The notes beneath the pieces were generated by a model. That model saw nothing but the letters and a program-made list of their open reading frames with translations, did not search any database and was not told the origin of the DNA. Made by a program: the position numbers and the translations under genes. A stretch of DNA of 64,000 nucleotides from the NCBI GenBank assembly GCA_029237775.1, contig JAQZBR010000004.1:372001-436000 (forward strand), read 5' to 3'. This stretch comes from Bacteroidota bacterium (GTDB taxonomy: Bacteria; Bacteroidota; Bacteroidia; 2-12-FULL-35-15). This document shows, one piece after another, positions 1 through 64,000 of this stretch; the stretch's first letter is position 1; every line of letters starts with the position of its first letter.

Positions 1-3000
1 AAGGATCTTACCGACTCGGTAAACCTTATGGCGGGTAACCTTACAGGCCAGGTACGTAACATCGCGGATGTAACAACAGCCGTAGCAAAAGGCGATTTAT
101 CAAAGAAAATTACAGTGGAGGTAAAAGGAGAGATCCTTGAGCTCAAAAATACGATCAACACCATGGTGGATCAGCTGAACTCATTCTCATCCGAGGTAAC
201 TCGTGTGGCACTTGAGGTTGGTACTGAAGGTAAACTGGGTGGACAGGCACAGGTAAAAGGTGTTGCAGGAACATGGAAAGATTTGACTGACTCAGTGAAC
301 CAGATGGCTGGTAACTTAACAGGTCAGGTACGTAATATCGCTGAAGTAACTACTGCGGTGGCGAACGGGGATTTGAGCCGTAAGATCACGGTGGATGTGA
401 AAGGTGAGATCCTTGAGTTAAAGAACACGATCAATACGATGGTGGATCAGCTGAACTCCTTCTCTTCCGAGGTAACGCGTGTTGCGCGTGAGGTAGGTTC
501 TGAAGGTAAACTGGGCGGACAAGCAAAAGTAAAAGGTGTTGCGGGTGTATGGAAAGATCTGACTGACTCTGTAAATCAGATGGGATCAAACTTAACAGCA
601 CAGGTACGTAACATTGCCGAAGTAACAACTGCGGTTGCGAAAGGCGATTTGTCGCGTAAGATCACCGTGGATGTTAAAGGTGAAATCCTTGAATTAAAGA
701 AAACAATCAACACGATGGTGGATCAGCTGAACTCATTCGGTTCAGAGGTTACACGTGTTGCGCGTGAGGTTGGTAGCGAAGGGAAATTAGGCGGACAAGC
801 AACGGTTGAAGGTGTTGATGGTGTATGGAAAGACTTAACAGATTCTGTTAACCAGATGGGATCTAACTTAACAGCACAGGTACGTAACATTGCTGAGGTA
901 ACAACTGCAGTTGCCAAAGGTGATTTGTCACGTAAGATCACTGTGGATGTTAAAGGTGAAATATTGGAATTAAAGAAAACTATCAACACGATGGTGGATC
1001 AGCTGAACTCTTTCGGTTCAGAGGTAACACGTGTTGCGCGTGAGGTTGGTAGTGAAGGTAAGCTTGGAGGACAAGCAACTGTTGAGGGTGTTGATGGTAT
1101 CTGGAAAGACTTAACAGATTCAGTGAACCAGATGGGATCGAACTTAACAGCTCAGGTACGTAACATTGCTGAGGTAACAACAGCGGTTGCGAACGGAGAT
1201 TTATCACGTAAGATCACCGTGGATGTTAAAGGTGAGATCCTTGAATTAAAGATCACAATCAATACTATGGTGGATCAGTTAAACTCTTTCGCATCAGAGG
1301 TAACTCGTGTAGCGCTAGAGGTTGGTACTGAAGGAAAACTTGGCGGACAAGCTACAGTAACCGGTGTTGGTGGTACATGGAAGAACTTAACTGATTCGGT
1401 GAATCAGATGGCAGGTAATCTTACCGATCAGGTTCGTAACATCGCGGAGGTAACAACTGCGGTTGCGAAAGGAGATTTGTCCCGTAAGATCACCGTGGAT
1501 GTAAAAGGTGAGATCCTTGAGTTAAAAAATACGATCAATACAATGGTGGATCAGCTGAACTCATTTGGTTCAGAGGTAACACGTGTTGCGCGTGAGGTAG
1601 GTAGCGAAGGAAAATTGGGTGGACAGGCAACTGTTGAAGGTGTTGATGGTATCTGGAAAGACTTGACGGATTCTGTTAACCAGATGGGATCGAACTTAAC
1701 AGCTCAGGTACGTAACATCGCTGAGGTAACAACTGCGGTTGCGAAAGGGGATTTATCACGTAAGATCACAGTGGATGTAAAAGGTGAGATCCTTGAGTTA
1801 AAGAATACAATTAATACAATGGTGGATCAGCTGAACTCATTCGGTTCAGAGGTAACCCGTGTTGCACGTGAGGTGGGTTCGGAAGGACAGCTTGGTGGAC
1901 AAGCCTATGTACCGGGTGTTGGTGGAACATGGAAAGATTTGACTGATTCAGTAAATAAAATGGCATCCAACTTAACATCTCAGGTACGTAACATCGCTGA
2001 GGTAACGACAGCGGTTGCGAACGGAGATTTGAGCCGTAAGATCGGTGTGGATGTTAAAGGTGAGATCCTTGAATTAAAGAATACGATCAATACGATGGTG
2101 GATCAGCTTCGCGGATTCGCATCTGAGGTAACGCGTGTTGCACGTGAGGTGGGTACAGAAGGTAAATTGGGCGGACAAGCTCACGTACCGGGTGTTGCAG
2201 GAACATGGAAAGATTTAACTGACTCTGTGAACCAGATGGCAGGTAACCTTACAGCTCAGGTACGTAACATCGCTGATGTTGCGATCGCGGTTGCTAACGG
2301 GGATTTATCGAAGAAGATCACGGTGGATGTACGCGGTGAGATCTTACAGTTAAAGGAAACATTAAATACAATGGTGGATCAGCTCCGCGGATTCGCATCT
2401 GAGGTAACTCGTGTTGCGCGTGAGGTTGGTACAGATGGTAAGCTGGGCGGACAAGCTTTCGTACCGGGTGTTGCAGGAACATGGAAGGATTTAACTGACT
2501 CTGTGAATCAGATGACAGGTAACTTAACTTCACAGGTTCGTAACATCGCTGAGGTAACAAAAGCGGTTGCTAGTGGTGACTTATCAAAAACAATTACTGT
2601 TGACGTAAAAGGAGAAATATTCGACTTAAAGAACACCATCAATAAAATGGTGGATCAGTTAAGAGCCTTCGCATCAGAGGTAACTCGTGTTGCGCGTGAG
2701 GTAGGTACGGAAGGTAAGCTTGGTGGACAGGCTTATGTTGCGGGTGTTGCAGGTACGTGGAAGGATTTGACTGACTCGGTGAACATGATGGCTACCAACT
2801 TAACATCCCAGGTACGTGGTATCGCGAAAGTTGTAACATCGGTTGCTACGGGTAACTTACGTCAGAAATTATCCATCAATGCTAAAGGTGAGGTTGCTCA
2901 GTTAACTGATACGATCAACGAGATGATCGAGACACTTGCAGTATTCGCTGATCAGGTAACGAACGTTGCACGTGAGGTAGGAGTTGAAGGAAGACTGGGC

Positions 3001-6000
3001 GGACAGGCAAACGTACCGGGTGCGTCAGGAATCTGGAAGAACTTAACTGAGAACGTAAATCAGCTCGCTGAGAACTTAACAACTCAGGTACGTTCTATCT
3101 CTGAGGTGGCTTCTGCGGTTACGAAAGGAGATTTAACACGTAACATTCGTGTGGATGCTAAAGGTGAGGTGGAAGAATTAAAAGATACCATCAACCAGAT
3201 GATCACGAATCTCCGTGAAACAACTTTACTGAACCAGGAGCAGGATTGGTTAAAATCAAATCTTGCAAAGTTCACACAGATGTTACAGGGTCAGAAAGAT
3301 CTGAAGACAGTAACAAAGCGTATTCTTTCAGAGTTGGCTACCGTTGTAACTGCGCATTATGGTGCATTCTACATCTTCTCTTCTGACGAGGAAAAGCCAA
3401 TGTTAAGATTATCCGCTGCATACGCTTATAAATCAGACAAACATATTCCTCAGGAATTTGCGATCGGTGAAGGACTTGTTGGTCAGTGTGCATTTGAAAA
3501 AGAAAAAATCATTATCTCAAATGTTCCTAAAGATTATATTAAGATCTCTTCCAGCTTAGGAAAAGCGAAGCCAACAAATCTTGTTGTGCTTCCTGTATTG
3601 TTCGAGAATAATGTGAAAGCGGTTATTGAACTTGCATCGCTTGATGCGTTCACTCAAACTCACTTAGACTTCCTTTCTCAGTTAACTGAGTCGATCGGTA
3701 TCGTATTAAATACGATCGAGACGAACTCAAGAACAGAAGAACTTTTAACTCAATCGCAGTCACTTGCAGGTGAGCTTAAGATCCAGCAGGAAGAGTTAAG
3801 AAGAACAAATGATGAGCTTCAGGATAAAGCGCTGTTACTTGTTAAACAGAAGAATGAGGTTGAAGCTAAGAATAAAGAGGTTGAGGAAGCTAGACGTTCA
3901 CTTGAGGAAAAAGCAGAACAGCTTACACTTACTTCGAAATACAAATCAGAGTTCCTTGCAAATATGTCGCATGAGTTACGTACACCACTTAACTCTTTAT
4001 TGATCCTTGCACAGCAGCTTTATGAAAATGCTGAAGGAAACTTAAATGATAAGCAAACACGTTATGCTAAAACTATCCACTCTTGTGGAGACGATTTACT
4101 TCAGCTGATCAACGACATCCTGGATCTTTCGAAGATCGAGTCCGGATTTATTTCCGCGAACATTTCGAAAGTTCATTTCTCAGAGATCTCTGCATTTGCT
4201 GAAACTACATTTAAACCAATTGCTGAGGCTAGAAATCTTAAGTTCAAAATCGAGACGGATTTCAACCTTCCGGATTCAATGGAGACCGATTCTCAGCGTC
4301 TGAACCAGATCTTAAAAAATCTATTGTCGAACTCCTTCAAGTTCACTGAAAAAGGTGAAGTCAGACTTGAGATCTTCGATGCAGACAAGAGCTGGAAACC
4401 GGGCAACAATGCAACCCTTGATGCTGCGAAGCGTGTGGTGGCATTCCGTATCTCCGATACAGGAATTGGAATCCCGCAGGATAAGCAGGCCATTATCTTT
4501 GAAGCATTCCAGCAGGCAGAAGGTTCTACAAGCCGTAAGTACGGTGGAACAGGACTTGGATTATCGATCAGCCGTGGTCTTGCCGAATTACTTGGCGGAA
4601 CTATCGAGCTTGATTCTGAAGTTGGAAAAGGAAGTACGTTCACATTATACATTCCTCTGGAAATGGGCGATGGAACATCACTTGAAAGTTTCAACAAAAA
4701 GATCCAGGATACACCAAATGCAGAACTTGATGTGCTGTTGAACTCTTTAAAAATGACTGAAGAAGGGATCGAGAACAAAAAGTTTGAAGGTGTTGATGAA
4801 ATGCTGAATGAGGCCGGTGATGACAGACATAACATTGTTCCGAACGATAAAGTTTTACTTGTGATTGAAGATGATCTCCGTTTCGGAAAGATCATGATCG
4901 ACAAGGCACATGCAAATGATATGAAAGTTGTGATCGCGACAACATATGTTGAAATCTTCAATTTCGTAGCACGCTACTCTCCTATCGCAATTACTCTGGA
5001 TGTAAAGCTACCGGACACCAGCGGTTGGAAAGTGCTTGACCTGTTGAAGAACGATCTTAACTACCGTCATATTCCTATTCACCTGATCTCCGGTGAAGAA
5101 AATAAAGTGCTTGCGTTGCGCAGAGGAGCAAGAAGCTTCCTGCTGAAGCCTCTGAATAATGATCAGCTGGATGTTCTGTTTGATGATATCCTGAAGTTCA
5201 ACAAAAAAGAAGTGAAAGAGCTTCTGATCGTTGAGGATAATGAGATCGAATCATCACAGGTTGTGAAGCTTCTTCAGGAAGAAAAGATCAATATCACTAT
5301 TGCTGAAACGGGACAAAAAGCCCTGGACCTATTAAAGGACAAGCAATACGATACGATCATCCTTGATTACACGTTACCGGATTACAGCGGAATGGATCTG
5401 TTAAAGAAGATCAATCAGGATACGCAGACGCTTACTCCCATCATTATCTACTCCGCTAAAGATTTCTCTAAGAAGGAATTGGTTGAGATCCAGAAAATGT
5501 CGACAAGCATCGTTCTTAAAGAGGCTGCCTCACTTGACCGCTTACTGGAAGAAACAATGCTGAACCTTCACGTGAACTACACAACTCTTCCTGTTGAAAA
5601 ACGGAGAATGATGGAGAATATCAGAATGAAGAATGATATCCTTTCGAGGAAGAAAGTTCTGGTAGTGGATGATGACGTTCGTAATCTCTTCGCAATTACC
5701 ACTGTGTTTGAGCGTTATAACATCAATTGTATCACCGCGGAATCCGGCAAGGAAGCAATTCACCTGATGAATGAGCAGGACGATATTGAGATGATCCTGA
5801 TGGACATCATGATGCCGGAAATGGATGGTTATGAAACCATGCAGAAGATCCGCAGGGAGCATAAGAATAATAACCTTCCGATCATTGCCGTAACAGCGAA
5901 AGCGATGAAGGGCGATCGTCAGAAGTGTATTGAAGCCGGAGCATCCGATTATATTACGAAGCCATTAAAAATGGATCAGTTGTTATCGATGATGAGAATC

Positions 6001-6015
6001 TGGTTCTATAAATAA
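1..6015 (+). CDS. Poly-HAMP hybrid sensor histidine kinase (5' partial)
   Basis: The frame is open from base 1, so the N terminus lies outside the window; residues are numbered from base 1. The visible 2,004 residues hold eleven complete 92-residue HAMP units and a shortened twelfth (to about 1070), a GAF domain (about 1080-1240), a coiled coil, HisKA with phospho-acceptor His1324 in [10 protein letters not shown], an HATPase domain (about 1423-1555) with DTGIGI and GGTGLGLSI boxes, and three receivers with Asp1667, Asp1789 and Asp1935. The HAMP consensus ([31 protein letters not shown]) matches the poly-HAMP region known from fungal group III kinases (Nik1/Os-1). It should autophosphorylate and pass phosphate through its receivers. 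No membrane segment is visible, so it may be cytosolic, but the N terminus is unseen. The stimulus is unknown. Confidence 0.95.
28..3210 (+). repeat. 276-bp tandem repeat array encoding HAMP units
   Basis: Twelve in-frame units begin at 28, 304, 580, 856, 1132, 1408, 1684, 1960, 2236, 2512, 2788 and 3064. The period is exactly 276 bp with no insertion or deletion. Units 2-7 are very close to each other at DNA level, while the last two are clearly diverged. This is a coding repeat within the hybrid kinase and is prone in principle to unit gain or loss and to assembly collapse. Confidence 0.97.
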
Positions 6016-6039
6016 AATTAAAAAAAACATTAATTTTAT

Positions 6040-6079
6040 AACCTGCTCTTCACCTTATAAGTGAAGGGCAGGTTTTATT
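6040..6079 (+). terminator. Rho-independent terminator after hybrid kinase
   Basis: A 14-bp stem (6040-6053 with 6061-6074, one G-U pair) closes a 7-base loop and is followed by TTATT. It lies 24 bases after the kinase stop codon and ends just before the next gene, which rules out the GTG at 6061 as a start for that gene. Confidence 0.8.
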
Positions 6080-6093
6080 ACATTAATAAGGTT

Positions 6094-7383
6094 ATGCCAA
6101 AAGCGTTCAAGGTTAAGGTACTTCTTGTGGATGATAATGAGAATAATCTCATGTCCATGAAAAGTATTTTTTCAGAAGATAATTATGACATCCAGACCGC
6201 CAATTCAGGCAAGCAAGCATTAAAGATCCTCCTGAGAGAGTTTGACTTTGCCATCATCCTGATGGATGTGGAGATGCCTAACCTTAACGGGTTTGAAACA
6301 GCTTCATTGATCTATGAGCGTGAGAAATTAAAGCACATCCCGATTATTTTTATTACAGCCCACGGCCACGGTGATGAGAACATTTTCAGAGGTTACCGAG
6401 CAGGTGCTGTTGATTATATCTACAAACCTATCCGGCCGGAACTATTGAAAGCGAAAGTCCAGGTTTTTGTAGAGCTGTATAAAAAGAATTATCTGCTTGT
6501 TCAGCAGGAAATGAAGCTTCTGGCGACAAACCGCAATCTCGAGATTGAAATAAAAGAGAGGATCGCTTCAGAAGAAAAAATACGGGAGCTGAACAAAAAG
6601 CTTCTTGAGAATATTGATGAGCTGGAGGCTAAGAATAAAGAGCTGGATTGTTTCGCATACATGGCATCGCACGACTTGCAGGAACCGCTCCGTAAGATCA
6701 GGATCTTTAGTGACCGTGTCAGTTCAAAATACGCCCAGGATCTTGACTCTGAAAGCAAAGTTTATATCGACAAGATCCAGGCAGCGTGTGCGAGGATGCA
6801 GAATCTCATCAGCGATATTTTTACATTGAGTAAGATCTCGACTACCAAAGAAGATCTCAGGGAAACTAACATGAATACATTGCTTGAAGAAGTGATCGCA
6901 GAATCAGATCTGCAGATCCATGAAAGCAATGCAGAGATTATCATTGATAAGCTCCCTTCCTTACAGGTTAACAAAAGCCTTATCAAACGTCTTTTCCAGA
7001 ACCTGCTGGCAAATTCAATCAAGTATTCGAAGAAAGATGAACGTCCACAGATCAGGATCAGCAGTAAAATTGAAACCATGCAATTGGGGAATACAATACC
7101 CACAAAATTTTGCAGGATCTATTTCAAGGATAACGGGATTGGCTTTGAGCAGCAGTATGCCGAGCAGATCTTCACCATGTTCAAACGACTTCATGCAAAT
7201 ACAGAATATGAAGGCACTGGCATCGGACTTGCTATCTGCAAGAAGATTGTGGAAGAGCACCAGGGCTTCATCAGTGCAAAAAGTGAAGTGGGTGCAGGCA
7301 CCACATTTACAATAAGTCTTCCGGTTGATGTAAAGGTTCGAATGACGATGGACCAGGTTACAGAAGACCAAGAAACGCCATAA
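6094..7383 (+). CDS. Receiver-histidine kinase (REC-HisKA-HATPase)
   Basis: A 429-residue soluble kinase. An N-terminal receiver (about 6-125, Asp58 in ILMDVEMP, Lys in YKPIRP) is followed by a coiled coil (about 130-185), HisKA with His193 in MASHDLQEPLRK, and an HATPase domain with N box, DNGIGF and GTGIGLAIC. The DLQEPLRK form of the H box is typical of cytosolic kinases with PAS, GAF or receiver inputs. No membrane segment is present, so its input is presumably phosphorylation of its own receiver by another kinase; the preceding hybrid kinase and the following CheB-CheR kinase are the obvious candidates. ATG 6094 is chosen because an upstream GTG at 6061 lies inside the terminator hairpin. 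Confidence 0.9.
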   Translation: MPKAFKVKVLLVDDNENNLMSMKSIFSEDNYDIQTANSGKQALKILLREFDFAIILMDVEMPNLNGFETASLIYEREKLKHIPIIFITAHGHGDENIFRGYRAGAVDYIYKPIRPELLKAKVQVFVELYKKNYLLVQQEMKLLATNRNLEIEIKERIASEEKIRELNKKLLENIDELEAKNKELDCFAYMASHDLQEPLRKIRIFSDRVSSKYAQDLDSESKVYIDKIQAACARMQNLISDIFTLSKISTTKEDLRETNMNTLLEEVIAESDLQIHESNAEIIIDKLPSLQVNKSLIKRLFQNLLANSIKYSKKDERPQIRISSKIETMQLGNTIPTKFCRIYFKDNGIGFEQQYAEQIFTMFKRLHANTEYEGTGIGLAICKKIVEEHQGFISAKSEVGAGTTFTISLPVDVKVRMTMDQVTEDQETP

Positions 7384-7428
7384 ACAAAGTCGCGGAACAT
7401 CCGCAGCAGTAAAAGTAATAGTAGTAAT

Positions 7429-10400
7429 ATGACAGTAAAAAGAAACGCACCCGGTAAAACAACAAAAGAAAAAATGTTTGTTGTGGGAATAGGGGCTTCT
7501 GCAGGTGGTTTAGAGGCCATCCACGAGTTATTCGACAACATGCCTGATGATACAGGTTATTGTTTTGTAATCGTTCAACACCTTTCTCCGGATTATAAAA
7601 GCCTGATGCCCGAACTTCTGGCCAAGCATTCCCAGATGAAAATTTTTGAAGCGGAAGATGGAATGCAACTGAAGCGGAATTGTATCTATGTTATCCCTAG
7701 TAAATTCTTGCTTTCCCTTGAAGGTGAAACCATAAAGCTCACTGATAAAGACAGAAAAGGGGCACCCAACACAGCGATTGATTATTTCCTCACCTCTCTT
7801 GCAAAAGAAAAAGGGAAAGACGCAATTGCAATTATACTTTCCGGGACAGGCAGCGATGGAACCAATGGAATTGAAGCGATCAAAGCAAACGGAGGGATTG
7901 TTATCGTACAAGATCCGATCTCAGCGAAATTTGACGGCATGCCTAACAGCGCTATCAATACCGGATTTGCGGATCTGATCCTTTCTCCTGACATGATTGC
8001 GGGAGAGCTCATTGAGTTCCTAATGGAGAATCAGAGCCCATTACAAAAAACATTTCAGGACATGTCGCAGAAGGATGAATATTTGCTTCGTGAGATTCTT
8101 GAAAATATTTACAAAGCGACCGGTCACGACTTTAGCCATTATAAGCGTCCAACGATACACAGGCGTTTATCGAAGCGAATGGCGATGAAAAACATCAAAT
8201 CGCTGAACGATTACATCCAGTACATGAATCGTCACCAGGATGAAGCGAAGCTCCTTGCAAAGGAATTCATGATCGGGGTGACGAAATTTTTCAGGGATAC
8301 GGAAGCTTTTGATGAGCTGTACAATATTGTTTTCCCTCAACTCTTCGCAGACAAAAAGAATGGTGAAGCGGTTAAAGTCTGGACCATCGCGTGCAGCACC
8401 GGTGAAGAAGCGTATTCGCTGGCTATATTATTTCAGGAGTATCTGAACAAACACAAACTTACGAACGTAATAAAGATCTTTGCAACGGATATAGATGAAG
8501 CTGCGCTGGAAACGGCATCAAAAGGCATTTATCCGGATACCATTACCGCAGACATTTCTAAAGACCGCCTTGAAAAATACTTCATCAAGGAAGGTAACAC
8601 TTACCGAATTGCCCCTACGATCAGGAAAATGATCGTATTTGCAAACCATAATGTTCTGAAAGATCCTCCATTCAGTAAGGTTGATCTCCTTACATGCAGG
8701 AACATGCTTATTTATCTCGGGAATGAACTGCAAAAAAACATTTTGCGAACCATTCATTTTGCCATGTGCCCAAATGGATATCTGTTCATGGGGCCGAGCG
8801 AAAACATAGGAAGTTTAAAAGATGGCATGAAGGAGCTGAGTAAAAAATGGAAGCTCTTCAAAAACATTTCCAAGCCGCTTATGGTAACCCATGAGCATTA
8901 CCAGCCAAGTGTTGAAAGTAAATTCAACAATCCTTATGCGACTGCGATCAAAACAAAAAATGCCCTGAACAACCTTCCTGAGATCTTCAAGGAAACTGTG
9001 ATGGATGAATACAAATACGCAGGTATTCTCATTGACCGCGAGTTTGAGGTAAAGCAGGCGATTGGAAATTTTAAGGAATATTTGAAATTTCCTGATGGCA
9101 GCTTTAATCTGAATATCCTAAAACTTGTCTCCCCTGAGCTGTCGATAGCCATCAGCGGTGCGGTGCGAAAAGCTACCAAGGAATCTACAAGAGTTGTTTT
9201 GAAAAAGGTAAAGCTTGGTGAAAAAGAAACCAGAAAGACTGTTAACATTATTGTGAAGCCTTACCTTGATCAGAGTGAATATATTCAGCCTTTTATTTTT
9301 GTTGTTATCCATGAAGAGGAGGAGAAGCTCTCTGTAAGACAAAAAGGACAGAGTTCAAATATGGATAAAACGTCCATGCTTCTAGAAGTAGAAGAAGAGT
9401 TACGGGAAACAAAAGAAAACCTTCAGGCTGCAATTGAAGAGCTTGAGACTGCGAACGAAGAACTGCAGTCGAGCAACGAGGAAATGATCTCAGCAAATGA
9501 AGAGCTGCAGAGCACGAACGAAGAGTTGCAGTCATTGAATGAAGAGCTTCATACTGTGAATACTGAGCATCAGATGAAGATCAGGGAGCTTGTTGAGCTG
9601 AACGAGGATCTGAATAATTATTTCAGCAGTACTGATATCGGCCAGCTTCTGATCGACAAAAAATTAATAATTAGAAGATTTTCCCCTGCTGTTAAAAAAC
9701 AGGTGAATCTTATTGAGACTGATATCGGAAGAAGTATCCTTGATATTTCTAATAATTTTCAATCGCTGGACTTTGTCAATGATCTTCGGACAGTAATGAA
9801 GAAAGGAAACACCATTGAAAAAGAAATTTCTTTAAAGGACAACCGCGTTCATCTGATGAGAATCAGTCCTTATATCAAGCTGAACAGGACTATTGACGGT
9901 GTGGTAGTCACATTCATTGACATATCGGAAACCAAGCAGTTGAGCAGCATTATTGACAGCGTGTTCAACAGTTCCGTGAGCGGTATCACTGTAAAAAAAG
10001 CAATTCGTGATAAAAACAATGTGATTGTTGATTTTGAATATATTGCAGTAAATGACGCTGCCGTGAAAATGTTCATGACAACAAAAGAACAGCTGGTCGG
10101 CAAACGTGTATTTAAGAACGCACCTTCTTCAGATCAGACCTATTTTGACAGGTATAGGGAAGTTGTGGACCACGATAAAGTTCAGCACTTCGAATTCTTT
10201 GATGACAGAAATGAAAGATGGTATGAGATCATTGCTATGAAAATGATGGACGGCCTCGTAACCACCTTCACAGATGTGACCGAGAAGAAAAAGGCTGCGG
10301 AAGAGCTGAATAAGCATTATAATGAGTTAAAAAAAGCCACAAAAAAACTTTCTTATTCAAACTCTGCGCTTGAGCAAAGTAATTATGACCTTCTTCAGTT

Positions 10401-11121
10401 TGCTTCCGTTGTATCGCATGATTTAAAAGAACCACTGAGAAAGATCATGACCTTCGGTAACCTTTTACAGGGAACCAATCAGGAGAATCGATCGGATAAG
10501 GAAAAAGGCTATCTGGATAAGATCGTTAAATCAACGGAAAGAATGAAAAATCTTATTGATGACCTTTTATCTTTCAGTAAGCTGTCTAACAAGAATGTAA
10601 AATACACCCAAACGGACCTTAATGACATCATTCATGCTATCACAGAGGATCTAGAGGTACAGATCAAAGAACAAAACGCAGAGATCATTGTACAAAACAT
10701 CCCTCAGATAGAGGCGCTGAGCGGCCAAATGCATCAATTGTTTCAGAATCTGATCAGTAATGCTCTTAAATTCTCAAATGGCTCTAAGCCAAAAATAGTT
10801 ATTGAGGAACGTGCAATACCTGCAGAAATGTCTGCAACTTTAAAGATCCTTAATCCAAAAGATTACACATGCATTTGTGTTGAAGATAATGGAATTGGAT
10901 TTGAACCTGAATACAGTGAAAAGATCTTCGGCTTATTTCAGAGATTACCGACCACTGAAAAAACTCCGGGTACAGGTATCGGACTGGCAATTTGTAAAAA
11001 GATCACTGAAAATCACAAGGGGTTCATAACTGCCACCAGCGAACCGGGGAAAGGCTCACAATTTTATGTCATTTTGCCTAAACAGCAAAAGCTGCAGAAA
11101 AATCCGATCCTGGAAAATTAA
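7429..11121 (+). CDS. CheB-CheR-PAS-histidine kinase fusion
   Basis: A 1,230-residue fusion. A CheB methylesterase domain (about 15-205) keeps the Ser24 (GASAGG), His51 (QHLSP) and Asp143 (GTGSDG) triad but lacks the usual CheB receiver. A CheR methyltransferase follows (about 215-480; IGVTKFFRD, then ACSTGEEAYSLAI for SAM). Next come a linker, a heptad-rich coiled coil of repeated EELQS-type units (about 645-720), two PAS-like domains (about 725-960), HisKA with His997 (VVSHDLKEPLRK) and an HATPase domain with DNGIGF and GTGIGLAIC. This architecture is a known family in Bacteroidota and Proteobacteria. No chemoreceptor is nearby, so methylation targets are unknown. It lies 45 bp after the receiver-kinase with no terminator between, probably one transcript. 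Confidence 0.95.
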   Translation: MTVKRNAPGKTTKEKMFVVGIGASAGGLEAIHELFDNMPDDTGYCFVIVQHLSPDYKSLMPELLAKHSQMKIFEAEDGMQLKRNCIYVIPSKFLLSLEGETIKLTDKDRKGAPNTAIDYFLTSLAKEKGKDAIAIILSGTGSDGTNGIEAIKANGGIVIVQDPISAKFDGMPNSAINTGFADLILSPDMIAGELIEFLMENQSPLQKTFQDMSQKDEYLLREILENIYKATGHDFSHYKRPTIHRRLSKRMAMKNIKSLNDYIQYMNRHQDEAKLLAKEFMIGVTKFFRDTEAFDELYNIVFPQLFADKKNGEAVKVWTIACSTGEEAYSLAILFQEYLNKHKLTNVIKIFATDIDEAALETASKGIYPDTITADISKDRLEKYFIKEGNTYRIAPTIRKMIVFANHNVLKDPPFSKVDLLTCRNMLIYLGNELQKNILRTIHFAMCPNGYLFMGPSENIGSLKDGMKELSKKWKLFKNISKPLMVTHEHYQPSVESKFNNPYATAIKTKNALNNLPEIFKETVMDEYKYAGILIDREFEVKQAIGNFKEYLKFPDGSFNLNILKLVSPELSIAISGAVRKATKESTRVVLKKVKLGEKETRKTVNIIVKPYLDQSEYIQPFIFVVIHEEEEKLSVRQKGQSSNMDKTSMLLEVEEELRETKENLQAAIEELETANEELQSSNEEMISANEELQSTNEELQSLNEELHTVNTEHQMKIRELVELNEDLNNYFSSTDIGQLLIDKKLIIRRFSPAVKKQVNLIETDIGRSILDISNNFQSLDFVNDLRTVMKKGNTIEKEISLKDNRVHLMRISPYIKLNRTIDGVVVTFIDISETKQLSSIIDSVFNSSVSGITVKKAIRDKNNVIVDFEYIAVNDAAVKMFMTTKEQLVGKRVFKNAPSSDQTYFDRYREVVDHDKVQHFEFFDDRNERWYEIIAMKMMDGLVTTFTDVTEKKKAAEELNKHYNELKKATKKLSYSNSALEQSNYDLLQFASVVSHDLKEPLRKIMTFGNLLQGTNQENRSDKEKGYLDKIVKSTERMKNLIDDLLSFSKLSNKNVKYTQTDLNDIIHAITEDLEVQIKEQNAEIIVQNIPQIEALSGQMHQLFQNLISNALKFSNGSKPKIVIEERAIPAEMSATLKILNPKDYTCICVEDNGIGFEPEYSEKIFGLFQRLPTTEKTPGTGIGLAICKKITENHKGFITATSEPGKGSQFYVILPKQQKLQKNPILEN

Positions 11122-11129
11122 TTGAAATT

Positions 11130-11600
11130 TTAACGGGAATGAACAGAACTGGATTCTTTAGAAGAAATAAAGAAATTCTTTCTGTTCATTTCTTTTGCTC
11201 TAACACTCCAGTCACAAAATAAGATATCTTTAAGGTTGTTTACCATTCCACACATGCTGTATGGCTTTTCAAGATAAAGAGAACCACCTGCATTGAAGCT
11301 TTCTTCAATATCAGCAGGATTGCTGGAAGTAGAATATAACACAACAGGGATTGTTTTGAAGCGATTGTCTGAACGAATAAATCTTAAGGTATCCTTACCG
11401 TTTTTTAAAGGCATATTCAGATCAAGAAAAATAACATCCGGAAGTTTCTCAGCAGCCGAAAGGAGATTCAGCAATTTTAACCCATCAGCAGCTTCCACGA
11501 GCTTGATAGAAGGATCAATCTCGCTGAGCGCTTCAGAGAAGATCAAACGATCATCTTCATCATCGTCTGCTAAAAATATCAATAAATTACTGTCTGCCAT
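11130..11600 (-). CDS. Single-domain response regulator (Rcp1-like)
   Basis: A 156-residue lone receiver with no output domain: acidic pair ADDDEDD near the N terminus, phospho-acceptor Asp in VIFLDLNMPLKNG, conserved Ser/Thr in VLYSTS and Lys in YLEKPYS. The sequence style matches Rcp1-type regulators, which often work with cytosolic kinases by phosphotransfer. It is convergent with the CheB-CheR kinase, with 8 bases between the stops, so partnership with the kinases here is likely but inferred. The start at 11600 is supported by a minus-7 element (TAACTTTA) at 11618-11625; the frame stays open further upstream. Confidence 0.88.
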   Translation of the reverse strand: MADSNLLIFLADDDEDDRLIFSEALSEIDPSIKLVEAADGLKLLNLLSAAEKLPDVIFLDLNMPLKNGKDTLRFIRSDNRFKTIPVVLYSTSSNPADIEESFNAGGSLYLEKPYSMCGMVNNLKDILFCDWSVRAKEMNRKNFFISSKESSSVHSR

Positions 11601-11617
11601 TTCTGTGTGCGGGATAG

Positions 11618-11625
11618 TAAAGTTA
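11618..11625 (-). promoter_or_regulatory. Minus-7 element for the single-domain regulator
   Basis: TAACTTTA on the minus strand matches the Bacteroidota minus-7 consensus TAnnTTTG except for the last base. It lies about 17 bases before the chosen ATG. Confidence 0.45.
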
Positions 11626-11659
11626 ATACATTTTTTAAATAATGTACTATCTTTCTGCC

Positions 11660-12004
11660 TTACAGTTCCAGCTCTTGGGCTGGATCCCAAAAGATTTTGT
11701 CGAAATTCCTGATCTTATCATTCTCCACTTTGATCCCTTCCTTCTCCAACAGCTCTTGCATCAGGAAGGGAGTTGCGAAATGGTGCTTGCCTGTAAGTTC
11801 TCCGTTTCTGTTAACAACGCGATGCGCAGGGACTTTCTTCTTTTGGGAATGCGCCCCGTTCATGGCCCAACCCACTACCCTGGCCGAACGAGCCACACCA
11901 AGATATTTAGCTATTGCCCCATAATTGGTCACACGCCCTTTTGGTATCAGGCGCACAACCTGGTAGACCAGCTGAAAGAAATCTTCATGTTTTTCTAAAT
12001 TCAT
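11660..12004 (-). CDS. Alkyltransferase-like (ATL) protein, MGMT family
   Basis: A 114-residue protein with the DNA-binding fold of O6-alkylguanine-DNA alkyltransferase: IPKGRVTNYGAIA (recognition-helix region), RVVGWAMNG (arginine-finger region) and VPAHRVVNRNG. The active-site Cys of the PCHRV motif is Ala60 here, so it cannot accept an alkyl group. That is the hallmark of ATL proteins (Atl1, YbaZ), which bind O6-alkylguanine and hand the lesion to nucleotide excision repair. The length fits stand-alone ATLs, which lack the MGMT N-terminal domain. Repair function is inferred from the family. Confidence 0.88.
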   Translation of the reverse strand: MNLEKHEDFFQLVYQVVRLIPKGRVTNYGAIAKYLGVARSARVVGWAMNGAHSQKKKVPAHRVVNRNGELTGKHHFATPFLMQELLEKEGIKVENDKIRNFDKIFWDPAQELEL

Positions 12005-12113
12005 TACTTAATGTTTTTTTCTCACTCCATAGAAGTCCTACGGACTAAGGCACTGAGTCCATTGAGGCGATGTACAAACTTAATTATACTGAACGGCTAC
12101 AGTAGCCGCGCGC

Positions 12114-12140
12114 AGATCCTGAAACAAGTTCAGGATGACC
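12114..12140. repeat. Palindromic dispersed-repeat-like hairpin
   Basis: An 8-bp perfect stem, ATCCTGAA (12116-12123) with TTCAGGAT (12129-12136) around ACAAG, in the 206-bp gap between the ATL gene and trmB. The phrase resembles a short palindrome I have met in intergenic DNA of many bacteria. Only one copy is seen here, so its repeat status is unproven. The rest of the gap, including the phrase at 12171-12206 (CTCTGTG...CCTCCGTGTT), also looks like non-coding repeat debris. Confidence 0.5.
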
Positions 12141-12210
12141 TCCCCGCGCTCACTTAACCTTTAGCGCTTGACTCTGTGAAGCTCCTTCCCTCTGTGCCTC
12201 CGTGTTGAAA

Positions 12211-12882
12211 TCAGAACCTAAACTTCAAATAACATATCTTAAATCCTTTATCAGAGAAAAGCTTCTCATAATATGTTTTAATGTTTGTGAGAGCTTCATC
12301 CCTTTTTGAAGGATCAGCATACAGATCATTCGTAGCATCCAGTTCCCGCAGCTTATTCTCTTTTATCACTTCACGAGTGTACTCATAAAAGAATTCGCTG
12401 TCAGTCTTCAGGTTTATGATTCCATCCTCTTTAAGAATTTTCTTATAGCGGTTTAAAAAGATCATATTTGTTAGACGTTGTCTGATAGTAGTTTTTAAAG
12501 GCTGTGGATCAGGAAACGTGATCCATATCTCATCCACTTCATTTTCAGCAAAACAACCTTCAATGAAATCGATACGAGTACGAATGAATGCAACATTATT
12601 CAGCTTTTCCTCCAATGCGGTTTTAGCACCCGTCCAGATCCTGTTCCCTTTAACATCAACGCCTATGTAATTTTTATCCGGATTCCTTCTTGCGAGCCCA
12701 ACCGTATACTCTCCTTTACCACAGCCAAGCTCCAGCACAATAGGGTTATCATTTTTAAAATACTCAGATCTCCATTTGCCTTTTACGGGCAAACCGTTTT
12801 CTTTAGATTGTTCAAAGGATAAAAAAAAGCAGTTCTCAAATTCTGATACCTGCGCAAACTTCATTAATTTTCTTTTCGCCAT
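12211..12882 (-). CDS. trmB: tRNA (guanine-N7-)-methyltransferase TrmB
   Basis: A 223-residue class I SAM methyltransferase that makes m7G46 in the tRNA variable loop. The SAM motif LELGCGKGEY lies near residue 50, followed by GVDVKGNRIW. The TrmB signature is WITFPDPQPLKTTIRQRL near 120, and a C-terminal TDSEFFYEYT segment is present. The length and N-terminal KFAQVSEFEN block match the Bacteroidota TrmB type. It is a single gene, divergent from the glycosyltransferase at 12993. Confidence 0.95.
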   Translation of the reverse strand: MAKRKLMKFAQVSEFENCFFLSFEQSKENGLPVKGKWRSEYFKNDNPIVLELGCGKGEYTVGLARRNPDKNYIGVDVKGNRIWTGAKTALEEKLNNVAFIRTRIDFIEGCFAENEVDEIWITFPDPQPLKTTIRQRLTNMIFLNRYKKILKEDGIINLKTDSEFFYEYTREVIKENKLRELDATNDLYADPSKRDEALTNIKTYYEKLFSDKGFKICYLKFRF

Positions 12883-12992
12883 TTATTGGTAATTGGTGTA
12901 TTAGGAGATTGGAATTAGTAGCGGCCATCATCAAAATCGACATATACGTCAATTCGTACACAGTAAACCTTACTTTTACAAAAATAATAATA

Positions 12993-14054
12993 ATGCAGCA
13001 TCCTAAACGTATATTAATTTGTCCGCTCGACTGGGGCCTGGGACATGCTACGCGCTGTATTCCTATTATTCGTGAATTACTTGAAAATGGTTTGCATGTT
13101 GTTATTGCAGGCGAAGGAAGAAGCCTTGAATTGTTAAAAACAGAATTTCCATCTTTAGCATTTATCGAACTTCACGGATACAACATAACATATCCTGAAA
13201 AAGGAAGCATGATATTAAAAATGCTGTTTTCAATTCCGAAACTAATCCATGGAATCAAACAAGAACATCAAGCGATACAGAAAATTGTCATAGAGAATAA
13301 AATTGATGTTGTAATTTCGGACAATCGTTACGGATGTTATGCATCAGGGGTGAAAAACATTTTCGTCACTCACCAGTTAATGATCAAAGCGCCATTTTTA
13401 GAAGGCCTTATTCATAATAAAATCCTTTCATACATAAAATATTTTGATGAATGCTGGATTCCCGATAATGAGACAGCACCATTTCTCTCGGGGGATCTTT
13501 CTCATAAATATAAATTGTCAAATCACGCTTATTTCATCGGGCCTTTATCGCGATTCAGCAAGATCAATGAAGTGAAGAAATTTGATATTACTGTAATTAT
13601 ATCAGGTCCCGAACCACAGCGGACTATCTTTGAAAAGCTTATAATTGCTCAGATCAAAAAGACTGATCTAAAAACATTAATTGTTCAGGGAAAGCCTGAA
13701 GAGAAAGAAGAATTTCAGCGGAAGAAAAATATTTTTGTGATCCCTCACCTGAATTCCAGGGAGCTTGAAAGTGCGATTCTGGCTTCGGATATAGTAATTT
13801 CAAGAAGCGGTTATTCCACGATAATGGATCTTGCCATTCTAAATAAAAAAGCGATCTTCATTCCTACGCCCGGGCAAACAGAACAGGAATATCTTGCAGA
13901 ATATTTAAAGGAGAAAGGTATTGCCTATTTTCAGGAACAATCTAAATTCGACTTAAACGAGGCCTTAAAACAATCTGAAAAATTCACAGGATTTACCGGC
14001 AGCTATAACAGCGGGCTGAAAGCAAAAATAGAATCTATACTTTCTTCAATGTAA
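12993..14054 (+). CDS. MurG-like family 28 glycosyltransferase
   Basis: A 353-residue GT-B type glycosyltransferase. The N-terminal domain has the donor/acceptor loop PLDWGLGHATR (about residues 10-20). The C-terminal domain has ISGPEPQR, then VIPHLNSRELESAILASD and VISRSGYSTIMDLAIL...PTPGQTEQEYLA, the nucleotide-sugar binding pattern of the MurG/GT28 C domain. It resembles archaeal and bacterial MJ1255-like transferases; the substrate cannot be told. Start 12993 is preferred over an upstream non-ATG frame opening because it places ICPLDWGLGH near the N terminus as usual and follows a minus-7-like TACTTTTA at 12971. Its end overlaps the convergent phoR by 20 bases. Confidence 0.82.
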   Translation: MQHPKRILICPLDWGLGHATRCIPIIRELLENGLHVVIAGEGRSLELLKTEFPSLAFIELHGYNITYPEKGSMILKMLFSIPKLIHGIKQEHQAIQKIVIENKIDVVISDNRYGCYASGVKNIFVTHQLMIKAPFLEGLIHNKILSYIKYFDECWIPDNETAPFLSGDLSHKYKLSNHAYFIGPLSRFSKINEVKKFDITVIISGPEPQRTIFEKLIIAQIKKTDLKTLIVQGKPEEKEEFQRKKNIFVIPHLNSRELESAILASDIVISRSGYSTIMDLAILNKKAIFIPTPGQTEQEYLAEYLKEKGIAYFQEQSKFDLNEALKQSEKFTGFTGSYNSGLKAKIESILSSM

Positions 14055-15072
14055 AGGAAAACACCGTCCCTACTCCTTCGGTACTCATCACGTTGATTGT
14101 TTGGTTATGACCTTCAATGATATGCTTTACAATCGCAAGACCGAGGCCTGTTCCTCCCATTTCACGTGACCTGCTTTTATCAACGCGATAAAAACGCTCA
14201 AACAAACGCGGCAGATGTTCTTTAGCTATACCTAAGCCATTATCCGCAACTTCAATAGAGATCTTTTCACCGGCATCATAAAAACGGATCCTTGTTTCAC
14301 CGTATTCCTTTCCGTATTTCACTGAATTAACAACCAGATTCACAAGCACCTGACGGATGCGGAATCTATCGGCATACACAAACATCTGGCGTGAATCATC
14401 CGGCAAAGTGAGGATAATCCCTCTCGCAGTCGCTTTCATTTCCTGTGCTTCACAAACATCTTTAGCAAGTGCAACGATATCGAAGCGCTCGGGTTCTATT
14501 TGTAATTCACCTGTTTCCAGTTGAGAGATGGCTTCAAGATCATCTATAATCGTGATCATTCGGTCGATGCTCTTTTCTGCACGTGCAAGATAATCTCTGT
14601 TTATTGTTTCATCTTCAAGGCCACCGTCAAGCAATGTTAAAACATAACCCTGAATATTAAATATTGGAGTTTTTAATTCGTGGGAAACGTTGCCTAAGAA
14701 TTCCTTCCGATAAACTTCTAACTTTTTCAATCGCTCAATTTCGTTCTTACGATCGTCAGCCCAGGCAAGAACTTCATTATTTAATTTTGTGAGCTCATTA
14801 TTTGTTGTCTCTGCTAAGCTTTGCGGTCTTTCACTTTCAGAGCGGAAATTCTTAACGGTAGCTACCAGGTGGTCGATCTTCTTAAAAACAATAAGGTGTG
14901 CAAAGTAAAGAAGGAGTAAAGACGAAATAAACGAGATCAGGAAAACCATTCCGGCAACTCTTAAATTGATACTTGTGGTGCCGTTGCTAAACGACATCAC
15001 GCAAAAAGAAATAAGCAGCGCGATGCCGGCCGAAATAAGAACAAGTATGGTTTTAAGTGATTGATTCTGCAT
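14035..15072 (-). CDS. phoR: Sensor histidine kinase PhoR
   Basis: A 345-residue membrane kinase. Two membrane segments (about 8-28 and 39-62) enclose only about 10 periplasmic residues, then come a coiled linker, HisKA with His131 in NVSHELKTPIFN, and an HATPase domain with N box, DNGLGI and GGTGLGLAI. The lack of a periplasmic sensor domain is a PhoR feature: PhoR reads phosphate status through the Pst-PhoU complex. It follows the OmpR-type regulator gene by 20 bases on the same strand. The assignment rests on the partner, the pst genes downstream and the Pho boxes; E. coli PhoR also has a PAS domain, which is not obvious here. Confidence 0.85.
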   Translation of the reverse strand: MQNQSLKTILVLISAGIALLISFCVMSFSNGTTSINLRVAGMVFLISFISSLLLLYFAHLIVFKKIDHLVATVKNFRSESERPQSLAETTNNELTKLNNEVLAWADDRKNEIERLKKLEVYRKEFLGNVSHELKTPIFNIQGYVLTLLDGGLEDETINRDYLARAEKSIDRMITIIDDLEAISQLETGELQIEPERFDIVALAKDVCEAQEMKATARGIILTLPDDSRQMFVYADRFRIRQVLVNLVVNSVKYGKEYGETRIRFYDAGEKISIEVADNGLGIAKEHLPRLFERFYRVDKSRSREMGGTGLGLAIVKHIIEGHNQTINVMSTEGVGTVFSFTLKKV

Positions 15073-15092
15073 TAAACAATAATGTAAACAGA

Positions 15093-15776
15093 CTAAAACT
15101 CAAATTTATAACCAATGCCTTTCACTGTCCTGATAAAATCTTCACCAAGTTTTTCACGCAATTTTCTAACATGAACATCAATCGTTCTGTCACCCACTAC
15201 CACTTCTCCACCCCACACTCTATCCAGGATCACTTCACGCGTAAATACATTGCCCGGTTTTGATGCAAGCAATGCAAGTAGTTCAAACTCTTTCTTGGGC
15301 AGATTGATCTCTTTTCCATCCTGTACAACAACGTAACGTTCACGATCTATCTTGATCCCACCCATATCCACTTTATCAGTCGCTGATGCACTCGTCCCAC
15401 GTCCCCTTCTGAGAAGAGCCGTGATTCTACTGATAAGAACACGAGGCTTGATCGGCTTATTGATATAATCATCTGCACCCACTTCAAATCCTGCGATCTG
15501 GGAGTAATCTTCACTTCTGGCAGTAAGGAAGGCGATCATGACATCTTTCAACCCGGGTAATTCGCGGATCTCCCTGCATGTTTCAATTCCATCCATATCC
15601 GGCATCATCACATCAAGTATAATAAGATCAGGATTTTCTTTTTTTGCAACTACAATGGCTTCTTTACCGTTGTTGGCCGTGAAAACATTGTATCCTTCCT
15701 TCTTAAGGTTATAGCTTAAAAATTCAAGGATATCCGGCTCATCATCCACCAGTAATATTTTGTGATCGCTATTCAT
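15093..15776 (-). CDS. phoB: Response regulator PhoB (OmpR family)
   Basis: A 227-residue regulator: receiver (1-120) with Asp55 in LIILDVMMPDMDG and Lys in INKPIKP, then a winged-helix DNA-binding domain (about 130-227) with EFELLALLASKPGNVFTRE and DRTIDVHVRKLREKLG. It is expected to bind paired direct repeats spaced 11 bp, which is the spacing seen in the TTAAC boxes of this region, one set of which starts 53 bases upstream of this gene. It forms an operon with phoR. A close paralog lies at 22637-23320. Confidence 0.9.
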   Translation of the reverse strand: MNSDHKILLVDDEPDILEFLSYNLKKEGYNVFTANNGKEAIVVAKKENPDLIILDVMMPDMDGIETCREIRELPGLKDVMIAFLTARSEDYSQIAGFEVGADDYINKPIKPRVLISRITALLRRGRGTSASATDKVDMGGIKIDRERYVVVQDGKEINLPKKEFELLALLASKPGNVFTREVILDRVWGGEVVVGDRTIDVHVRKLREKLGEDFIRTVKGIGYKFEF

Positions 15777-15828
15777 AATCTGTTCTTTTGATTCAGGGTA
15801 AAGTTCTCTTTCATTCTTGAATACTGTG

Positions 15829-15936
15829 TTAATTCCATATTAACATAAGATTAACAAGAACTAAAAGACATAGGATTTAATTAACAAACAAGTAAGTTTT
15901 GTTTAACATGCGTTTTGTGTTTTGAAACGAAATTTG
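15829..15936 (+). promoter_or_regulatory. Two Pho-type boxes and minus-7 element
   Basis: Box A has TTAAT at 15829, TTAAC at 15840 and TTAAC at 15851. Box B has TTAAC at 15881, GTAAG at 15892 and TTAAC at 15903. Each set is spaced exactly 11 bp. A minus-7-like GAAATTTG lies at 15929-15936, 21 bases after box B. Orientation favours the TonB receptor gene; box A could also affect the divergent phoB. Confidence 0.7.
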
Positions 15937-15958
15937 CAATCATTAAAATAACAAAACA

Positions 15959-18814
15959 ATGAAACTAAAATTCTTTTTTACCCTCCTTGCAATTGCCATA
16001 GTAAAGGTAGCAATTTCTCAAAATTCAGCTATTAAAGGTAAAGTGATTGATGAAAAGACAGGAGAAACATTACCTGGCGCTACAATTATGATTGATGGCT
16101 CAACAACAGGCGGCATTTCGGATCTTGATGGAAATTTCACAATACCGAATGTGTTACCGGGAGTTCACAAACTCGTTTGCAGACTGATCTCCTATAATTC
16201 AAAAATTATAGAAGGAGTAACCGTAAAATCGGGTGAACCCACAATAATTGCCATTTCAATAGGAAGTGCATCCACCGAACTTGGAGTTGTAGAGGTTGTA
16301 ACTACTCTTAGCAGAGAGAGCAATAATTCAATGCTGATCATGCAGAAGAACAGCGCAACTGTTTCTGACGGAATATCGTCCGAGCTGATCAAAAGGACTC
16401 CTGACAAAAGCACAAGTGATGTTTTAAAAAGAGTTTCCGGAGCCAGTATTCAGGATAATAAATTTGCGGTGATCAGAGGATTGAACGATCGGTACAATAC
16501 CGCCTATATAAACGGAGCACCATTGCCAAGTTCTGAATCTGATAAAAAAGCTTTTGCTTTTGACATTTTCCCTGCAAATATGCTCGACAATCTTGTGATA
16601 ATCAAAAGCGCAACTCCTGATCTTCCGGGAGATTTTGCAGGAGGGATCATTCAGATAAATACGAAAAGTATTCCTGAAAAAAATGAACAGACGATCTCAA
16701 TATCTGCCGGATATAATACATTGTCAACGTTTGAGACGTTTAAAACATATAAGGGAGGAAAATACGACTTCATTGGTATGGATGATGGAACAAGAGGAAT
16801 ACCGGATGGCTTATCCACTACGGAGCAATACACCAATGGCTTAACTAATTTAGAAAAAGCTGAGAATGCGAAGCTGATGGCTAATTCATGGGCCTTATCA
16901 GAAAAAAAAGCTTCACCCAATTTAAGCTTTCAGTACAGCATTGCAAGGACAGGCAAACTATTTAAAAGAGAGATCGGCAACCTGTTTGCCATAACTTATA
17001 ATAACAGCTATACGATCAATGAAGAAACGAGAAGGGATTACGAAGAACAATCAACAGGGATTGTTAAGCGCATGGAATTGATTGATACAATATATTCTCA
17101 GAATGTTCTTTCAAGTGCAATGTGGAACGTCACTTATAAGCTCAATGATAATAATAAGTTCAGCGTAAAAAATATTTATAGCATTAACTCTGAAGATAAA
17201 GTAACAATACGTGGAGGAGCCAAGGAATTTGACCAACCTGAGAAATCATGGCAGAAGGCATCACTTAGATGGTTTACGCAAAACAATCTTCTTTCCTCTC
17301 AAATTAAAGGAAACCATCTTTTGCCCAAGTCGAAAATAAAGATCAACTGGACAGGAGGCTTCAGTGATATTGAAAGGAGTATTCCAAATATGAGAAGAAT
17401 GGTTTACGAAAAAGTGGCCTCAAATGAAGAAGATACTGCGCTGCACTACGCAGCGATTGTCCAGACCAGCGGCACTATACCCACAGCTGCAGGTAATATG
17501 TTCTTCTCAAAAACCAATGAGAATATTTACAGCTTTGGTTACGATGCAACTTATCCGCTAGCCATTTCTGTCGTAAAATCTGACCTGAAGATAGGTGGTT
17601 ATCATCAATTCAGGGATCGCTCATTCACTGCAAGGAGCCTGGGTTTTTCGAGATACCGTCAAGGGAGTGCAGTGAAGTTTGACAGCCAGTTGTTATTGTT
17701 ACCTGAAGATGAGATCTTCAGTCCGGAACACATGGGAGTAATGGATAAGCCCGGGCCGTATAATGGTGGATTCAAATTAGACGAGGCAACTAAAACAAGT
17801 GATAGCTACACAGCTTCCTCTCTTCTTCACGCAGGATTTGGGATGATCGACACTAAAGTCTTTGATAAACTGCGGTTGATTGGCGGTGTGCGCATTGAGT
17901 CTTATAATCAACAATTGGAAACCACTATTGCAGGTTCCGACACAGCTTTAAGAATTGATTCAACTGTAACCGATATCTTACCATCAGCAAATATCGTTTA
18001 TTCGTTAACCGAAAAGATAAATATCCGCGCCAGCTATTATAAAACAGTTTCACGGCCCGAATTCAGAGAGCTGGCGCCATTTTTATTTTACGATTTTATC
18101 ACAGACTTCGCCATAAGCGGAAACCAGTTTCTGAAAAGAAGTATTATTGATAATTATGATCTTCGTTTTGAATGGTATCCGGGAGCGGGACAGTTCATCT
18201 CAGTGTCCGGTTTTTATAAAAGCTTTATAAACCCTATTGAACAGGCAAGCAGACCCGATGCAACACGTGAGCTTTATTTTGTAAACGTTCCGAAAGCAAC
18301 AAACATTGGAGCGGAGCTTGAATATCGCGTTAAATTAAGTTCTTTATTCAGAGCTGATTCATCCGAATTATTAAACGCATTAACATTGTTTGCAAACCTT
18401 GCTTATGTTCAATCCAGAGTTGACGTTAGCAATGTCATCGGCTCCGAAGAATCATCACGTCCTTTGCAGGGCCAGTCCCCGGTCATCATAAACGCGGGTT
18501 TACAATACATTGGTTCAGCGGGTACCTCAGTAAGCGCTTCATATAATTATGTTGGCAAGAGGATTTTTATCGTAGGAAATCAGAATGAGCCTGATTACTG
18601 GGAGAATCCAAGGCATTTAGTCGACATACAGCTTTCACAACGAATCATAAAGAACCTGGAGGCGAAAGTGAATATAAAAGACCTGCTCGCTCAAAAATCA
18701 TATTTCTATCAGGACGTAAACAAAACCGGAAAGTTCGAAAGCGCATCCGACAATATAATGATCGCAAGAAAATATGGAACTACCATCTCATTTACTCTTT
18801 CCTACAAGTTTTAA
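15959..18814 (+). CDS. TonB-dependent outer-membrane receptor
   Basis: A 951-residue receptor: signal peptide (about 1-20), carboxypeptidase-like regulatory domain (about 25-110; AIKGKVIDEKTGETLPGATI), plug domain (about 115-235; VLKRVSGASIQDNKFAVIRG, then GDFAGGIIQINTKS) and a long beta-barrel ending in aromatic FTLSYKF. It imports a ligand across the outer membrane using TonB energy. It lies beside phoB behind phased TTAAC boxes and is followed by a T9SS-secreted protein, so a role in uptake of a phosphate source is likely; this is inference. The substrate is unknown and no SusD partner is present. Confidence 0.92.
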   Translation: MKLKFFFTLLAIAIVKVAISQNSAIKGKVIDEKTGETLPGATIMIDGSTTGGISDLDGNFTIPNVLPGVHKLVCRLISYNSKIIEGVTVKSGEPTIIAISIGSASTELGVVEVVTTLSRESNNSMLIMQKNSATVSDGISSELIKRTPDKSTSDVLKRVSGASIQDNKFAVIRGLNDRYNTAYINGAPLPSSESDKKAFAFDIFPANMLDNLVIIKSATPDLPGDFAGGIIQINTKSIPEKNEQTISISAGYNTLSTFETFKTYKGGKYDFIGMDDGTRGIPDGLSTTEQYTNGLTNLEKAENAKLMANSWALSEKKASPNLSFQYSIARTGKLFKREIGNLFAITYNNSYTINEETRRDYEEQSTGIVKRMELIDTIYSQNVLSSAMWNVTYKLNDNNKFSVKNIYSINSEDKVTIRGGAKEFDQPEKSWQKASLRWFTQNNLLSSQIKGNHLLPKSKIKINWTGGFSDIERSIPNMRRMVYEKVASNEEDTALHYAAIVQTSGTIPTAAGNMFFSKTNENIYSFGYDATYPLAISVVKSDLKIGGYHQFRDRSFTARSLGFSRYRQGSAVKFDSQLLLLPEDEIFSPEHMGVMDKPGPYNGGFKLDEATKTSDSYTASSLLHAGFGMIDTKVFDKLRLIGGVRIESYNQQLETTIAGSDTALRIDSTVTDILPSANIVYSLTEKINIRASYYKTVSRPEFRELAPFLFYDFITDFAISGNQFLKRSIIDNYDLRFEWYPGAGQFISVSGFYKSFINPIEQASRPDATRELYFVNVPKATNIGAELEYRVKLSSLFRADSSELLNALTLFANLAYVQSRVDVSNVIGSEESSRPLQGQSPVIINAGLQYIGSAGTSVSASYNYVGKRIFIVGNQNEPDYWENPRHLVDIQLSQRIIKNLEAKVNIKDLLAQKSYFYQDVNKTGKFESASDNIMIARKYGTTISFTLSYKF

Positions 18815-18844
18815 GAAGAGTCTGCATCATGCAGACTCTTTTTC
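18815..18844 (+). terminator. Rho-independent terminator after TonB receptor
   Basis: A perfect 10-bp stem, AAGAGTCTGC with GCAGACTCTT, around an ATCAT loop and followed by further T, directly after the receptor stop codon. Confidence 0.85.
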
Positions 18845-18845
18845 C

Positions 18846-18923
18846 TTAATGTTAAGTTAAACCACTAATAAGAAAGCCATAATCCCACAATAATTTTCAG
18901 GCAACATCAGTGATTTAATTTTG
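18846..18923 (+). promoter_or_regulatory. Minus-7 element with weak Pho-type units
   Basis: TAATTTTG at 18916-18923 is a consensus minus-7 element 23 bases before the next start codon. TTAAT at 18846 and TTAAA at 18857 are 11 bp apart, and the gap to the minus-7 element is 54 bases, again 10 plus a multiple of 11. The units are weaker and further away than in the other boxes. Confidence 0.45.
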
Positions 18924-18946
18924 CCACGAACAAATAAAAAACACAA

Positions 18947-20596
18947 ATGAAAAAAATTTACACGCTTGCAATTGCAGGTTTATTCGCGGGAGCTTCAAAT
19001 GCTCAAACCGCATTTTTTACACCTACAACATACAGAGGTGCTTTCCCTGTTACCGACCTCACTCCGGCAACAGACTGGACAAACGGCTGGACAAACTGGA
19101 ATCCTGAAAATACACCTTATGGCAACCCGACTGTTACAGTGAGTTCAAATATCACAACAAATACAACCTGGACCACGGGAACGATCGTATCGCTGCAAAA
19201 CAAAGTTTATGTTAAGAACGGTGCGGTACTAACCATACAACCCGGTGTAATTATCCGTGGCGATCTTGCAACTCAGGGAACTTTGATCATCACAAGGGGC
19301 TCTAAGATAATTGCACAGGGAACATCATCAAACCCAATCATATTTACTTCGGGTGAGGCCGTGGGTGACCGAGCAGAAGGAGATTGGGGAGGAGTAGTAA
19401 TACTTGGTTCAGGAAGATTAAACCAACCCGGAGGGATTGCAAACATCGAAGGAATTGCTGTTTCATCTGATACAGAATATGGCGGATCAAACGATGCTGA
19501 TAGCTCAGGTGTGTTTTCATTCGTCAGAATTGAATTCCCGGGTATTCCTTTAGCTCCTAACAAAGAGATCAACGGACTTACAATGGGTGGAGTTGGATCT
19601 AAAACAGTGATCAATCACGTGCAGGTATCTTTTTCAGGAGATGATTCATTTGAGTGGTTCGGAGGTAAAGTAGACGCAAAATACCTTATTGCTTTCCGCG
19701 GACTTGATGATGATTTCGATACTGATTTTGGTTACAGAGGTCGCGTACAATTTGGCCTTGCTGTTCGCGATGCTGATATGTCAGACGCAGCAGGTGACTC
19801 TAACAGCTTCGAGTCAGACAATGATGCAACAGGGACAGGTGCTTTACCACGCACAAGTCCGATCTTTTCAAACATCACTACAATAGGTCCTAAAAGAAAC
19901 GGGACTGTCACTCTGCCAACAGGTGAAAAATTTGAAAGAGCTTTTTATATCCGCAGAAACTCCGCATTGTCAATCTTTAACTCTATTGCTGCTTCATGGG
20001 AAAAAGGAATTTATGTTAAAGATGCAGGGACAACAGACAATTTCTCAACAAATGATTCGGCTGTTTGCGGCAACAACCTGATTGCTTCAGATATCTCTAA
20101 AGCAATCACTGTTGATGCAAATTCTTCTCAATCATTTTATAGCAGCATCTTTACAAATGATAATAATGACTCTACTAAGACGGTTTCAGGAATTGCCTGG
20201 GTGAATGCTTTCCCTTCATCTTTAAGTGCTGCTGCTGATTACCGCTTGTTGCCTACCTCGGTTGCTGCAACGGGGGCATCATTCTCAGACGCCAAATTCC
20301 AGGGAATGGTTACGGGTATCGCTGAATCGATCCCAGCTGTAAATAAAGTAGGTGTGTATCCGAACCCTGCGACAAACTATGTTACTCTGACGTTCGAACT
20401 TGCTGAATCTTCTAAAGTGATAGCAAATTTGTATGACATTACAGGAAAACTTGTAAGCAATATCCATAGTTCAACTATGAATTCAGGGGTTAACACAATT
20501 GAATTTAATGTAAATGAACTTCCGGCAGGAATTTATTTTGCAAACTTAAACACAGGTTCACTAAACAAGACCATGAAACTTGTAGTTTCTAAATAA
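18947..20596 (+). CDS. T9SS-secreted beta-helix-like protein
   Basis: A 549-residue secreted protein. A signal peptide (about 1-19, ending SNAQ) is followed by a region rich in short beta strands and glycine turns (GNLI-type rungs, VVILGSGRLNQPGG, GLTMGGVGSKTVINHVQVSF), as in right-handed beta-helix proteins. The C terminus (about 470-549; KVGVYPNPATNYVTL, YDITGKLV, LPAGIYFANL, KLVVSK) is a type A T9SS sorting domain, so it is probably secreted or anchored on the cell surface. The core acidic block (SGDDSFEWFGGKVDAKYL, then DDDFDTDFGYRG) may bind metal. It follows the TonB receptor and may share its substrate; the enzymatic role is unknown. Confidence 0.87.
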   Translation: MKKIYTLAIAGLFAGASNAQTAFFTPTTYRGAFPVTDLTPATDWTNGWTNWNPENTPYGNPTVTVSSNITTNTTWTTGTIVSLQNKVYVKNGAVLTIQPGVIIRGDLATQGTLIITRGSKIIAQGTSSNPIIFTSGEAVGDRAEGDWGGVVILGSGRLNQPGGIANIEGIAVSSDTEYGGSNDADSSGVFSFVRIEFPGIPLAPNKEINGLTMGGVGSKTVINHVQVSFSGDDSFEWFGGKVDAKYLIAFRGLDDDFDTDFGYRGRVQFGLAVRDADMSDAAGDSNSFESDNDATGTGALPRTSPIFSNITTIGPKRNGTVTLPTGEKFERAFYIRRNSALSIFNSIAASWEKGIYVKDAGTTDNFSTNDSAVCGNNLIASDISKAITVDANSSQSFYSSIFTNDNNDSTKTVSGIAWVNAFPSSLSAAADYRLLPTSVAATGASFSDAKFQGMVTGIAESIPAVNKVGVYPNPATNYVTLTFELAESSKVIANLYDITGKLVSNIHSSTMNSGVNTIEFNVNELPAGIYFANLNTGSLNKTMKLVVSK

Positions 20597-20615
20597 AAAC
20601 AACAACATCCCGAAA

Positions 20616-20655
20616 AAAGCCCTGCGACTATGATGAGCCGCAGGGCTTTATTTTA
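20616..20655 (+). terminator. Rho-independent terminator after T9SS protein
   Basis: An 11-bp perfect stem, AAAGCCCTGCG with CGCAGGGCTTT, around a 12-base loop, followed by ATTTT. It lies about 20 bases after the stop codon. Confidence 0.85.
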
Positions 20656-20682
20656 ACCCTGTTTAGCGACTGAAAATGCCAG

Positions 20683-20738
20683 CTAACAATTCCTTAATAT
20701 TCAGCTAATGATTTCTACTTATTCCTATCGTAACTTTA
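20683..20738 (+). promoter_or_regulatory. Pho-type box and minus-7 element
   Basis: CTAAC at 20683, TTAAT at 20694 and CTAAT at 20705 are spaced exactly 11 bp. TAACTTTA at 20731-20738 is a near-consensus minus-7 element 21 bases after the last unit. It would place the lone receiver gene at 20750 under PhoB-type control. Confidence 0.6.
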
Positions 20739-20749
20739 TAATAAAAACA

Positions 20750-21133
20750 ATGGAAACGAAAAGAAAAATATTAATTATAGATGACGAACCGGATATCCTG
20801 GAATTTTTGTCCTATAATTTCAGAAAGAAGGGTTTTAAGGTAATAATTGCGAACAACGGATTCGAAGGTCTTCAAAAAGCGAGATTAGAGAAACCTGAGA
20901 TCATAATATCAGATATTTTAATGCCTCAAATGGACGGCATCGAAATGTGTAAATCAATAAGAAAAGATAAAGAGTTGATCGATATCCCTTTCATCTTTTT
21001 GACTGCAGTGAATGATGATTACAAAGTTCTTTACGCAATGACTTCAGGAGCTGACCAGTTAGCTTCAAAGCCGATACGTTTTGAATACCTGTTGAATATG
21101 GTCAATAATCTGCTCGTAGAAGCAAAGTATTAA
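20750..21133 (+). CDS. Lone receiver, PhoB-receiver-like
   Basis: A 127-residue receiver without output domain: acidic pair IIDDEPD, Asp55 in IIISDILMPQMDG, Thr85 and Lys107 in ASKPIRF, so all phosphorylation residues are present. The first 25 residues (DDEPDILEFLSYN block) are almost the same as PhoB at 15093-15776, which suggests descent from its receiver. Without a DNA-binding domain it could act as a phosphate sink or a connector for PhoR, or signal to the phosphatase encoded nearby. The start at 20750 follows the minus-7 element by 11 bases; the frame opening further upstream overlaps the promoter. Confidence 0.85.
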   Translation: METKRKILIIDDEPDILEFLSYNFRKKGFKVIIANNGFEGLQKARLEKPEIIISDILMPQMDGIEMCKSIRKDKELIDIPFIFLTAVNDDYKVLYAMTSGADQLASKPIRFEYLLNMVNNLLVEAKY

Positions 21134-21156
21134 CATTTAACAAAGATGAAACTGAC

Positions 21157-21178
21157 ACCTGCCAATGCAGGTTTTTTT
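21157..21178 (+). terminator. Rho-independent terminator after lone receiver
   Basis: A 6-bp stem, ACCTGC with GCAGGT, around CAAT, followed by a run of seven T, 23 bases after the receiver stop codon. Confidence 0.85.
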
Positions 21179-21249
21179 ATGTCGAATTCGCTTTCATAAA
21201 ATTCAGCATTCACCACAACTCTATTTTGAGCTTCAGAACTTAAAAATTA

Positions 21250-21621
21250 ATGAAACACATTCTTTTAGTATTTAGCGACCTGAACGAATCAGAATTCATT
21301 TCAACAAATCTGCATGAAAGTGCGTATGAGATCACATGCGTCAGCAATCTGACCCAGGCTACCGAAGCAATCCACAATACTGTTCCCGATTTAATCGTGA
21401 TCAATGATTCTACTCCGGATAATGAAACCTTGAAGTTTATTATAATGCATGAAAAATTAAATATTAAAAGCCTCCTAATAACGGATCAGAAAAATATAAA
21501 CCTTTTCTCTACACTTGCAGTGCAGGGCCAAAACTTCGTAACAACTCATTTCCGACCTAAGCTTTTACTAAGTATGATAAGGGCAATAATGAATGAAGAA
21601 ATCCTCGATTGGGCGGTCTGA
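21250..21621 (+). CDS. Degenerate (pseudo-) receiver protein
   Basis: A 123-residue protein with a receiver-like layout: LLVFSD in place of the acidic pair, DLIVINDSTPDNE in place of the phospho-acceptor loop, SLLITD for the beta-4 Thr, and TTHFRPKLL where the Lys-Pro motif belongs. The phospho-acceptor is Asn52 with Asp53 shifted by one, and the conserved Lys is replaced by His100. It therefore should not be phosphorylated in the usual way. It may act through protein contacts only. It sits between a normal lone receiver and a SpoIIE-type phosphatase, with its stop codon 1 base from that gene's stop (convergent). Confidence 0.7.
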   Translation: MKHILLVFSDLNESEFISTNLHESAYEITCVSNLTQATEAIHNTVPDLIVINDSTPDNETLKFIIMHEKLNIKSLLITDQKNINLFSTLAVQGQNFVTTHFRPKLLLSMIRAIMNEEILDWAV

Positions 21622-21622
21622 A

Positions 21623-22495
21623 CTAAAGTTTAATACCGACAACAAGCATGTCATCAGTCTGCTCAAAATTGTTTTTCCACTCATTTATGATTCGTTCAAG
21701 TTCCAGCTTTTGAGTTTGCATGGAAAATCTCGATGTCTTTAAAAGTGTGTCCCGAAAGTTGGCAGTCATGAACTTTTTATTATTTCTCCCCCCAAACTGA
21801 TCAGCATATCCATCGGTAAACAAATATAATTTGTCTCCCGGTTCATATGTCCTTACGCTCTTTTTATACTCACGATTGTTCTCGAGCTTCAGGCCTCCTA
21901 TCGGATACCGGGAACCATCTATACGGTCCAGAATATTTCTTGAAACATGATATAATGTCCGGAAAGCGCCTGCAAAGGACACTTCCATAAGCTCAGGATC
22001 AATGCAACAGAGACCTATATCCATTCCGTCATTAAGATTTTTACTTTCTTCGAATAGCTCATTTGAATAACCAAAAGCCTTGTTGATCTTATGATCCAAT
22101 CGCTGAAGAATAGATGAAACATTCGTATTCTTTTCCTCGATCACTATCTGATTGAGCAAGCTTATTCCGAGAACAGACATAAAAGCACCGGGAATACCGT
22201 GACCTGTGCAATCCGCAGCCGCCACTATAATTTTTGAATCTATTTTAGTGAACCAATAAAAATCACCGCTGACAATATCCTTAGGTTTAAATAAAATGAA
22301 CGAGTCGTCAAACAAACGGGCCAGATGTTTTTCTTTTAACATCATTCCTTCCTGGATGCGTTTTGCATAAATTATACTCTCATTCAATTCTTCCGTTTTA
22401 GTTGACACTGAACCTTCAAGTAAAATAATTTCTTCTTTTTTAGTTTCAATACTTTTACGCTTTGGTAAGAAAGTTACCTCTTTAATCATATTCAT
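21623..22495 (-). CDS. SpoIIE/PP2C-type serine phosphatase
   Basis: About 290 residues: a short N-terminal coiled region (about 15-60), then a PP2C-SpoIIE catalytic domain. Metal-binding Asp residues lie in GDFYWF, AADCTGHGIPGAFMS, LFTDGYADQFGG and TDDMLVVGIKL. RsbU/SpoIIE-type phosphatases dephosphorylate anti-sigma-factor antagonists and related switch proteins. No sensor domain is attached, and no anti-sigma factor or STAS gene is in the window, so input probably comes from a partner such as a nearby receiver. ATG 22495 is preferred because a minus-7 element lies at 22516-22523; a start at 22531 would precede it. ATG 22489 is also possible. Confidence 0.88.
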   Translation of the reverse strand: MNMIKEVTFLPKRKSIETKKEEIILLEGSVSTKTEELNESIIYAKRIQEGMMLKEKHLARLFDDSFILFKPKDIVSGDFYWFTKIDSKIIVAAADCTGHGIPGAFMSVLGISLLNQIVIEEKNTNVSSILQRLDHKINKAFGYSNELFEESKNLNDGMDIGLCCIDPELMEVSFAGAFRTLYHVSRNILDRIDGSRYPIGGLKLENNREYKKSVRTYEPGDKLYLFTDGYADQFGGRNNKKFMTANFRDTLLKTSRFSMQTQKLELERIINEWKNNFEQTDDMLVVGIKL

Positions 22496-22515
22496 AATAA
22501 CAAGATTTATTAACG

Positions 22516-22523
22516 CAAAATTA
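22516..22523 (-). promoter_or_regulatory. Minus-7 element for the SpoIIE-type phosphatase
   Basis: TAATTTTG on the minus strand, a full TAnnTTTG match, 20 bases before the chosen ATG. No phased TTAAC set was found upstream of it. Confidence 0.55.
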
Positions 22524-22636
22524 GTCATCACACATAACCTGTGAATTTTAAGAAAATAAAGAAATTGTTAAGAGTATCAATTGAAAGAAAGTAATGCAGG
22601 AGCGTCAAAAGAAATCCCAACGCAGATTATGTGAGC

Positions 22637-23320
22637 TTATGTTTCAAGGCTGTAACCAATCCCCTTAATGGTCTTAATATATTTATCTCCGATCTTCTCT
22701 CTCAGTTTTCGGATATGAACATCAATAGTCCTGTTCTTGGAAAATATCTCATACCCCCAGATAAGCTGTGAGATTTCTTTTCTTGTAAAAACTTTCCTTG
22801 GGGATGTGGAAAGTAAAGCCAAAAGTTCAAATTCTTTTCTTGGCAAAACAATCTCTTCTCCATCCCTGAAAATCAAATATCTCTCCCGATCGATGATGAG
22901 ACCTGCCAGCTGCTTTCTGACAGAGATATCTGAAAATGTGATATGACGTTTGAGTAAAGCTTTTAGTCGGCTAATCAGGACTCTCGGCCTTACGGGTTTT
23001 ATTATATAATCGTCTGCACCCGCGTTGAAAGCAGCGATCTGCGAATAATCCTCTTCGCGTTCTGTGTAAAAAACAATGATCAGTTCAGAAAGGTCTTCGA
23101 TCTGTCTTAAGTCCATGCAGACCTCAATCCCATCCATGACAGGCATAAGAACATCAATAAGAATCAGATGCGGAAGTTCAGACTTGGCAATACCAACTAC
23201 TGACTTAGAATTCGATGAAGAAAAAACAGTGAACCCCTCAGCTCTTAAAGCAGAAGTAAGATTATCTAGGATCTGAATATCATTGTCAACGACAAGAATT
23301 TTAAAGCTTGATGGTATCAT
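22637..23320 (-). CDS. Orphan PhoB-like response regulator (OmpR family)
   Basis: A 227-residue paralog of PhoB, identical in length: receiver with Asp56 in LILIDVLMPVMDG, Thr in FYTERE and Lys in IIKPVRPRVL, then a winged helix with EFELLALLSTSPRKVFTRK and NRTIDVHIRKLREKIG. The two proteins are nearly the same in the DYSQIA to GADDYI stretch and in the recognition helix, so they probably read similar DNA boxes. No histidine kinase gene is adjacent. Its own promoter has an 11-bp phased box (23366-23392), which suggests Pho control or autoregulation. Confidence 0.9.
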   Translation of the reverse strand: MIPSSFKILVVDNDIQILDNLTSALRAEGFTVFSSSNSKSVVGIAKSELPHLILIDVLMPVMDGIEVCMDLRQIEDLSELIIVFYTEREEDYSQIAAFNAGADDYIIKPVRPRVLISRLKALLKRHITFSDISVRKQLAGLIIDRERYLIFRDGEEIVLPRKEFELLALLSTSPRKVFTRKEISQLIWGYEIFSKNRTIDVHIRKLREKIGDKYIKTIKGIGYSLET

Positions 23321-23336
23321 TAAAAAAAATATGGTC

Positions 23337-23392
23337 CAAAAGTAACCGTGTGATTTCGCTTTTACATTACGTTAAGATTAACTTTACCTTAG
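23337..23392 (-). promoter_or_regulatory. Pho-type box and minus-7 element
   Basis: On the minus strand, CTAAG (23392-23388), TTAAT (23381-23377) and GTAAT (23370-23366) are spaced exactly 11 bp. TACTTTTG, a full minus-7 consensus, lies at 23344-23337, 21 bases after the last unit. An extra TTAAC at 23375-23371 is out of register. Confidence 0.6.
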
Positions 23393-23470
23393 CAATACTT
23401 GATACCAGCGGTTCAGGTTGTTGTTTTTTCAGCACACCAAATCGTATAGATTTGTATTGATTAATTAGGC

Positions 23471-23478
23471 TAAATTTG
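23471..23478 (+). promoter_or_regulatory. Minus-7 element for carbonic anhydrase
   Basis: TAAATTTG, a full match to TAnnTTTG, 16 bases before the ATG at 23495. No phased TTAAC units are present upstream. Confidence 0.6.
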
Positions 23479-23494
23479 CAGAAGAGAAAAAATT

Positions 23495-24127
23495 ATGAAA
23501 GAAAGCTATAATCGTCTTTTTGAAGGCAATAAGAAATGGGCAGCTGAAAAGCTCAGCAATGATCCCAATTATTTTAAGGGTTTATCGATGGGGCAAAGCC
23601 CTGAATACCTCTGGATAGGGTGTTCTGACAGTAGAGTTCCCGCGAACGAGATCACAGGAACAAAGTCGGGAGAAATATTTGTTCATCGTAATATTGCGAA
23701 TGTGGTAGTGCATACCGACATGAATTTGTTAAGTGTCCTATATTATGCCGTAGAGGTTTTGCATGTTAAGCATGTGATCGTTTGCGGACATTACGGTTGC
23801 GGAGGCGTTATTGCATCAATGAACAATAAAGACAATGGTTTTGTAAACAACTGGCTGCGCAACATTAAAGAGGTTTACGAAAAGCACCATGAGGAACTTG
23901 AAGCCATTCCCGAAATACGTGATCGTGAAAACAGGCTGGTTGAGCTGAATGTGATCGAACAGGTGCACAATCTAGCCAAAACAAGAATAGTTCAGCAAGC
24001 CTGGAAAAAACGCGAACTACAGGTTCATGGCTGGGTCTACGGTTTTGACAATGGATTGATCAAAGACCTGAATGTCATGGTAGATGAAATAAGTGACCTG
24101 GAACCCATCTTCCGGTTTGACCTTTAA
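23495..24127 (+). CDS. can: Beta-class carbonic anhydrase
   Basis: A 210-residue enzyme for reversible CO2 hydration. The zinc ligands Cys43, His99 and Cys102 (CSDSRVPA and CGHYGCGGV) and the Asp45-Arg47 dyad are present. The length and the C-terminal VHGWVYGF segment match the Can type. It has its own promoter and terminator. It sits inside the phosphate island without a Pho box, so its placement may be incidental. Confidence 0.95.
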   Translation: MKESYNRLFEGNKKWAAEKLSNDPNYFKGLSMGQSPEYLWIGCSDSRVPANEITGTKSGEIFVHRNIANVVVHTDMNLLSVLYYAVEVLHVKHVIVCGHYGCGGVIASMNNKDNGFVNNWLRNIKEVYEKHHEELEAIPEIRDRENRLVELNVIEQVHNLAKTRIVQQAWKKRELQVHGWVYGFDNGLIKDLNVMVDEISDLEPIFRFDL

Positions 24128-24132
24128 ACTTC

Positions 24133-24158
24133 AAAAGCCTTCTCCTGAAGGCTTTTTT
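24133..24158 (+). terminator. Rho-independent terminator after carbonic anhydrase
   Basis: A 9-bp stem, AAAGCCTTC with GAAGGCTTT, around TCCT, with a T run, 6 bases after the stop codon. Confidence 0.88.
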
Positions 24159-24245
24159 ATTGTCTTTAATTGGCTGTGGCACATAAATTTAGCTATTTCT
24201 TATCGCTAATATTTTGAGACTGTATTTTATAAAGTTCACAAACAG

Positions 24246-24290
24246 TTAACACACTCTTAACATGAAAATTTTCTTAACAAGATACATTTG
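24246..24290 (+). promoter_or_regulatory. Pho-type box and minus-7 element
   Basis: TTAAC at 24246 and TTAAC at 24257 are 11 bp apart; a third in-register unit at 24268 is poor (ATTTT). A further TTAAC at 24274 is out of register. TACATTTG, a full minus-7 consensus, lies at 24283-24290, 10 bases after the third register position. Confidence 0.6.
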
Positions 24291-24327
24291 CTGCAGTTAA
24301 ATATTTATTAACTCACACTTAAAACAA

Positions 24328-25635
24328 ATGAAACTTACAATCAACCTTATTTTAACATTAATATTAGCTGTATTCCTGTTTCCGGTGAGCACAATCAAGG
24401 CTCAGGAAACTGTGGAAGAACCAATAGATACTCTTGCAAGAAGCATTGCGCAAATAAAAGATGATCTTGCCAAATTAAAGAAACTAAAAATTTCAGGTTA
24501 TGTACAACCGCAATGGCAATATGTGGATTCAGCCGGAGCCCCCTCAGTTGCCGGAGGCGATTTCAGCAATGGCGTAAATAAGATTCAAAACAGATTCATG
24601 ATGCGAAGGGGAAGGATTAAATTTACATACGAGTCTGGAATAGCTACCTATTTAATGAATATTGATGCAACCGAAAACGGAATATTCATGCGTGAAACAT
24701 TTGCAAAGATTACTGACCCCTGGACAAAAAGCTTCAGCTTACTTGCGGGATTACATCAGGTTCAATTTGGCTTTGAGCTTAACCAGTCTTCAAGCACAAG
24801 AGAAACCCCGGAACGTGCAAGAGTAAATCAGACCCTTTTTCCAACCGAACGTGACCTTGGAGCATTCGCGACTTACCAGGCACCAAAGACATCTTTTCTG
24901 AACGGGGTACGCGTTGACCTTGCTGTTATGAACGGTAGCACACGTGTTACAAAAGAATTTGACAGCTACAAAGATGTAAGTGCGAGACTTGCATACGGTA
25001 AGACTTCCAAAAGTGAAAAGATGACATATGCTATCGGAGCATCTTATTATAATGGAGGATATCAGCAAGGTGTGAAAACAGAATATAACTTCAAAACCCT
25101 TGCGAACGGAGAAACAGGTTTCGAAGCAAAAACAGATACGACTAACTTTAAGAAAAAAGCTATCAGGGAATACATGGGAGTCGATCTTCAATTATCCTTC
25201 GACTGGAAGCCGGGTATCACCACCATCAGAGGAGAGTATTTATTTGGTAAGCAGCCTGGAACAGGCTCATCTTCTGCCAGTGCGAGCGCCCAGCTTAAAT
25301 GGACCGACAAATTATACCACCGAAATTTTGATGCTGCATATTTTTACCTTGTTCAGAACATCGGACATACAAAATTCCAGGTGGTTGCAAAATACGATTG
25401 GTATGATCCTAACACAAAGATCTCCGGCCGCAGGATCGGGAAAGCGGGAACAAACACAGGTGTGGGTGATGTACGTTTCGATACTTATGGTTTTGGTTTA
25501 ACTTGTAAGCTAACTGAAAATCTGAAGATCATGACTTACTATGATCTTGTCCAAAATGAAAAAACAGCATTGGCACAGTATGGAACTGATATTAAAGACA
25601 ATGTATTAACAATCAGAATGCAGGCTAAATTCTAA
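24328..25635 (+). CDS. Phosphate-selective porin (OprO/OprP family)
   Basis: A 435-residue outer-membrane porin. A signal peptide (about 1-26, ending IKAQ) precedes a short coiled segment (SIAQIKDDLAKLKKLKIS), then a beta-barrel with the family's first strands (KISGYVQPQWQ, RFMMRRGRIKFTYE) and a C-terminal strand ending in Phe. OprP-type porins pass phosphate and polyphosphate into the periplasm. A Pho-type box upstream and pstS 91 bases downstream support that role; anion selectivity itself cannot be read from the sequence. Confidence 0.9.
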   Translation: MKLTINLILTLILAVFLFPVSTIKAQETVEEPIDTLARSIAQIKDDLAKLKKLKISGYVQPQWQYVDSAGAPSVAGGDFSNGVNKIQNRFMMRRGRIKFTYESGIATYLMNIDATENGIFMRETFAKITDPWTKSFSLLAGLHQVQFGFELNQSSSTRETPERARVNQTLFPTERDLGAFATYQAPKTSFLNGVRVDLAVMNGSTRVTKEFDSYKDVSARLAYGKTSKSEKMTYAIGASYYNGGYQQGVKTEYNFKTLANGETGFEAKTDTTNFKKKAIREYMGVDLQLSFDWKPGITTIRGEYLFGKQPGTGSSSASASAQLKWTDKLYHRNFDAAYFYLVQNIGHTKFQVVAKYDWYDPNTKISGRRIGKAGTNTGVGDVRFDTYGFGLTCKLTENLKIMTYYDLVQNEKTALAQYGTDIKDNVLTIRMQAKF

Positions 25636-25648
25636 ACCACCTAATTAA

Positions 25649-25704
25649 TTAACACCAACACAATTTCAACTTAACATACCCTTAACCCTGCTGATGTAAT
25701 TTTG
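25649..25704 (+). promoter_or_regulatory. Pho-type box and minus-7 element for pstS
   Basis: TTAAC at 25649, 25671 and 25682 lie at 22 and 11 bp spacings, all in one register. TAATTTTG at 25697-25704 is a full minus-7 element 10 bases after the last unit, so the box occupies the minus-33 position, as expected for an activator-dependent promoter. Confidence 0.72.
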
Positions 25705-25726
25705 AAGAAATTATAAAACACTAAAA

Positions 25727-26539
25727 ATGAAAACTCAAACTATATTGCTTGCATTGGCCCTGTACACAGGATCTTGCTTTGCACAAAAATTAAAAGGAAG
25801 TGATACTGTATTACCACTTACGCAGAAGGAAGCAGAAAGCTATATGAAAGCGAACAAGGCAAATAAAATAACAGTAACCGGTGGCGGAAGCGGTGTTGGA
25901 TTGGCTGCTCTTGTGGATAATACTACTGATATTGCAATGTCCTCCAGAAAAATAAAAATGGATGAGAAAATGAAGCTCCAGGATGCGGGTAGAGCTTATA
26001 AAGAAACAATAATAGCTTATGATGCCTTATCCGTAATCGTAAATCCTTCGAATAAAGTTTCTCAGCTGACACGTGAACAGCTTGAAGGTATATTTACCGG
26101 AAAGATCAAAAACTGGAAAGAAGTTGGCGGTGATGACATGCAAATCGTGGCATACTCCCGCGAAACAAGCTCAGGAACATATGAATTCTTCAAAGAACAT
26201 GTATTAAACAAAAAAAATTACGCTTCAAATGTGTTGAATATGCCTGCAACAGGTGCTATCGTTCAGTCTGTAAGTCAGACTAAAGGAGCGATCGGTTATG
26301 TAGGCCTTGCATATTCTGAAGGAAACGTTAAATCTTTAAAAGTGTCTTACGACAAAGGAAAAACATACATAGCTCCATCGATGGCAACAGCGAAGGATAA
26401 AACATATCCTATTGTAAGGCCTTTATATTATTATTACCTCACTTCTTCAGAGAAAATTGTTAAACCTTTTGTAGACTACGTTTTATCTGCAACCGGACAG
26501 AAAATCGTGGAGGATATAGGTTATATTCCTTTGAAATAG
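25727..26539 (+). CDS. pstS: Phosphate ABC transporter substrate-binding protein PstS
   Basis: A 270-residue periplasmic phosphate-binding protein with signal peptide (about 1-19, CFAQ). Phosphate-binding motifs are KGSDTV (about 23-28), GGGSGVGLAAL, IAMSSRKI and YSRETSSGTYEFF. Lobe 2 has LSVIVNPSNK, LTREQLEGIFTGKIKNW and GAIGYVGLAY. It delivers phosphate to PstC-PstA. It has its own Pho-type promoter and terminator, separating high PstS output from pstCAB. Confidence 0.96.
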   Translation: MKTQTILLALALYTGSCFAQKLKGSDTVLPLTQKEAESYMKANKANKITVTGGGSGVGLAALVDNTTDIAMSSRKIKMDEKMKLQDAGRAYKETIIAYDALSVIVNPSNKVSQLTREQLEGIFTGKIKNWKEVGGDDMQIVAYSRETSSGTYEFFKEHVLNKKNYASNVLNMPATGAIVQSVSQTKGAIGYVGLAYSEGNVKSLKVSYDKGKTYIAPSMATAKDKTYPIVRPLYYYYLTSSEKIVKPFVDYVLSATGQKIVEDIGYIPLK

Positions 26540-26560
26540 ATATTGGTTGTTCTTCATCTC

Positions 26561-26592
26561 AAATACCTGCTGAATCCGGCAGGTATTTTTTT
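26561..26592 (+). terminator. Rho-independent terminator after pstS
   Basis: A perfect 10-bp stem, AAATACCTGC with GCAGGTATTT, around 8 bases, followed by a T run. Confidence 0.88.
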
Positions 26593-26608
26593 TGTATCAT
26601 AAATCTGA

Positions 26609-26675
26609 TTAACATTAAGTTAACACAAGGATAACCTTCCATAAACCACTATCCTTTCTAACTAAAATACCTTTG
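26609..26675 (+). promoter_or_regulatory. Pho-type box and minus-7 element for pstCAB-phoU
   Basis: TTAAC at 26609, TTAAC at 26620 and ATAAC at 26631 are spaced exactly 11 bp. TACCTTTG at 26668-26675 is a full minus-7 element. The 32-base gap equals 10 plus two repeat lengths. Confidence 0.72.
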
Positions 26676-26698
26676 CCGCCAACAAACAATGAAAACAA

Positions 26699-27907
26699 TT
26701 GAAGCCCTTTTATAAAAAATTCTCCGAAAAGTTCATCGAAGGACTGCTGATGCTGAGCGGTACTGTTACCAGCCTGGCAGTAGTTCTGATCGTATTTTTT
26801 CTTTTTAAGGAGGGTGTTAGCGTATTCAATCAAGAGGCTGTAGAAGAAGGCTATGTGGTTGCCGTAAATAAAAAGAACAGCGCTGATCATATAAGTTCAG
26901 AAGACCTAAAAAACATCTATGACCAAAAGATCACACACTGGACTCCGATCAATGGGAAACCTGACTCTATTGTGTTGTTCCGTTTGGAAGACATATCGAA
27001 TTTTTACAGCGATGAGCAAATAGGTGAAAATTTTGAAGGACTACCGACATGTCTTAGCAGTGTCGTTGACAGCCTCCCCGATATCATCGCATTCTTTCCG
27101 GAACGTTATCTTGCCAAAAATTTTAAAGGAAAGGTTCTTCAAGTTGACAAGATCAAAATGTCGGAGTTTTTTGGTGGTAAGGAATGGTTTCCCACGGCAC
27201 AACCCTCTGCTCAGTTAGGTGTTATGCCCTTGATCCTGGGAACTCTGTGGGTCAGTCTCGGTGCGATCCTTCTGGCGCTGCCTTTAGGCCTTGCCGCAGC
27301 TGTGTACATGAGTGAGATCGCAAACGAGAAGGTGAGACGCGTTATGAAGCCACTTATAGAGCTTCTTGCAGGAATACCTTCTGTTGTTTATGGGTTCTTC
27401 GGCCTTGTTATCATTGTACCCCTTATTCAAAAGACATTTCAATTACCTGTTGGTGAAACCGGGCTGGCAGGAAGCATTATTCTTGGCATTATGGCCTTGC
27501 CGACTATTATAACAATTTCCGAAGACGCGATGCGTAACACACCAAGGGCGATGAAAGAAGCCAGTCTCGCCCTGGGCGCAAGCAAATGGCAAACAATATA
27601 CAAAGTTGTTGTTCCGTACTCTATTTCCGGAATAACTGCCGGAGCAATTCTAGGCATAGGCCGCGCAATCGGTGAAACCATGGCTGTTTTGATGGTGACA
27701 GGAAATGCAGCAGTGATCCCCCATTCCATTTTACAACCTGTCAGGACAATTCCCGCGACAATTGCAGCCGAATTAGGTGAAGCACCTGCTGGTGGTTTGC
27801 ACTATAAAGCATTGTTTGCGTTAGGCTGTATCCTCTTTCTGATCACACTATTCATTAACCTTACTGTTGAGTTTATTACCGGCAGAAATAAACATCAAAA
27901 ACACTGA
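26699..27907 (+). CDS. pstC: Phosphate ABC transporter permease PstC with PstS-like loop
   Basis: About 402 residues. The first membrane segment (about 13-38) is followed by a periplasmic loop of about 125 residues, then the usual permease core with helices from about residue 175 and the EAA loop ([20 protein letters not shown]). The loop is much longer than in E. coli PstC and resembles lobe 2 of the adjacent PstS: YVVAVNKKN, then SSEDLKNIYDQKITHW, then DIIAFFPERYL and GKVLQV. The only in-frame early start is TTG 26699, since a stop codon lies at 26690-26692. An ATG at 26689 would join the frame if one A of the AAAA run were missing. The gene ends in a TGATG overlap with pstA. Confidence 0.92.
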   Translation: MKPFYKKFSEKFIEGLLMLSGTVTSLAVVLIVFFLFKEGVSVFNQEAVEEGYVVAVNKKNSADHISSEDLKNIYDQKITHWTPINGKPDSIVLFRLEDISNFYSDEQIGENFEGLPTCLSSVVDSLPDIIAFFPERYLAKNFKGKVLQVDKIKMSEFFGGKEWFPTAQPSAQLGVMPLILGTLWVSLGAILLALPLGLAAAVYMSEIANEKVRRVMKPLIELLAGIPSVVYGFFGLVIIVPLIQKTFQLPVGETGLAGSIILGIMALPTIITISEDAMRNTPRAMKEASLALGASKWQTIYKVVVPYSISGITAGAILGIGRAIGETMAVLMVTGNAAVIPHSILQPVRTIPATIAAELGEAPAGGLHYKALFALGCILFLITLFINLTVEFITGRNKHQKH

Positions 27908-28791
27908 TGCAGTTACCTGACGAACATAAACTCGCAAGCTCTAAAAAGCGAAAACAGGCAATAGCATTCTGGATCTTCAGGATTTTCAGCTATGCAATTA
28001 TTGCTATCCTTTTTTCGATCCTGTCCTTCATTACCTATAAAGGATTTTCAGCCATCAGCTGGGGCTTCATCACTCAAATGCCTGAAGAAGGTATGACGAA
28101 AGGCGGAATTTTTCCTGCAATTATCGGGACTTTATATCTGGTTTGCGGAAGTATGCTGTTTGCTTTTCCAATTGGCGTATTAGCTGCCATTTACATGAAT
28201 GAATATGTGAAAGACGGCATTATTAAGAAGATCATCAAACAGATGACTAACAATCTGGCAGGGATTCCTTCTATTGTTTTCGGTCTGTTCGGAATGTCAC
28301 TGTTTGTGAACAAACTCGGATTTGGTGACTCGATCATTGCAGGCTCATTAACACTTGGATTGCTTGCACTTCCTGTCGTGATCAGAACAACTGAAGAAGC
28401 ATTAAAAGCAGTGGATGATACTTTCAGGCAAGCAAGTCTTGGACTTGGAGCCAGCAAATGGCAAACAACAAGCAAAGTAGTTATACCAATAGCTTTTCCG
28501 AATATTATAACAGGATTGATCCTCTCTATCGGAAGGGTTTCCGGAGAAACAGCGCCCATCCTTTTTACAGTAGCAGCCTACTTTTTACCAAAGCTTCCCA
28601 CAAGTATCTTTGACCAGGTAATGGCTCTACCATATCACTTGTACGTAATATCAACAAGTGGAACCAACATTGAAGAATCGCGTCCTGTAGCTTATGGAAC
28701 TGCATTGGTACTCATACTTATAGTTCTCTTCGCTAACCTTCTTGCGAATGCATTAAGGAAGTACTTTGGGAAAAAAGTAAAAATGAATTAG
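27907..28791 (+). CDS. pstA: Phosphate ABC transporter permease PstA
   Basis: A 294-residue inner-membrane permease with six predicted segments, the first at about 22-45. The EAA loop reads [21 protein letters not shown], cut short here to its core. PstA pairs with PstC to form the channel. It overlaps the pstC stop codon by one base (TGATG), so translational coupling is likely. Length and layout are normal, without the extra loop seen in PstC. Confidence 0.95.
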
Positions 28792-28807
28792 AATCAAAGA
28801 TCACAAA

Positions 28808-29560
28808 ATGAATAAAATAGAATCGAGGAATGTTGATTTTTTCTATGGCTCTTCACAAGCTTTAAAGAACATCAATATTGCCATTAAGCCGAACACAGTA
28901 ACTGCCCTCATCGGGCCTTCAGGCTGCGGAAAATCTACCTACCTGCGTTTATTCAACCGCATGAATGACCTCATTGATAATACAAGGATTTCGGGAACCG
29001 TGATGATCGATGATCAGGATATTTATGCAAAGGGAGTGAATGTAGACAGTCTCAGAAAAAAGGTGGGTATGGTTTTTCAAAAGCCCAATCCATTTCCTAA
29101 AACAATTTTCGAAAATGTTGCGTATGGATTGAGAGTAAATGGGATAACGGATAAGAAATTTATAACGGAACGGGTGGAAACATCCATTAAACAAGTGGCG
29201 CTGTGGGACGAGGTAAAAGACAAATTAAAAAAATCGGCATTTGAATTATCCGGTGGGCAACAGCAGCGCTTATGCATTGCGCGTGCATTGGCAATTCAAC
29301 CTTCAATAATTCTGATGGATGAGCCCACTTCGGCCCTGGATCCTATCTCAACAGCCAAGATCGAAGCGCTGATCTATGAATTAAAAAAGGAATACACGAT
29401 TGTGATCGTAACACACAACATGCAGCAGGCGGGACGTGTCAGCGATACAACTGCGTTCTTTTATATGGGAGAATTGATTGAGTATGACAATACAAAAACT
29501 CTTTTCACGAATCCTAAAATAGAACGGACACAGAATTATATTACTGGCCGATTCGGATAA
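28808..29560 (+). CDS. pstB: Phosphate ABC transporter ATP-binding protein PstB
   Basis: A 250-residue ATPase energising PstCA. Walker A is GPSGCGKST (36-44), the ABC signature is LSGGQQQR, Walker B is [11 protein letters not shown], and the switch His is in [13 protein letters not shown]. The Q-loop segment reads [16 protein letters not shown], the standard PstB form. It starts 16 bases after pstA. Confidence 0.97.
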
Positions 29561-29608
29561 AATCATTATTCTTAACAAGCACATCACTTCCATATTCAAA
29601 ATAACAAA

Positions 29609-30283
29609 ATGTCGCATTTAGATAACGAACTACAGCAATTAAAAGCAGAAACAATTAAAATGTGGACGCTTGTTAACCTTCAATTACAAAAGGGGAAAGA
29701 TTCATTGATCAATCTGGATAAAGATCTCGCAAGAGAAGTTATTCTCAGCGAGAGGCGCGTGAATGCATACGAACTTAAACTCGACCGCGATTGTGAAAAT
29801 ATTTTTGCATTATTCAACCCCGTGGCAGTCGATCTTCGTTGTGTATTGGCTGTTTTAAAGATCAACAATAATCTGGAACGCACAGGTGATATCGTTGAAG
29901 GTATTGCAAAGTTCGTGATCAATGTCGACAACACATTTGATAAGCATGTGCTTGAGATCACGCGTGTAGTTGAGATGTATGAGGCAGCCATCAAAATGAT
30001 GAATGACGTTCTTGATGCATTCGATAAAGAAGATACATCGCTTGCAAGAAAGGTTTTTCAACAGGATGAATTGCTCGATCATATTAATCTCAACGCAAAT
30101 GCTGCTATTGCAGAATATATAAGGAGCAATCAAAACAATATAGAACCTGCCCTGTATCTTTTATCAATTATCCGGAAACTCGAAAGGGTAGGCGATCAGG
30201 CTAAAAATATGGCCGAGGAGATCATTTTTTATATTGAAGCTAAGGTTTTGAAGCACCGATCCAAAATTGAAAAGCAAAAATAG
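29609..30283 (+). CDS. phoU: Phosphate signalling protein PhoU
   Basis: A 224-residue, all-helical protein with two PhoU three-helix repeats. The metal-binding motif lies in each half (ERTGDIVEGIAKF and ERVGDQAKNMAEE). PhoU links PstB and PhoR and keeps PhoR in its inactive state when phosphate is plentiful. It is the last gene of the pst operon, 48 bases after pstB. Confidence 0.95.
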   Translation: MSHLDNELQQLKAETIKMWTLVNLQLQKGKDSLINLDKDLAREVILSERRVNAYELKLDRDCENIFALFNPVAVDLRCVLAVLKINNNLERTGDIVEGIAKFVINVDNTFDKHVLEITRVVEMYEAAIKMMNDVLDAFDKEDTSLARKVFQQDELLDHINLNANAAIAEYIRSNQNNIEPALYLLSIIRKLERVGDQAKNMAEEIIFYIEAKVLKHRSKIEKQK

Positions 30284-30319
30284 ATAAACACCTAATACAC
30301 AATTAATTACAGCAATTCC

Positions 30320-30396
30320 TTAACATTCTCTTAACATTGGAATAATGGAATGTTAACATCCGCGAAGAATATTGGTCATTTGTAGTTTTAACTTTG
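30320..30396 (+). promoter_or_regulatory. Pho-type box and minus-7 element
   Basis: TTAAC at 30320, TTAAC at 30331, ATAAT at 30342 and TTAAC at 30353 lie on one 11-bp register. TAACTTTG at 30389-30396 is a full minus-7 element 31 bases after the last unit. It serves the PhoU-like gene and pit. Confidence 0.7.
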
Positions 30397-30438
30397 CAGG
30401 CAGATAATTTTACTGTTTGAATTTTAAAACCTAACCAA

Positions 30439-31083
30439 ATGAGTCTTAATATTTTTGCATACTTTACCCCAAAGGATAAAAAATTCTTTCCTCTCTTCGA
30501 AAAAGCCGCAGCCAATGTAACAGCCACTTCCAAGGTGCTTGTTGAACTGGTTAACACTACCAATTTTGACAAACGAAGAGAACTCTTCCGTGAAATCGAA
30601 AGACTGGAGCACGTTGGGGATAATATTACCCATGAAACCTTCAGTGAATTAAGCGCAAACTTTATTACACCTTTCGATCGTGAAGATATTCATAGCCTTG
30701 TCGCGTCAATAGATGATATCGTTGATTACATTCATGGAGCATCTAAAAGAATGGAATTATATAAAGTTGAACAAATGACCCCGGCCATCATCAAGATCTC
30801 AGAACTCATCCTGAAAGGAGCAGAAGAGTTGGAAATCGCGGTCTCAGAACTTAGAAATCTTAAAAATATTTCAAAGATCAAAGAAGCAACTGTAAGGATC
30901 AACAGTATAGAAAATCATGCAGATGATATTTTCGATATTGCAATTGCAAAATTATTTGAAGAGGAAAAAAATGCAGTAGAAGTAATTAAGATGAAGGATG
31001 TTCTTTCAATGCTTGAAACTGCAACTGATAAATGTGAGGATGCAGCTAACGTGATCAACACCATTCTGATCAAAAATGCATAA
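30439..31083 (+). CDS. PhoU-like DUF47 protein
   Basis: A 214-residue helical protein of the DUF47/TIGR00153 group, distantly related to PhoU, with the metal-binding ERLEHVGDNITHE and DDIVDYIHGASKR segments. Genes of this group usually sit next to pit phosphate transporters and are thought to modulate them; here pit starts 33 bases downstream. A Pho-type box precedes it, so expression on phosphate limitation is likely. Confidence 0.9.
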   Translation: MSLNIFAYFTPKDKKFFPLFEKAAANVTATSKVLVELVNTTNFDKRRELFREIERLEHVGDNITHETFSELSANFITPFDREDIHSLVASIDDIVDYIHGASKRMELYKVEQMTPAIIKISELILKGAEELEIAVSELRNLKNISKIKEATVRINSIENHADDIFDIAIAKLFEEEKNAVEVIKMKDVLSMLETATDKCEDAANVINTILIKNA

Positions 31084-31116
31084 TTCTTCAATTCCTTATT
31101 TTAAAAATTTGCATAA

Positions 31117-32775
31117 ATGACCAGCTTTCTAATTATTGTTATTATTCTTGCCCTGATCTTCGATTTCATTAATGGATTTCATGACGCGGCAAACTCCATT
31201 GCAACCATAGTTTCCACTAAGGTTCTTACACCTTTTCAGGCCGTTCTCTGGGCGGCTTTCTTTAATTGCGTTGCATTCATGATCTTTAAGGATCACGCTG
31301 TAGCGAATACGATCGGAAAAACGGTTTATTCTGATTTTATCACCATTCCCGTAATTTTTAGCGGACTCGTTGCCGCTATCATCTGGAATCTTTTAACATG
31401 GTGGTATGGTATCCCTTCTTCCTCATCACATACATTAATTGGAGGCTTTGCCGGATCAGCAGTTGCTTATGCATTTTTAAGCAAGGGAATGATGCCGATC
31501 AACGAGATCATTGACGGAAGTAAGATCGGAAAAACACTGCTCTTTATTTTAGTCGCACCGGTCCTTGGTATGTTCATTTCAATCATCTTCACCCTGATCT
31601 TCATTCAAAGAAACACATGGCTGAAGGTGGGGATCCTGGCCGGATCAGCTGTTGGATTATATTTTCTTTTTATCGGCTTCCAGGAAGATAAAATGAAGGA
31701 AAATATGGCGAAGTTCTTCAAGGTCGATAAATATTCAATCGAAGTGAATGTGAAGCATGATTCAACCAAGGTTGCAAAACTTGAAAAAGCAATTGCCAGT
31801 GCCGAAGCATGTGACCCTTATCTGTCTGCTTATGAATTACACGGCTCTGATAGAGTTGTAGATAATATCTTCCAAAATGTTGACCTGCGCGATATCACAA
31901 TTTCCAGACTGGGCGATAAACTGAATACATTTTACAAGATCGATCAGCTAAAGAACCGATCAAAACTTGATCCTTCTGTACGGGATGAATATGAGGCAAC
32001 CAAAATAATAGTTGACAGCCTGAAACCTATTACAAAGAAATATTTTGAGTTAGGACCGGAAGGCATGGTTGCTGCCATGAATGCAAAATACCCGATCAGT
32101 CCTGACAAAGCAAATGAGTTTTCAAAGGCAATGAAGATCGATATTCGCGCTGATCTTAAAAAAGAGATCGTGAAAGCCGATAACATGATCCTGCGCTGCT
32201 GTCTTGTAGGCGCACTGCTTATCTTCTGTTTCATGTTCATTTATAACGAAAAGATCAAAGAACCTACAGCCAAACGAGTATCGCACATGTTCAAACGGGC
32301 GCAGCTTCTTTCCTCTGCTGCGTTCAGTATCGGACACGGAGGTAATGATGCCCAGAAAGTAATGGGTATCATTGCAGCGGCCCTTGTGGCTAATGGGAAC
32401 ATTGTTGACATTAAGTCGATGCCTGATTGGGTACCTATCTCTTGTTATTTAGCAATCGGGATCGGAACGCTTAGCGGAGGATGGAAAATTGTGAAAACGA
32501 TGGGTACCAAAATTACGAAAGTTACACCGCTCGAAGGCGTGTGTGCTGAGACTGCCGGAGCAACCACTTTATTTCTCACTGAACAAATGGGAATCCCTGT
32601 TTCCACAACGCATACCATTACAGGTGCGATCATTGGTGTAGGAGCTACAAAAAGCTTAAGCGCTGTAAAATGGGGTGTTACCGTAAGCTTGTTATGGGCC
32701 TGGATCCTGACTATCCCCATAAGTGCTATCCTGGGTGCTCTCACCTATTTTATCTGCTCACTATTCGGAGGATAA
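31117..32775 (+). CDS. pit: Inorganic phosphate transporter, PiT family
   Basis: A 552-residue low-affinity phosphate transporter. The two PiT signature repeats are FDFINGFHDAANSIATIV (about 10-27) and SIGHGGNDAQKVMGI (about 405-420), each followed by a GIPSSSSHTLIGG or GIPVSTTHTITGA motif. A soluble insert of about 160 residues, charged and helical (about 195-365), separates the halves and is longer than in E. coli PitA. It shares a transcript with the DUF47 gene. A Pho box on a Pit operon is unlike E. coli pitA, which is not PhoB-activated. Confidence 0.93.
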   Translation: MTSFLIIVIILALIFDFINGFHDAANSIATIVSTKVLTPFQAVLWAAFFNCVAFMIFKDHAVANTIGKTVYSDFITIPVIFSGLVAAIIWNLLTWWYGIPSSSSHTLIGGFAGSAVAYAFLSKGMMPINEIIDGSKIGKTLLFILVAPVLGMFISIIFTLIFIQRNTWLKVGILAGSAVGLYFLFIGFQEDKMKENMAKFFKVDKYSIEVNVKHDSTKVAKLEKAIASAEACDPYLSAYELHGSDRVVDNIFQNVDLRDITISRLGDKLNTFYKIDQLKNRSKLDPSVRDEYEATKIIVDSLKPITKKYFELGPEGMVAAMNAKYPISPDKANEFSKAMKIDIRADLKKEIVKADNMILRCCLVGALLIFCFMFIYNEKIKEPTAKRVSHMFKRAQLLSSAAFSIGHGGNDAQKVMGIIAAALVANGNIVDIKSMPDWVPISCYLAIGIGTLSGGWKIVKTMGTKITKVTPLEGVCAETAGATTLFLTEQMGIPVSTTHTITGAIIGVGATKSLSAVKWGVTVSLLWAWILTIPISAILGALTYFICSLFGG

Positions 32776-32797
32776 AAAACCGAATTACAAATAAAAA

Positions 32798-32825
32798 AAG
32801 GAAGGCTGTGACGGCCTTCCTTTTT
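32798..32825. terminator. Bidirectional terminator
   Basis: A perfect 9-bp stem, AAGGAAGGC with GCCTTCCTT, flanked by A and T runs. It separates the convergent pit gene and the lipoprotein gene. Confidence 0.88.
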
Positions 32826-32847
32826 CATTTTTACTCTAATCCGGAAA

Positions 32848-33339
32848 TTATGGTGTGATAACATTTGAAGTAACCACATTGCTGATATGTCCTGCACGGT
32901 CACGCAAAGTGATCTCAAATTTAACTGCTGTATGCAATGGGTGAATAATAGGGTGTGAAGTCAATCTTGCTTTTATCTCACCTTCAAGAGCTTTATATTG
33001 CCCTGCAGGGGTTATATCCCTAACCCGATAACTATAAAACAAAGTATCCATCACAGCCGTAGAATCAATTGCATCAAAAGGATGAAAATTTCCGTCTGCA
33101 CCGCGGTATAAATATTTTAACCTGAAATCATCATCACTCGCTGTATCACCTTCCTGTAAACCGATGTCACCATCACCATCTTTAAAAGAGATTACACAGT
33201 CGGCCGAATCTGTACCATACTTGGTGTAACGCATAAATTCAATTTCCGGCTCGGGCGGAAAGCTTTTCTCTTTCACGCAGGAGCTGATGAGAACTGCTGC
33301 AAAAACAAAGGGAAACGATATATATTTTAAAAGCTTCAT
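32848..33339 (-). CDS. Hypothetical lipoprotein
   Basis: A 163-residue protein with a lipoprotein signal (FAAVLISSC, Cys at about 21). The body contains VISFKDGDGDIGLQEGD, a DGDGDIG block seen in Bacteroidota lipoproteins that may bind calcium, and predicted beta strands. It is probably anchored in the outer membrane facing the periplasm or surface. No function can be assigned. Confidence 0.8.
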   Translation of the reverse strand: MKLLKYISFPFVFAAVLISSCVKEKSFPPEPEIEFMRYTKYGTDSADCVISFKDGDGDIGLQEGDTASDDDFRLKYLYRGADGNFHPFDAIDSTAVMDTLFYSYRVRDITPAGQYKALEGEIKARLTSHPIIHPLHTAVKFEITLRDRAGHISNVVTSNVITP

Positions 33340-33376
33340 GTCGAAATCAATCTAATCATAAAATTAATAATTATTT

Positions 33377-34441
33377 TTGGGCAAAGCAATAGAAAACGCC
33401 TTCAGTATTGAATTTATTGCCTTAAAAAAGCCTTTGAAACCAACTCCTGCCGACATTTTCACTATTCAGGATCCGACATCCTTCAATGAGGTTGCCATGG
33501 CTATTTTCCGGTATCAATCGGCTGAAAATCCCGTCTATAAAAAATATATTGAAACACTTGGGCTTAAAAGCACAGAGATAACCTCACTGAAACAGGTCCC
33601 ATTCTTGCCGGTTGAATTCTTTAAAAATTTTGAGGTCTTGAGCGGTCCTCAATCAACGGATGCAGTAACCTTTACAAGCAGCGGCACTACAGGCATGTCG
33701 GTCAGCAAGCATACTGTCAGCGATATTTCGATTTACGAAACCAGCTTCAGGAAAGGATTTGAGCTTTTCTATGGTAAGATAAAGGATTACGCAATATTTG
33801 CACTTCTTCCCTCCTATCTTGAACGGGAAGGTTCATCACTGATTTATATGATGAATGATCTCATCCGGTTATCCGAAAATGGACATAGCAAATTTTATCT
33901 CGATCATACGGAGGAAATGCTCGGATGGCTTAGTATGCGTGAAGAATTCCTTAAAAAGCCTGAAAACAAAGGAAAAAAAAACCTCCTTATTGGAGTAACC
34001 TATGCTTTGCTTGATCTTATCGAACACCAGAATTTAAAACTGGAATCCACCATTGTGATGGAAACCGGAGGTATGAAAGGTAAAAGAAAGGAGATGATCC
34101 GCGAAGAGTTGCACGATGTATTATGTAAAGGTTTCGGTGTTGATGTTATTCATAGTGAATACGGGATGACCGAACTTTTATCACAAGCCTATTCTAAGGG
34201 CGATGGTATTTTTAATTGTCCACCCTGGATGCAAATTCTGATACGCGATACAAATGATCCATTCTCATATCTTGAATATGGAAGGTCAGGCGGAATAAAC
34301 ATCATTGATCTTGCAAACATCAATTCATGCTCATTTATCTCAACGCATGACCTCGGAAAAAAATTCAGTGATGGATCATTTGAAGTGCTCGGAAGATTTG
34401 ACAACAGTGACATACGCGGCTGCAACCTATTAGTTCAGTAG
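33377..34441 (+). CDS. LuxE/PaaK-type acyl-protein synthetase-like enzyme
   Basis: About 354 residues of the adenylate-forming superfamily, LuxE branch: FRYQSAENPVYKKYIE near residue 45, PFLPVEFFK near 75, TFTSSGTTGMS near 98 (phosphate-binding loop), HSEYGMTELLSQAY near 260 and a GRSGGINIIDLANI to HDLGK segment near 302-324. LuxE activates fatty acids for acyl reduction in luminous bacteria, but no luxC or luxD partner is present, so the acyl substrate is unknown. No in-frame ATG exists at the N terminus. TTG 33377 or TTG 33434 is the likely start; the second is favoured if the minus-7-like TATTTTTG at 33372-33379 is the promoter. Confidence 0.78.
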   Translation: MGKAIENAFSIEFIALKKPLKPTPADIFTIQDPTSFNEVAMAIFRYQSAENPVYKKYIETLGLKSTEITSLKQVPFLPVEFFKNFEVLSGPQSTDAVTFTSSGTTGMSVSKHTVSDISIYETSFRKGFELFYGKIKDYAIFALLPSYLEREGSSLIYMMNDLIRLSENGHSKFYLDHTEEMLGWLSMREEFLKKPENKGKKNLLIGVTYALLDLIEHQNLKLESTIVMETGGMKGKRKEMIREELHDVLCKGFGVDVIHSEYGMTELLSQAYSKGDGIFNCPPWMQILIRDTNDPFSYLEYGRSGGINIIDLANINSCSFISTHDLGKKFSDGSFEVLGRFDNSDIRGCNLLVQ

Positions 34442-34602
34442 GTTGGACATTTCCCTGAAATCATTCATACAATAAAAAAATACTCCTTCCGTTAGACAAT
34501 TTCAAACGCCACATCCCCATGGTTTAATTTACTTTTTCATTATGTAATGTTGTTTTCAGTCCACTGAAAAAATTGCGAGAAGTAAAATCTAAACCACGGC
34601 AC

Positions 34603-35376
34603 ATGAACTACAAAAAGATCTACACCCCGGCATTTCTAAGTTGCGCTATCAGTTTTCTTTGCAGCTATGACCAACCAAAACAAAAAAACAAAGAATCTCA
34701 TAAAGACAAAGCCAATGATGTTTACGATGTGATCATTGTGCCCGGTGCTCCATACCTTGATCCTTCCATGAAATTGGTTCTTAAATCCCGCATTCTGTGG
34801 GCAAAATATCTTTATGACCACAAGCTGGCAAAGAATATAATTTTTTCAGGATCCTCAGTTTACAGCCCTTATGTAGAAGGTAAGATAATGCGGATCTATG
34901 CTGATTCGTTGAACATACCATCGGAACACACTTTCTCCGAAACGAAGGCACAACACAGCACGGAGAATATCTTTTACTCGGTGGAAATGGCGAGGAAACT
35001 TGGTTTTAAAAGGATCGCGGTCGCCACTGATCATTATCAAATGGTGATCCTGAACTATTACATCAAAAAGAACTTTCCTGATGTAACCATTCTTCCGATC
35101 GATTATAAAAAAATTGACCTGATCAATGCCGCATGGCCTGAGATAGATGAAACTCCGGCTTATGTAGAAGATTTCGTTTCGCTCATAAAGAGGGAAAGCA
35201 GATCAGAGCGTTTCAAAGGCACGTTAGGGAAGAATGTTTCATTTACCCAAAATGATTCCACCTATGAGAACAGCAGATCACCGCTGGTGGGAGGTTTAAT
35301 AAGAATGGTGAAGCCGATCATGTCAACTTCACCATTTTTAGCTGTGATCTATAAAACTGCTACTAAAGAGCCTTGA
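34603..35376 (+). CDS. YdcF-like DUF218 protein
   Basis: A 257-residue protein with an N-terminal hydrophobic segment (about 8-22, followed by Cys, so possibly a lipoprotein). A DUF218 domain follows (about 48-190): [40 protein letters not shown] and [14 protein letters not shown]218 proteins (SanA, YdcF) are envelope proteins of uncertain biochemistry; YdcF binds SAM in vitro. The C-terminal 60 residues are extra. ATG 34603 gives a normal signal sequence. The 161-base gap before it holds nothing clear. The end overlaps convergent tyrS by 14 bases. Confidence 0.8.
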
Positions 35377-36643
35377 TAACAAAATAATTTTTCTTGCCTT
35401 TCTGTACGAGAATGTATTTGTTATTGATCAGTGAGCTTCCGTCAATCTTCATTTCAGGATCTTCTATCTTGGCTTTGTTCAAAGAAACTCCACCACCCGC
35501 AATCATTTTACGCGCTTCACCTTTAGAAGGAAAGATCTGTGTTTTTTCTGCTAGTAGCTCGATCACATTTATTCCATTGTCGGCATCCGAATGTGAAATA
35601 TCAAACTGAGGAACACCATCAAAAATATCTATGAATAGGCCTTCTTCAAGCCTGGCAAGATCTTCCAGTGAACCTTTGAAAAGTATTTCGGAAGCTTCAA
35701 CAGCGGAATTATAATCCTGCTCGGAGTGCACGCGAATAGTGATATCTTTTGCAAGCGCCTTTTGAAGCACACGTAAATGTTTGGCTTTTTCATGTTCCGC
35801 CTCCAACACTTCAATCTCTTCTTTATTCATAAGCGTAAAAATTCTTATGAACGTCTTGGCATCCTCATCACTCGCATTTAACCAAAACTGATAGAATTTA
35901 TATGGAGATGTTTTCGATCTATCGAGCCACACATTTCCACTTTCGGTTTTACCGAATTTAGTTCCATCGGCTTTTTTTATCAATGGTGTGGTAATAGCAA
36001 AAGCTTCTCCTGCTCCTTTTCTCCTGATGAGCTCAGTGCCCGTTACAATATTCCCCCATTGATCCGAGCCTCCCATCTGAAGCTTGATTCCGCGATTTTT
36101 CCATAGGTAATAAAAGTCATAACCCTGAACCAGCTGATAGCTGAATTCTGTGAAGCTCATTCCGTTTTCTAATCTGTTCTTCACCGAGTCTTTAGCCATC
36201 ATATAATTCACGCTGATGTGCTTCCCAACGTCACGAATGAATTCGAGAAATGAAAATCCTTTGAACCAGTCGTAATTATTCACGATCTCAGCCGAGTTAT
36301 CTCCGCAATTAAAATCCAGGAATTTCTCAAGCTGTTTTCGCTGACTGTTTAAATTATGATTCAAAGTAGTTTCATCAAGAAGATTTCTTTCTGCGGATTT
36401 TCCGGATGGATCACCAACCATTCCGGTTGCTCCACCAACTAAAGCGACAGGTTTGTGACCTGCGCGCTGAAAATGAAGAAGCGTCATGATCTGCACCATA
36501 TTCCCTACGCCTAACGAATCGGAAGTCGGATCAAAACCGATGTAACCGGTTACCATTTCTTTATTCAGTAATTCCTCGGTACCCGGCATAATATCATGCA
36601 GCATACCTCTCCATTTTAATTCTTCAGCAAAATTCGTTTTCAT
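35363..36643 (-). CDS. tyrS: Tyrosyl-tRNA synthetase with altered HIGH motif
   Basis: A 426-residue class Ic synthetase that charges tRNA-Tyr. Tyrosine-binding residues are in [10 protein letters not shown] and YDFYYLWKN, with [11 protein letters not shown] and the KMSKS-equivalent KFGKT present. A C-terminal S4 RNA-binding domain (about 350-420; [17 protein letters not shown]) is present. The HIGH signature after FDPTSDSL reads GVGN, so both histidines are missing. All other motifs and the full length argue for a working housekeeping gene. ATG 36643 is used; a TTG two codons upstream is less likely. Confidence 0.95.
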
Positions 36644-36794
36644 TATCAATTTCTTTGCGGCAAAGATAATTATTTTAACCTAACAGAATTGAGGAAGAGC
36701 CACCGGTGAAAGCATATCAAGATCCTGCAAACACCGCTTTTAATCTGACATGATTGACAAATAAATGAGTAAATTCGTTCTCCAAAAATACCGG

Positions 36795-37820
36795 ATGATT
36801 TTAGTTACAGGCGGAACAGGTTTAGTCGGAACTCATTTGCTATATGACCTATGCAAATCGGGTGAAAAAGTGCGTGTTCTCAAACGAAATAACAGTAACG
36901 TTTCTAACGTAAAAAAGGTTTTCTCTTATTATACTTCCGAACCTGAAAAGCTCCTAAGCAATATAGAATGGTATGATGCAGATCTGCTGGATATCTATTC
37001 TTTGCTGGAAGCGATGGAAGGAATTGATAAAATTTATCACTGTGCTGCAATGGTTTCTTTTGAGTCCGCACATCAGACTGAAATGATGCGAACCAATATA
37101 GAAGGGACCGCCAACATGGTGAATGCGGCTCTTGAAAAAGGGATAAAGAAGTTCTGTCACGTAAGCTCCATCGCTACACTTGGCAGGGCGGAACACGGAG
37201 GCTTAACAGATGAAAGTACTTTATGGAAGTCCTCTCCCGAGAATTCAAATTACTCGATAAGTAAGTATGGAGCAGAACGAGAGGTGTGGCGCGCCTCAGA
37301 AGAAGGGCTGAATGTTGTAATTGTTAATCCTTCATTGATTGTCGGCCCCGGAAACTGGCAGCAGAGTAGCTCCAATATGTTCAGCAAGGCATACAAGGGA
37401 ATTTTGTTTTACAGTTCCGGATTAAACGGCTTTGTTGACGTAAGAGACGTTTCGACTCTGATGATCCGTCTGATGAACAGCAATATTGTTAATCAGCGAT
37501 TTATAATCAATGCTGAAAATGCTTCTTTTAAACATTTCTTTGAGCTGATCCATTCCGGATTTTCAAAGTCGCATCCTTCTGTTAAAGCAGGCAAGTTCCT
37601 TAGTGGTTTCGCATGGAGAATGGAGAAATTAAGAAGCATTCTTAGCGGATCAACTCCACTGATCACGAAAGAAACGGCAAGATCAGCTCACCGGATAAGC
37701 AGATTTTCAAATAAAAAGATCGGAACTACTTTTCCTGATTTTAAATTTATCGCACTTGATAAATCAATTAAAGATACCTGTGAACTCTACCTTAAAGATG
37801 TTAAGGTGGGAAAGATTTAA
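36795..37820 (+). CDS. NAD-dependent epimerase/dehydratase family protein
   Basis: A 341-residue extended SDR. The nucleotide-binding motif is VTGGTGLVG at residues 4-12, then DLLD, a CAAMVSF segment, catalytic Ser-Tyr-Lys in VSSIATLG and YSISKYGAERE, and NPSLIVGPG. The substrate is probably a nucleotide sugar or a steroid/flavonoid-like ketone, but that cannot be resolved. Start 36795 puts MILVTGG at the N terminus as in relatives; ATG 36765, ten codons upstream, remains possible. It is convergent with the DUF4296 gene, 3 bases apart. Confidence 0.85.
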   Translation: MILVTGGTGLVGTHLLYDLCKSGEKVRVLKRNNSNVSNVKKVFSYYTSEPEKLLSNIEWYDADLLDIYSLLEAMEGIDKIYHCAAMVSFESAHQTEMMRTNIEGTANMVNAALEKGIKKFCHVSSIATLGRAEHGGLTDESTLWKSSPENSNYSISKYGAEREVWRASEEGLNVVIVNPSLIVGPGNWQQSSSNMFSKAYKGILFYSSGLNGFVDVRDVSTLMIRLMNSNIVNQRFIINAENASFKHFFELIHSGFSKSHPSVKAGKFLSGFAWRMEKLRSILSGSTPLITKETARSAHRISRFSNKKIGTTFPDFKFIALDKSIKDTCELYLKDVKVGKI

Positions 37821-37823
37821 ACC

Positions 37824-38174
37824 TTACTTCTCATTCATCACTTTCGCCTGGAGCTTACTGAGGTCATTCAGCACCAACTGGTAAACCTCATTCATCTTTT
37901 CAGGGTTTTCAGTGTAAAAACGATAGCTTTCTTCAAACTGCTCTTTGGTAATACCGTGCTTTGCGTAAATATTAATTTGTTGTGCCGACTTATCCGTTTT
38001 TGGATCAATGCTCTCAACATGTACGTTCATGCTCGCCTCTAGTATGCTAAGGTCAGTGAAGATCTGAGCCATTTTTTCTTCTTTCAGAATATCTTCAGGA
38101 ACAACGACCTCTTCCGGATCAGTACAGGAAAAAGTTAAAAAACACGATAATAAAAACAGAAGTTTTTTTTGCAT
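37824..38174 (-). CDS. DUF4296 lipoprotein
   Basis: A 116-residue lipoprotein: signal with LTFSC (Cys at about 17), then a DUF4296 domain with EEKMAQIFTDLSILEA, KHGITKEQFEESYRFY and ENPEKMNEVYQLVLNDL. This is a Bacteroidota-specific family of unknown function. ATG 38174 is chosen because the frame extends far upstream without a plausible signal and a minus-7 element (TAACTTTA) lies at 38207-38214. Confidence 0.85.
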   Translation of the reverse strand: MQKKLLFLLSCFLTFSCTDPEEVVVPEDILKEEKMAQIFTDLSILEASMNVHVESIDPKTDKSAQQINIYAKHGITKEQFEESYRFYTENPEKMNEVYQLVLNDLSKLQAKVMNEK

Positions 38175-38206
38175 CCTGATTGATTTTGCTTGCTTTTCGG
38201 GCTTGG

Positions 38207-38236
38207 TAAAGTTAACTAAAAATTTAGCTATTTTTG
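38207..38236. promoter_or_regulatory. Divergent promoter pair for DUF4296 and SDR genes
   Basis: TAACTTTA on the minus strand (38214-38207) serves the lipoprotein gene. TATTTTTG on the plus strand (38229-38236), a full minus-7 consensus, serves the SDR gene. The plus-strand element ends only 5 bases before the SDR ATG, which implies a leader of a few bases at most. Confidence 0.6.
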
Positions 38237-38241
38237 CAGCG

Positions 38242-39039
38242 ATGAATACTTTTAACAATAAAGTAGTATGGATCACCGGAGCTTCTTCAGGCATTGGTGA
38301 AGCCCTTGTTAAAGCATTCGCGGCAGAAAACGCTAAGCTTGTACTTTCGGCACGAAATACTGAACAGCTTAACAATTTAAAATCCTCTCTGAAATTAAAA
38401 GAAGAACAGGTATTGGTGCTGCCACTCGATCTTGCTGATACAAGCAATATTGCAGCTCATACACAAAGTGTCTTGTCAAAATTTGGCCGGATTGACTTTC
38501 TCATCAATAACGGAGGGATAAGCCAGCGTGCGCTTACCAAAGACACATCACTTGAAACCGACAGAAGGATCATGGAGGTGAATTTTTTCGGCACTATTGC
38601 TTTGACCAAGAGTGTCCTTCCGATAATGCTTCAGCAAAAGAGCGGTCATATAGTTGCGATGAGCAGTATTGCCGGTAAATTCGGATTTTATTTCCGCTCT
38701 GCCTATTCTGCCTCCAAACATGCGCTACACGGTTTCTTTGAATCTTTAAGAATGGAAATTCACAATGACAATGTGAATGTTTTGATTGTTTGTCCGGGAA
38801 AAATTAAAACTAATATTTCAGTCAATGCTGTTACCGGTAAAGGACAGAAATTTAACAAGATGGATGAAAGCACTGAAAAAGGATTAAGTGCAGATGAATG
38901 TGCGAAACAAATTTTAAGTGCGATCAGAAATAATAAAGAAGAAGTATTTATTGGAGGAAAAGAATTACGGGCGATTTGGGTAAAACGCTTATTCCCTGGT
39001 CTCTTTTCTAAGATGATAAGAAAACAAAAGCCGGAGTAA
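38242..39039 (+). CDS. Short-chain dehydrogenase/reductase
   Basis: A 265-residue classical SDR: cofactor motif TGASSGIG (12-19), INNGG (a variant of NNAG), catalytic Ser in SSIAGKFG and YSASK near 150, and PGKIKTNIS. It reduces or oxidises a carbonyl or alcohol with NAD(P); the substrate is unknown. ATG 38242 is chosen from the promoter position and the normal distance to the cofactor motif. Confidence 0.9.
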   Translation: MNTFNNKVVWITGASSGIGEALVKAFAAENAKLVLSARNTEQLNNLKSSLKLKEEQVLVLPLDLADTSNIAAHTQSVLSKFGRIDFLINNGGISQRALTKDTSLETDRRIMEVNFFGTIALTKSVLPIMLQQKSGHIVAMSSIAGKFGFYFRSAYSASKHALHGFFESLRMEIHNDNVNVLIVCPGKIKTNISVNAVTGKGQKFNKMDESTEKGLSADECAKQILSAIRNNKEEVFIGGKELRAIWVKRLFPGLFSKMIRKQKPE

Positions 39040-39046
39040 GGGAGGG

Positions 39047-39071
39047 TTATTGGTTATTGGTTATTGGTTAT
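39047..39071. repeat. Short tandem repeat TTATTGG
   Basis: Three perfect 7-bp copies at 39047, 39054 and 39061, then a partial copy. They lie just after the SDR stop codon, in a 149-bp gap that also holds the phrases TTTGTAGCTCG and TTTGTATTTCG. Probably non-coding slippage sequence. Confidence 0.75.
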
Positions 39072-39188
39072 TTAGGCGAAACCGAATAAAAAGTTTGTAG
39101 CTCGAAGTTTGTATTTCGCAGATCAGTCACCTCAGGATTATAATCACGCTTGCAGTTTTAAAGGGAAAAGACAACATTTAAAAATAGT

Positions 39189-40274
39189 ATGGCAAACACA
39201 CAACACTTTTCGGGAGGGGCTCCCACAATAGCAGGAATACAGCAGGTAGGGATTGGAATACCAAATGTTCATGAAGCATTCAAATGGTATCGTCAGAACT
39301 TCGGAATGGACATTCCAATTTTTGAAGAAGCTGCAGAAGCGAATTTAATGCTTCCCTATACGGGTGGTAAGCCGCATATGCGTCATGCAATACTTGCGAT
39401 CAACATGAAGGGCGGAGGCGGTTTCGAGATCTGGCAATATACCAGCAGAAAACCTGAGCCATGCAGCTTCGAATTACAGCTCGGTGATCTTGGATTTTTT
39501 TGTGCAAAAATGAAAAGCAGCAATGTGAAAGGATCGTATGAATTTTTGAAATCAAGGAATGTAAATATCATTTCCTGTCTGGTAAAAGATCCGGCAGGTA
39601 ACGATACATTTTACCTTCGTGATCCATGGAATAATTTATTTCAGATCGTAAAGGGAGATTCCTGGTTCGGCCACGGGCTGCAAAATACCGGAGGCCCCTC
39701 CGGGATGATGGTCGGAGTAAGTGATATCGACAGATCAAAAAAGTTTTATGCTGACATCCTTGGATATGATACCGTTGTTTACGATAAAGAAGGAAGCTTC
39801 GATGATCTAAAGAATATTCCTTCAGGAAATAACAAATGCCGCAGGGTATTGCTCCGACACAGTAAACCGCGTGTTGGTGCCTTTTCAAAACTCTTAGGCT
39901 CAAGTGAAATTGAATTACTGAAAGTCTACGAGCGCAGCCCACGTAAGATCTTTGAAAACCGCTTCTGGGGTGATCAGGGCTTCATTCATTTATGTTTTGA
40001 TATCACCAATCAGAAAGCGATGAAGGAACTTTGCGCAGCAAAAGGCCATCCTTTTACTGTGGACAGCGGAGAAAAATTTGACATGGGTGAAGCTGCAGGA
40101 CATTTCTCATACATTGAAGATCCGGACGGAGCATTAATAGAATTCGTTGAAACCAAAAAAATTCCGATCATGAAAAAATTCGGCTGGTACCTTGACCTAA
40201 GAAAACGTGATGCTCTAAAACCTTTGCCCGACTGGATGTTGAAAGCATTGAAGTTTAATAGGGTGAAGGATTAG
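39189..40274 (+). CDS. VOC family protein (two glyoxalase-like domains)
   Basis: A 361-residue protein with two vicinal-oxygen-chelate modules (about 15-155: IQQVGIGIPNVHEAFKWY to RDPWNNLFQI; about 170-315: GMMVGVSDIDRSKKFYADIL to DPDGALIEFVE). The second ends in the usual metal-ligand Glu. Possible reactions include isomerase, dioxygenase or lyase chemistry, and the sequence alone does not decide. It follows the SDR gene on the same strand by 149 bases, a possible pathway link. Confidence 0.85.
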   Translation: MANTQHFSGGAPTIAGIQQVGIGIPNVHEAFKWYRQNFGMDIPIFEEAAEANLMLPYTGGKPHMRHAILAINMKGGGGFEIWQYTSRKPEPCSFELQLGDLGFFCAKMKSSNVKGSYEFLKSRNVNIISCLVKDPAGNDTFYLRDPWNNLFQIVKGDSWFGHGLQNTGGPSGMMVGVSDIDRSKKFYADILGYDTVVYDKEGSFDDLKNIPSGNNKCRRVLLRHSKPRVGAFSKLLGSSEIELLKVYERSPRKIFENRFWGDQGFIHLCFDITNQKAMKELCAAKGHPFTVDSGEKFDMGEAAGHFSYIEDPDGALIEFVETKKIPIMKKFGWYLDLRKRDALKPLPDWMLKALKFNRVKD

Positions 40275-40319
40275 GAATTAATTTTAAAGCTTCGACTGAA
40301 TTAGTAATATTCAACTTGG

Positions 40320-41204
40320 TTATGTTTTGACCACTTTATATGAAAACTCGCGAAAATCGGACTTAATACTGACAGAATAAAATCCTTTTTGCCATGATGA
40401 TGTATTCAAATACTCTGAATCTTTTGAGTTGATTTTTAAAATTTCCCTACCGAGAAGATCAGTTATTCGTAGTTCAAAGCTTCCATCCATGAAAAAGCTT
40501 AATTCGTTCTGAAAAGGATTTGGGGAAATTTCAGGAAACTGTTTATTCTGCGTATCATGCACTCCTACAGGCACAACACATGGCTGAGACCAAAATCCGG
40601 GATATATATTAGTTCCGGTAGAATCGCTATAACATTGCAGGTTAAATATTCCTGAAACCATATTACAATAAATCGATTCAAATAAATTACCATACATATT
40701 CCCTATTCCCTCAATGATAGGGAAATAACCATCTCCAGCGTTATAACGTTTATGGTATCCATCATTCATTAGCACAGAGTCTGCCGTCACTACAACAAGT
40801 GTATCGGTGGAGCATTCCTCATGATCTGGGTAAACAGTATAGAGTGTATCACCCGTATTTACGTTAAAATCAAAAACCAGATTCTCAACAGTTGAGGTGT
40901 CAAACCGCAAATAAACCTTCTGACCGCTTTCACGAACGTATAAAGTTGGAGGTCCCAAGTAGTGTCCGTAAAAAGTGTTACATCCAGCTAGTTCACTTAC
41001 ATGAATTTTTTTGTATTGAATACCACTAATCGCTGTATCTCCATTCATATAATATGTTGTAATACATCCGGTAGGATTATGGAAGTCATCATAATACTGA
41101 TATCGCCAGCTAGCATTATTCTGAATAAAGGGAAGATAGCTTTGTGCCTCTAGTCCAAGCGAGATAACTATTGATATGAATGTCAAATAATATTTTAGCC
41201 TCAT
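40320..41204 (-). CDS. T9SS type A cargo protein, function unknown
   Basis: A 294-residue secreted protein: signal peptide (about 1-20, LEAQ), a beta-rich body (WRYQYYDDFHNPTGCITTYY, shortened here) with several Cys, and a C-terminal T9SS sorting domain (about 225-294: ISPNPFQNELSF, ITDLLGREILK, KGFYSVSIKS, YKVVKT). It is expected to leave the cell by type IX secretion. No catalytic motif was recognised. Confidence 0.83.
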   Translation of the reverse strand: MRLKYYLTFISIVISLGLEAQSYLPFIQNNASWRYQYYDDFHNPTGCITTYYMNGDTAISGIQYKKIHVSELAGCNTFYGHYLGPPTLYVRESGQKVYLRFDTSTVENLVFDFNVNTGDTLYTVYPDHEECSTDTLVVVTADSVLMNDGYHKRYNAGDGYFPIIEGIGNMYGNLFESIYCNMVSGIFNLQCYSDSTGTNIYPGFWSQPCVVPVGVHDTQNKQFPEISPNPFQNELSFFMDGSFELRITDLLGREILKINSKDSEYLNTSSWQKGFYSVSIKSDFREFSYKVVKT

Positions 41205-41313
41205 TATATAAACTTACCATAATTAAATGACTTTATTATACGCAATAGAAGGAAAAATTAAAACACCCTATGATTAATCCCTACCTTTATCCGTAATTTC
41301 TGAAGCTTAACAA

Positions 41314-41697
41314 ATGAAACTAGACTTTCTTGATGAAGTAAATGAATACGGGGATCAGCTCATACGCTTATATGAATTCGATAAAGATGAAGCGCAAAAA
41401 TTCAGGGATGCCGTTCAGGGGAATCTGGTTGACAATAGCATTTCCCTTGATCTCACTACACTTGATTTTATTGAGCCGGTAAATTGCAAGGTCATTCTAC
41501 ACCTTGCTGATGAGGATGAAGGTATTCTAACTCATGATCATAAAGTTTTTTTCTGTGATCTCACAAAAGACGGTTACCGGAACATGCTCCGTTTGATAGA
41601 ACCTTTCTGCAAAAAAGATACAAGACGCTCTCAGCTGCTTTACGATCTTGATAATCCTATTGATTTTCTCTTTGCTCCCTTTGCAGCGTCAGAATAA
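41314..41697 (+). CDS. Hypothetical acidic protein
   Basis: 127 residues with no signal peptide or membrane segment, rich in Asp and Glu. It contains SLDLTTLDFIEPVNCKVILH and a C-terminal YDLDNPIDFLFAPF. The layout (beta strand, helix, SLDLTTLDFIEPV) faintly recalls STAS or receiver-like alpha/beta folds, but I cannot name a family. It overlaps the convergent DUF72 gene by 9 bases. Confidence 0.65.
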   Translation: MKLDFLDEVNEYGDQLIRLYEFDKDEAQKFRDAVQGNLVDNSISLDLTTLDFIEPVNCKVILHLADEDEGILTHDHKVFFCDLTKDGYRNMLRLIEPFCKKDTRRSQLLYDLDNPIDFLFAPFAASE

Positions 41698-42627
41698 CTT
41701 AGCCTGTTTCTTTAGAGCTTTTTTAGGCGCCTTCACTGCTTTGAATTTAGAGACAGGCAACTCAGGCTTAACAGGGACATGTAGTTTCACTCCAAGCTTT
41801 TTGTTCAGCTTTTCAATAAAATATGCAGACAATAAAGGAGATTCAACTTCTACATTCTGATGTACAAAAAAGTATAACTCTTTTAAACCGGCTTTTTTCC
41901 ATTTGCTGATCCGATCGATCCAGGGGTCGAGACGGTCATAGTCACTCTTATCATTCGCACCTACATATCTTATGAAAGCAACCGGTGAAGTTAAACGCAT
42001 ATGAATAATGTCTCTTCTCCCGGCTGTATCAACTATCACATTAGCAACATTATTCTTTTTAAATAATGCAGCTACTTTATCTGCTATGGTTTTATCCGTG
42101 AACCATTCTTCATTGCGCAATTCAACGGCAAGTGGAACATGTTTCGGAAAATTATTGATATAACTTTCAAGCCGGTCATAAAACTTTGGTTTAAAATTAT
42201 CCGGCAGCTGAAGAAACAACATGCCAAGCTTTTCATCCAACCCTGATACTGCATTTAAAAACTCATCAGTGAATTGCTTTGCATCATTCAGTCGCTTTTT
42301 ATGACTGACATCCTGAATTACCTTCGGAAAGAATTTAAAATCTTTGGGTGTTTTATCACGCCACTTCTCAAACTGTTCCTTTGGATATCGCGTATAAAAA
42401 GACGCATTCAACTCAATACTGTTAAATTGTGTGGCGTAATACTCTAGCTCATCCTTTGTGCCTTTAGGATAAAAATTCTTAAGATCAGTTCTGTTCCATT
42501 TTGCACAACCAACGTAAATATTAAGCTTTTTAGCTTCTTTACCTCCGAGATTTTTAATTGTATCTGGATGGTCAGCAGGTAAAGAAAAGTCGATACCCTT
42601 AACCGATTCTACACTTCCGAATTGCAT
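41689..42627 (-). CDS. DUF72 family protein (YecE-like)
   Basis: A 312-residue protein with a predicted TIM-barrel DUF72 domain: YVGCAKWNRTDLKNFYP, LEYYATQFNSIELNASFY, FKFFPKVIQDVSHKK, LPDNFKP, PLAVELRNEEW and LYFFVHQNVE. The function of the family is not established. The C-terminal 30 residues are Lys-rich. It follows the acyltransferase gene by 2 bases, so the two are one transcript. Confidence 0.88.
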   Translation of the reverse strand: MQFGSVESVKGIDFSLPADHPDTIKNLGGKEAKKLNIYVGCAKWNRTDLKNFYPKGTKDELEYYATQFNSIELNASFYTRYPKEQFEKWRDKTPKDFKFFPKVIQDVSHKKRLNDAKQFTDEFLNAVSGLDEKLGMLFLQLPDNFKPKFYDRLESYINNFPKHVPLAVELRNEEWFTDKTIADKVAALFKKNNVANVIVDTAGRRDIIHMRLTSPVAFIRYVGANDKSDYDRLDPWIDRISKWKKAGLKELYFFVHQNVEVESPLLSAYFIEKLNKKLGVKLHVPVKPELPVSKFKAVKAPKKALKKQAKLF

Positions 42628-42629
42628 AT

Positions 42630-43985
42630 TTAAGATTTTAAATAATTAATATATTCTTCTTTAGCCTGTTTAATATCCTGCATGATCGAAAACCTTTCAT
42701 TCACCAGTTCTTCAACCAGGTTTCGCTTTTTCTTCACCAAACGTAATAATCGCCAGCGCCCAATGATCTTTTGTTTAACCGGATAAAACCATATGTTAAA
42801 AAAACCTGATGCGGGAAGAAAAACAGCTGCATAAATGGCAAGAACTAACCAGCTTTTGAATACAAGACCAATTACCACTAACTGAATACATGCATAAATT
42901 GTCCAGAAAACCATTGCGAGATTAGCGTACACGGAAGCATGAAACTCTATACTCTTTATTTTTTTTAGCGTGAATTGCTTTGCCAAAAAGTATGGTGGAT
43001 AATGAAAGATCAACCCGATAAAATACAGTGGCATTCCAAGCCAGATGATGAGGTAATCTTTAATAAAGGAACCAATGCTTATATTTTCAATGTTCTCAGG
43101 TCGCAAAAGATGGTCACGCAATCCGTTTCCGCGCACTTTAAGAATATATGCTTTGGCTTTATCGCGAAGTGAAACAATAAGTCCGGGATTAGCGATGTCA
43201 AGATAGTTGATCATCCCTGCAACCTCCCGGCTTCCATAATAGCTATTTTCCAGGTTCCGGTTATCTTTCCCTTTATCTCTTAACCACTGATCCATGTAGA
43301 TCTCCTCCAGGTGCTCAAGCAGCTCTTCACTCTCCGGATTGTTAATGATCACCATCAGCTCAGTCATCTTCGCCTCAAGCTCTTTGGTGAATTCATTGAT
43401 CGCTCTTACTTTATCCGTTTTGTAACGCTCTTCGTATTTACAGATGGAAATAGGATCACCGAAATGAATGTAAAGCTTGCTACGGAACTGATATGCCTTT
43501 GTATAATTCAGGCCTACCGGCATTACCAACACCTCCTTTTTGAAATCGAAGGCTTCCTCAGTTTGGAACACGATCCGTGAAACACCCTTTTTCAAAGGAC
43601 GCAACCTTCTTTCCTGCACGCAGATTCCTTCAGGGAACATAAGGAGGGTTTCATTATTCTCAAGCCGCTGCTTGCACTCCTGGAATGTTTTATCATTTTT
43701 TCTGATCTCACTGAAGCCTTCCTGTATTCTGTAAACCGGACTAACACTCAGGTCATTTAAAATTATCTGAGCAATACGTTTTTTGAAAACGTCTCCCCGT
43801 GCAAAAAAGCGCACCGTTTGACGTGTAAGGATTCCAATTGCTATCGGATCAATAAAGGCATTGACATGGTTGGGAGCAAACACCATAGGTTTACCGTATG
43901 GGATCTTTTCCCTTCCGATATAATCGTATTTGTAAAAGATCCGGAAAAATATACTGACGAATGGCCTGAGTAAATGATAAAACAA
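42630..43985 (-). CDS. PlsC-like 1-acylglycerol-3-phosphate acyltransferase
   Basis: A 451-residue membrane protein. An N-terminal PlsC domain (about 25-215) carries APNHVNAFIDP (the H-x4-D motif in variant form), FARGDVFKK and LLMFPEGICVQERRL. Two to four membrane segments follow (about 310-400) and a charged C terminus. It probably acylates lysophosphatidate or a related lipid at the inner membrane. No in-frame ATG is near the N terminus, and TTG 43985 is the only early start. Confidence 0.85.
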   Translation of the reverse strand: MFYHLLRPFVSIFFRIFYKYDYIGREKIPYGKPMVFAPNHVNAFIDPIAIGILTRQTVRFFARGDVFKKRIAQIILNDLSVSPVYRIQEGFSEIRKNDKTFQECKQRLENNETLLMFPEGICVQERRLRPLKKGVSRIVFQTEEAFDFKKEVLVMPVGLNYTKAYQFRSKLYIHFGDPISICKYEERYKTDKVRAINEFTKELEAKMTELMVIINNPESEELLEHLEEIYMDQWLRDKGKDNRNLENSYYGSREVAGMINYLDIANPGLIVSLRDKAKAYILKVRGNGLRDHLLRPENIENISIGSFIKDYLIIWLGMPLYFIGLIFHYPPYFLAKQFTLKKIKSIEFHASVYANLAMVFWTIYACIQLVVIGLVFKSWLVLAIYAAVFLPASGFFNIWFYPVKQKIIGRWRLLRLVKKKRNLVEELVNERFSIMQDIKQAKEEYINYLKS

Positions 43986-44014
43986 AACCTAATGCTATTA
44001 AATTTATACTTCGA

Positions 44015-45349
44015 TTAACGTTCAAACTTTAGACGTTCGCCCTTCTTATTCTCATCAAACTTTCCATTTGCATATACGAGATGTCCACTGACAAATGTGT
44101 GCGATACCACCGAATTAAAACGAGTTCCTTCAAAAGGGCTCCAGCCGCATTTGTAAAGAATATTGCTTTTCTCAACCACGTATGATTGATTAAGGTCAAC
44201 TAGGACCAGATCAGCATAATATTCCTTTCTGATGTAACCGCGCTTTTCAATCTGGAAACAGTCTGCAACAGCATGCGCCATTTTTTCTGCTATCTTTTCC
44301 AGACTTATTTTTCCCCGATCGTAAAACGCCAGCATCGCATTTAAGGAATGTTGTACTAAAGGACCACCTGATGGAGCTTTGAAATAGGACTGAGCTTTCT
44401 CCTCCAACGTATGCGGGGCATGATCAGTTGCAATCACATCGATCTTATTATCCAGAATTCCCTGAAGGATAGCATCACGGTCATGGTCCGTTTTAACCGC
44501 AGGATTCCATTTTATAAGTGAACCTTTTGTTTTATAATCTTTATCTGAAAACCACAAATGATGCACACAGGCTTCAGCCGTAATACGTTTTTCTTTTAAG
44601 GGCTTTGCATTATCAAACAACTCTAGCTCCTTAGCCGTAGATATGTGAAGGATGTGAAGGCGCGTATTATATTTCTTTGCAAGCTCAACAGCAAGAGATG
44701 ATGACTTATAGCAAGCCTCTTCACTTCTTATCTGAGGGTGACATTCCATTGGCACATCTTCACCGTATTTCTCCTTATAAACCTCCATATTATGCTTAAT
44801 GGTCGCCTCGTCTTCACAATGCGTTGCAATAAGCATTTTGCATTTTGAAAATAAAGCTTCAAGGGTTTCCTTTTTGTCTACGAGCATATTGCCGGTGGAA
44901 GAGCCCATAAACACTTTGATCCCACAAACGTTTAAAGGATCTGTTTTGAGAACCTCTTCAATATTATCGTTGGAGGCACCCATAAAAAAAGAATAATTGG
45001 CAAGAGAAACTTCAGAAGCGCGCTTGTACTTTTGCTCAAGCAATTCGTGTGTGAAGGTGTTCGGAACCGTATTCGGCATTTCCATAAAAGAAGTTATTCC
45101 ACCCGCAACTGCCGCTTTCGCTTCTGTATAGATCTCTCCTTTATGTGTTAATCCGGGTTCCCTGAAATGTACCTGATCATCAATACATCCCGGAAATAAA
45201 TATTTCCCGTCAGCATCAATTATATTATCAGCTTTAGTACTGATCTCGTTCTCTGAAATTTCTGTTATGAATTTGTCGGTGATAAGAACATTACCTTTTA
45301 TGATCTTTCCTTCATTGACAATGTTTGCATTTTTTATAAGTGTGATCAT
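44015..45349 (-). CDS. pyrC: Dihydroorotase
   Basis: A 444-residue amidohydrolase for pyrimidine synthesis (carbamoyl-aspartate to dihydroorotate). Motifs: IDDQVHFREPG (about 57-66), GIKVFMGSSTGN with the Lys expected to be carboxylated, LIATHCED, LHILHIST and DVIATDHAPHT. The first metal His of the usual H-x-H is Gln59 while His61 is kept. Allantoinase is a less likely alternative. ATG 45349 matches relatives; the frame opens 8 codons upstream. Confidence 0.9.
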   Translation of the reverse strand: MITLIKNANIVNEGKIIKGNVLITDKFITEISENEISTKADNIIDADGKYLFPGCIDDQVHFREPGLTHKGEIYTEAKAAVAGGITSFMEMPNTVPNTFTHELLEQKYKRASEVSLANYSFFMGASNDNIEEVLKTDPLNVCGIKVFMGSSTGNMLVDKKETLEALFSKCKMLIATHCEDEATIKHNMEVYKEKYGEDVPMECHPQIRSEEACYKSSSLAVELAKKYNTRLHILHISTAKELELFDNAKPLKEKRITAEACVHHLWFSDKDYKTKGSLIKWNPAVKTDHDRDAILQGILDNKIDVIATDHAPHTLEEKAQSYFKAPSGGPLVQHSLNAMLAFYDRGKISLEKIAEKMAHAVADCFQIEKRGYIRKEYYADLVLVDLNQSYVVEKSNILYKCGWSPFEGTRFNSVVSHTFVSGHLVYANGKFDENKKGERLKFER

Positions 45350-45370
45350 ATTTCGATTCGGCACTTTAGT

Positions 45371-45516
45371 CAAACCACCCCGACCCTCCTGGGAGGAGGG
45401 AGTCCAACAACTTAGTTACATTTATAATAATCTTATCATTAAACTTTCTTATTCCAGTTTATAAAACCAAGAAAAACATACTACTTCCCCTCCTTCAAGG
45501 AGGGGCCAGGGGTGGT
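45371..45516. repeat. Inverted pair of GC-rich palindromes
   Basis: Element 1 (45371-45402) has CAAACCACCCCGA followed by the hairpin CCCTCCT-GGG-AGGAGGG. Element 2 (45487-45516) has the hairpin CCCCTCCT-TCA-AGGAGGGG followed by CCAGGGGTGGT, which is the reverse-complement layout. The two face each other across about 85 bp, and element 2 encodes the tail of the DUF559 pseudogene. They look like copies of one short dispersed element. Confidence 0.75.
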
Positions 45517-45869
45517 CAGTTCTGTTCTAATCCTTTGCAATACTTCTTCAATATCTTCAAAAAGCTCTTCATTCCTAAATCGTAAAACCTTGATGTCATT
45601 TAATTTCAAAAATCTGTCTCTTCGTTTATCGTGTTCAATCACTTCAGGATCATCGTGAACATCCCCGTCAAGCTCGATTGCCAAATTAAATTTATATGCG
45701 TAAAAGTCAACTATATACGGCCCAATACTATGCTGCCGTCTGAACTTCACACCCTCTAACTGGCTACGTTGCAAAAAGTTCCAAAGGTAACTTCACTCTT
45801 CGTTGCATTATTCCTGAGCTTTTTACGAAAGTAATTTAAATGCTTTTGATTGTTTAGGTTCTCAATCAT
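45481..45869 (-). pseudogene. DUF559 endonuclease-like protein, frameshifted
   Basis: A Vsr-like DUF559 domain split by a one-base deletion. Starting at ATG 45869, the frame reads RKKLRNNATKSEVT and then breaks near 45785-45787. The downstream frame continues LWNFLQRSQLEGVKFRRQH, IGPYIVDFYA, LAIELDGDVHDD and IKVLRFRNEELF. Joining the two gives the full family N-terminal pattern. ATG 45869 overlaps the stop codon of the upstream mannosyltransferase gene (ATGA), which supports this start. The C-terminal tail (TTPGPSLKEG) is encoded by a palindromic element. A sequencing error would also explain the break. The family is thought to be nuclease-like. Confidence 0.8.
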
Positions 45870-46579
45870 TTCACTTTCATGAATCGCATCTTCAGAACCC
45901 CAAGGATCGCTTCTTTGAAAATACCTTTGCTCATCTTGGAAGCACCTTCGATCCTGTCTATAAACGTAATTGGAACTTCAACAACTTTAAATCCGAGCTT
46001 GTAAGCGATATATTTCATTTCGATCTGAAATGCATATCCAATAAATTTGATTTCGTCAAAATTTATTTTTTCAAGAACTCTTCTACGATAACATTTAAAA
46101 CCCGCTGTAGTATCTTTAATTGGTACCCACAGTATCATTCTTACATATACTGAAGCAAAATACGACATCATGACACGCCCGATCGGCCAGTTCTCAACTC
46201 TTCCGCCTTTTGTATACCTTGATCCGATTGCAACATCACCACCGTTCACACAAGCCTGCCGCAAGCGAATAAGATCTTCCGGGTTGTGTGAAAAATCGCA
46301 ATCCATTTCAAAAATAAACTCGTAGTTTCTTACCAAAGCCCATCTGAATCCATGAATATACGCGGTCCCCAAGCCTAACTTGCCTGTCCTCTGTTCAAGA
46401 AATAAGCGTCCCTGAAATTCTTTTATAAGTTCTTTGACAATGTCGGCAGTCCCATCGGGTGAGCCATCATCAATGATCAATACATGAAAAGGGAAAGGCA
46501 ATGAAAATACCTTGCGGATCATTTTTTCCACATTTTCTTTTTCATTGTATGTTGGTATGATTACTAAACTATCGGACAC
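45866..46579 (-). CDS. Polyprenol monophosphomannose synthase (GT2)
   Basis: A 237-residue family 2 glycosyltransferase of the dolichol-phosphate mannose synthase type: [13 protein letters not shown] (about 5-17), [11 protein letters not shown] with the nucleotide-binding Asp, [10 protein letters not shown] (catalytic DxD-like), GSRYTKGG and [10 protein letters not shown]. It has no C-terminal membrane pair, so it is the soluble DPMS form. It makes a lipid-linked mannose donor. It starts with GTG 46579. Confidence 0.9.
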
Positions 46580-46691
46580 TGCCTGTGTTTTACCCTACGA
46601 AGATAGCTTACTAAGCCATAATTACCAAAGTTTTGGGTTTTTTTGGCAACATTTATGCTCGAATCAGAGTATTCACCTTATACACCGTATT

Positions 46692-47057
46692 TTGAAGGCT
46701 AAACAGCTCATATTATTTATCACACTTTATATCTCAAGCATCAATCTGTATTCACAACAGGATTCCGTTGCAGCCGGGAAAGCAAGTTATTATGCACATA
46801 AATTTGAGGGTCGGAAAACTGCCAGCGGAGAAAAATTCAGCAACAAAAAATTAACCGCTGCCCATAAAACTTTACCCTTTGGCACCAGGGTGAAAGTGAC
46901 AAACAAACGAAATGATAAAAGTGTGATCGTTACTATTAACGACCGGTTACCTAAAAAATCGAAACGATTAATCGACCTTAGTCAGGCAGCAGCAAAAGAG
47001 CTTGACTTAATACGCGCGGGAATTACAACAGTGCAGTTGTATGTTCTAAACGATTGA
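46692..47057 (+). CDS. RlpA-like septal ring lytic transglycosylase
   Basis: A 121-residue exported protein: signal (about 1-22, NLYSQ), then a double-psi beta-barrel ([21 protein letters not shown], split here: [13 protein letters not shown] and [45 protein letters not shown]). The catalytic-type Asp in INDRLP and His in AAHKTLP are present. There is no SPOR domain. TTG 46692 gives a clean signal peptide; the open frame upstream runs into the divergent mannosyltransferase gene. It ends directly against the convergent antiporter gene. Confidence 0.85.
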
Positions 47058-49325
47058 TCAGGGACGAATTAGCAGTATCGAAAGTTTCTCATTATCTATC
47101 AAGGCTCCTTCACGCTCCAAAGCTTTCCAGCCATCAAAACTCAGGATCATCATACTTGAAGAAGGGAACGCCTCCGGCTTAATGTCCTTTCTTGTGATCA
47201 GAGCAATTGAATTAGGTGAATAGATCTCGATGTTGGTGATTTCCTCCTTAAATTCAGAATTAGATCCGATAATTCCCGAGTAATCTACTATTACAACTTT
47301 CGCATCACTGTTCTTCAGGATCTTCTTTGCATAAAATAAAAGGAAAATATCGCTGATCGTAAAGACGGGGATCATGATCTTATGCAGCTCCGTGAATTCC
47401 CTGTCCACGAAAACACCCACAGGAATGGAACTTTGGAAAATAAAGGCCTTTACGCGTTCATCAATTATAGTTTCCGATTCGATCAAAGTATCTTTTCCCG
47501 CGAAAGTGTTGATAAGCTTTTCCGGATTCAATGCATTCGCAGTAAGCCCTATCAGTCTTCCTAAAAATGAGCCTTGAAAGAGTGATTGACCGGCACCAAC
47601 AAGCATCAAATTGTACTCACCATTATTGGCGCTTGAAAGAATCTCTTCACTTACATCATTTGAGGCTTTATAAACCGTTTCAATATCAAGGCCCAGCCGC
47701 AGAGCCTCCGATTTCACAGGTTTAAAGCTCTCGCGTTCGTATTCAGCCGCATTAAATTTATTTATATCTGCGCTCGGTGTGATATGAAGAGCCGTTATTC
47801 TTGCATTTGAATTTCCTGACAGCAGGCTCGCAATCCGCACCATCTTTTTCCCGCTCTGAGGATTAGCGAAAGAAATCAGAATCCTGAAGCGTTGCTTTAA
47901 TATCTTTGTCTTCTCACTCTCTTCATTCTTTGAATATCTGTTTAGAAGATCTAGAGCCGGGCCTGTCATGAATGTGGTAACCAGCGCCATTATCACCATC
48001 ATGGCAAATACTGTTGGCGTTAATACCCCAAGATCATAGCCAATATTAAGAACGATCAGCTCCATCAATCCTCTCGTGTTCATCAAGGCACCGATGGCAA
48101 TACTGTCTTTCCATGTCTGGCCCACAAACCTTGCTGCCAGCATACTTCCACCAAATTTACCAATCACCGCAATAACAATGATAATACAACATATTATCCA
48201 GCTGTGAGAATCATTTAATAAACCTATTTGCGTACGTAAACCGGAGAAAGCAAAAAACAAAGGCAGTAATAATACAAGAGCCACGTACTCCACTTTTTCA
48301 ATGATGATCCTCCGAAAGCTAAACTTAGGCGGCATGATCACACCTGCGAGGAAAGCCCCGAAAAGTGCATGGATCCCAATGACTTCGGAAGTATAAGAAG
48401 ATATTAAAAACACACCGAAAATAACTGCAACCACATTCAGGCTTAATGTTTCTTTATTGGAATAAACTTGTCCAAGCTTAACAAGAAACGGCTTGATGAT
48501 TTTTAGCATCACCAACACATAAACTGCAGCCATCGCTATCGTAAAAAGTGAACTATAAAAGGATCCTGCTTTAACAATTGCAATAACAGCGGCCAGAATA
48601 CACCATGCTGTAATGTCATCAGCGGCAGCGCAGGTAATGGAAATGGTACCGACTTTCGTTTTTGTCATTCCCCTTTCCTGAATGATCCTGGCCAATACCG
48701 GAAAGGCGGTAATGCTCATGGCAATTCCCATAAATAAGCTGAAGGATAAAAAGTTAATATTATCGGGCGCAAACTCTAAATAAAGAAAATAAGATGCAGC
48801 CATTCCAAGTGCATAAGGAACTATAATGCTGGCATGGCTGATCACAATTGCATCTTTCGCTTTTGTCTTCAAAACCTTCAGATCGAGTTCCATTCCTATC
48901 ACGAACATGAAAAGTAGCAGGCCAACCTGACTCAGGAACTGAAGATTAGACAAAGAAGCTTTCGGAAATAAGAAAGAAGAATATTCCGGAAACCACATCC
49001 CTAAAATAGAGGGGCCTAAAAATATTCCGGCTACCACTTCGCCAATTACTGTTGGTTGCCCGATCTTATTAAAAAGAAAACCGAATGTACGTGCAGTGAT
49101 TATAATGGTTATTATTTGCAACAGTAATATAGCAAACGGATGTGTCACATTGTGACCGAACGCATCTTTCAGCATATCAGTAATACTTCCGCTGCCGGCT
49201 TCGTTCGCGACTGTATGAACTTTTGTGATCTCCAGGGGTTTGCCCACCTGCACGATCCAATACATGAGAGCTAAAAAGCCGCCAATGACGATAACATAAA
49301 AAAGGACGCTTCTGTATTTTGTCAT
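47058..49325 (-). CDS. CPA2-family cation:proton antiporter
   Basis: A 755-residue membrane protein. An N-terminal segment (about 7-27) and a linker precede about twelve helices (about 60-460) of the Kef/NhaS type, with GEVVAGIFLGPSILG, ITAFPVLARII and AADDITAWC (the ion-binding Asp pair). A cytoplasmic C-terminal half (about 480-755) contains universal-stress-like segments (LLVGAGQSLFQGSFLGRL). It probably exchanges Na+ or K+ for protons. Its start overlaps the stop of the upstream gene (ATGA). Confidence 0.9.
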   Translation of the reverse strand: MTKYRSVLFYVIVIGGFLALMYWIVQVGKPLEITKVHTVANEAGSGSITDMLKDAFGHNVTHPFAILLLQIITIIITARTFGFLFNKIGQPTVIGEVVAGIFLGPSILGMWFPEYSSFLFPKASLSNLQFLSQVGLLLFMFVIGMELDLKVLKTKAKDAIVISHASIIVPYALGMAASYFLYLEFAPDNINFLSFSLFMGIAMSITAFPVLARIIQERGMTKTKVGTISITCAAADDITAWCILAAVIAIVKAGSFYSSLFTIAMAAVYVLVMLKIIKPFLVKLGQVYSNKETLSLNVVAVIFGVFLISSYTSEVIGIHALFGAFLAGVIMPPKFSFRRIIIEKVEYVALVLLLPLFFAFSGLRTQIGLLNDSHSWIICCIIIVIAVIGKFGGSMLAARFVGQTWKDSIAIGALMNTRGLMELIVLNIGYDLGVLTPTVFAMMVIMALVTTFMTGPALDLLNRYSKNEESEKTKILKQRFRILISFANPQSGKKMVRIASLLSGNSNARITALHITPSADINKFNAAEYERESFKPVKSEALRLGLDIETVYKASNDVSEEILSSANNGEYNLMLVGAGQSLFQGSFLGRLIGLTANALNPEKLINTFAGKDTLIESETIIDERVKAFIFQSSIPVGVFVDREFTELHKIMIPVFTISDIFLLFYAKKILKNSDAKVVIVDYSGIIGSNSEFKEEITNIEIYSPNSIALITRKDIKPEAFPSSSMMILSFDGWKALEREGALIDNEKLSILLIRP

Positions 49326-49828
49326 TTCATTTCTGTATTAATTTGTTTCTTCTCTTTGAAAGGAAAATAAAATATAAAGCCTGCCAACGTCCGCAGCCCG
49401 CCATTATAAACATTATGAAAATCCTCCATATAGTATGGAGCTACCTCGAAAATCAAACCAGCATTTTGAAAAGGAAAAGGAAACGCCTCCACACCTATCG
49501 GCATTACTCCACCATATTTATTTTCTTTTCCACCGAAATTCCATTCTGTTCTGAAACCCAGGCCCAGATGAAAGCGAACCTTCTCAAGCCTGACAACCTT
49601 ATAGACAGCAGAGACTTCGGTCATAAAGGAGGATTGAGCCTGATTAGAAAAGAAAGCGGCTTTTCCGATCCTCACATCAGCAATCAGACGCGAGTTTTTA
49701 CTGCTCCTGAATCCCAAACCCGTTTCAGAACCAGTCGGGTAGATCCCAATCCCTATTCCAGTTTCTTGGGAAAAAGTAAATGAGCTTAATAAGAAAAAGA
49801 AAAACAGTAAAGTGATCCGGGCCTTCAT
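49322..49828 (-). CDS. Hypothetical outer-membrane beta-barrel-like protein
   Basis: 168 residues: signal peptide (about 1-20, FTFSQ), then alternating polar and hydrophobic strands with many Gly and aromatic residues (GLGFRSS, FHLGLGFRTEWNF, LIFEVAPYYMEDF), as in small outer-membrane barrels. Its stop overlaps the antiporter start by ATGA, so the two genes are translationally coupled. The function is unknown. Confidence 0.72.
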   Translation of the reverse strand: MKARITLLFFFFLLSSFTFSQETGIGIGIYPTGSETGLGFRSSKNSRLIADVRIGKAAFFSNQAQSSFMTEVSAVYKVVRLEKVRFHLGLGFRTEWNFGGKENKYGGVMPIGVEAFPFPFQNAGLIFEVAPYYMEDFHNVYNGGLRTLAGFIFYFPFKEKKQINTEMK

Positions 49829-49915
49829 GGGAGGTTAATTCAGCGCGAAAGTAAAGCGCTTAACACTGCTTTTCAACTCCGTTAAAAGAATATGTAATGA
49901 AAACCCGATAAAATG

Positions 49916-50632
49916 TCACATAACCGGCAAGCGCTCCAGGAAAGCTTTTCGGTAGCCATCACCAAGCACGAGAGTTTTTTGTTTGGACCCGGAATTACTG
50001 GTCCTGAGTATCACCTCATTTGCGGAATGAGCCTGAACGAATTTCATAGAAATTATTTCAGCTTTGTTGATCTGCACAAACCCGGTCTGAGGTAAAAGAG
50101 AAATAAGTTTTTCAATTGTAATGTTCTTTAGCAGCAGAATGCTCGCGTCTTCGAGATAAACAGACTTATCTCTTTTATCCACGTCAGAAGTGGAAACATA
50201 CAGTATATCGTCAACATTTATAATGGTTTTGCCGAGGTTCGTATTCCAGCTGAACTGCTTCTTATCATTGTTTTTTTCAATCAGCTTTCTTGCCTTGTCA
50301 ATCGCTTTAGCCAGTCTGTCCATAACAACCGGTTTTCTTATAAAATCGACCGCATCAAGATCAAAAGCATCCACTGCGTATTCAGGATGGGCTGAAACAA
50401 ATATCACAAATCGTCTTTTTAACTTTCTGGCAACGTCAAGCCCATTGATTCCCGGCATATTCACATCAAGCAAACAAAGATCGAAATTGAGTTCTGCTGC
50501 TTGTGACACAAACTGTTCTGAGGAATCAAAACATTTTACAATCTCAACATCCCCAATCTGCTCACACAACATACGCAAATACGCGAGACCGGGCAGCTCA
50601 TCATCAAGAATGACGCATCTTATCTTTAACAT
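49916..50632 (-). CDS. LytTR-family response regulator
   Basis: A 238-residue regulator: receiver (about 3-118) with Asp in LCLLDVNMPGING and Lys in FIRKPVV, and a LytTR DNA-binding domain (about 140-235: KTIINVDDILYVSTSD, VYLEDASILL, GFVQINKAEIIS). The gene overlaps the upstream kinase gene by 29 bases, so it is a cognate pair. Confidence 0.92.
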   Translation of the reverse strand: MLKIRCVILDDELPGLAYLRMLCEQIGDVEIVKCFDSSEQFVSQAAELNFDLCLLDVNMPGINGLDVARKLKRRFVIFVSAHPEYAVDAFDLDAVDFIRKPVVMDRLAKAIDKARKLIEKNNDKKQFSWNTNLGKTIINVDDILYVSTSDVDKRDKSVYLEDASILLLKNITIEKLISLLPQTGFVQINKAEIISMKFVQAHSANEVILRTSNSGSKQKTLVLGDGYRKAFLERLPVM

Positions 50633-51359
50633 TACGCAATTTAATTTTTAAATGTGCTGTATGGATCTCCGAATCCACCTCATATTTCAGCTGGCAGGCA
50701 TCACCATAAAGGATCTCAAGGCGTTTACGCATATTCTCTTTTCCGATTCCTCCTTTGGAGCTAAAAATAGGTGTCTTATTGATCTTGTTAGATACAATTA
50801 AATCCAACTCATCATCATTAAGTTCAAATATTATAGAAATAAAAGCATCCTTACTTTGAAGGTCGGCATGCTTGAATGCATTTTCAATAAAATAGGCAGA
50901 GATAAGCGGTGCCAGCAATGGCTCTTCATAAAAAGGATTTGCTTCATTAACAATCACTCTTACACGCATATCAAACAATGGACTTAATTTGATCTTATTC
51001 AACTCAATGAAATTCGTGGCGAACTGCAATTCTTCTTTAATACTTGTATGAGAGACATTACTGTCGTAAAGTATGTAATCCAATACGCTTCCAAGTTTTT
51101 CAAGAACCTGATATGTCCTGAAAGCGTATCCCTGAATTGAATTAAGCGTGTTTTTAAATAAATGAGGATTGAGAGTAAACTTGGAGTTTTCAAGCTCAAG
51201 CGCATGAATACGATTCAAAAATTCTTTATTCTCATTCAGCAAGACCTGGTTCTGATGCTCTAAACGTTGCTCTTTATTATAGAGTTTATAGACAAGAAAA
51301 ACACAGATAAGCAGAATTAATACCAGAACCACGAGAACGAAATAGTTTATATTCATCAT
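50604..51359 (-). CDS. LytS-type sensor histidine kinase
   Basis: A 251-residue kinase of the His_kinase (LytS/YehU) type. One N-terminal membrane helix (about 5-27) is followed by a coiled coil, the phospho-acceptor block LNPHLFKNTLNSIQGY, and an HATPase domain with ISAYFIENAFKHA and GGIGKENMRKRLE. There is no extracellular sensor domain. It lies 6 bases after acs and overlaps the LytTR gene. Confidence 0.9.
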   Translation of the reverse strand: MMNINYFVLVVLVLILLICVFLVYKLYNKEQRLEHQNQVLLNENKEFLNRIHALELENSKFTLNPHLFKNTLNSIQGYAFRTYQVLEKLGSVLDYILYDSNVSHTSIKEELQFATNFIELNKIKLSPLFDMRVRVIVNEANPFYEEPLLAPLISAYFIENAFKHADLQSKDAFISIIFELNDDELDLIVSNKINKTPIFSSKGGIGKENMRKRLEILYGDACQLKYEVDSEIHTAHLKIKLRNVKDKMRHS

Positions 51360-51365
51360 GTCCGC

Positions 51366-53270
51366 TTATAAAGCCCCCGCTTTAATTTCTTCTACCACTG
51401 ATGGATCAAGCAAAGTGGACGTGTCACCGAGATTATTCGTTTCCCCTTCAGCAATTTTTCTGAGAATTCTTCTCATGATCTTACCGCTTCGTGTTTTTGG
51501 AAGGCCGCTCACAATCTGGATCTTGTCGGGCTTAGCGATCGGACCTATAACTTTTGTAACTTCAGCAATGATCTCATTTCGGAGGACCGTAAGATCCTTA
51601 TTCTTATTTGTTGAAATAACATATGCATAAATTCCTTGACCCTTAATATCATGCGGATAGCCTACTACAGCAGATTCAACAATATCGATGTGCATATTGA
51701 TCGCGCTTTCCACTTCAGCTGTTCCTATCCGATGACCACTGATATTCATTACATCATCAACTCTTCCGGTGATCCTGTAGTAGCCGTCTTCATCCCTTTT
51801 ACAACCATCCCCGGTAAAATACAGGCCCGGATAGGTAGCGAAATAATTCTGCTTGCATCTGTCATGATCTCCGTAGGTTGTCCTTATTATTGAAGGCCAT
51901 GGAAACTTAATACAAAGATTTCCTTCAACACCATTTCCGGTGAGCTCTTTTCCTTTATCATCGACAAGCATAGGTTGCACTCCTGGTAAAGGTAAAGTTG
52001 CGAAACCCGGTTTTGTTTTTGTAATTCCTGCTAGTGGTGATATCATTATTCCGGCTGTTTCTGTTTGCCACCATGTATCAACGATCGGACATTTTCCTTT
52101 ACCGATATTTATATTATACCAGTTCCAAGCTTCTTCGTTGATCGGTTCACCTACACTGCCTAATACCTTTAGTGAATCTAATTTACACGCATTCACGAAA
52201 TCAAGGCCGAAACATTCAAGTGCCCTGATAGCAGTTGGGGCAGTATAAAATATATTCACGTTATATTTATCGATCACCTGCCAGAAACGGCCGGCATCAG
52301 GGAAAGTAGGAATCCCTTCAAAAATAACGGATGTTGCTCCTGACAGCAGAGGAGCATAAACGATGTATGAATGCCCAGTGATCCAGCCTATATCGGCAGT
52401 ACACCAATAAACCTGCTCAGCTGGATGTTCTGAATCAAACTGAAATACATTCTCGAAAGTATAATGGGTGTAAACCATGTAGCCACCGCAAGTATGTACA
52501 ACACCTTTGGGCTTCCCCGTTGATCCGGATGTGTAAAGAATAAAAAGCATGTCCTCCGCTTTCATCGATTCAGCTTCACATACAGCTGAAGCATTTCTCA
52601 TCTCTTCCTTCCATAAAACATCTCTGCCTTTTTTTAAAATGACAGAAGATCCTGTACGTTCAAAAACGATTACCTTATTTACTGAAGGGCATATTTCAAG
52701 TGCTTCATCAACTACCTCCTTCATGGGGATCACTTTCGAACCGCGGTAAGCCCCATCGCTTGTAATCACCAGCCTACAATCAGAATCTTGAATCCGCCCG
52801 GATAGAGCCGAAGCCGAAAATCCACCGAAAACAACTGAATGTACCGCACCAATTCTGGCACAAGCAAGAACAGCAATTGCTAGCTCGGGAACCATTGGCA
52901 TATAAATGCAGATCCGATCACCCTTTTTAGCCTCATTATTTTTTAATACGTTTGAAAACTTGCAAACCTCCTCATGCAATTCTTTATACGTTAATTGAAC
53001 GCTATGCTCAGAAGGGTCATTCGGCTCCCAGTAATATGCTACCTGATCGCCACGCTCAGCGAGATGCCTGTCGAGACAGTTTTCGGTAATATTTAATTCC
53101 CCGCCATCAAACCATTTGATCTCAGGCTTATTAAAATTCCATTTCAGAACAGAATCCCACTTCTTCCTCCAGATGAAACGCTCAGCCTTCTCTTCCCAGA
53201 AAGCTTCCGGATGTTCAACACTTTTTTTATACTCACTTTCGTATTGTTCTATGGATGTAATGCGCGACAT
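51366..53270 (-). CDS. acs: Acetyl-CoA synthetase (AMP-forming)
   Basis: A 634-residue ligase: acetate plus ATP plus CoA to acetyl-CoA. Adenylate-forming motifs: LYTSGSTGKPKGVVH, DTWWQTETAGIM, YFTGDGCKRDEDGYY, GRVDDVMNISGHRIGT and the acetylation-site Lys in PKTRSGKIMRR. ATG 53270 is chosen because a minus-7 element covers the TTG eight codons upstream. It is the first gene of an acs-LytS-LytTR unit. Confidence 0.96.
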   Translation of the reverse strand: MSRITSIEQYESEYKKSVEHPEAFWEEKAERFIWRKKWDSVLKWNFNKPEIKWFDGGELNITENCLDRHLAERGDQVAYYWEPNDPSEHSVQLTYKELHEEVCKFSNVLKNNEAKKGDRICIYMPMVPELAIAVLACARIGAVHSVVFGGFSASALSGRIQDSDCRLVITSDGAYRGSKVIPMKEVVDEALEICPSVNKVIVFERTGSSVILKKGRDVLWKEEMRNASAVCEAESMKAEDMLFILYTSGSTGKPKGVVHTCGGYMVYTHYTFENVFQFDSEHPAEQVYWCTADIGWITGHSYIVYAPLLSGATSVIFEGIPTFPDAGRFWQVIDKYNVNIFYTAPTAIRALECFGLDFVNACKLDSLKVLGSVGEPINEEAWNWYNINIGKGKCPIVDTWWQTETAGIMISPLAGITKTKPGFATLPLPGVQPMLVDDKGKELTGNGVEGNLCIKFPWPSIIRTTYGDHDRCKQNYFATYPGLYFTGDGCKRDEDGYYRITGRVDDVMNISGHRIGTAEVESAINMHIDIVESAVVGYPHDIKGQGIYAYVISTNKNKDLTVLRNEIIAEVTKVIGPIAKPDKIQIVSGLPKTRSGKIMRRILRKIAEGETNNLGDTSTLLDPSVVEEIKAGAL

Positions 53271-53291
53271 GGTTGCCAGATTGTTTGAACT

Positions 53292-53299
53292 CAAATTTA
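53292..53299 (-). promoter_or_regulatory. Minus-7 element for acs
   Basis: TAAATTTG on the minus strand, a full match to TAnnTTTG, 21 bases before the acs ATG. Confidence 0.6.
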
Positions 53300-53366
53300 C
53301 CGAAATTTTACTACATTTATAAATACCTAACAGGGCTTAACACATATCTTCTAAAATAAACAACAG

Positions 53367-54458
53367 ATGAAAAACTATTCCGGTATCCTATTCGCAATTT
53401 TCTTTTCCGTGATGCTCACTTCGCCTTCATGTAAATGCAAAAAGGATAAACCGGAAGAGAATGCTCCAGTTGTTGAAGAACCCGAAACCATTAATCCGTC
53501 AACAACTGTAAGGGGTTATGGTATATTGGCTCATTTACCAGGGATCTGGAACGGGCCTGTTGTTTCCTCTACCATGCTGGGAAGCTATCCGGAATGGATC
53601 GTGGATTTCCGGCCTGTATCAGCCGCTCAGGTTTCTGCCAAGAACGAGCTTGATTCACTCAACAATATTCTCATGAGTTTCTTCATTGTAAAACATGGAG
53701 GTGAATACAAAATGGCATTCAGAAATGGCGGAGGTTTTGCCGGATCGAACAGGATCGCCTATGCTGTGGTGGATAGCGTTTCAGAATCGCCTAACCAATC
53801 ATTTTACCGGTTTTCTGATTTCAGAGCCGGAAAAAACAGGTTATATACAAATGTGGAATTTAAGACCGACAGCATGATCATCCATGTTTACACCAATGTG
53901 TATAATTCGCTGTCAGCGCCTGTCAGCCATATGATGTGGAGGGCAAAACTTCAGGATGCGAGCTCTGCGTCCAACGCCATTGCTCACTTTTCTTTTCCAC
54001 AAAAGCAAGAGGTGAAGGACTTCTCAACAACATTCGATGCTAAACCGGAAGCGATATATTATGATAACGATCTTGCAAACGATCCATATAATGCAGCTGC
54101 ACAACCATATCTTGGCAAAACAACTATCAACATCAGCTATGATGCAGCGCATACCCCGGACCCCGCAAAGAAAGTTTTTCTCATGATCACCACCCAGTCG
54201 CTTTTCAGCGGATTCAGCTACATTCCTGCCAATTTAAAATACAGATCCCGCTACGTATTCCTTGCAGCAAGTGATACACAGTTCACGTTTGATTATATGC
54301 ACCCCGGAACTTATTACCTGTATTCTTTTTATGATACGAATGGAGATGGTATGTATTCTTCCGGTGACTGGACCTCATCCAATCTTTCAAATTCATTTAC
54401 GTTGGGAGATCGTGGAACACAAACAGCTAACACACAAATCAATTTTACTATTCCTTAA
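53367..54458 (+). CDS. Hypothetical lipoprotein
   Basis: 363 residues with a lipoprotein signal (MLTSPSC, Cys at about 22) followed by a charged linker. The body is beta-rich (GIWNGPVVSSTMLGSYPEW, FRNGGGFAGSNRIAYAVVDS). A C-terminal segment with FYDTNGDGMYSSGDWTS resembles calcium-binding DxNxDG loops in small Ig-like domains. It probably sits on the outer membrane. The function is unknown. Confidence 0.75.
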   Translation: MKNYSGILFAIFFSVMLTSPSCKCKKDKPEENAPVVEEPETINPSTTVRGYGILAHLPGIWNGPVVSSTMLGSYPEWIVDFRPVSAAQVSAKNELDSLNNILMSFFIVKHGGEYKMAFRNGGGFAGSNRIAYAVVDSVSESPNQSFYRFSDFRAGKNRLYTNVEFKTDSMIIHVYTNVYNSLSAPVSHMMWRAKLQDASSASNAIAHFSFPQKQEVKDFSTTFDAKPEAIYYDNDLANDPYNAAAQPYLGKTTINISYDAAHTPDPAKKVFLMITTQSLFSGFSYIPANLKYRSRYVFLAASDTQFTFDYMHPGTYYLYSFYDTNGDGMYSSGDWTSSNLSNSFTLGDRGTQTANTQINFTIP

Positions 54459-54482
54459 GCCATAATATTCTTTCCGGCTTCA

Positions 54483-54704
54483 TTATTTCCGGCTACCCTC
54501 TTTCCATTTCAAAAAACTGAATACTTCATCGGCATCCCATTTTTTGCGCTGTCCAAATAGCGTCCATAGCTTTTCGCGGCTGCCGTGAATTATGTAAGCA
54601 TTTCTTAAAGTTGTATAACACGCCCCGCAACCGTAACACCCATCTTTGTAGCCTAATAAATCTCGAAAACTAAAAGATGAAAAAATTAATACTATTGTCT
54701 GCAC
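54483..54704 (-). CDS. Possible small Cys-rich protein
   Basis: A 73-codon frame in the 218-bp gap before the OmpA gene, overlapping that gene's start on the other strand. The product contains GYKDGCYGCGACYTTLRNAY and then WTLFGQRKKWDADEVFSFL. The C-x2-C-x2-C spacing and natural composition look protein-like, but no promoter or family was recognised, and the N-terminal part is simply antisense to a signal peptide. It may be a remnant or chance. Confidence 0.25.
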   Translation of the reverse strand: MQTIVLIFSSFSFRDLLGYKDGCYGCGACYTTLRNAYIIHGSREKLWTLFGQRKKWDADEVFSFLKWKEGSRK

Positions 54705-56161
54705 TATATGTTATAGGTCATGACGCCTTCTCACAAACAGAAGAAAAAAAATGGAACGTTGGTTTCCATGGCGGAATAACCCAATACAATGGCGACAGAG
54801 GAATGAACTTTTATAGCACAAATCAAATTGCGACTTATGGGTTTGCATCTGTATCTGTTTCACGTTACCTGAATAATCATTTTGACGCTTCCATATTTTT
54901 TACACGTGGGGAAGTGGGCAATACAGAACCGCTTCATTACTGGAGCTCTGACAATGATGCAAATCATTTTCACGTCAGATTGAATACTGTTAACCTTGTG
55001 CTTCGGTTCAACCTGTTAGCTCCAAGATGGGCAGTCCGCCCATATTTATATGCAGGGGTAGGAGGCATTATGCACGAAGGGATTTTCGGATTACGCGAGC
55101 GATATGACTATGCCTTACCTTCTTTTGGAGGCGGACTTAATTTTCGTTTAAATAAAATTGTTTCCATTCAGCTTGAAGAATCATTTATGTACACTACTGC
55201 GGATGGTATGGACCATACTGAAGGAGGCGGAACAAATGACGGGTATCTTTACCATAAGGCCGGACTTACTTTCAATCTTGGAAAAAAACAGGATGCGGAT
55301 AATGATGGTGTATCGGATAAAAATGACAAATGTTCAAGTACACCTGCAGGTGTAGCCGTTGATAAAACAGGCTGCCCGATTGATCGCGATGGTGACGGCA
55401 CTCCTGATTACCAGGATAACTGCATTGAAATTGCGGGACTTGCCTCTATGAAAGGTTGTCCGGATAAGGATTTTGATGGCATAACTGATAATGAAGATCG
55501 ATGCCCTGAATTAGCTGGATCAATGGAATTAAAAGGTTGTCCGGATGCTGACAAGGATGGTGTGGCTGATATCGATGATAAATGTTCCGGAACTTTAACA
55601 GGCTACAAAGTTGACGGATCGGGTTGTACGCTTGACAATGATAAGGATGGAATTGTAAATGAAGAAGATGCATGTCCGGAATTACCAGGTATACTTGTCT
55701 TTAAAGGTTGTCCTGATACAGATGGCGATGGTGTTTCTGACAACTATGATCGTTGTCCTTCGATAAAAGGAACAATTGATAACAAAGGGTGTCCTGAAGT
55801 TGCTAAAGAAGACATTGTTAAGATCACATTGATTGCAAGTAAGATCTATTTTGAAACAGGTAGTGATAAACTTAAATTAATTTCCAATTCACAACTTGAT
55901 GACCTTGTGGTGATCCTTAATAAATATGAAGGTATAACTTTGACTATCGAAGGCCACACAGATAATGTAGGTGATGACAATTACAACCTGGAACTTTCTC
56001 AGAAAAGAACTGTTGCCGTAAAAAGTTACCTGATGTCTAAAGGAATCGCTGAATCACGCTTGAAAGCAATAGGATATGGTGAAACAAAACCGGTTGCAGA
56101 CAATGCGAAAGCAGCAGGAAAAGCCAAGAACAGAAGAGTTGAACTTAAAACCTCTTATTAA
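54677..56161 (+). CDS. OmpA-family protein with TSP type-3 repeats
   Basis: 494 residues: signal peptide (about 1-19, AFSQ), an outer-membrane barrel (about 24-200), then about six thrombospondin type-3 calcium-binding repeats (about 205-375; DADNDGVSDKNDKC and similar, each ending CPDxDxDG), and an OmpA peptidoglycan-binding domain (about 385-490; IYFETGSDKLK, TIEGHTDNVGDDNYNLELSQ, KNRRVEL). It links the outer membrane to peptidoglycan. OmpA proteins of this layout also occur in gliding and type IX secretion systems, but this one cannot be assigned. Confidence 0.92.
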   Translation: MKKLILLSALYVIGHDAFSQTEEKKWNVGFHGGITQYNGDRGMNFYSTNQIATYGFASVSVSRYLNNHFDASIFFTRGEVGNTEPLHYWSSDNDANHFHVRLNTVNLVLRFNLLAPRWAVRPYLYAGVGGIMHEGIFGLRERYDYALPSFGGGLNFRLNKIVSIQLEESFMYTTADGMDHTEGGGTNDGYLYHKAGLTFNLGKKQDADNDGVSDKNDKCSSTPAGVAVDKTGCPIDRDGDGTPDYQDNCIEIAGLASMKGCPDKDFDGITDNEDRCPELAGSMELKGCPDADKDGVADIDDKCSGTLTGYKVDGSGCTLDNDKDGIVNEEDACPELPGILVFKGCPDTDGDGVSDNYDRCPSIKGTIDNKGCPEVAKEDIVKITLIASKIYFETGSDKLKLISNSQLDDLVVILNKYEGITLTIEGHTDNVGDDNYNLELSQKRTVAVKSYLMSKGIAESRLKAIGYGETKPVADNAKAAGKAKNRRVELKTSY

Positions 56162-56178
56162 TCTTATATATTATTAAA

Positions 56179-56212
56179 GAGGCGGCCGGACTAATATCCG
56201 GCCGCCTTTTTA
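56179..56212. terminator. Strong terminator, possibly bidirectional
   Basis: A perfect 10-bp GC-rich stem, AGGCGGCCGG with CCGGCCGCCT, around 8 bases with a T run, 18 bases after the OmpA gene and before the convergent proC. Confidence 0.9.
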
Positions 56213-56247
56213 TTTCCATTAGATTCTGCAAATTGTAATGTGATCAC

Positions 56248-57048
56248 TTATTTGGACAACTCCTTTGCTCTGTCGCGGGCATTCACTATTCCTTTTTTCA
56301 GTCCTTCTCCTACTCCGTTCTTTTCAAATGTCGAAAGAGCGGCTTCAGTAGTTCCTCCTTTTGAGGCAACTGCCTTTATTAATTCGTCCAATGATTTATT
56401 CGCAGTATTCATTAAGTGAAATGAGCCTAACATTGTTTGCTTCACAAGCATTGAAGATGTTGCCTCATTGAAACCCATTTGTTTTCCTGCCTCAATCATC
56501 TGTTTCACTAAATAGAAAAAGTAAGCAGGTCCACTACCGCTTAATGCAGTGACCGCATCCAGCAGATCCTCATTTTCAAAAAAGACTGTCCGGCCGGTGG
56601 TTGCAAGCAGGTTCTCAGCCTTGCGGATCTGTCCTATGCTCAGTATTTTATTTGCTGTAAATGCTGTCATACCCATTCCCAACTCTGCTGGTGAATTAGG
56701 CATTGCGCGAATAATATTATGCTTTAACAATGCAGATGCGATTCGTCCCATTTTCATCCCCGCCATGATCGAAATGATTATGTTTTCATTGGTCAGCACC
56801 TGGCGAAGCTCTTTGCTTAATTCATCAAAATCCTGCGGCTTAACTGCAATGATTATAATATCGCTTTGGGATATACGCTTATCATTAATCACACAGACCT
56901 CACCCAGATTCAGCTTTAGAAGTTCTGTTTTTCTTACTTCGTTTTTTTCTGCCAGCAAAAGATTTTCTTTTGAGACAATATTATATTTCAAAAAAGCACG
57001 GGCATAGATCAAACCCATGTTTCCGCATCCTACTATCGTTATTTTCAT
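56248..57048 (-). CDS. proC: Pyrroline-5-carboxylate reductase
   Basis: A 266-residue NAD(P)H-dependent enzyme, the last step of proline synthesis. N-terminal Rossmann motif VGCGNMG (about 5-11), AVKPQD, MPNSPAELGMGMTAF, and the C-terminal signature LSGSGPAYFFYLVKQM with ATTGRTVF before it. The length is normal. It is divergent from the HAD gene. Confidence 0.95.
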   Translation of the reverse strand: MKITIVGCGNMGLIYARAFLKYNIVSKENLLLAEKNEVRKTELLKLNLGEVCVINDKRISQSDIIIIAVKPQDFDELSKELRQVLTNENIIISIMAGMKMGRIASALLKHNIIRAMPNSPAELGMGMTAFTANKILSIGQIRKAENLLATTGRTVFFENEDLLDAVTALSGSGPAYFFYLVKQMIEAGKQMGFNEATSSMLVKQTMLGSFHLMNTANKSLDELIKAVASKGGTTEAALSTFEKNGVGEGLKKGIVNARDRAKELSK

Positions 57049-57135
57049 AGCTGTTAATTTGGCACAAAATTAAAACATTGCATCTGTTATCAGCCATAAT
57101 GAGTAATTTTAATCCTGCTAACAAAGACATAAATC

Positions 57136-57777
57136 TTGAAATCATATAATTACTTTCTCTTCGATCTTGACGGAACACTTACTGATCCACAAAAAGGAAT
57201 TATCAATTCCATTCAATATGCCCTAAAAAGATTTGGTATAAAAAAAGAAGATCATGAGCTGATCCATTTTATTGGCCCACCTCTCCACCATTCATTTCAA
57301 GAGATATTCGGCACTGAAGAAAAAGCATTTGAGGCAGTTGATGTTTACCGCGAGTATTATTCTACGAAAGGAATATTTGAAAATCTTGTCTATCCCGGGA
57401 TGGAAGAGCTGCTGAACGAATTAACTGCTAATAACAAAACACTTTTTGTCGCCACATCAAAACCTAAATTCTTTGCTGATCAGATCGTAAAACATTTTAA
57501 GATTGATCATCATTTTACAGCTGTAGTAGGTAGCAACCTGGATGGCACTCACACAGACAAGAAAGAGATCATTCAAACAATTCTTAATCTGGTTCCAAAT
57601 GTTGAGAAAAGGGAAATGCTGATGATCGGTGATCGTAAATTCGATATCATTGGTGCTAAATATCATGGGATTGACTGCGCAGCTGTGACCTTTGGGTACG
57701 GCAGCATCGAGGAATTACAAAATGAACAACCCACGTATGTTATTAACAGAATAGAGGAACTGAAAAACTTGATCTAA
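57136..57777 (+). CDS. HAD-superfamily phosphatase (Gph-like)
   Basis: A 213-residue HAD subfamily IA hydrolase: FDLDGTLTDP (about 9-18, nucleophile Asp), cap domain, VATSKPK (motif II) and MIGDRKFDIIGAK (motifs III and IV). It resembles phosphoglycolate phosphatase and PNPase-type enzymes; the substrate is not resolved. No ATG is in frame near the N terminus, so TTG 57136 is used; it puts the nucleophile motif at the usual distance. Confidence 0.85.
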   Translation: MKSYNYFLFDLDGTLTDPQKGIINSIQYALKRFGIKKEDHELIHFIGPPLHHSFQEIFGTEEKAFEAVDVYREYYSTKGIFENLVYPGMEELLNELTANNKTLFVATSKPKFFADQIVKHFKIDHHFTAVVGSNLDGTHTDKKEIIQTILNLVPNVEKREMLMIGDRKFDIIGAKYHGIDCAAVTFGYGSIEELQNEQPTYVINRIEELKNLI

Positions 57778-57788
57778 ATTCTGCAGAA

Positions 57789-57869
57789 CGTCATTGCGAT
57801 GGTTTCTCGCAAAAAGGGATCAAGATGAAGAGTGTCAGATAAGATTGCTTCGTTCCGCCCGCAATGGTA
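57789..57869. repeat. Decayed dispersed repeat
   Basis: CGTCATTGCGATGG at the left and AGATTGCTTCGTTCCGCCCG followed by CAATGG at the right are partly inverted and resemble the ends of a short intergenic repeat I know from many bacterial genomes. It lies in the 271-bp gap between the HAD gene and sucB. The rest of that gap (57960-57990, CGCGCCTTTGCGACTTCGTG) is similar repeat-like DNA without a gene. Confidence 0.5.
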
Positions 57870-58002
57870 TCCGATATTAAAGCGGCACTTCATTTCCACG
57901 AATCCGTTGGCTATAAATTAACGGTGAAAATGTGAACAGTAAATCCCTCACAAAAATCAATATTAAAACTTCGCGCCTTTGCGACTTCGTGGTAAAACTA
58001 AA

Positions 58003-58028
58003 AAAGGCCGTCCGCAAGGACAGCCTTT
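58003..58028 (-). terminator. Rho-independent terminator after sucB
   Basis: An 11-bp stem with one mismatch, AAAGGCTGTCC with GGACGGCCTTT on the minus strand around TTGC, followed by T. It begins 20 bases after the sucB stop codon. Confidence 0.8.
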
Positions 58029-58048
58029 CATTGGAAAACGTATTCATC

Positions 58049-59293
58049 TTATAATCCCAAAACGATCTCATTCGGATCTTTACCACCAAACAACATCTTC
58101 GTAGGATTCTCCAGCATCTCTTTCACTTTAACAAGGAAACCAACCGACTCACGGCCATCGATAATTCTGTGATCGTATGATAAAGCAACGTACATCATCG
58201 GGCGAATTACCACCTGGCCATTAACTGCTACAGGGCGCTCAACCACATTGTGCATTCCAAGAATAGCACTTTGAGGAGGATTGATAATTGGCGTGCTCAT
58301 CATCGATCCAAACACTCCACCGTTGGTGATAGTGAATGTTCCACCGCTCATATCTTCCAGAGTGATCTTATTATCTCTTGCTTTCAGGGCCAGATTTTTA
58401 ATTGCCGTTTCGATTTCTGCAAGGCTCATCTGCTCAGCATTACGAACTACAGGGACAACAAGACCCTTTGGTGCGCTTACCGCGATTCCGATATCTGCAT
58501 ACTTGTGATACACGATCTCTTCTCCGTCAATCATTGCATTCACCGCAGGGAAAAGGTTCAATGCTTCTGTAACTGCTTTAGTAAAGAAGCTCATGAATCC
58601 CAAATTGGTTCCGTGTACTTCCTTGAACTTATCTTTATATTTTGCGCGCAAAGCATAAATAGCACTCATGTCCACTTCATTGAAAGTCGTCAGCATTGCT
58701 GTTTCGTTTTTCACTGAAACCAAACGCTGCGCTAGCTTCTTACGAAGAGGGCTCATCTTGCTGCGATCCGTATCTCTTGATCCACCCCAACCTGAAGCGG
58801 AGGAGCTATCGAAACCGTTTGCAAGAGCAGACAGAACATCGCCCTTAGTAATTCTTCCGTCCTTGCCACTGCCATTTAATTTCGCTGCAGGAACTTTATT
58901 TTCATCCATCAGCTTTTTGGCAGCAGGAGAAGGTGTTCCGTTCGCATAACTTTCCGACTTTGCTGTTTCTTTTACAGCTTCTTTTTTAGGCTCCGCTTTT
59001 ACTTCCGCTTTAACAGCTTCTTTTTTAGGCTCTGCCTTTTTGCTTTCACCTTTCACAGAATTATCAACTGAACAAACAACCTGTCCGACTTTTACTGTAT
59101 CTCCCTCTGCAGCTAAAATTTTAATTGCTCCCGAATCTTCAGCGTTAATTGTCAATGTCGCCTTGTCAGAATCAACTTCAGCTACCTCTTCATCCTTCTC
59201 CACATAATCACCATCCTTTTTAAGCCAGCGCGCTATTACCACTTCTGTGATTGATTCACCCGGACTCGGTACTTTCATTTCAATGATTGCCAT
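58049..59293 (-). CDS. sucB: 2-oxoglutarate dehydrogenase E2 (dihydrolipoyl succinyltransferase)
   Basis: 414 residues: lipoyl domain (about 2-76, lipoyl Lys in VDSDKATL), an Ala/Lys/Glu-rich linker (about 80-120), the E3-binding domain (about 123-160, [14 protein letters not shown]) and the catalytic domain (about 185-414) with [14 protein letters not shown] near the end. It transfers succinyl from E1 to CoA in the TCA cycle. It lies 68 bases after sucA and is followed by a terminator, so the two form an operon; E3 (lpd) is not in the window. Confidence 0.96.
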
Positions 59294-59361
59294 AATTTTT
59301 TATTTAGGATTTGGGATTACAAGAATCAAGGGATTTAAAATCCTTAATCGTTAATCCTCAA

Positions 59362-62103
59362 TTAATTTTTCACTAACTGTTTTACAAATATTTTATCTAA
59401 TATTCCCTGTTGTTGTTCTGCATGTGATTTGGAGAAACCGGTAGCCGGACTTGCATTTTCTGCACGGCCAATATATTTCAACTTCACATTTTCTGTCTCA
59501 CTGTACTTCGTGAACATACGCATCATGTGTGCCCAGGCGCCCATATTTTCAGGCTCTTCCTGTGCCCAGATATGTTCTGAAGCTCCTTTGTATTTATCAA
59601 GGATCGTTTTTAATTGCTTTGCAGGGAACGGATACAACTGCTCAATGCGAACGATCGCCACATCATCCGAAGCTGCTTTTTCTTTTGCTTCGATGAGATC
59701 GTAATAAACCTTACCTGAACAGAAAACAACTTTTTTCACAGCCTTCGCTGTTGCTGATGAATCATCGATCACTTCCTGAAATCCGCCTGTTGTGAAATCT
59801 TTTACGGATGATACACAGCTTGGGTAACGTAATAATTTTTTAGGAGTGAAGCAGATCAATGGTTTTCTGAAATCTCGTTTTATTTGTCTGCGAAGAACAT
59901 GAAACTGATTTGCAGGTGTTGTACAATTCACCACCTGCATATTATTTCCGGCACACTGCTGTAAGAATCTTTCCATACGCGCACTTGAGTGCTCAGGCCC
60001 CATTCCTTCATATCCGTGAGGCAACAGCATTACAAGGCCATTCATTCTTCTCCATTTCGCTTCCGCAGAAGTAATGAACTGATCAATAATGATCTGTGCT
60101 CCGTTAAAGAAATCACCGAATTGCGCTTCCCAGATCGTTAATGCACTTGGTGTTGACATTGAGTAACCGAACTCGAAACCAAGAACACCGTATTCAGAAA
60201 GCAATGAATTGTATATGCTTAGTTTTCCTTTTGCACCGAAATTATTCAGTGGCGTGTATTCATCTTCCGAATCTTCAACCTTCACGATCGCATGACGATG
60301 TGAGAAAGTTCCACGCTCCACATCCTGTCCGCTGAAACGTACGTTATGACCTTCATTCATCAAGGTAGCATAGGCCATCAATTCGCCCATCGCCCAATCG
60401 TAATTATCGTTTGTGATCATTGCAGCACGATCATCAAACAGTTTCTGGATCTTGTTAAAGAATTTTTTATCCTTAGGCAACTCAACCGTTTTCTTAGCTA
60501 TGTCAAGGAAGGATTTTTTGTCAACAGATGTATCCGGTGACTGATCGAACGCATTCGCGTCAGCCATCTTTAGGCCTTTCCACTGACCTTCAAGAAAGGA
60601 AGTGATCTTTGCTTTTTCTGTCTGCTTTGCTTCATCAAGCTTTTCCTGAAGGAGGTTTTTGAAGCTAGTTTCCATTTCCTTTGCAAGATCAGCAGCAATT
60701 GAGCCTTCAGCCTGTAATTGCTTGATATAGATCTCACGCGGATTCGGGTGAGATGCAATAGCCTTATACAATAACGGTTGCGTAAAACGAGGCTCATCTC
60801 CCTCATTGTGCCCGTATTTACGGTAGCATAACACATCAATGAATACATCGCGCTGGAATGTCTGACGGAATTCCATCGCTAATTGAGCAGTATATACCAA
60901 CGCTTCCACATCATCACCATTCACGTGAAATACCGGTGAAAGCACTGTCTTTGCAACATCCGTACAATAGGTACTGGAACGTGCATCTAAATAATTCGTT
61001 GTAAAACCAACCTGGTTATTTATCACAACATGTATCGTTCCGCCTGTTTTGAAACCATCCAACTGGCTCATCTGCAACACTTCATACACAATTCCCTGTC
61101 CCGCCAATGCAGCATCTCCGTGAATCAATATCGGACAAACCTTTTTAAAATCACCTTTGTGGAGGGTATCGATCTTTGCGCGTGCAATACCTTCTACCAC
61201 CGGATCAACCGCTTCCAAGTGTGAAGGGTTTGGTGTAAGGCTCAAGTGGACCTGCTTACCGTTATTTGATTTCTGATCGCTTGAATAGCCCATGTGATAC
61301 TTCACATCGCCATCAAACACTGAATCTTCAGAAGGGCGCCCTTCAAATTCAGTAAAAATATCTTTGTATGTTTTATTCAGGATGTTGGCAAGTACATTCA
61401 GCCTTCCGCGATGCGCCATTCCAATAACGAAATCTTCAATTCCGAGGTCGGCACCTTTCTCGCAAACAGCGTCAAGAGCCGGAATAGTAGCTTCAGCGCC
61501 TTCAAGGGAAAAACGCTTTTGTCCGACAAATTTAGTGTGAAGGAAATTCTCGAAAACAACTGCCTGATTAAGCTTGTTAAGAATCACCTTCTTCTCATCA
61601 ATGGAAAATTTCGGAGTGTTCTTAGAGCTTTCCATTTTTTCCTGAAGCCATTTGATCACTTCAGGTGTACGGATGTACATGTATTCTGCACCTATCGACT
61701 GACAATAGGTTTGCTCTAAATGAGCGATGATATCTTTTAATTTTGCAGCACCAATTCCGATCTGTGTTCCTGCCTGGAAAGTAGTTTCCAGATCCGATGA
61801 GCTTAAACCGAAATTCTCGATAGCAAGATTTGGAAAATATTGTCTGCGTTCGCGAACCGGATTTGTCTTGGTGAATAAATGTCCGCGCGTACGATACGCA
61901 TTCACAAGATTTAAAACATCAAACTCTTTCTTTACATTTTGAGGAATTTCCCCCGAATCTTCATAGTTTTTACGCGCAAATTCAAACCCCGCGAAAAAAT
62001 GACGCCAATCCTGTTCAACTGAATTATTATCCTTCAAATATTGTTGAAATAATTCTTCCATTGCAACAACATCTCCGTTACCTAAAAACGAAAACTTATC
62101 CAT
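59362..62103 (-). CDS. sucA: 2-oxoglutarate dehydrogenase E1
   Basis: A 913-residue thiamine-diphosphate enzyme: N-terminal E2-contact segment (MEELFQQYLKDNNSVEQDWRHFF region, about 15-45), then GMAHRGRLNVLANI, HGDAALAGQGIVYE (ThDP/Mg-binding), VINNQVGFTTN, and C-terminal transketolase-like motifs (GTFSHRHA, LMLLPHGYEGMGPEHSSARMER broken here as VMLLPHGYEG and PEHSSARMER). ATG 62103 is chosen because a minus-7 element sits at 62122-62129, over the alternative upstream start. Confidence 0.96.
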   Translation of the reverse strand: MDKFSFLGNGDVVAMEELFQQYLKDNNSVEQDWRHFFAGFEFARKNYEDSGEIPQNVKKEFDVLNLVNAYRTRGHLFTKTNPVRERRQYFPNLAIENFGLSSSDLETTFQAGTQIGIGAAKLKDIIAHLEQTYCQSIGAEYMYIRTPEVIKWLQEKMESSKNTPKFSIDEKKVILNKLNQAVVFENFLHTKFVGQKRFSLEGAEATIPALDAVCEKGADLGIEDFVIGMAHRGRLNVLANILNKTYKDIFTEFEGRPSEDSVFDGDVKYHMGYSSDQKSNNGKQVHLSLTPNPSHLEAVDPVVEGIARAKIDTLHKGDFKKVCPILIHGDAALAGQGIVYEVLQMSQLDGFKTGGTIHVVINNQVGFTTNYLDARSSTYCTDVAKTVLSPVFHVNGDDVEALVYTAQLAMEFRQTFQRDVFIDVLCYRKYGHNEGDEPRFTQPLLYKAIASHPNPREIYIKQLQAEGSIAADLAKEMETSFKNLLQEKLDEAKQTEKAKITSFLEGQWKGLKMADANAFDQSPDTSVDKKSFLDIAKKTVELPKDKKFFNKIQKLFDDRAAMITNDNYDWAMGELMAYATLMNEGHNVRFSGQDVERGTFSHRHAIVKVEDSEDEYTPLNNFGAKGKLSIYNSLLSEYGVLGFEFGYSMSTPSALTIWEAQFGDFFNGAQIIIDQFITSAEAKWRRMNGLVMLLPHGYEGMGPEHSSARMERFLQQCAGNNMQVVNCTTPANQFHVLRRQIKRDFRKPLICFTPKKLLRYPSCVSSVKDFTTGGFQEVIDDSSATAKAVKKVVFCSGKVYYDLIEAKEKAASDDVAIVRIEQLYPFPAKQLKTILDKYKGASEHIWAQEEPENMGAWAHMMRMFTKYSETENVKLKYIGRAENASPATGFSKSHAEQQQGILDKIFVKQLVKN

Positions 62104-62121
62104 ATCCTTAGTGTAAGGAAA

Positions 62122-62129
62122 CAAATTTA
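62122..62129 (-). promoter_or_regulatory. Minus-7 element for sucAB
   Basis: TAAATTTG on the minus strand, a full match to TAnnTTTG, 18 bases before the sucA ATG. Confidence 0.6.
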
Positions 62130-62193
62130 AGATTTTTAGCTGAAAAAGGGAAGAATTTGGAGGTATTTCTCGGCACGCCTCAAACCCTTATCA

Positions 62194-62547
62194 TTACTTG
62201 CTTTTATAATGATTTCGGATCACCACCTTTTGCAGTTCACGTTTTATGATAAGATCGGTAATTATTGCCGAAAAAGGCTCAGAGGAATTATTATCGACTG
62301 CCTTCTTCACCTGCTCATCATTCAGATCGATCCGATATAGAATTCCCATAAACTTTGAACGGTTGGAATCTATTAACGTTTTAATGTGCGGCTCTATTTG
62401 ATCGAAGAGCTCCTCGTATGCATTGTAAGCATTCCCTGAAAAATTAATTTCCATTCCGAACATTTCAAAATCCTTGATGATCTGATCGGCTGTAGCCTTG
62501 ATCAAATCGAGCTGGTTGAAATATCGGGAGAGGTCGGAGAAGTTCAT
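62194..62547 (-). CDS. Hypothetical protein
   Basis: 117 residues, mainly alpha-helical by sequence, no signal peptide: NQLDLIKATADQIIKDFEMFG, shortened here, then AYNAYEELFDQIEPHIKTLI and SAIITDLIIKRELQKVVIR. No family was recognised. It starts 12 bases after the membrane-protein gene at 62560 and is probably its operon partner. Confidence 0.65.
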   Translation of the reverse strand: MNFSDLSRYFNQLDLIKATADQIIKDFEMFGMEINFSGNAYNAYEELFDQIEPHIKTLIDSNRSKFMGILYRIDLNDEQVKKAVDNNSSEPFSAIITDLIIKRELQKVVIRNHYKSK

Positions 62548-62559
62548 TTTCTATCCTTT

Positions 62560-63357
62560 TCAGCTCCCGATTTTTCCATACCGTTGATACTCGGAAAAAT
62601 ATAAAACGATTTTTTTACCGTTTTTAATAACCGGATAAAACAGTTCATAATGTCCGTCAATTGAACTAAACCTGACTTCCTCCACCCTATCATAAAAAAC
62701 TCCAATTAAATATTTTCTTTCTTCTTCGGTAGTTTCTTGAATAAAATCAATTTTCACGGGCCCTATGGAGTCATTGTTATTTCTGTGGTAAGTCCTGAAT
62801 CCAAGAAAAACTTTTGACTTATCAATGCTATCAGCAACAATTACAGTGACAAAAGGGAAGTGTTTATCTGTCTTAGCAAACAAATCCAGTGTATTATCAG
62901 TTTCCATGATCCATTTCTCATTGAAAGAATAGTTGACAAGCTTTTCAGACTTTTCCAAATTACTTTCAACAATAGATTTTGCCGATGCAATTAACATTTT
63001 TTCTTTTTTCCGCGAAGTAAGATAATCACCGCCAAACAAAAGCCCGAATATCAAGGGAAAGCTTAACCCAAAAACAATTCCCAATCTTTTGGATCCCTGT
63101 TTCGACATCTGAATGTCATCGACATTGTGCCTGTCCGCAATTCGCGTCAAATTAAACATCAGATTAATTATTAAGGCTCCAACCATCAACGCGAGGATTC
63201 CAACCACACTTAAATAAAATGTTTCGGTAAGATTCTCCCTAAATACCTTAAGACCAAAAACTGTTATTGAAATAAATATAAACACCCAATACACCAACAG
63301 TACTATTGAGGTAATACCTATTACATTACTTAATTTAACCAATGCTTTATTATTCAT
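62560..63357 (-). CDS. Hypothetical membrane protein
   Basis: About 265 residues with three predicted membrane helices (about 12-33, 45-70 and 92-112), the last preceding a soluble domain of about 150 residues (ESNLEKSEKLVNYSF, TVIVADSIDKSKVFLGF, VEEVRFSSIDGHYELFYP). It does not match a family I know. ATG 63357 or GTG 63363 can serve as start. Confidence 0.68.
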   Translation of the reverse strand: MNNKALVKLSNVIGITSIVLLVYWVFIFISITVFGLKVFRENLTETFYLSVVGILALMVGALIINLMFNLTRIADRHNVDDIQMSKQGSKRLGIVFGLSFPLIFGLLFGGDYLTSRKKEKMLIASAKSIVESNLEKSEKLVNYSFNEKWIMETDNTLDLFAKTDKHFPFVTVIVADSIDKSKVFLGFRTYHRNNNDSIGPVKIDFIQETTEEERKYLIGVFYDRVEEVRFSSIDGHYELFYPVIKNGKKIVLYFSEYQRYGKIGS

Positions 63358-63410
63358 CTCCACATATCTAAATTAGCGTTCATTATCATTTTAAGTGATG
63401 AATTTTCATT

Positions 63411-63731
63411 TCATTTTTTTATTCTATCCAGCCTCAATCGCGCAACCACTCTATCATTTACGATATGCTCATTGATGATCTCATCCACATCACTTAACTC
63501 AACACCCACATAGAAAACTCCTTCGGGGTACACTACAATCGTTTGTCCGTAATCACAAATATCCAGACAACCTGCCTTTTGTGCACGAAGCTTAACGGGC
63601 AAATTCTTTTCTTTCAGCTTCTTTTTAAAAGCATCAACTATTTCCATTCCGTGCGATTCCCCGCAGCTTTTTCTGTGAGCTCCCTCAGCACGCTGATTGG
63701 TGCAGATAAAAATATGCTTTTCGTATACCAT
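63411..63731 (-). CDS. Thioredoxin-like 2Fe-2S ferredoxin
   Basis: A 106-residue protein of the thioredoxin-like [2Fe-2S] ferredoxin family, also found as a subunit in NADH dehydrogenase and hydrogenase complexes. Four Cys ligands: Cys10 (HIFICTNQR), Cys23 (KSCGESHG), Cys55 and Cys59 (AGCLDICDYG), followed by TIVVYPEGVFYVGV. The redox partner is unknown. Confidence 0.9.
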   Translation of the reverse strand: MVYEKHIFICTNQRAEGAHRKSCGESHGMEIVDAFKKKLKEKNLPVKLRAQKAGCLDICDYGQTIVVYPEGVFYVGVELSDVDEIINEHIVNDRVVARLRLDRIKK

Positions 63732-63750
63732 TGTTCTGATTCTAATTTAT

Positions 63751-63866
63751 TACGAATTTACGAATCTAATCCATTAACGATTTATTAAAATATATCTCCT
63801 TTCTAGTAACGCAGATTCGTACATTCGTATTGATTCGTATTCGCTGAAGTACAGATTCGTATATTC
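63751..63866. repeat. ATTCGTA/TACGAAT repeat cluster
   Basis: TACGAAT occurs at 63751 and 63759, and ATTCGTA at 63815, 63823, 63833 and 63855. The pair TACGAATtTACGAATC (63751-63766) and GATTCGTAcATTCGTA (63814-63829) is an inverted repeat with 15 of 16 bases matching, and part of it recurs at 63854. It lies in the gap before the last gene. Confidence 0.7.
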
Positions 63867-63888
63867 ATGAAGATTAGTTAATCCGTCA

Positions 63889-64000
63889 ATGAAGACAATT
63901 CTCATCACCGGTGCATCCGGACTAATAGGTAAGCATTTAACATCATTGCTCATAAGCAAAGGCTACCGGGTGATCCATCTTAGCCGCAAAGCTTCTACCA
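63889..64000 (+). CDS. TIGR01777-type epimerase (3' partial)
   Basis: The first 37 residues of an SDR-type nucleotide-sugar epimerase-like protein, cut by the window end. MKTILITGASGLIGKHL gives the cofactor motif at residues 7-13, and VIHLSRKAS is typical of the SDR39U1/YfcH (TIGR01777) group. The assignment is tentative given the length. Confidence 0.7.
   Translation, partial: MKTILITGASGLIGKHLTSLLISKGYRVIHLSRKAST

Follow-up and report, generated by a model that had tools for sequence, protein, structure and literature searches.

The question raised by this locus is why four further regulatory genes should lie between the secretion genes and the pst genes of a Pho region that has its own PhoR-PhoB pair. 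In the window (the whole 64,000-nucleotide stretch of DNA analyzed), PhoR (14035..15072, minus strand) is a sensor histidine kinase with HisKA and HATPase_c domains whose orthologs (65-79%) adjoin PhoB in relatives, and PhoB (15093..15776, minus strand) is a canonical OmpR-family response regulator (Response_reg and Trans_reg_C) whose five active-site residues are present without exception in the genus (26/26 copies). On the plus strand lie the genes for a TonB-dependent receptor (TBDR; 15959-18814) and a T9SS-sorted secreted protein (18947-20596), both assigned by Pfam, which constitute a conserved Pho-locus pair (15959..20596) found in synteny with phoRB both in relatives and in isolates with names, and, farther on, other Pho regulon members, a porin and pstS-C-A-B (24328..29560, plus strand), of which porin, pstS, and pstC are preceded by Pho boxes. 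Between the secretion pair and porin-pst, we confirmed the four ORFs of the original prediction: a single-domain receiver (REC1; 20750-21133, plus strand), an Asp-less pseudo-receiver (REC2; 21250-21621, plus strand), a sensorless SpoIIE/PP2C-type phosphatase (SpoIIE; 21623-22495, minus strand), and a pseudo-receiver PhoB paralog (PhoB2; 22637-23320, minus strand). A single four-gene operon was ruled out: both strands are used, boxes occur only 5' of REC1 and PhoB2, and REC1 is followed by a terminator-like hairpin with a T-run (21157..21179, plus strand; stem, 21157-21172), the hairpin search having found 3 terminator-like sites versus 1.8 expected by chance. The host is a lake-type bacterium.

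The genome encodes 88 receivers and 44 SpoIIE domains; common as such domains are, the cluster is more than chance, because orthologs of these particular genes recur at the Pho locus elsewhere. The co-occurrence on which the original prediction depended was borne out by a neighborhood search, which found orthologs of REC1, PhoB2, SpoIIE, and REC2 at Pho loci in many genomes of the same genus. Across 36 genus genomes, as well as a small number from other families, these proteins turn up again in the phoRB-pst region, and the order phoR-phoB / TBDR-T9-REC1-REC2 / SpoIIE-PhoB2 / porin-pst is conserved, whole or in part, in relatives. PhoB2 also adjoins phoRB in two genomes of one family (G040 and G122) and one of another (G110), while a REC1-like gene adjoins PhoR in G056 and porin-pst in G168. 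The idea of one inherited set had to be abandoned, as REC1 and PhoB2 are gained and lost independently of each other and the distribution of REC2 and SpoIIE is patchier still. PhoB2 is present in about 17 of the 19 genomes with REC1 and also in 11 of the 17 without it, so the two are not mutually dependent. The genomes searched in the order-level sample contain this genus only. Among 395 genomes of the class, REC1-like proteins were found outside the genus in only 2 and PhoB2-like proteins in only 4, at strict cut-offs that may miss weaker relatives; only one of the best 80 contig loci (L193, from the same genus) has a REC1 ortholog, and the PhoB loci compared from named Flavobacterium, Chryseobacterium, and Tenacibaculum isolates lack REC1, REC2, and PhoB2.

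The Pho-box model (aaTTAACATTAacTTAACATaag) was trained on the upstream regions of pstS, porin, pitAcc, pstC, and TBDR and compared with a background of 389 other upstreams; 10/10 TBDR upstreams, which belong to the training set, exceeded the background 95th percentile. REC1 is preceded by three 11-bp phased Pho-box-like repeats, AGCTAACAATT-CCTTAATATTC-AGCTAATGATTT (20681..20714, plus strand). Since this box is weak within the window (at 6.4 bits it stands near the 90th percentile of background), the claim is carried by conservation of position in relatives: the best forward site lies 60 to 80 bp upstream in 17 of 18 genomes, and REC1 upstreams differ from background with a p of 5e-8. PhoB2 is preceded by a conserved three-unit Pho-type element, CTAAGGTAAA-GTTAATCTTAA-CGTAATGTAAA (23361..23392, minus strand), in a region common to a divergent carbonic anhydrase gene; its best site scores 15.6 bits (plus strand, 23376-23398), 70% of PhoB2 upstreams exceed the background 95th percentile (p 6e-14), and those outside the genus score 10 to 17 bits. 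With conserved boxes about 70 bp upstream, REC1 and PhoB2 belong to the Pho regulon, while REC2 and SpoIIE upstreams show no conserved box (share above the 95th percentile, 10% with p 0.28 for REC2 and 12% with p 0.025 for SpoIIE), so that "two of four" genes with phased boxes proved correct. The reading that we prefer, with a probability of about 0.4, is that the Pho response itself would switch on a feedback layer made up of REC1 and PhoB2, with REC1 directed against PhoR and PhoB2 serving as a brake on the boxes.

PhoB2 is 53% identical to PhoB and has no histidine kinase gene adjoining it, in keeping with its earlier description as a kinase-less paralog. Its receiver and winged-helix Trans_reg_C domains both score above the Pfam cut-offs, placing it in the OmpR/PhoB family, and the PhoB2 proteins form a single clade (support, 100/99). 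Its pseudo-receiver nature had been overlooked: the second acidic residue is Asn in this genome, and this position (DD2, the Mg-binding Asp, D10 of Escherichia coli) is nonacidic in 27/27 readable genus copies. Of 28 genus copies, 17 retain the phospho-Asp and 11 have Glu instead, the only replacement seen, and the tree implies at least 5 Asp-to-Glu changes. The four PhoB2 proteins from outside the genus retain all five receiver residues, which may mean that the older form was an ordinary regulator controlled by phosphorylation. In the recognition helix, PhoB2 shows 91% identity to PhoB, and PhoB2 proteins are 90% identical among themselves; loss of R200 in 7/28 PhoB2 proteins may alter DNA binding. 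In the sigma-contact loop, V190 is kept in 0/28, D192 is replaced by Asn in 28/28, and E177 is replaced by Lys in 24/28. The substitutions W184R, G185R, V190M, and D192G abolish activation by E. coli PhoB (PMC3973317). Asn at position 192 is not confined to PhoB2: of 12 ordinary PhoB proteins from beyond the genus, 2 have it, so the loop changes of PhoB2 are no proof of lost activation. In addition, the primary sigma factors of Bacteroidota differ from sigma70.

These residues also bear on a possible but rather unlikely alternative, namely, that PhoB2 is a positive-feedback activator. In that case PhoB~P would switch on a paralog that is constitutively active and either prolongs Pho expression or takes it over; or else the paralog would activate a subset of promoters by contacting RNA polymerase in another way, the mode of action suggested for CmrT under CmrR. 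The loss of D10 and the repeated Asp-to-Glu changes resemble the E. coli protein of PDB 2jb9 ("PhoB response regulator receiver domain constitutively-active double mutant D10A and D53E"), but the resemblance consists of these residue parallels, the activity of PhoB2 itself being a prediction. In that system CmrR activates its own operon, cmrRST, and the pseudo-receiver CmrT is active (PMC12632262, PMC12548384). As the PhoB2 loop is 72% conserved within the family, the contact may be changed rather than lost; yet the positions needed in E. coli PhoB (V190 and D192) are replaced, and most PhoB2 copies have the charge of the acidic patch reversed, which speaks against such an activator.

REC1 was found by Pfam to contain a Response_reg domain (residues 7-118 of 127 aa) and no other, i.e., it is a single-domain response regulator with no output domain. 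An ATG at 20708 would add 14 aa, and most orthologs begin at the site matching 20750. The protein is far from "nearly identical" to the PhoB N terminus, as had been stated: identity is 46% over 126 aa, and near-identity extends only through the end of helix 1 (DDEPDILEFLSYN), which rules out an almost exact PhoB duplicate. Compared with PhoB of the same genome, identity is 78% in the docking segment, 13% in alpha4, and 47% overall; the kinase-docking helix of PhoB is thus kept (DILEFLSYN) and the dimer face lost. The DD, D, T, and K residues, and with them an intact phosphorylation site, are kept in nearly all of the 19 orthologs, with a few degenerate copies (G021, with Asp changed to Ala, and G008). 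Within the REC1 family, helix 1 is 88% identical versus about 50% for beta2-alpha2 and alpha3. Kinases dock on receivers via alpha1 and the beta5-alpha5 loop (PMC5231405), and the alpha5 region of REC1 differs from that of PhoB, so docking on PhoR may be weaker, which counts against the feedback reading. As judged from docking-helix conservation, the one property measured, REC1 is likely a phosphate sink on PhoR. It is improbable that REC1 instead relays phosphate from PhoR to another target, such as the SpoIIE phosphatase or a hybrid kinase: the site is intact, the protein has a conserved alpha4 surface of its own (DDYKVLYAM), and SpoIIE is nearby in several genomes, but only 4 of the 19 genomes with REC1 have a SpoIIE ortholog (G000, G001, G033, and G035), and neither a fusion nor a shared operon was seen.

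PhoB2 is the mirror image of REC1, keeping the dimer face (alpha4, 74%, and beta5, 86% identical to PhoB of the same genome) and the DNA-recognition helix and losing the docking helix (32%). The docking helix is free to vary (45% identity within the PhoB2 family) and the Mg site is gone, so the expectation that PhoR phosphorylates the paralog found no support, and we consider PhoB2 unlikely as a second PhoR target. That PhoB2 is served by another kinase or by small-molecule phosphate donors and governs a second, independent regulon is very doubtful, since the phospho-Asp kept in 17/28 copies and the whole active site of the four outside copies have to be set against the unconserved docking helix, the loss of the Mg-binding Asp in all readable genus copies, the unchanged recognition helix, and the Pho-linked position. 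Nor is it at all probable that these are bystanders, i.e., Pho-regulated paralogs drifting to loss with no role in Pho control, as the patchy presence in a receiver-rich genome, the degenerate REC1 copies, and the internal stop in the G033 copy of SpoIIE are outweighed by the selective conservation of REC1 helix 1 and the PhoB2 recognition helix, the repeated change of Asp to Glu only, and boxes and linkage conserved across families.

The preferred reading, a self-induced feedback layer, can be laid out in three steps. PhoB~P should raise REC1 and PhoB2 levels in phosphate starvation, since both genes carry conserved Pho boxes. REC1 would then compete with PhoB for PhoR, as a phosphate sink or kinase inhibitor, given its PhoB-type docking helix and phosphorylation site and its lack of a dimer face and DNA-binding domain. 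Finally, PhoB2, no longer needing PhoR, would pair with itself or with PhoB via the alpha4-beta5-alpha5 dimer face that it has preserved, and bind the same boxes as PhoB through the almost identical recognition helix; given the alterations in its sigma-contact loop, it would most likely sit on them without PhoB-like activation, as a brake or retuner. The layer on PhoR-PhoB originally proposed, with REC1 as the likely sink, is thus supported at the level of sequence, and the linkage recurs in other genomes. We hold as doubtful a more elaborate version, in which PhoB was split two ways into a self-induced brake, REC1 (docking face only) blocking PhoR and PhoB2 (dimer and DNA faces only) blocking the boxes, with PhoB2 becoming phospho-free several times independently and the Asp-less receiver and PP2C phosphatase tuning the circuit.

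Both Asp and Lys are absent from REC2 in this genome, as had been noted; across eight orthologs only the Asp loss is universal (Asn, position 52 here, in 8/8; Lys kept in 6/8). The Pfam receiver match is barely detectable (E 0.017), but the AlphaFold model has a receiver fold (pLDDT 82.5; best PDB TM 0.79, top matches OmpR/PhoB-type receivers), and on this model REC2 is a conserved Asp-less receiver. Degraded junk was ruled out: the Asp-less family is conserved, though genus-limited within the sample searched. REC2 is a linked accessory part, perhaps a binding partner in the circuit. The phosphatase is sensorless, as predicted, Pfam finding SpoIIE only (PF07228, E 4e-16), and has the catalytic motifs of SpoIIE/PP2C phosphatases intact, the metal-binding Asp motifs DCTGHG, DGMD, DG, and TDD being present in the sequences compared. 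Its ORF starts at the ATG at 22495; a GTG at 22531 is a possible alternative. In most genomes having an ortholog, the gene shows linkage to the Pho locus, but in view of its missing Pho box, its designation as an "output" of the Pho response is unsupported; as an accessory part it might act on a phospho-Ser/Thr partner-switch protein. No STAS antagonist or RsbW-type kinase, as a partner-switching module would have, was seen in the locus, and a small candidate STAS protein (41314-41697) matched no Pfam family; three stand-alone RsbW-like proteins are encoded elsewhere in the genome.

The switching of pseudo-receivers has been described as a major unknown (PMC12632262). PhoB2 offers a natural series, from an active site intact outside the genus, through genus-wide loss of the Mg site, to replacement of the phospho-Asp by Glu at several points, standing beside an unchanged PhoB with the same recognition helix, so that the step from phosphorylated to phospho-free is testable in one well-understood pathway. 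The layer may also answer how some Bacteroidota limit the Pho response.

The kinds of components are already known, and their combination on PhoR-PhoB is apparently undescribed: we found no paper describing this gene set, in a search whose reach left out most subscription papers. The Flavobacterium johnsoniae PhoBR operon (Fjoh_0541-0549; PMC8115612) likewise joins PhoR-PhoB to genes for a TonB-dependent receptor, a secreted/lipoprotein partner, an OprP-like porin, and a glycosyltransferase; it is strongly induced on phosphate depletion, while the excerpt of its gene table has none of the four regulator genes. CmrRST of Clostridioides difficile resembles our system in combining canonical and pseudo-receiver OmpR-family regulators in one autoregulated system, with heterodimers detected in pull-downs (PMC12548384, PMC12632262), but it is one operon with its own kinase, unrelated genes, and no phosphate function, and the DNA site of CmrT is undescribed, whereas PhoB2 has retained the recognition helix of PhoB. 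Osp of Rhodobacter sphaeroides is, like REC1, a single-domain receiver transcribed by the system it inhibits, in negative feedback on the kinase (PMC9430884); its target, however, is the hybrid kinase CckA, it is not PhoB-like, and its inhibition has been shown experimentally, while REC1 is known from sequence alone. Finally, ChxR and HP1043, although not described as self-induced paralogs encoded next to an intact two-component system that has a matching recognition helix, are atypical OmpR/PhoB regulators that, like PhoB2, have degenerate receivers, and they dimerize and bind DNA without phosphorylation (PMC3960148).

Four regulator genes lie in the window between the genes for a TonB-dependent receptor (TBDR) and a type IX-sorted secreted partner (T9) on one side and porin-pstSCAB on the other: REC1, a single-domain receiver (20750-21133, + strand); REC2, an Asp-less receiver (21250-21621, + strand); a SpoIIE-type phosphatase (21623-22495, - strand); and PhoB2, a PhoB paralog (22637-23320, - strand). 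PhoR and PhoB are encoded upstream of the four (14035-15776), and a carbonic anhydrase gene is divergent from PhoB2. At 28-11121, a hybrid kinase of very large size, carrying several receivers, is followed by a receiver-kinase and a CheB/CheR-type kinase, a set conserved beside phoRB in genome G007 and partially in G014.

With 88 receiver and 44 SpoIIE domains, the genome is one in which genes of these kinds are common; despite this, the neighbourhood check showed that these particular orthologs recur at Pho loci, in keeping with the original prediction of a feedback layer on PhoR-PhoB built from the four genes. Among 36 genomes of the genus, which alone represented its family and order in the sample, REC1 orthologs (60-80% identity) were present in 19 and PhoB2 in 24 (plus four divergent copies). 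Nine carried the SpoIIE ortholog, which scored no less than 352 bits against 248 for the next paralog, and eight carried a REC2 ortholog of 38-42% identity, weaker REC2 relatives being seen elsewhere. Maps of 60 stretches revealed whole or partial shared gene order: SpoIIE-REC2-REC1-T9-TBDR-PhoB-PhoR in G001, all of it except REC2 in G035, SpoIIE-PhoB2 adjoining porin-pst in G015, and SpoIIE adjoining PhoR in G025. Outside the genus, PhoB2 adjoined phoRB in G040, G122, and G110, and a REC1-like gene lay near PhoR in G056 and near porin-pst in G168; in named Flavobacterium, Chryseobacterium, and Tenacibaculum, the PhoB locus had no REC1, REC2, or PhoB2. PhoB2 formed a single clade (support, 100/99). 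In a Bacteroidales record (L215:4922-6550), a TBDR/T9 pair is accompanied by two neighbouring PhoB-like regulators, which fell outside that clade. The bacterium may be lake-type, a label taken from one MAG of the genus, RH-23may17-678, and from the naming series to which that MAG belongs.

The Pho motif aaTTAACATTAacTTAACATaag, a direct repeat with an 11-bp period, was learned from the pstS, porin, pitAcc, pstC, and TBDR upstreams, whose own high scores are therefore not independent evidence. Against 389 unrelated upstreams, it was enriched before REC1 (p 5e-8) and PhoB2 (p 6e-14) and unconvincingly so before REC2 (p 0.28) and SpoIIE (p 0.025, 1/8 over the cut-off), all these values being optimistic since the genomes are related. 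The REC1 site scored only 6.4 bits in the window; the call is supported by its position, the best site lying 60-80 bp upstream in 17/18 genomes. Some REC1 and PhoB upstreams overlap a shared intergenic region, where the assignment of a box to one gene or the other is ambiguous. Outside the genus, sites of 10-17 bits preceded PhoB2.

When each was compared with the PhoB encoded in its own genome, in 17 genomes apiece, REC1 and PhoB2 appeared to divide the faces of PhoB between them. REC1 was 78% identical in the beta1-alpha1 loop plus alpha1, but only 33% across the beta5-alpha5 loop plus alpha5 and 13% in alpha4; PhoB2 was 32% identical in alpha1, 74% in alpha4, and 86% in beta5; the docking helix was only 45% identical among PhoB2 proteins themselves. 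Alpha1 and the beta5-alpha5 loop form the kinase-binding surface of response regulators (PMC5231405), and alpha4-beta5-alpha5 is the dimerisation face of OmpR-family regulators (PMC12632262).

In all 27 readable PhoB2 copies of the genus, the second acidic residue, which binds Mg (D10 in E. coli), was replaced by a non-acidic one; 4 copies outside the genus kept it. The phospho-Asp was replaced, always by Glu, in 11/28, for which the tree requires five changes or more. PhoB2 is a pseudo-receiver as defined in PMC12632262; PDB 2jb9 is an E. coli PhoB double mutant, D10A/D53E, described as constitutively active. The recognition helix was 91% identical between PhoB and PhoB2, which kept R193, H198, and R203 and lost R200 in 7 cases. 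In the activation loop (E. coli numbering), V190 was kept by 26/26 genus PhoB and 0/28 PhoB2; position 192 was Asp in 26/26 PhoB and Asn in 28/28 PhoB2, an Asn also found in 2/12 ordinary PhoB outside the genus; and position 177 was acidic in 26/26 PhoB and Lys in 24/28 PhoB2. W184R, G185R, V190M, and D192G abolish activation by E. coli PhoB (PMC3973317).

In REC2, the phospho-site was Asn in 8/8 orthologs, making it an Asp-less receiver; the RPK-LLS-IR stretch and a Trp at the C terminus are also conserved. Its predicted model (pLDDT 82.5) matched OmpR/PhoB-type receivers. The immediate neighbours of REC2 in G029 are genes for exopolyphosphatase and polyphosphate kinase (L126:6159-9125).

The SpoIIE protein of the window keeps its catalytic motifs, and its ortholog sat at a Pho locus in 7/9 genomes; in G033 the gene is interrupted by an internal stop. 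Three RsbW-like kinases of the anti-sigma type, each a stand-alone protein, are encoded elsewhere in the genome (G000:C12:72527, G000:C11:175675, and G000:C11:176344) and are candidate partner-switch components, so that a partner-switch target for SpoIIE is possible. A different, short SpoIIE (284-286 aa, 37% identical) lies near REC2-like genes in G021 (L158:1487-3741) and G018 (L164:8694-12625), as if a non-orthologous phosphatase had filled the same place. In several relatives, metallophosphoesterase and glycosyltransferase genes adjoin the ortholog of the window's SpoIIE or REC1 (L121:8678-11939, G035; L162:4812-8115, G022; L164:6773-8718, G018), joined by a GH1 glycosidase in G035 and G022, a set resembling PlcP-type lipid remodelling under phosphate limitation. 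In the relatives G001 (L120:3231-12219), G035 (L122), and G027 (L147), the interval from PhoB2 to pst or pit contains a SulP-like transporter, carbonic anhydrases, and the DabA/DabB inorganic carbon pump; together with the carbonic anhydrase gene divergent from PhoB2 in the window, this suggests that phosphate and carbon uptake may be linked.

The best reading is a putative Pho-induced feedback layer on PhoR-PhoB, each functional step of which is drawn from sequence: REC1 would compete with PhoB for PhoR, and PhoB2 would occupy Pho boxes phospho-free, more likely as a brake than as a booster. The base cluster (glycosyltransferase, PhoR, PhoB, TBDR, secreted protein, and porin) resembles the PhoBR operon of Flavobacterium johnsoniae, which is induced by Pi depletion; relative to that operon, as far as the accessible part of its description goes (PMC8115612), the regulator genes are an addition. 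No description of these parts combined on PhoR-PhoB was found in the literature searched. The components are individually of known kinds: REC1 resembles Osp as a single-domain receiver, PhoB2 resembles CmrT as a pseudo-receiver, and PP2C phosphatases are likewise familiar.
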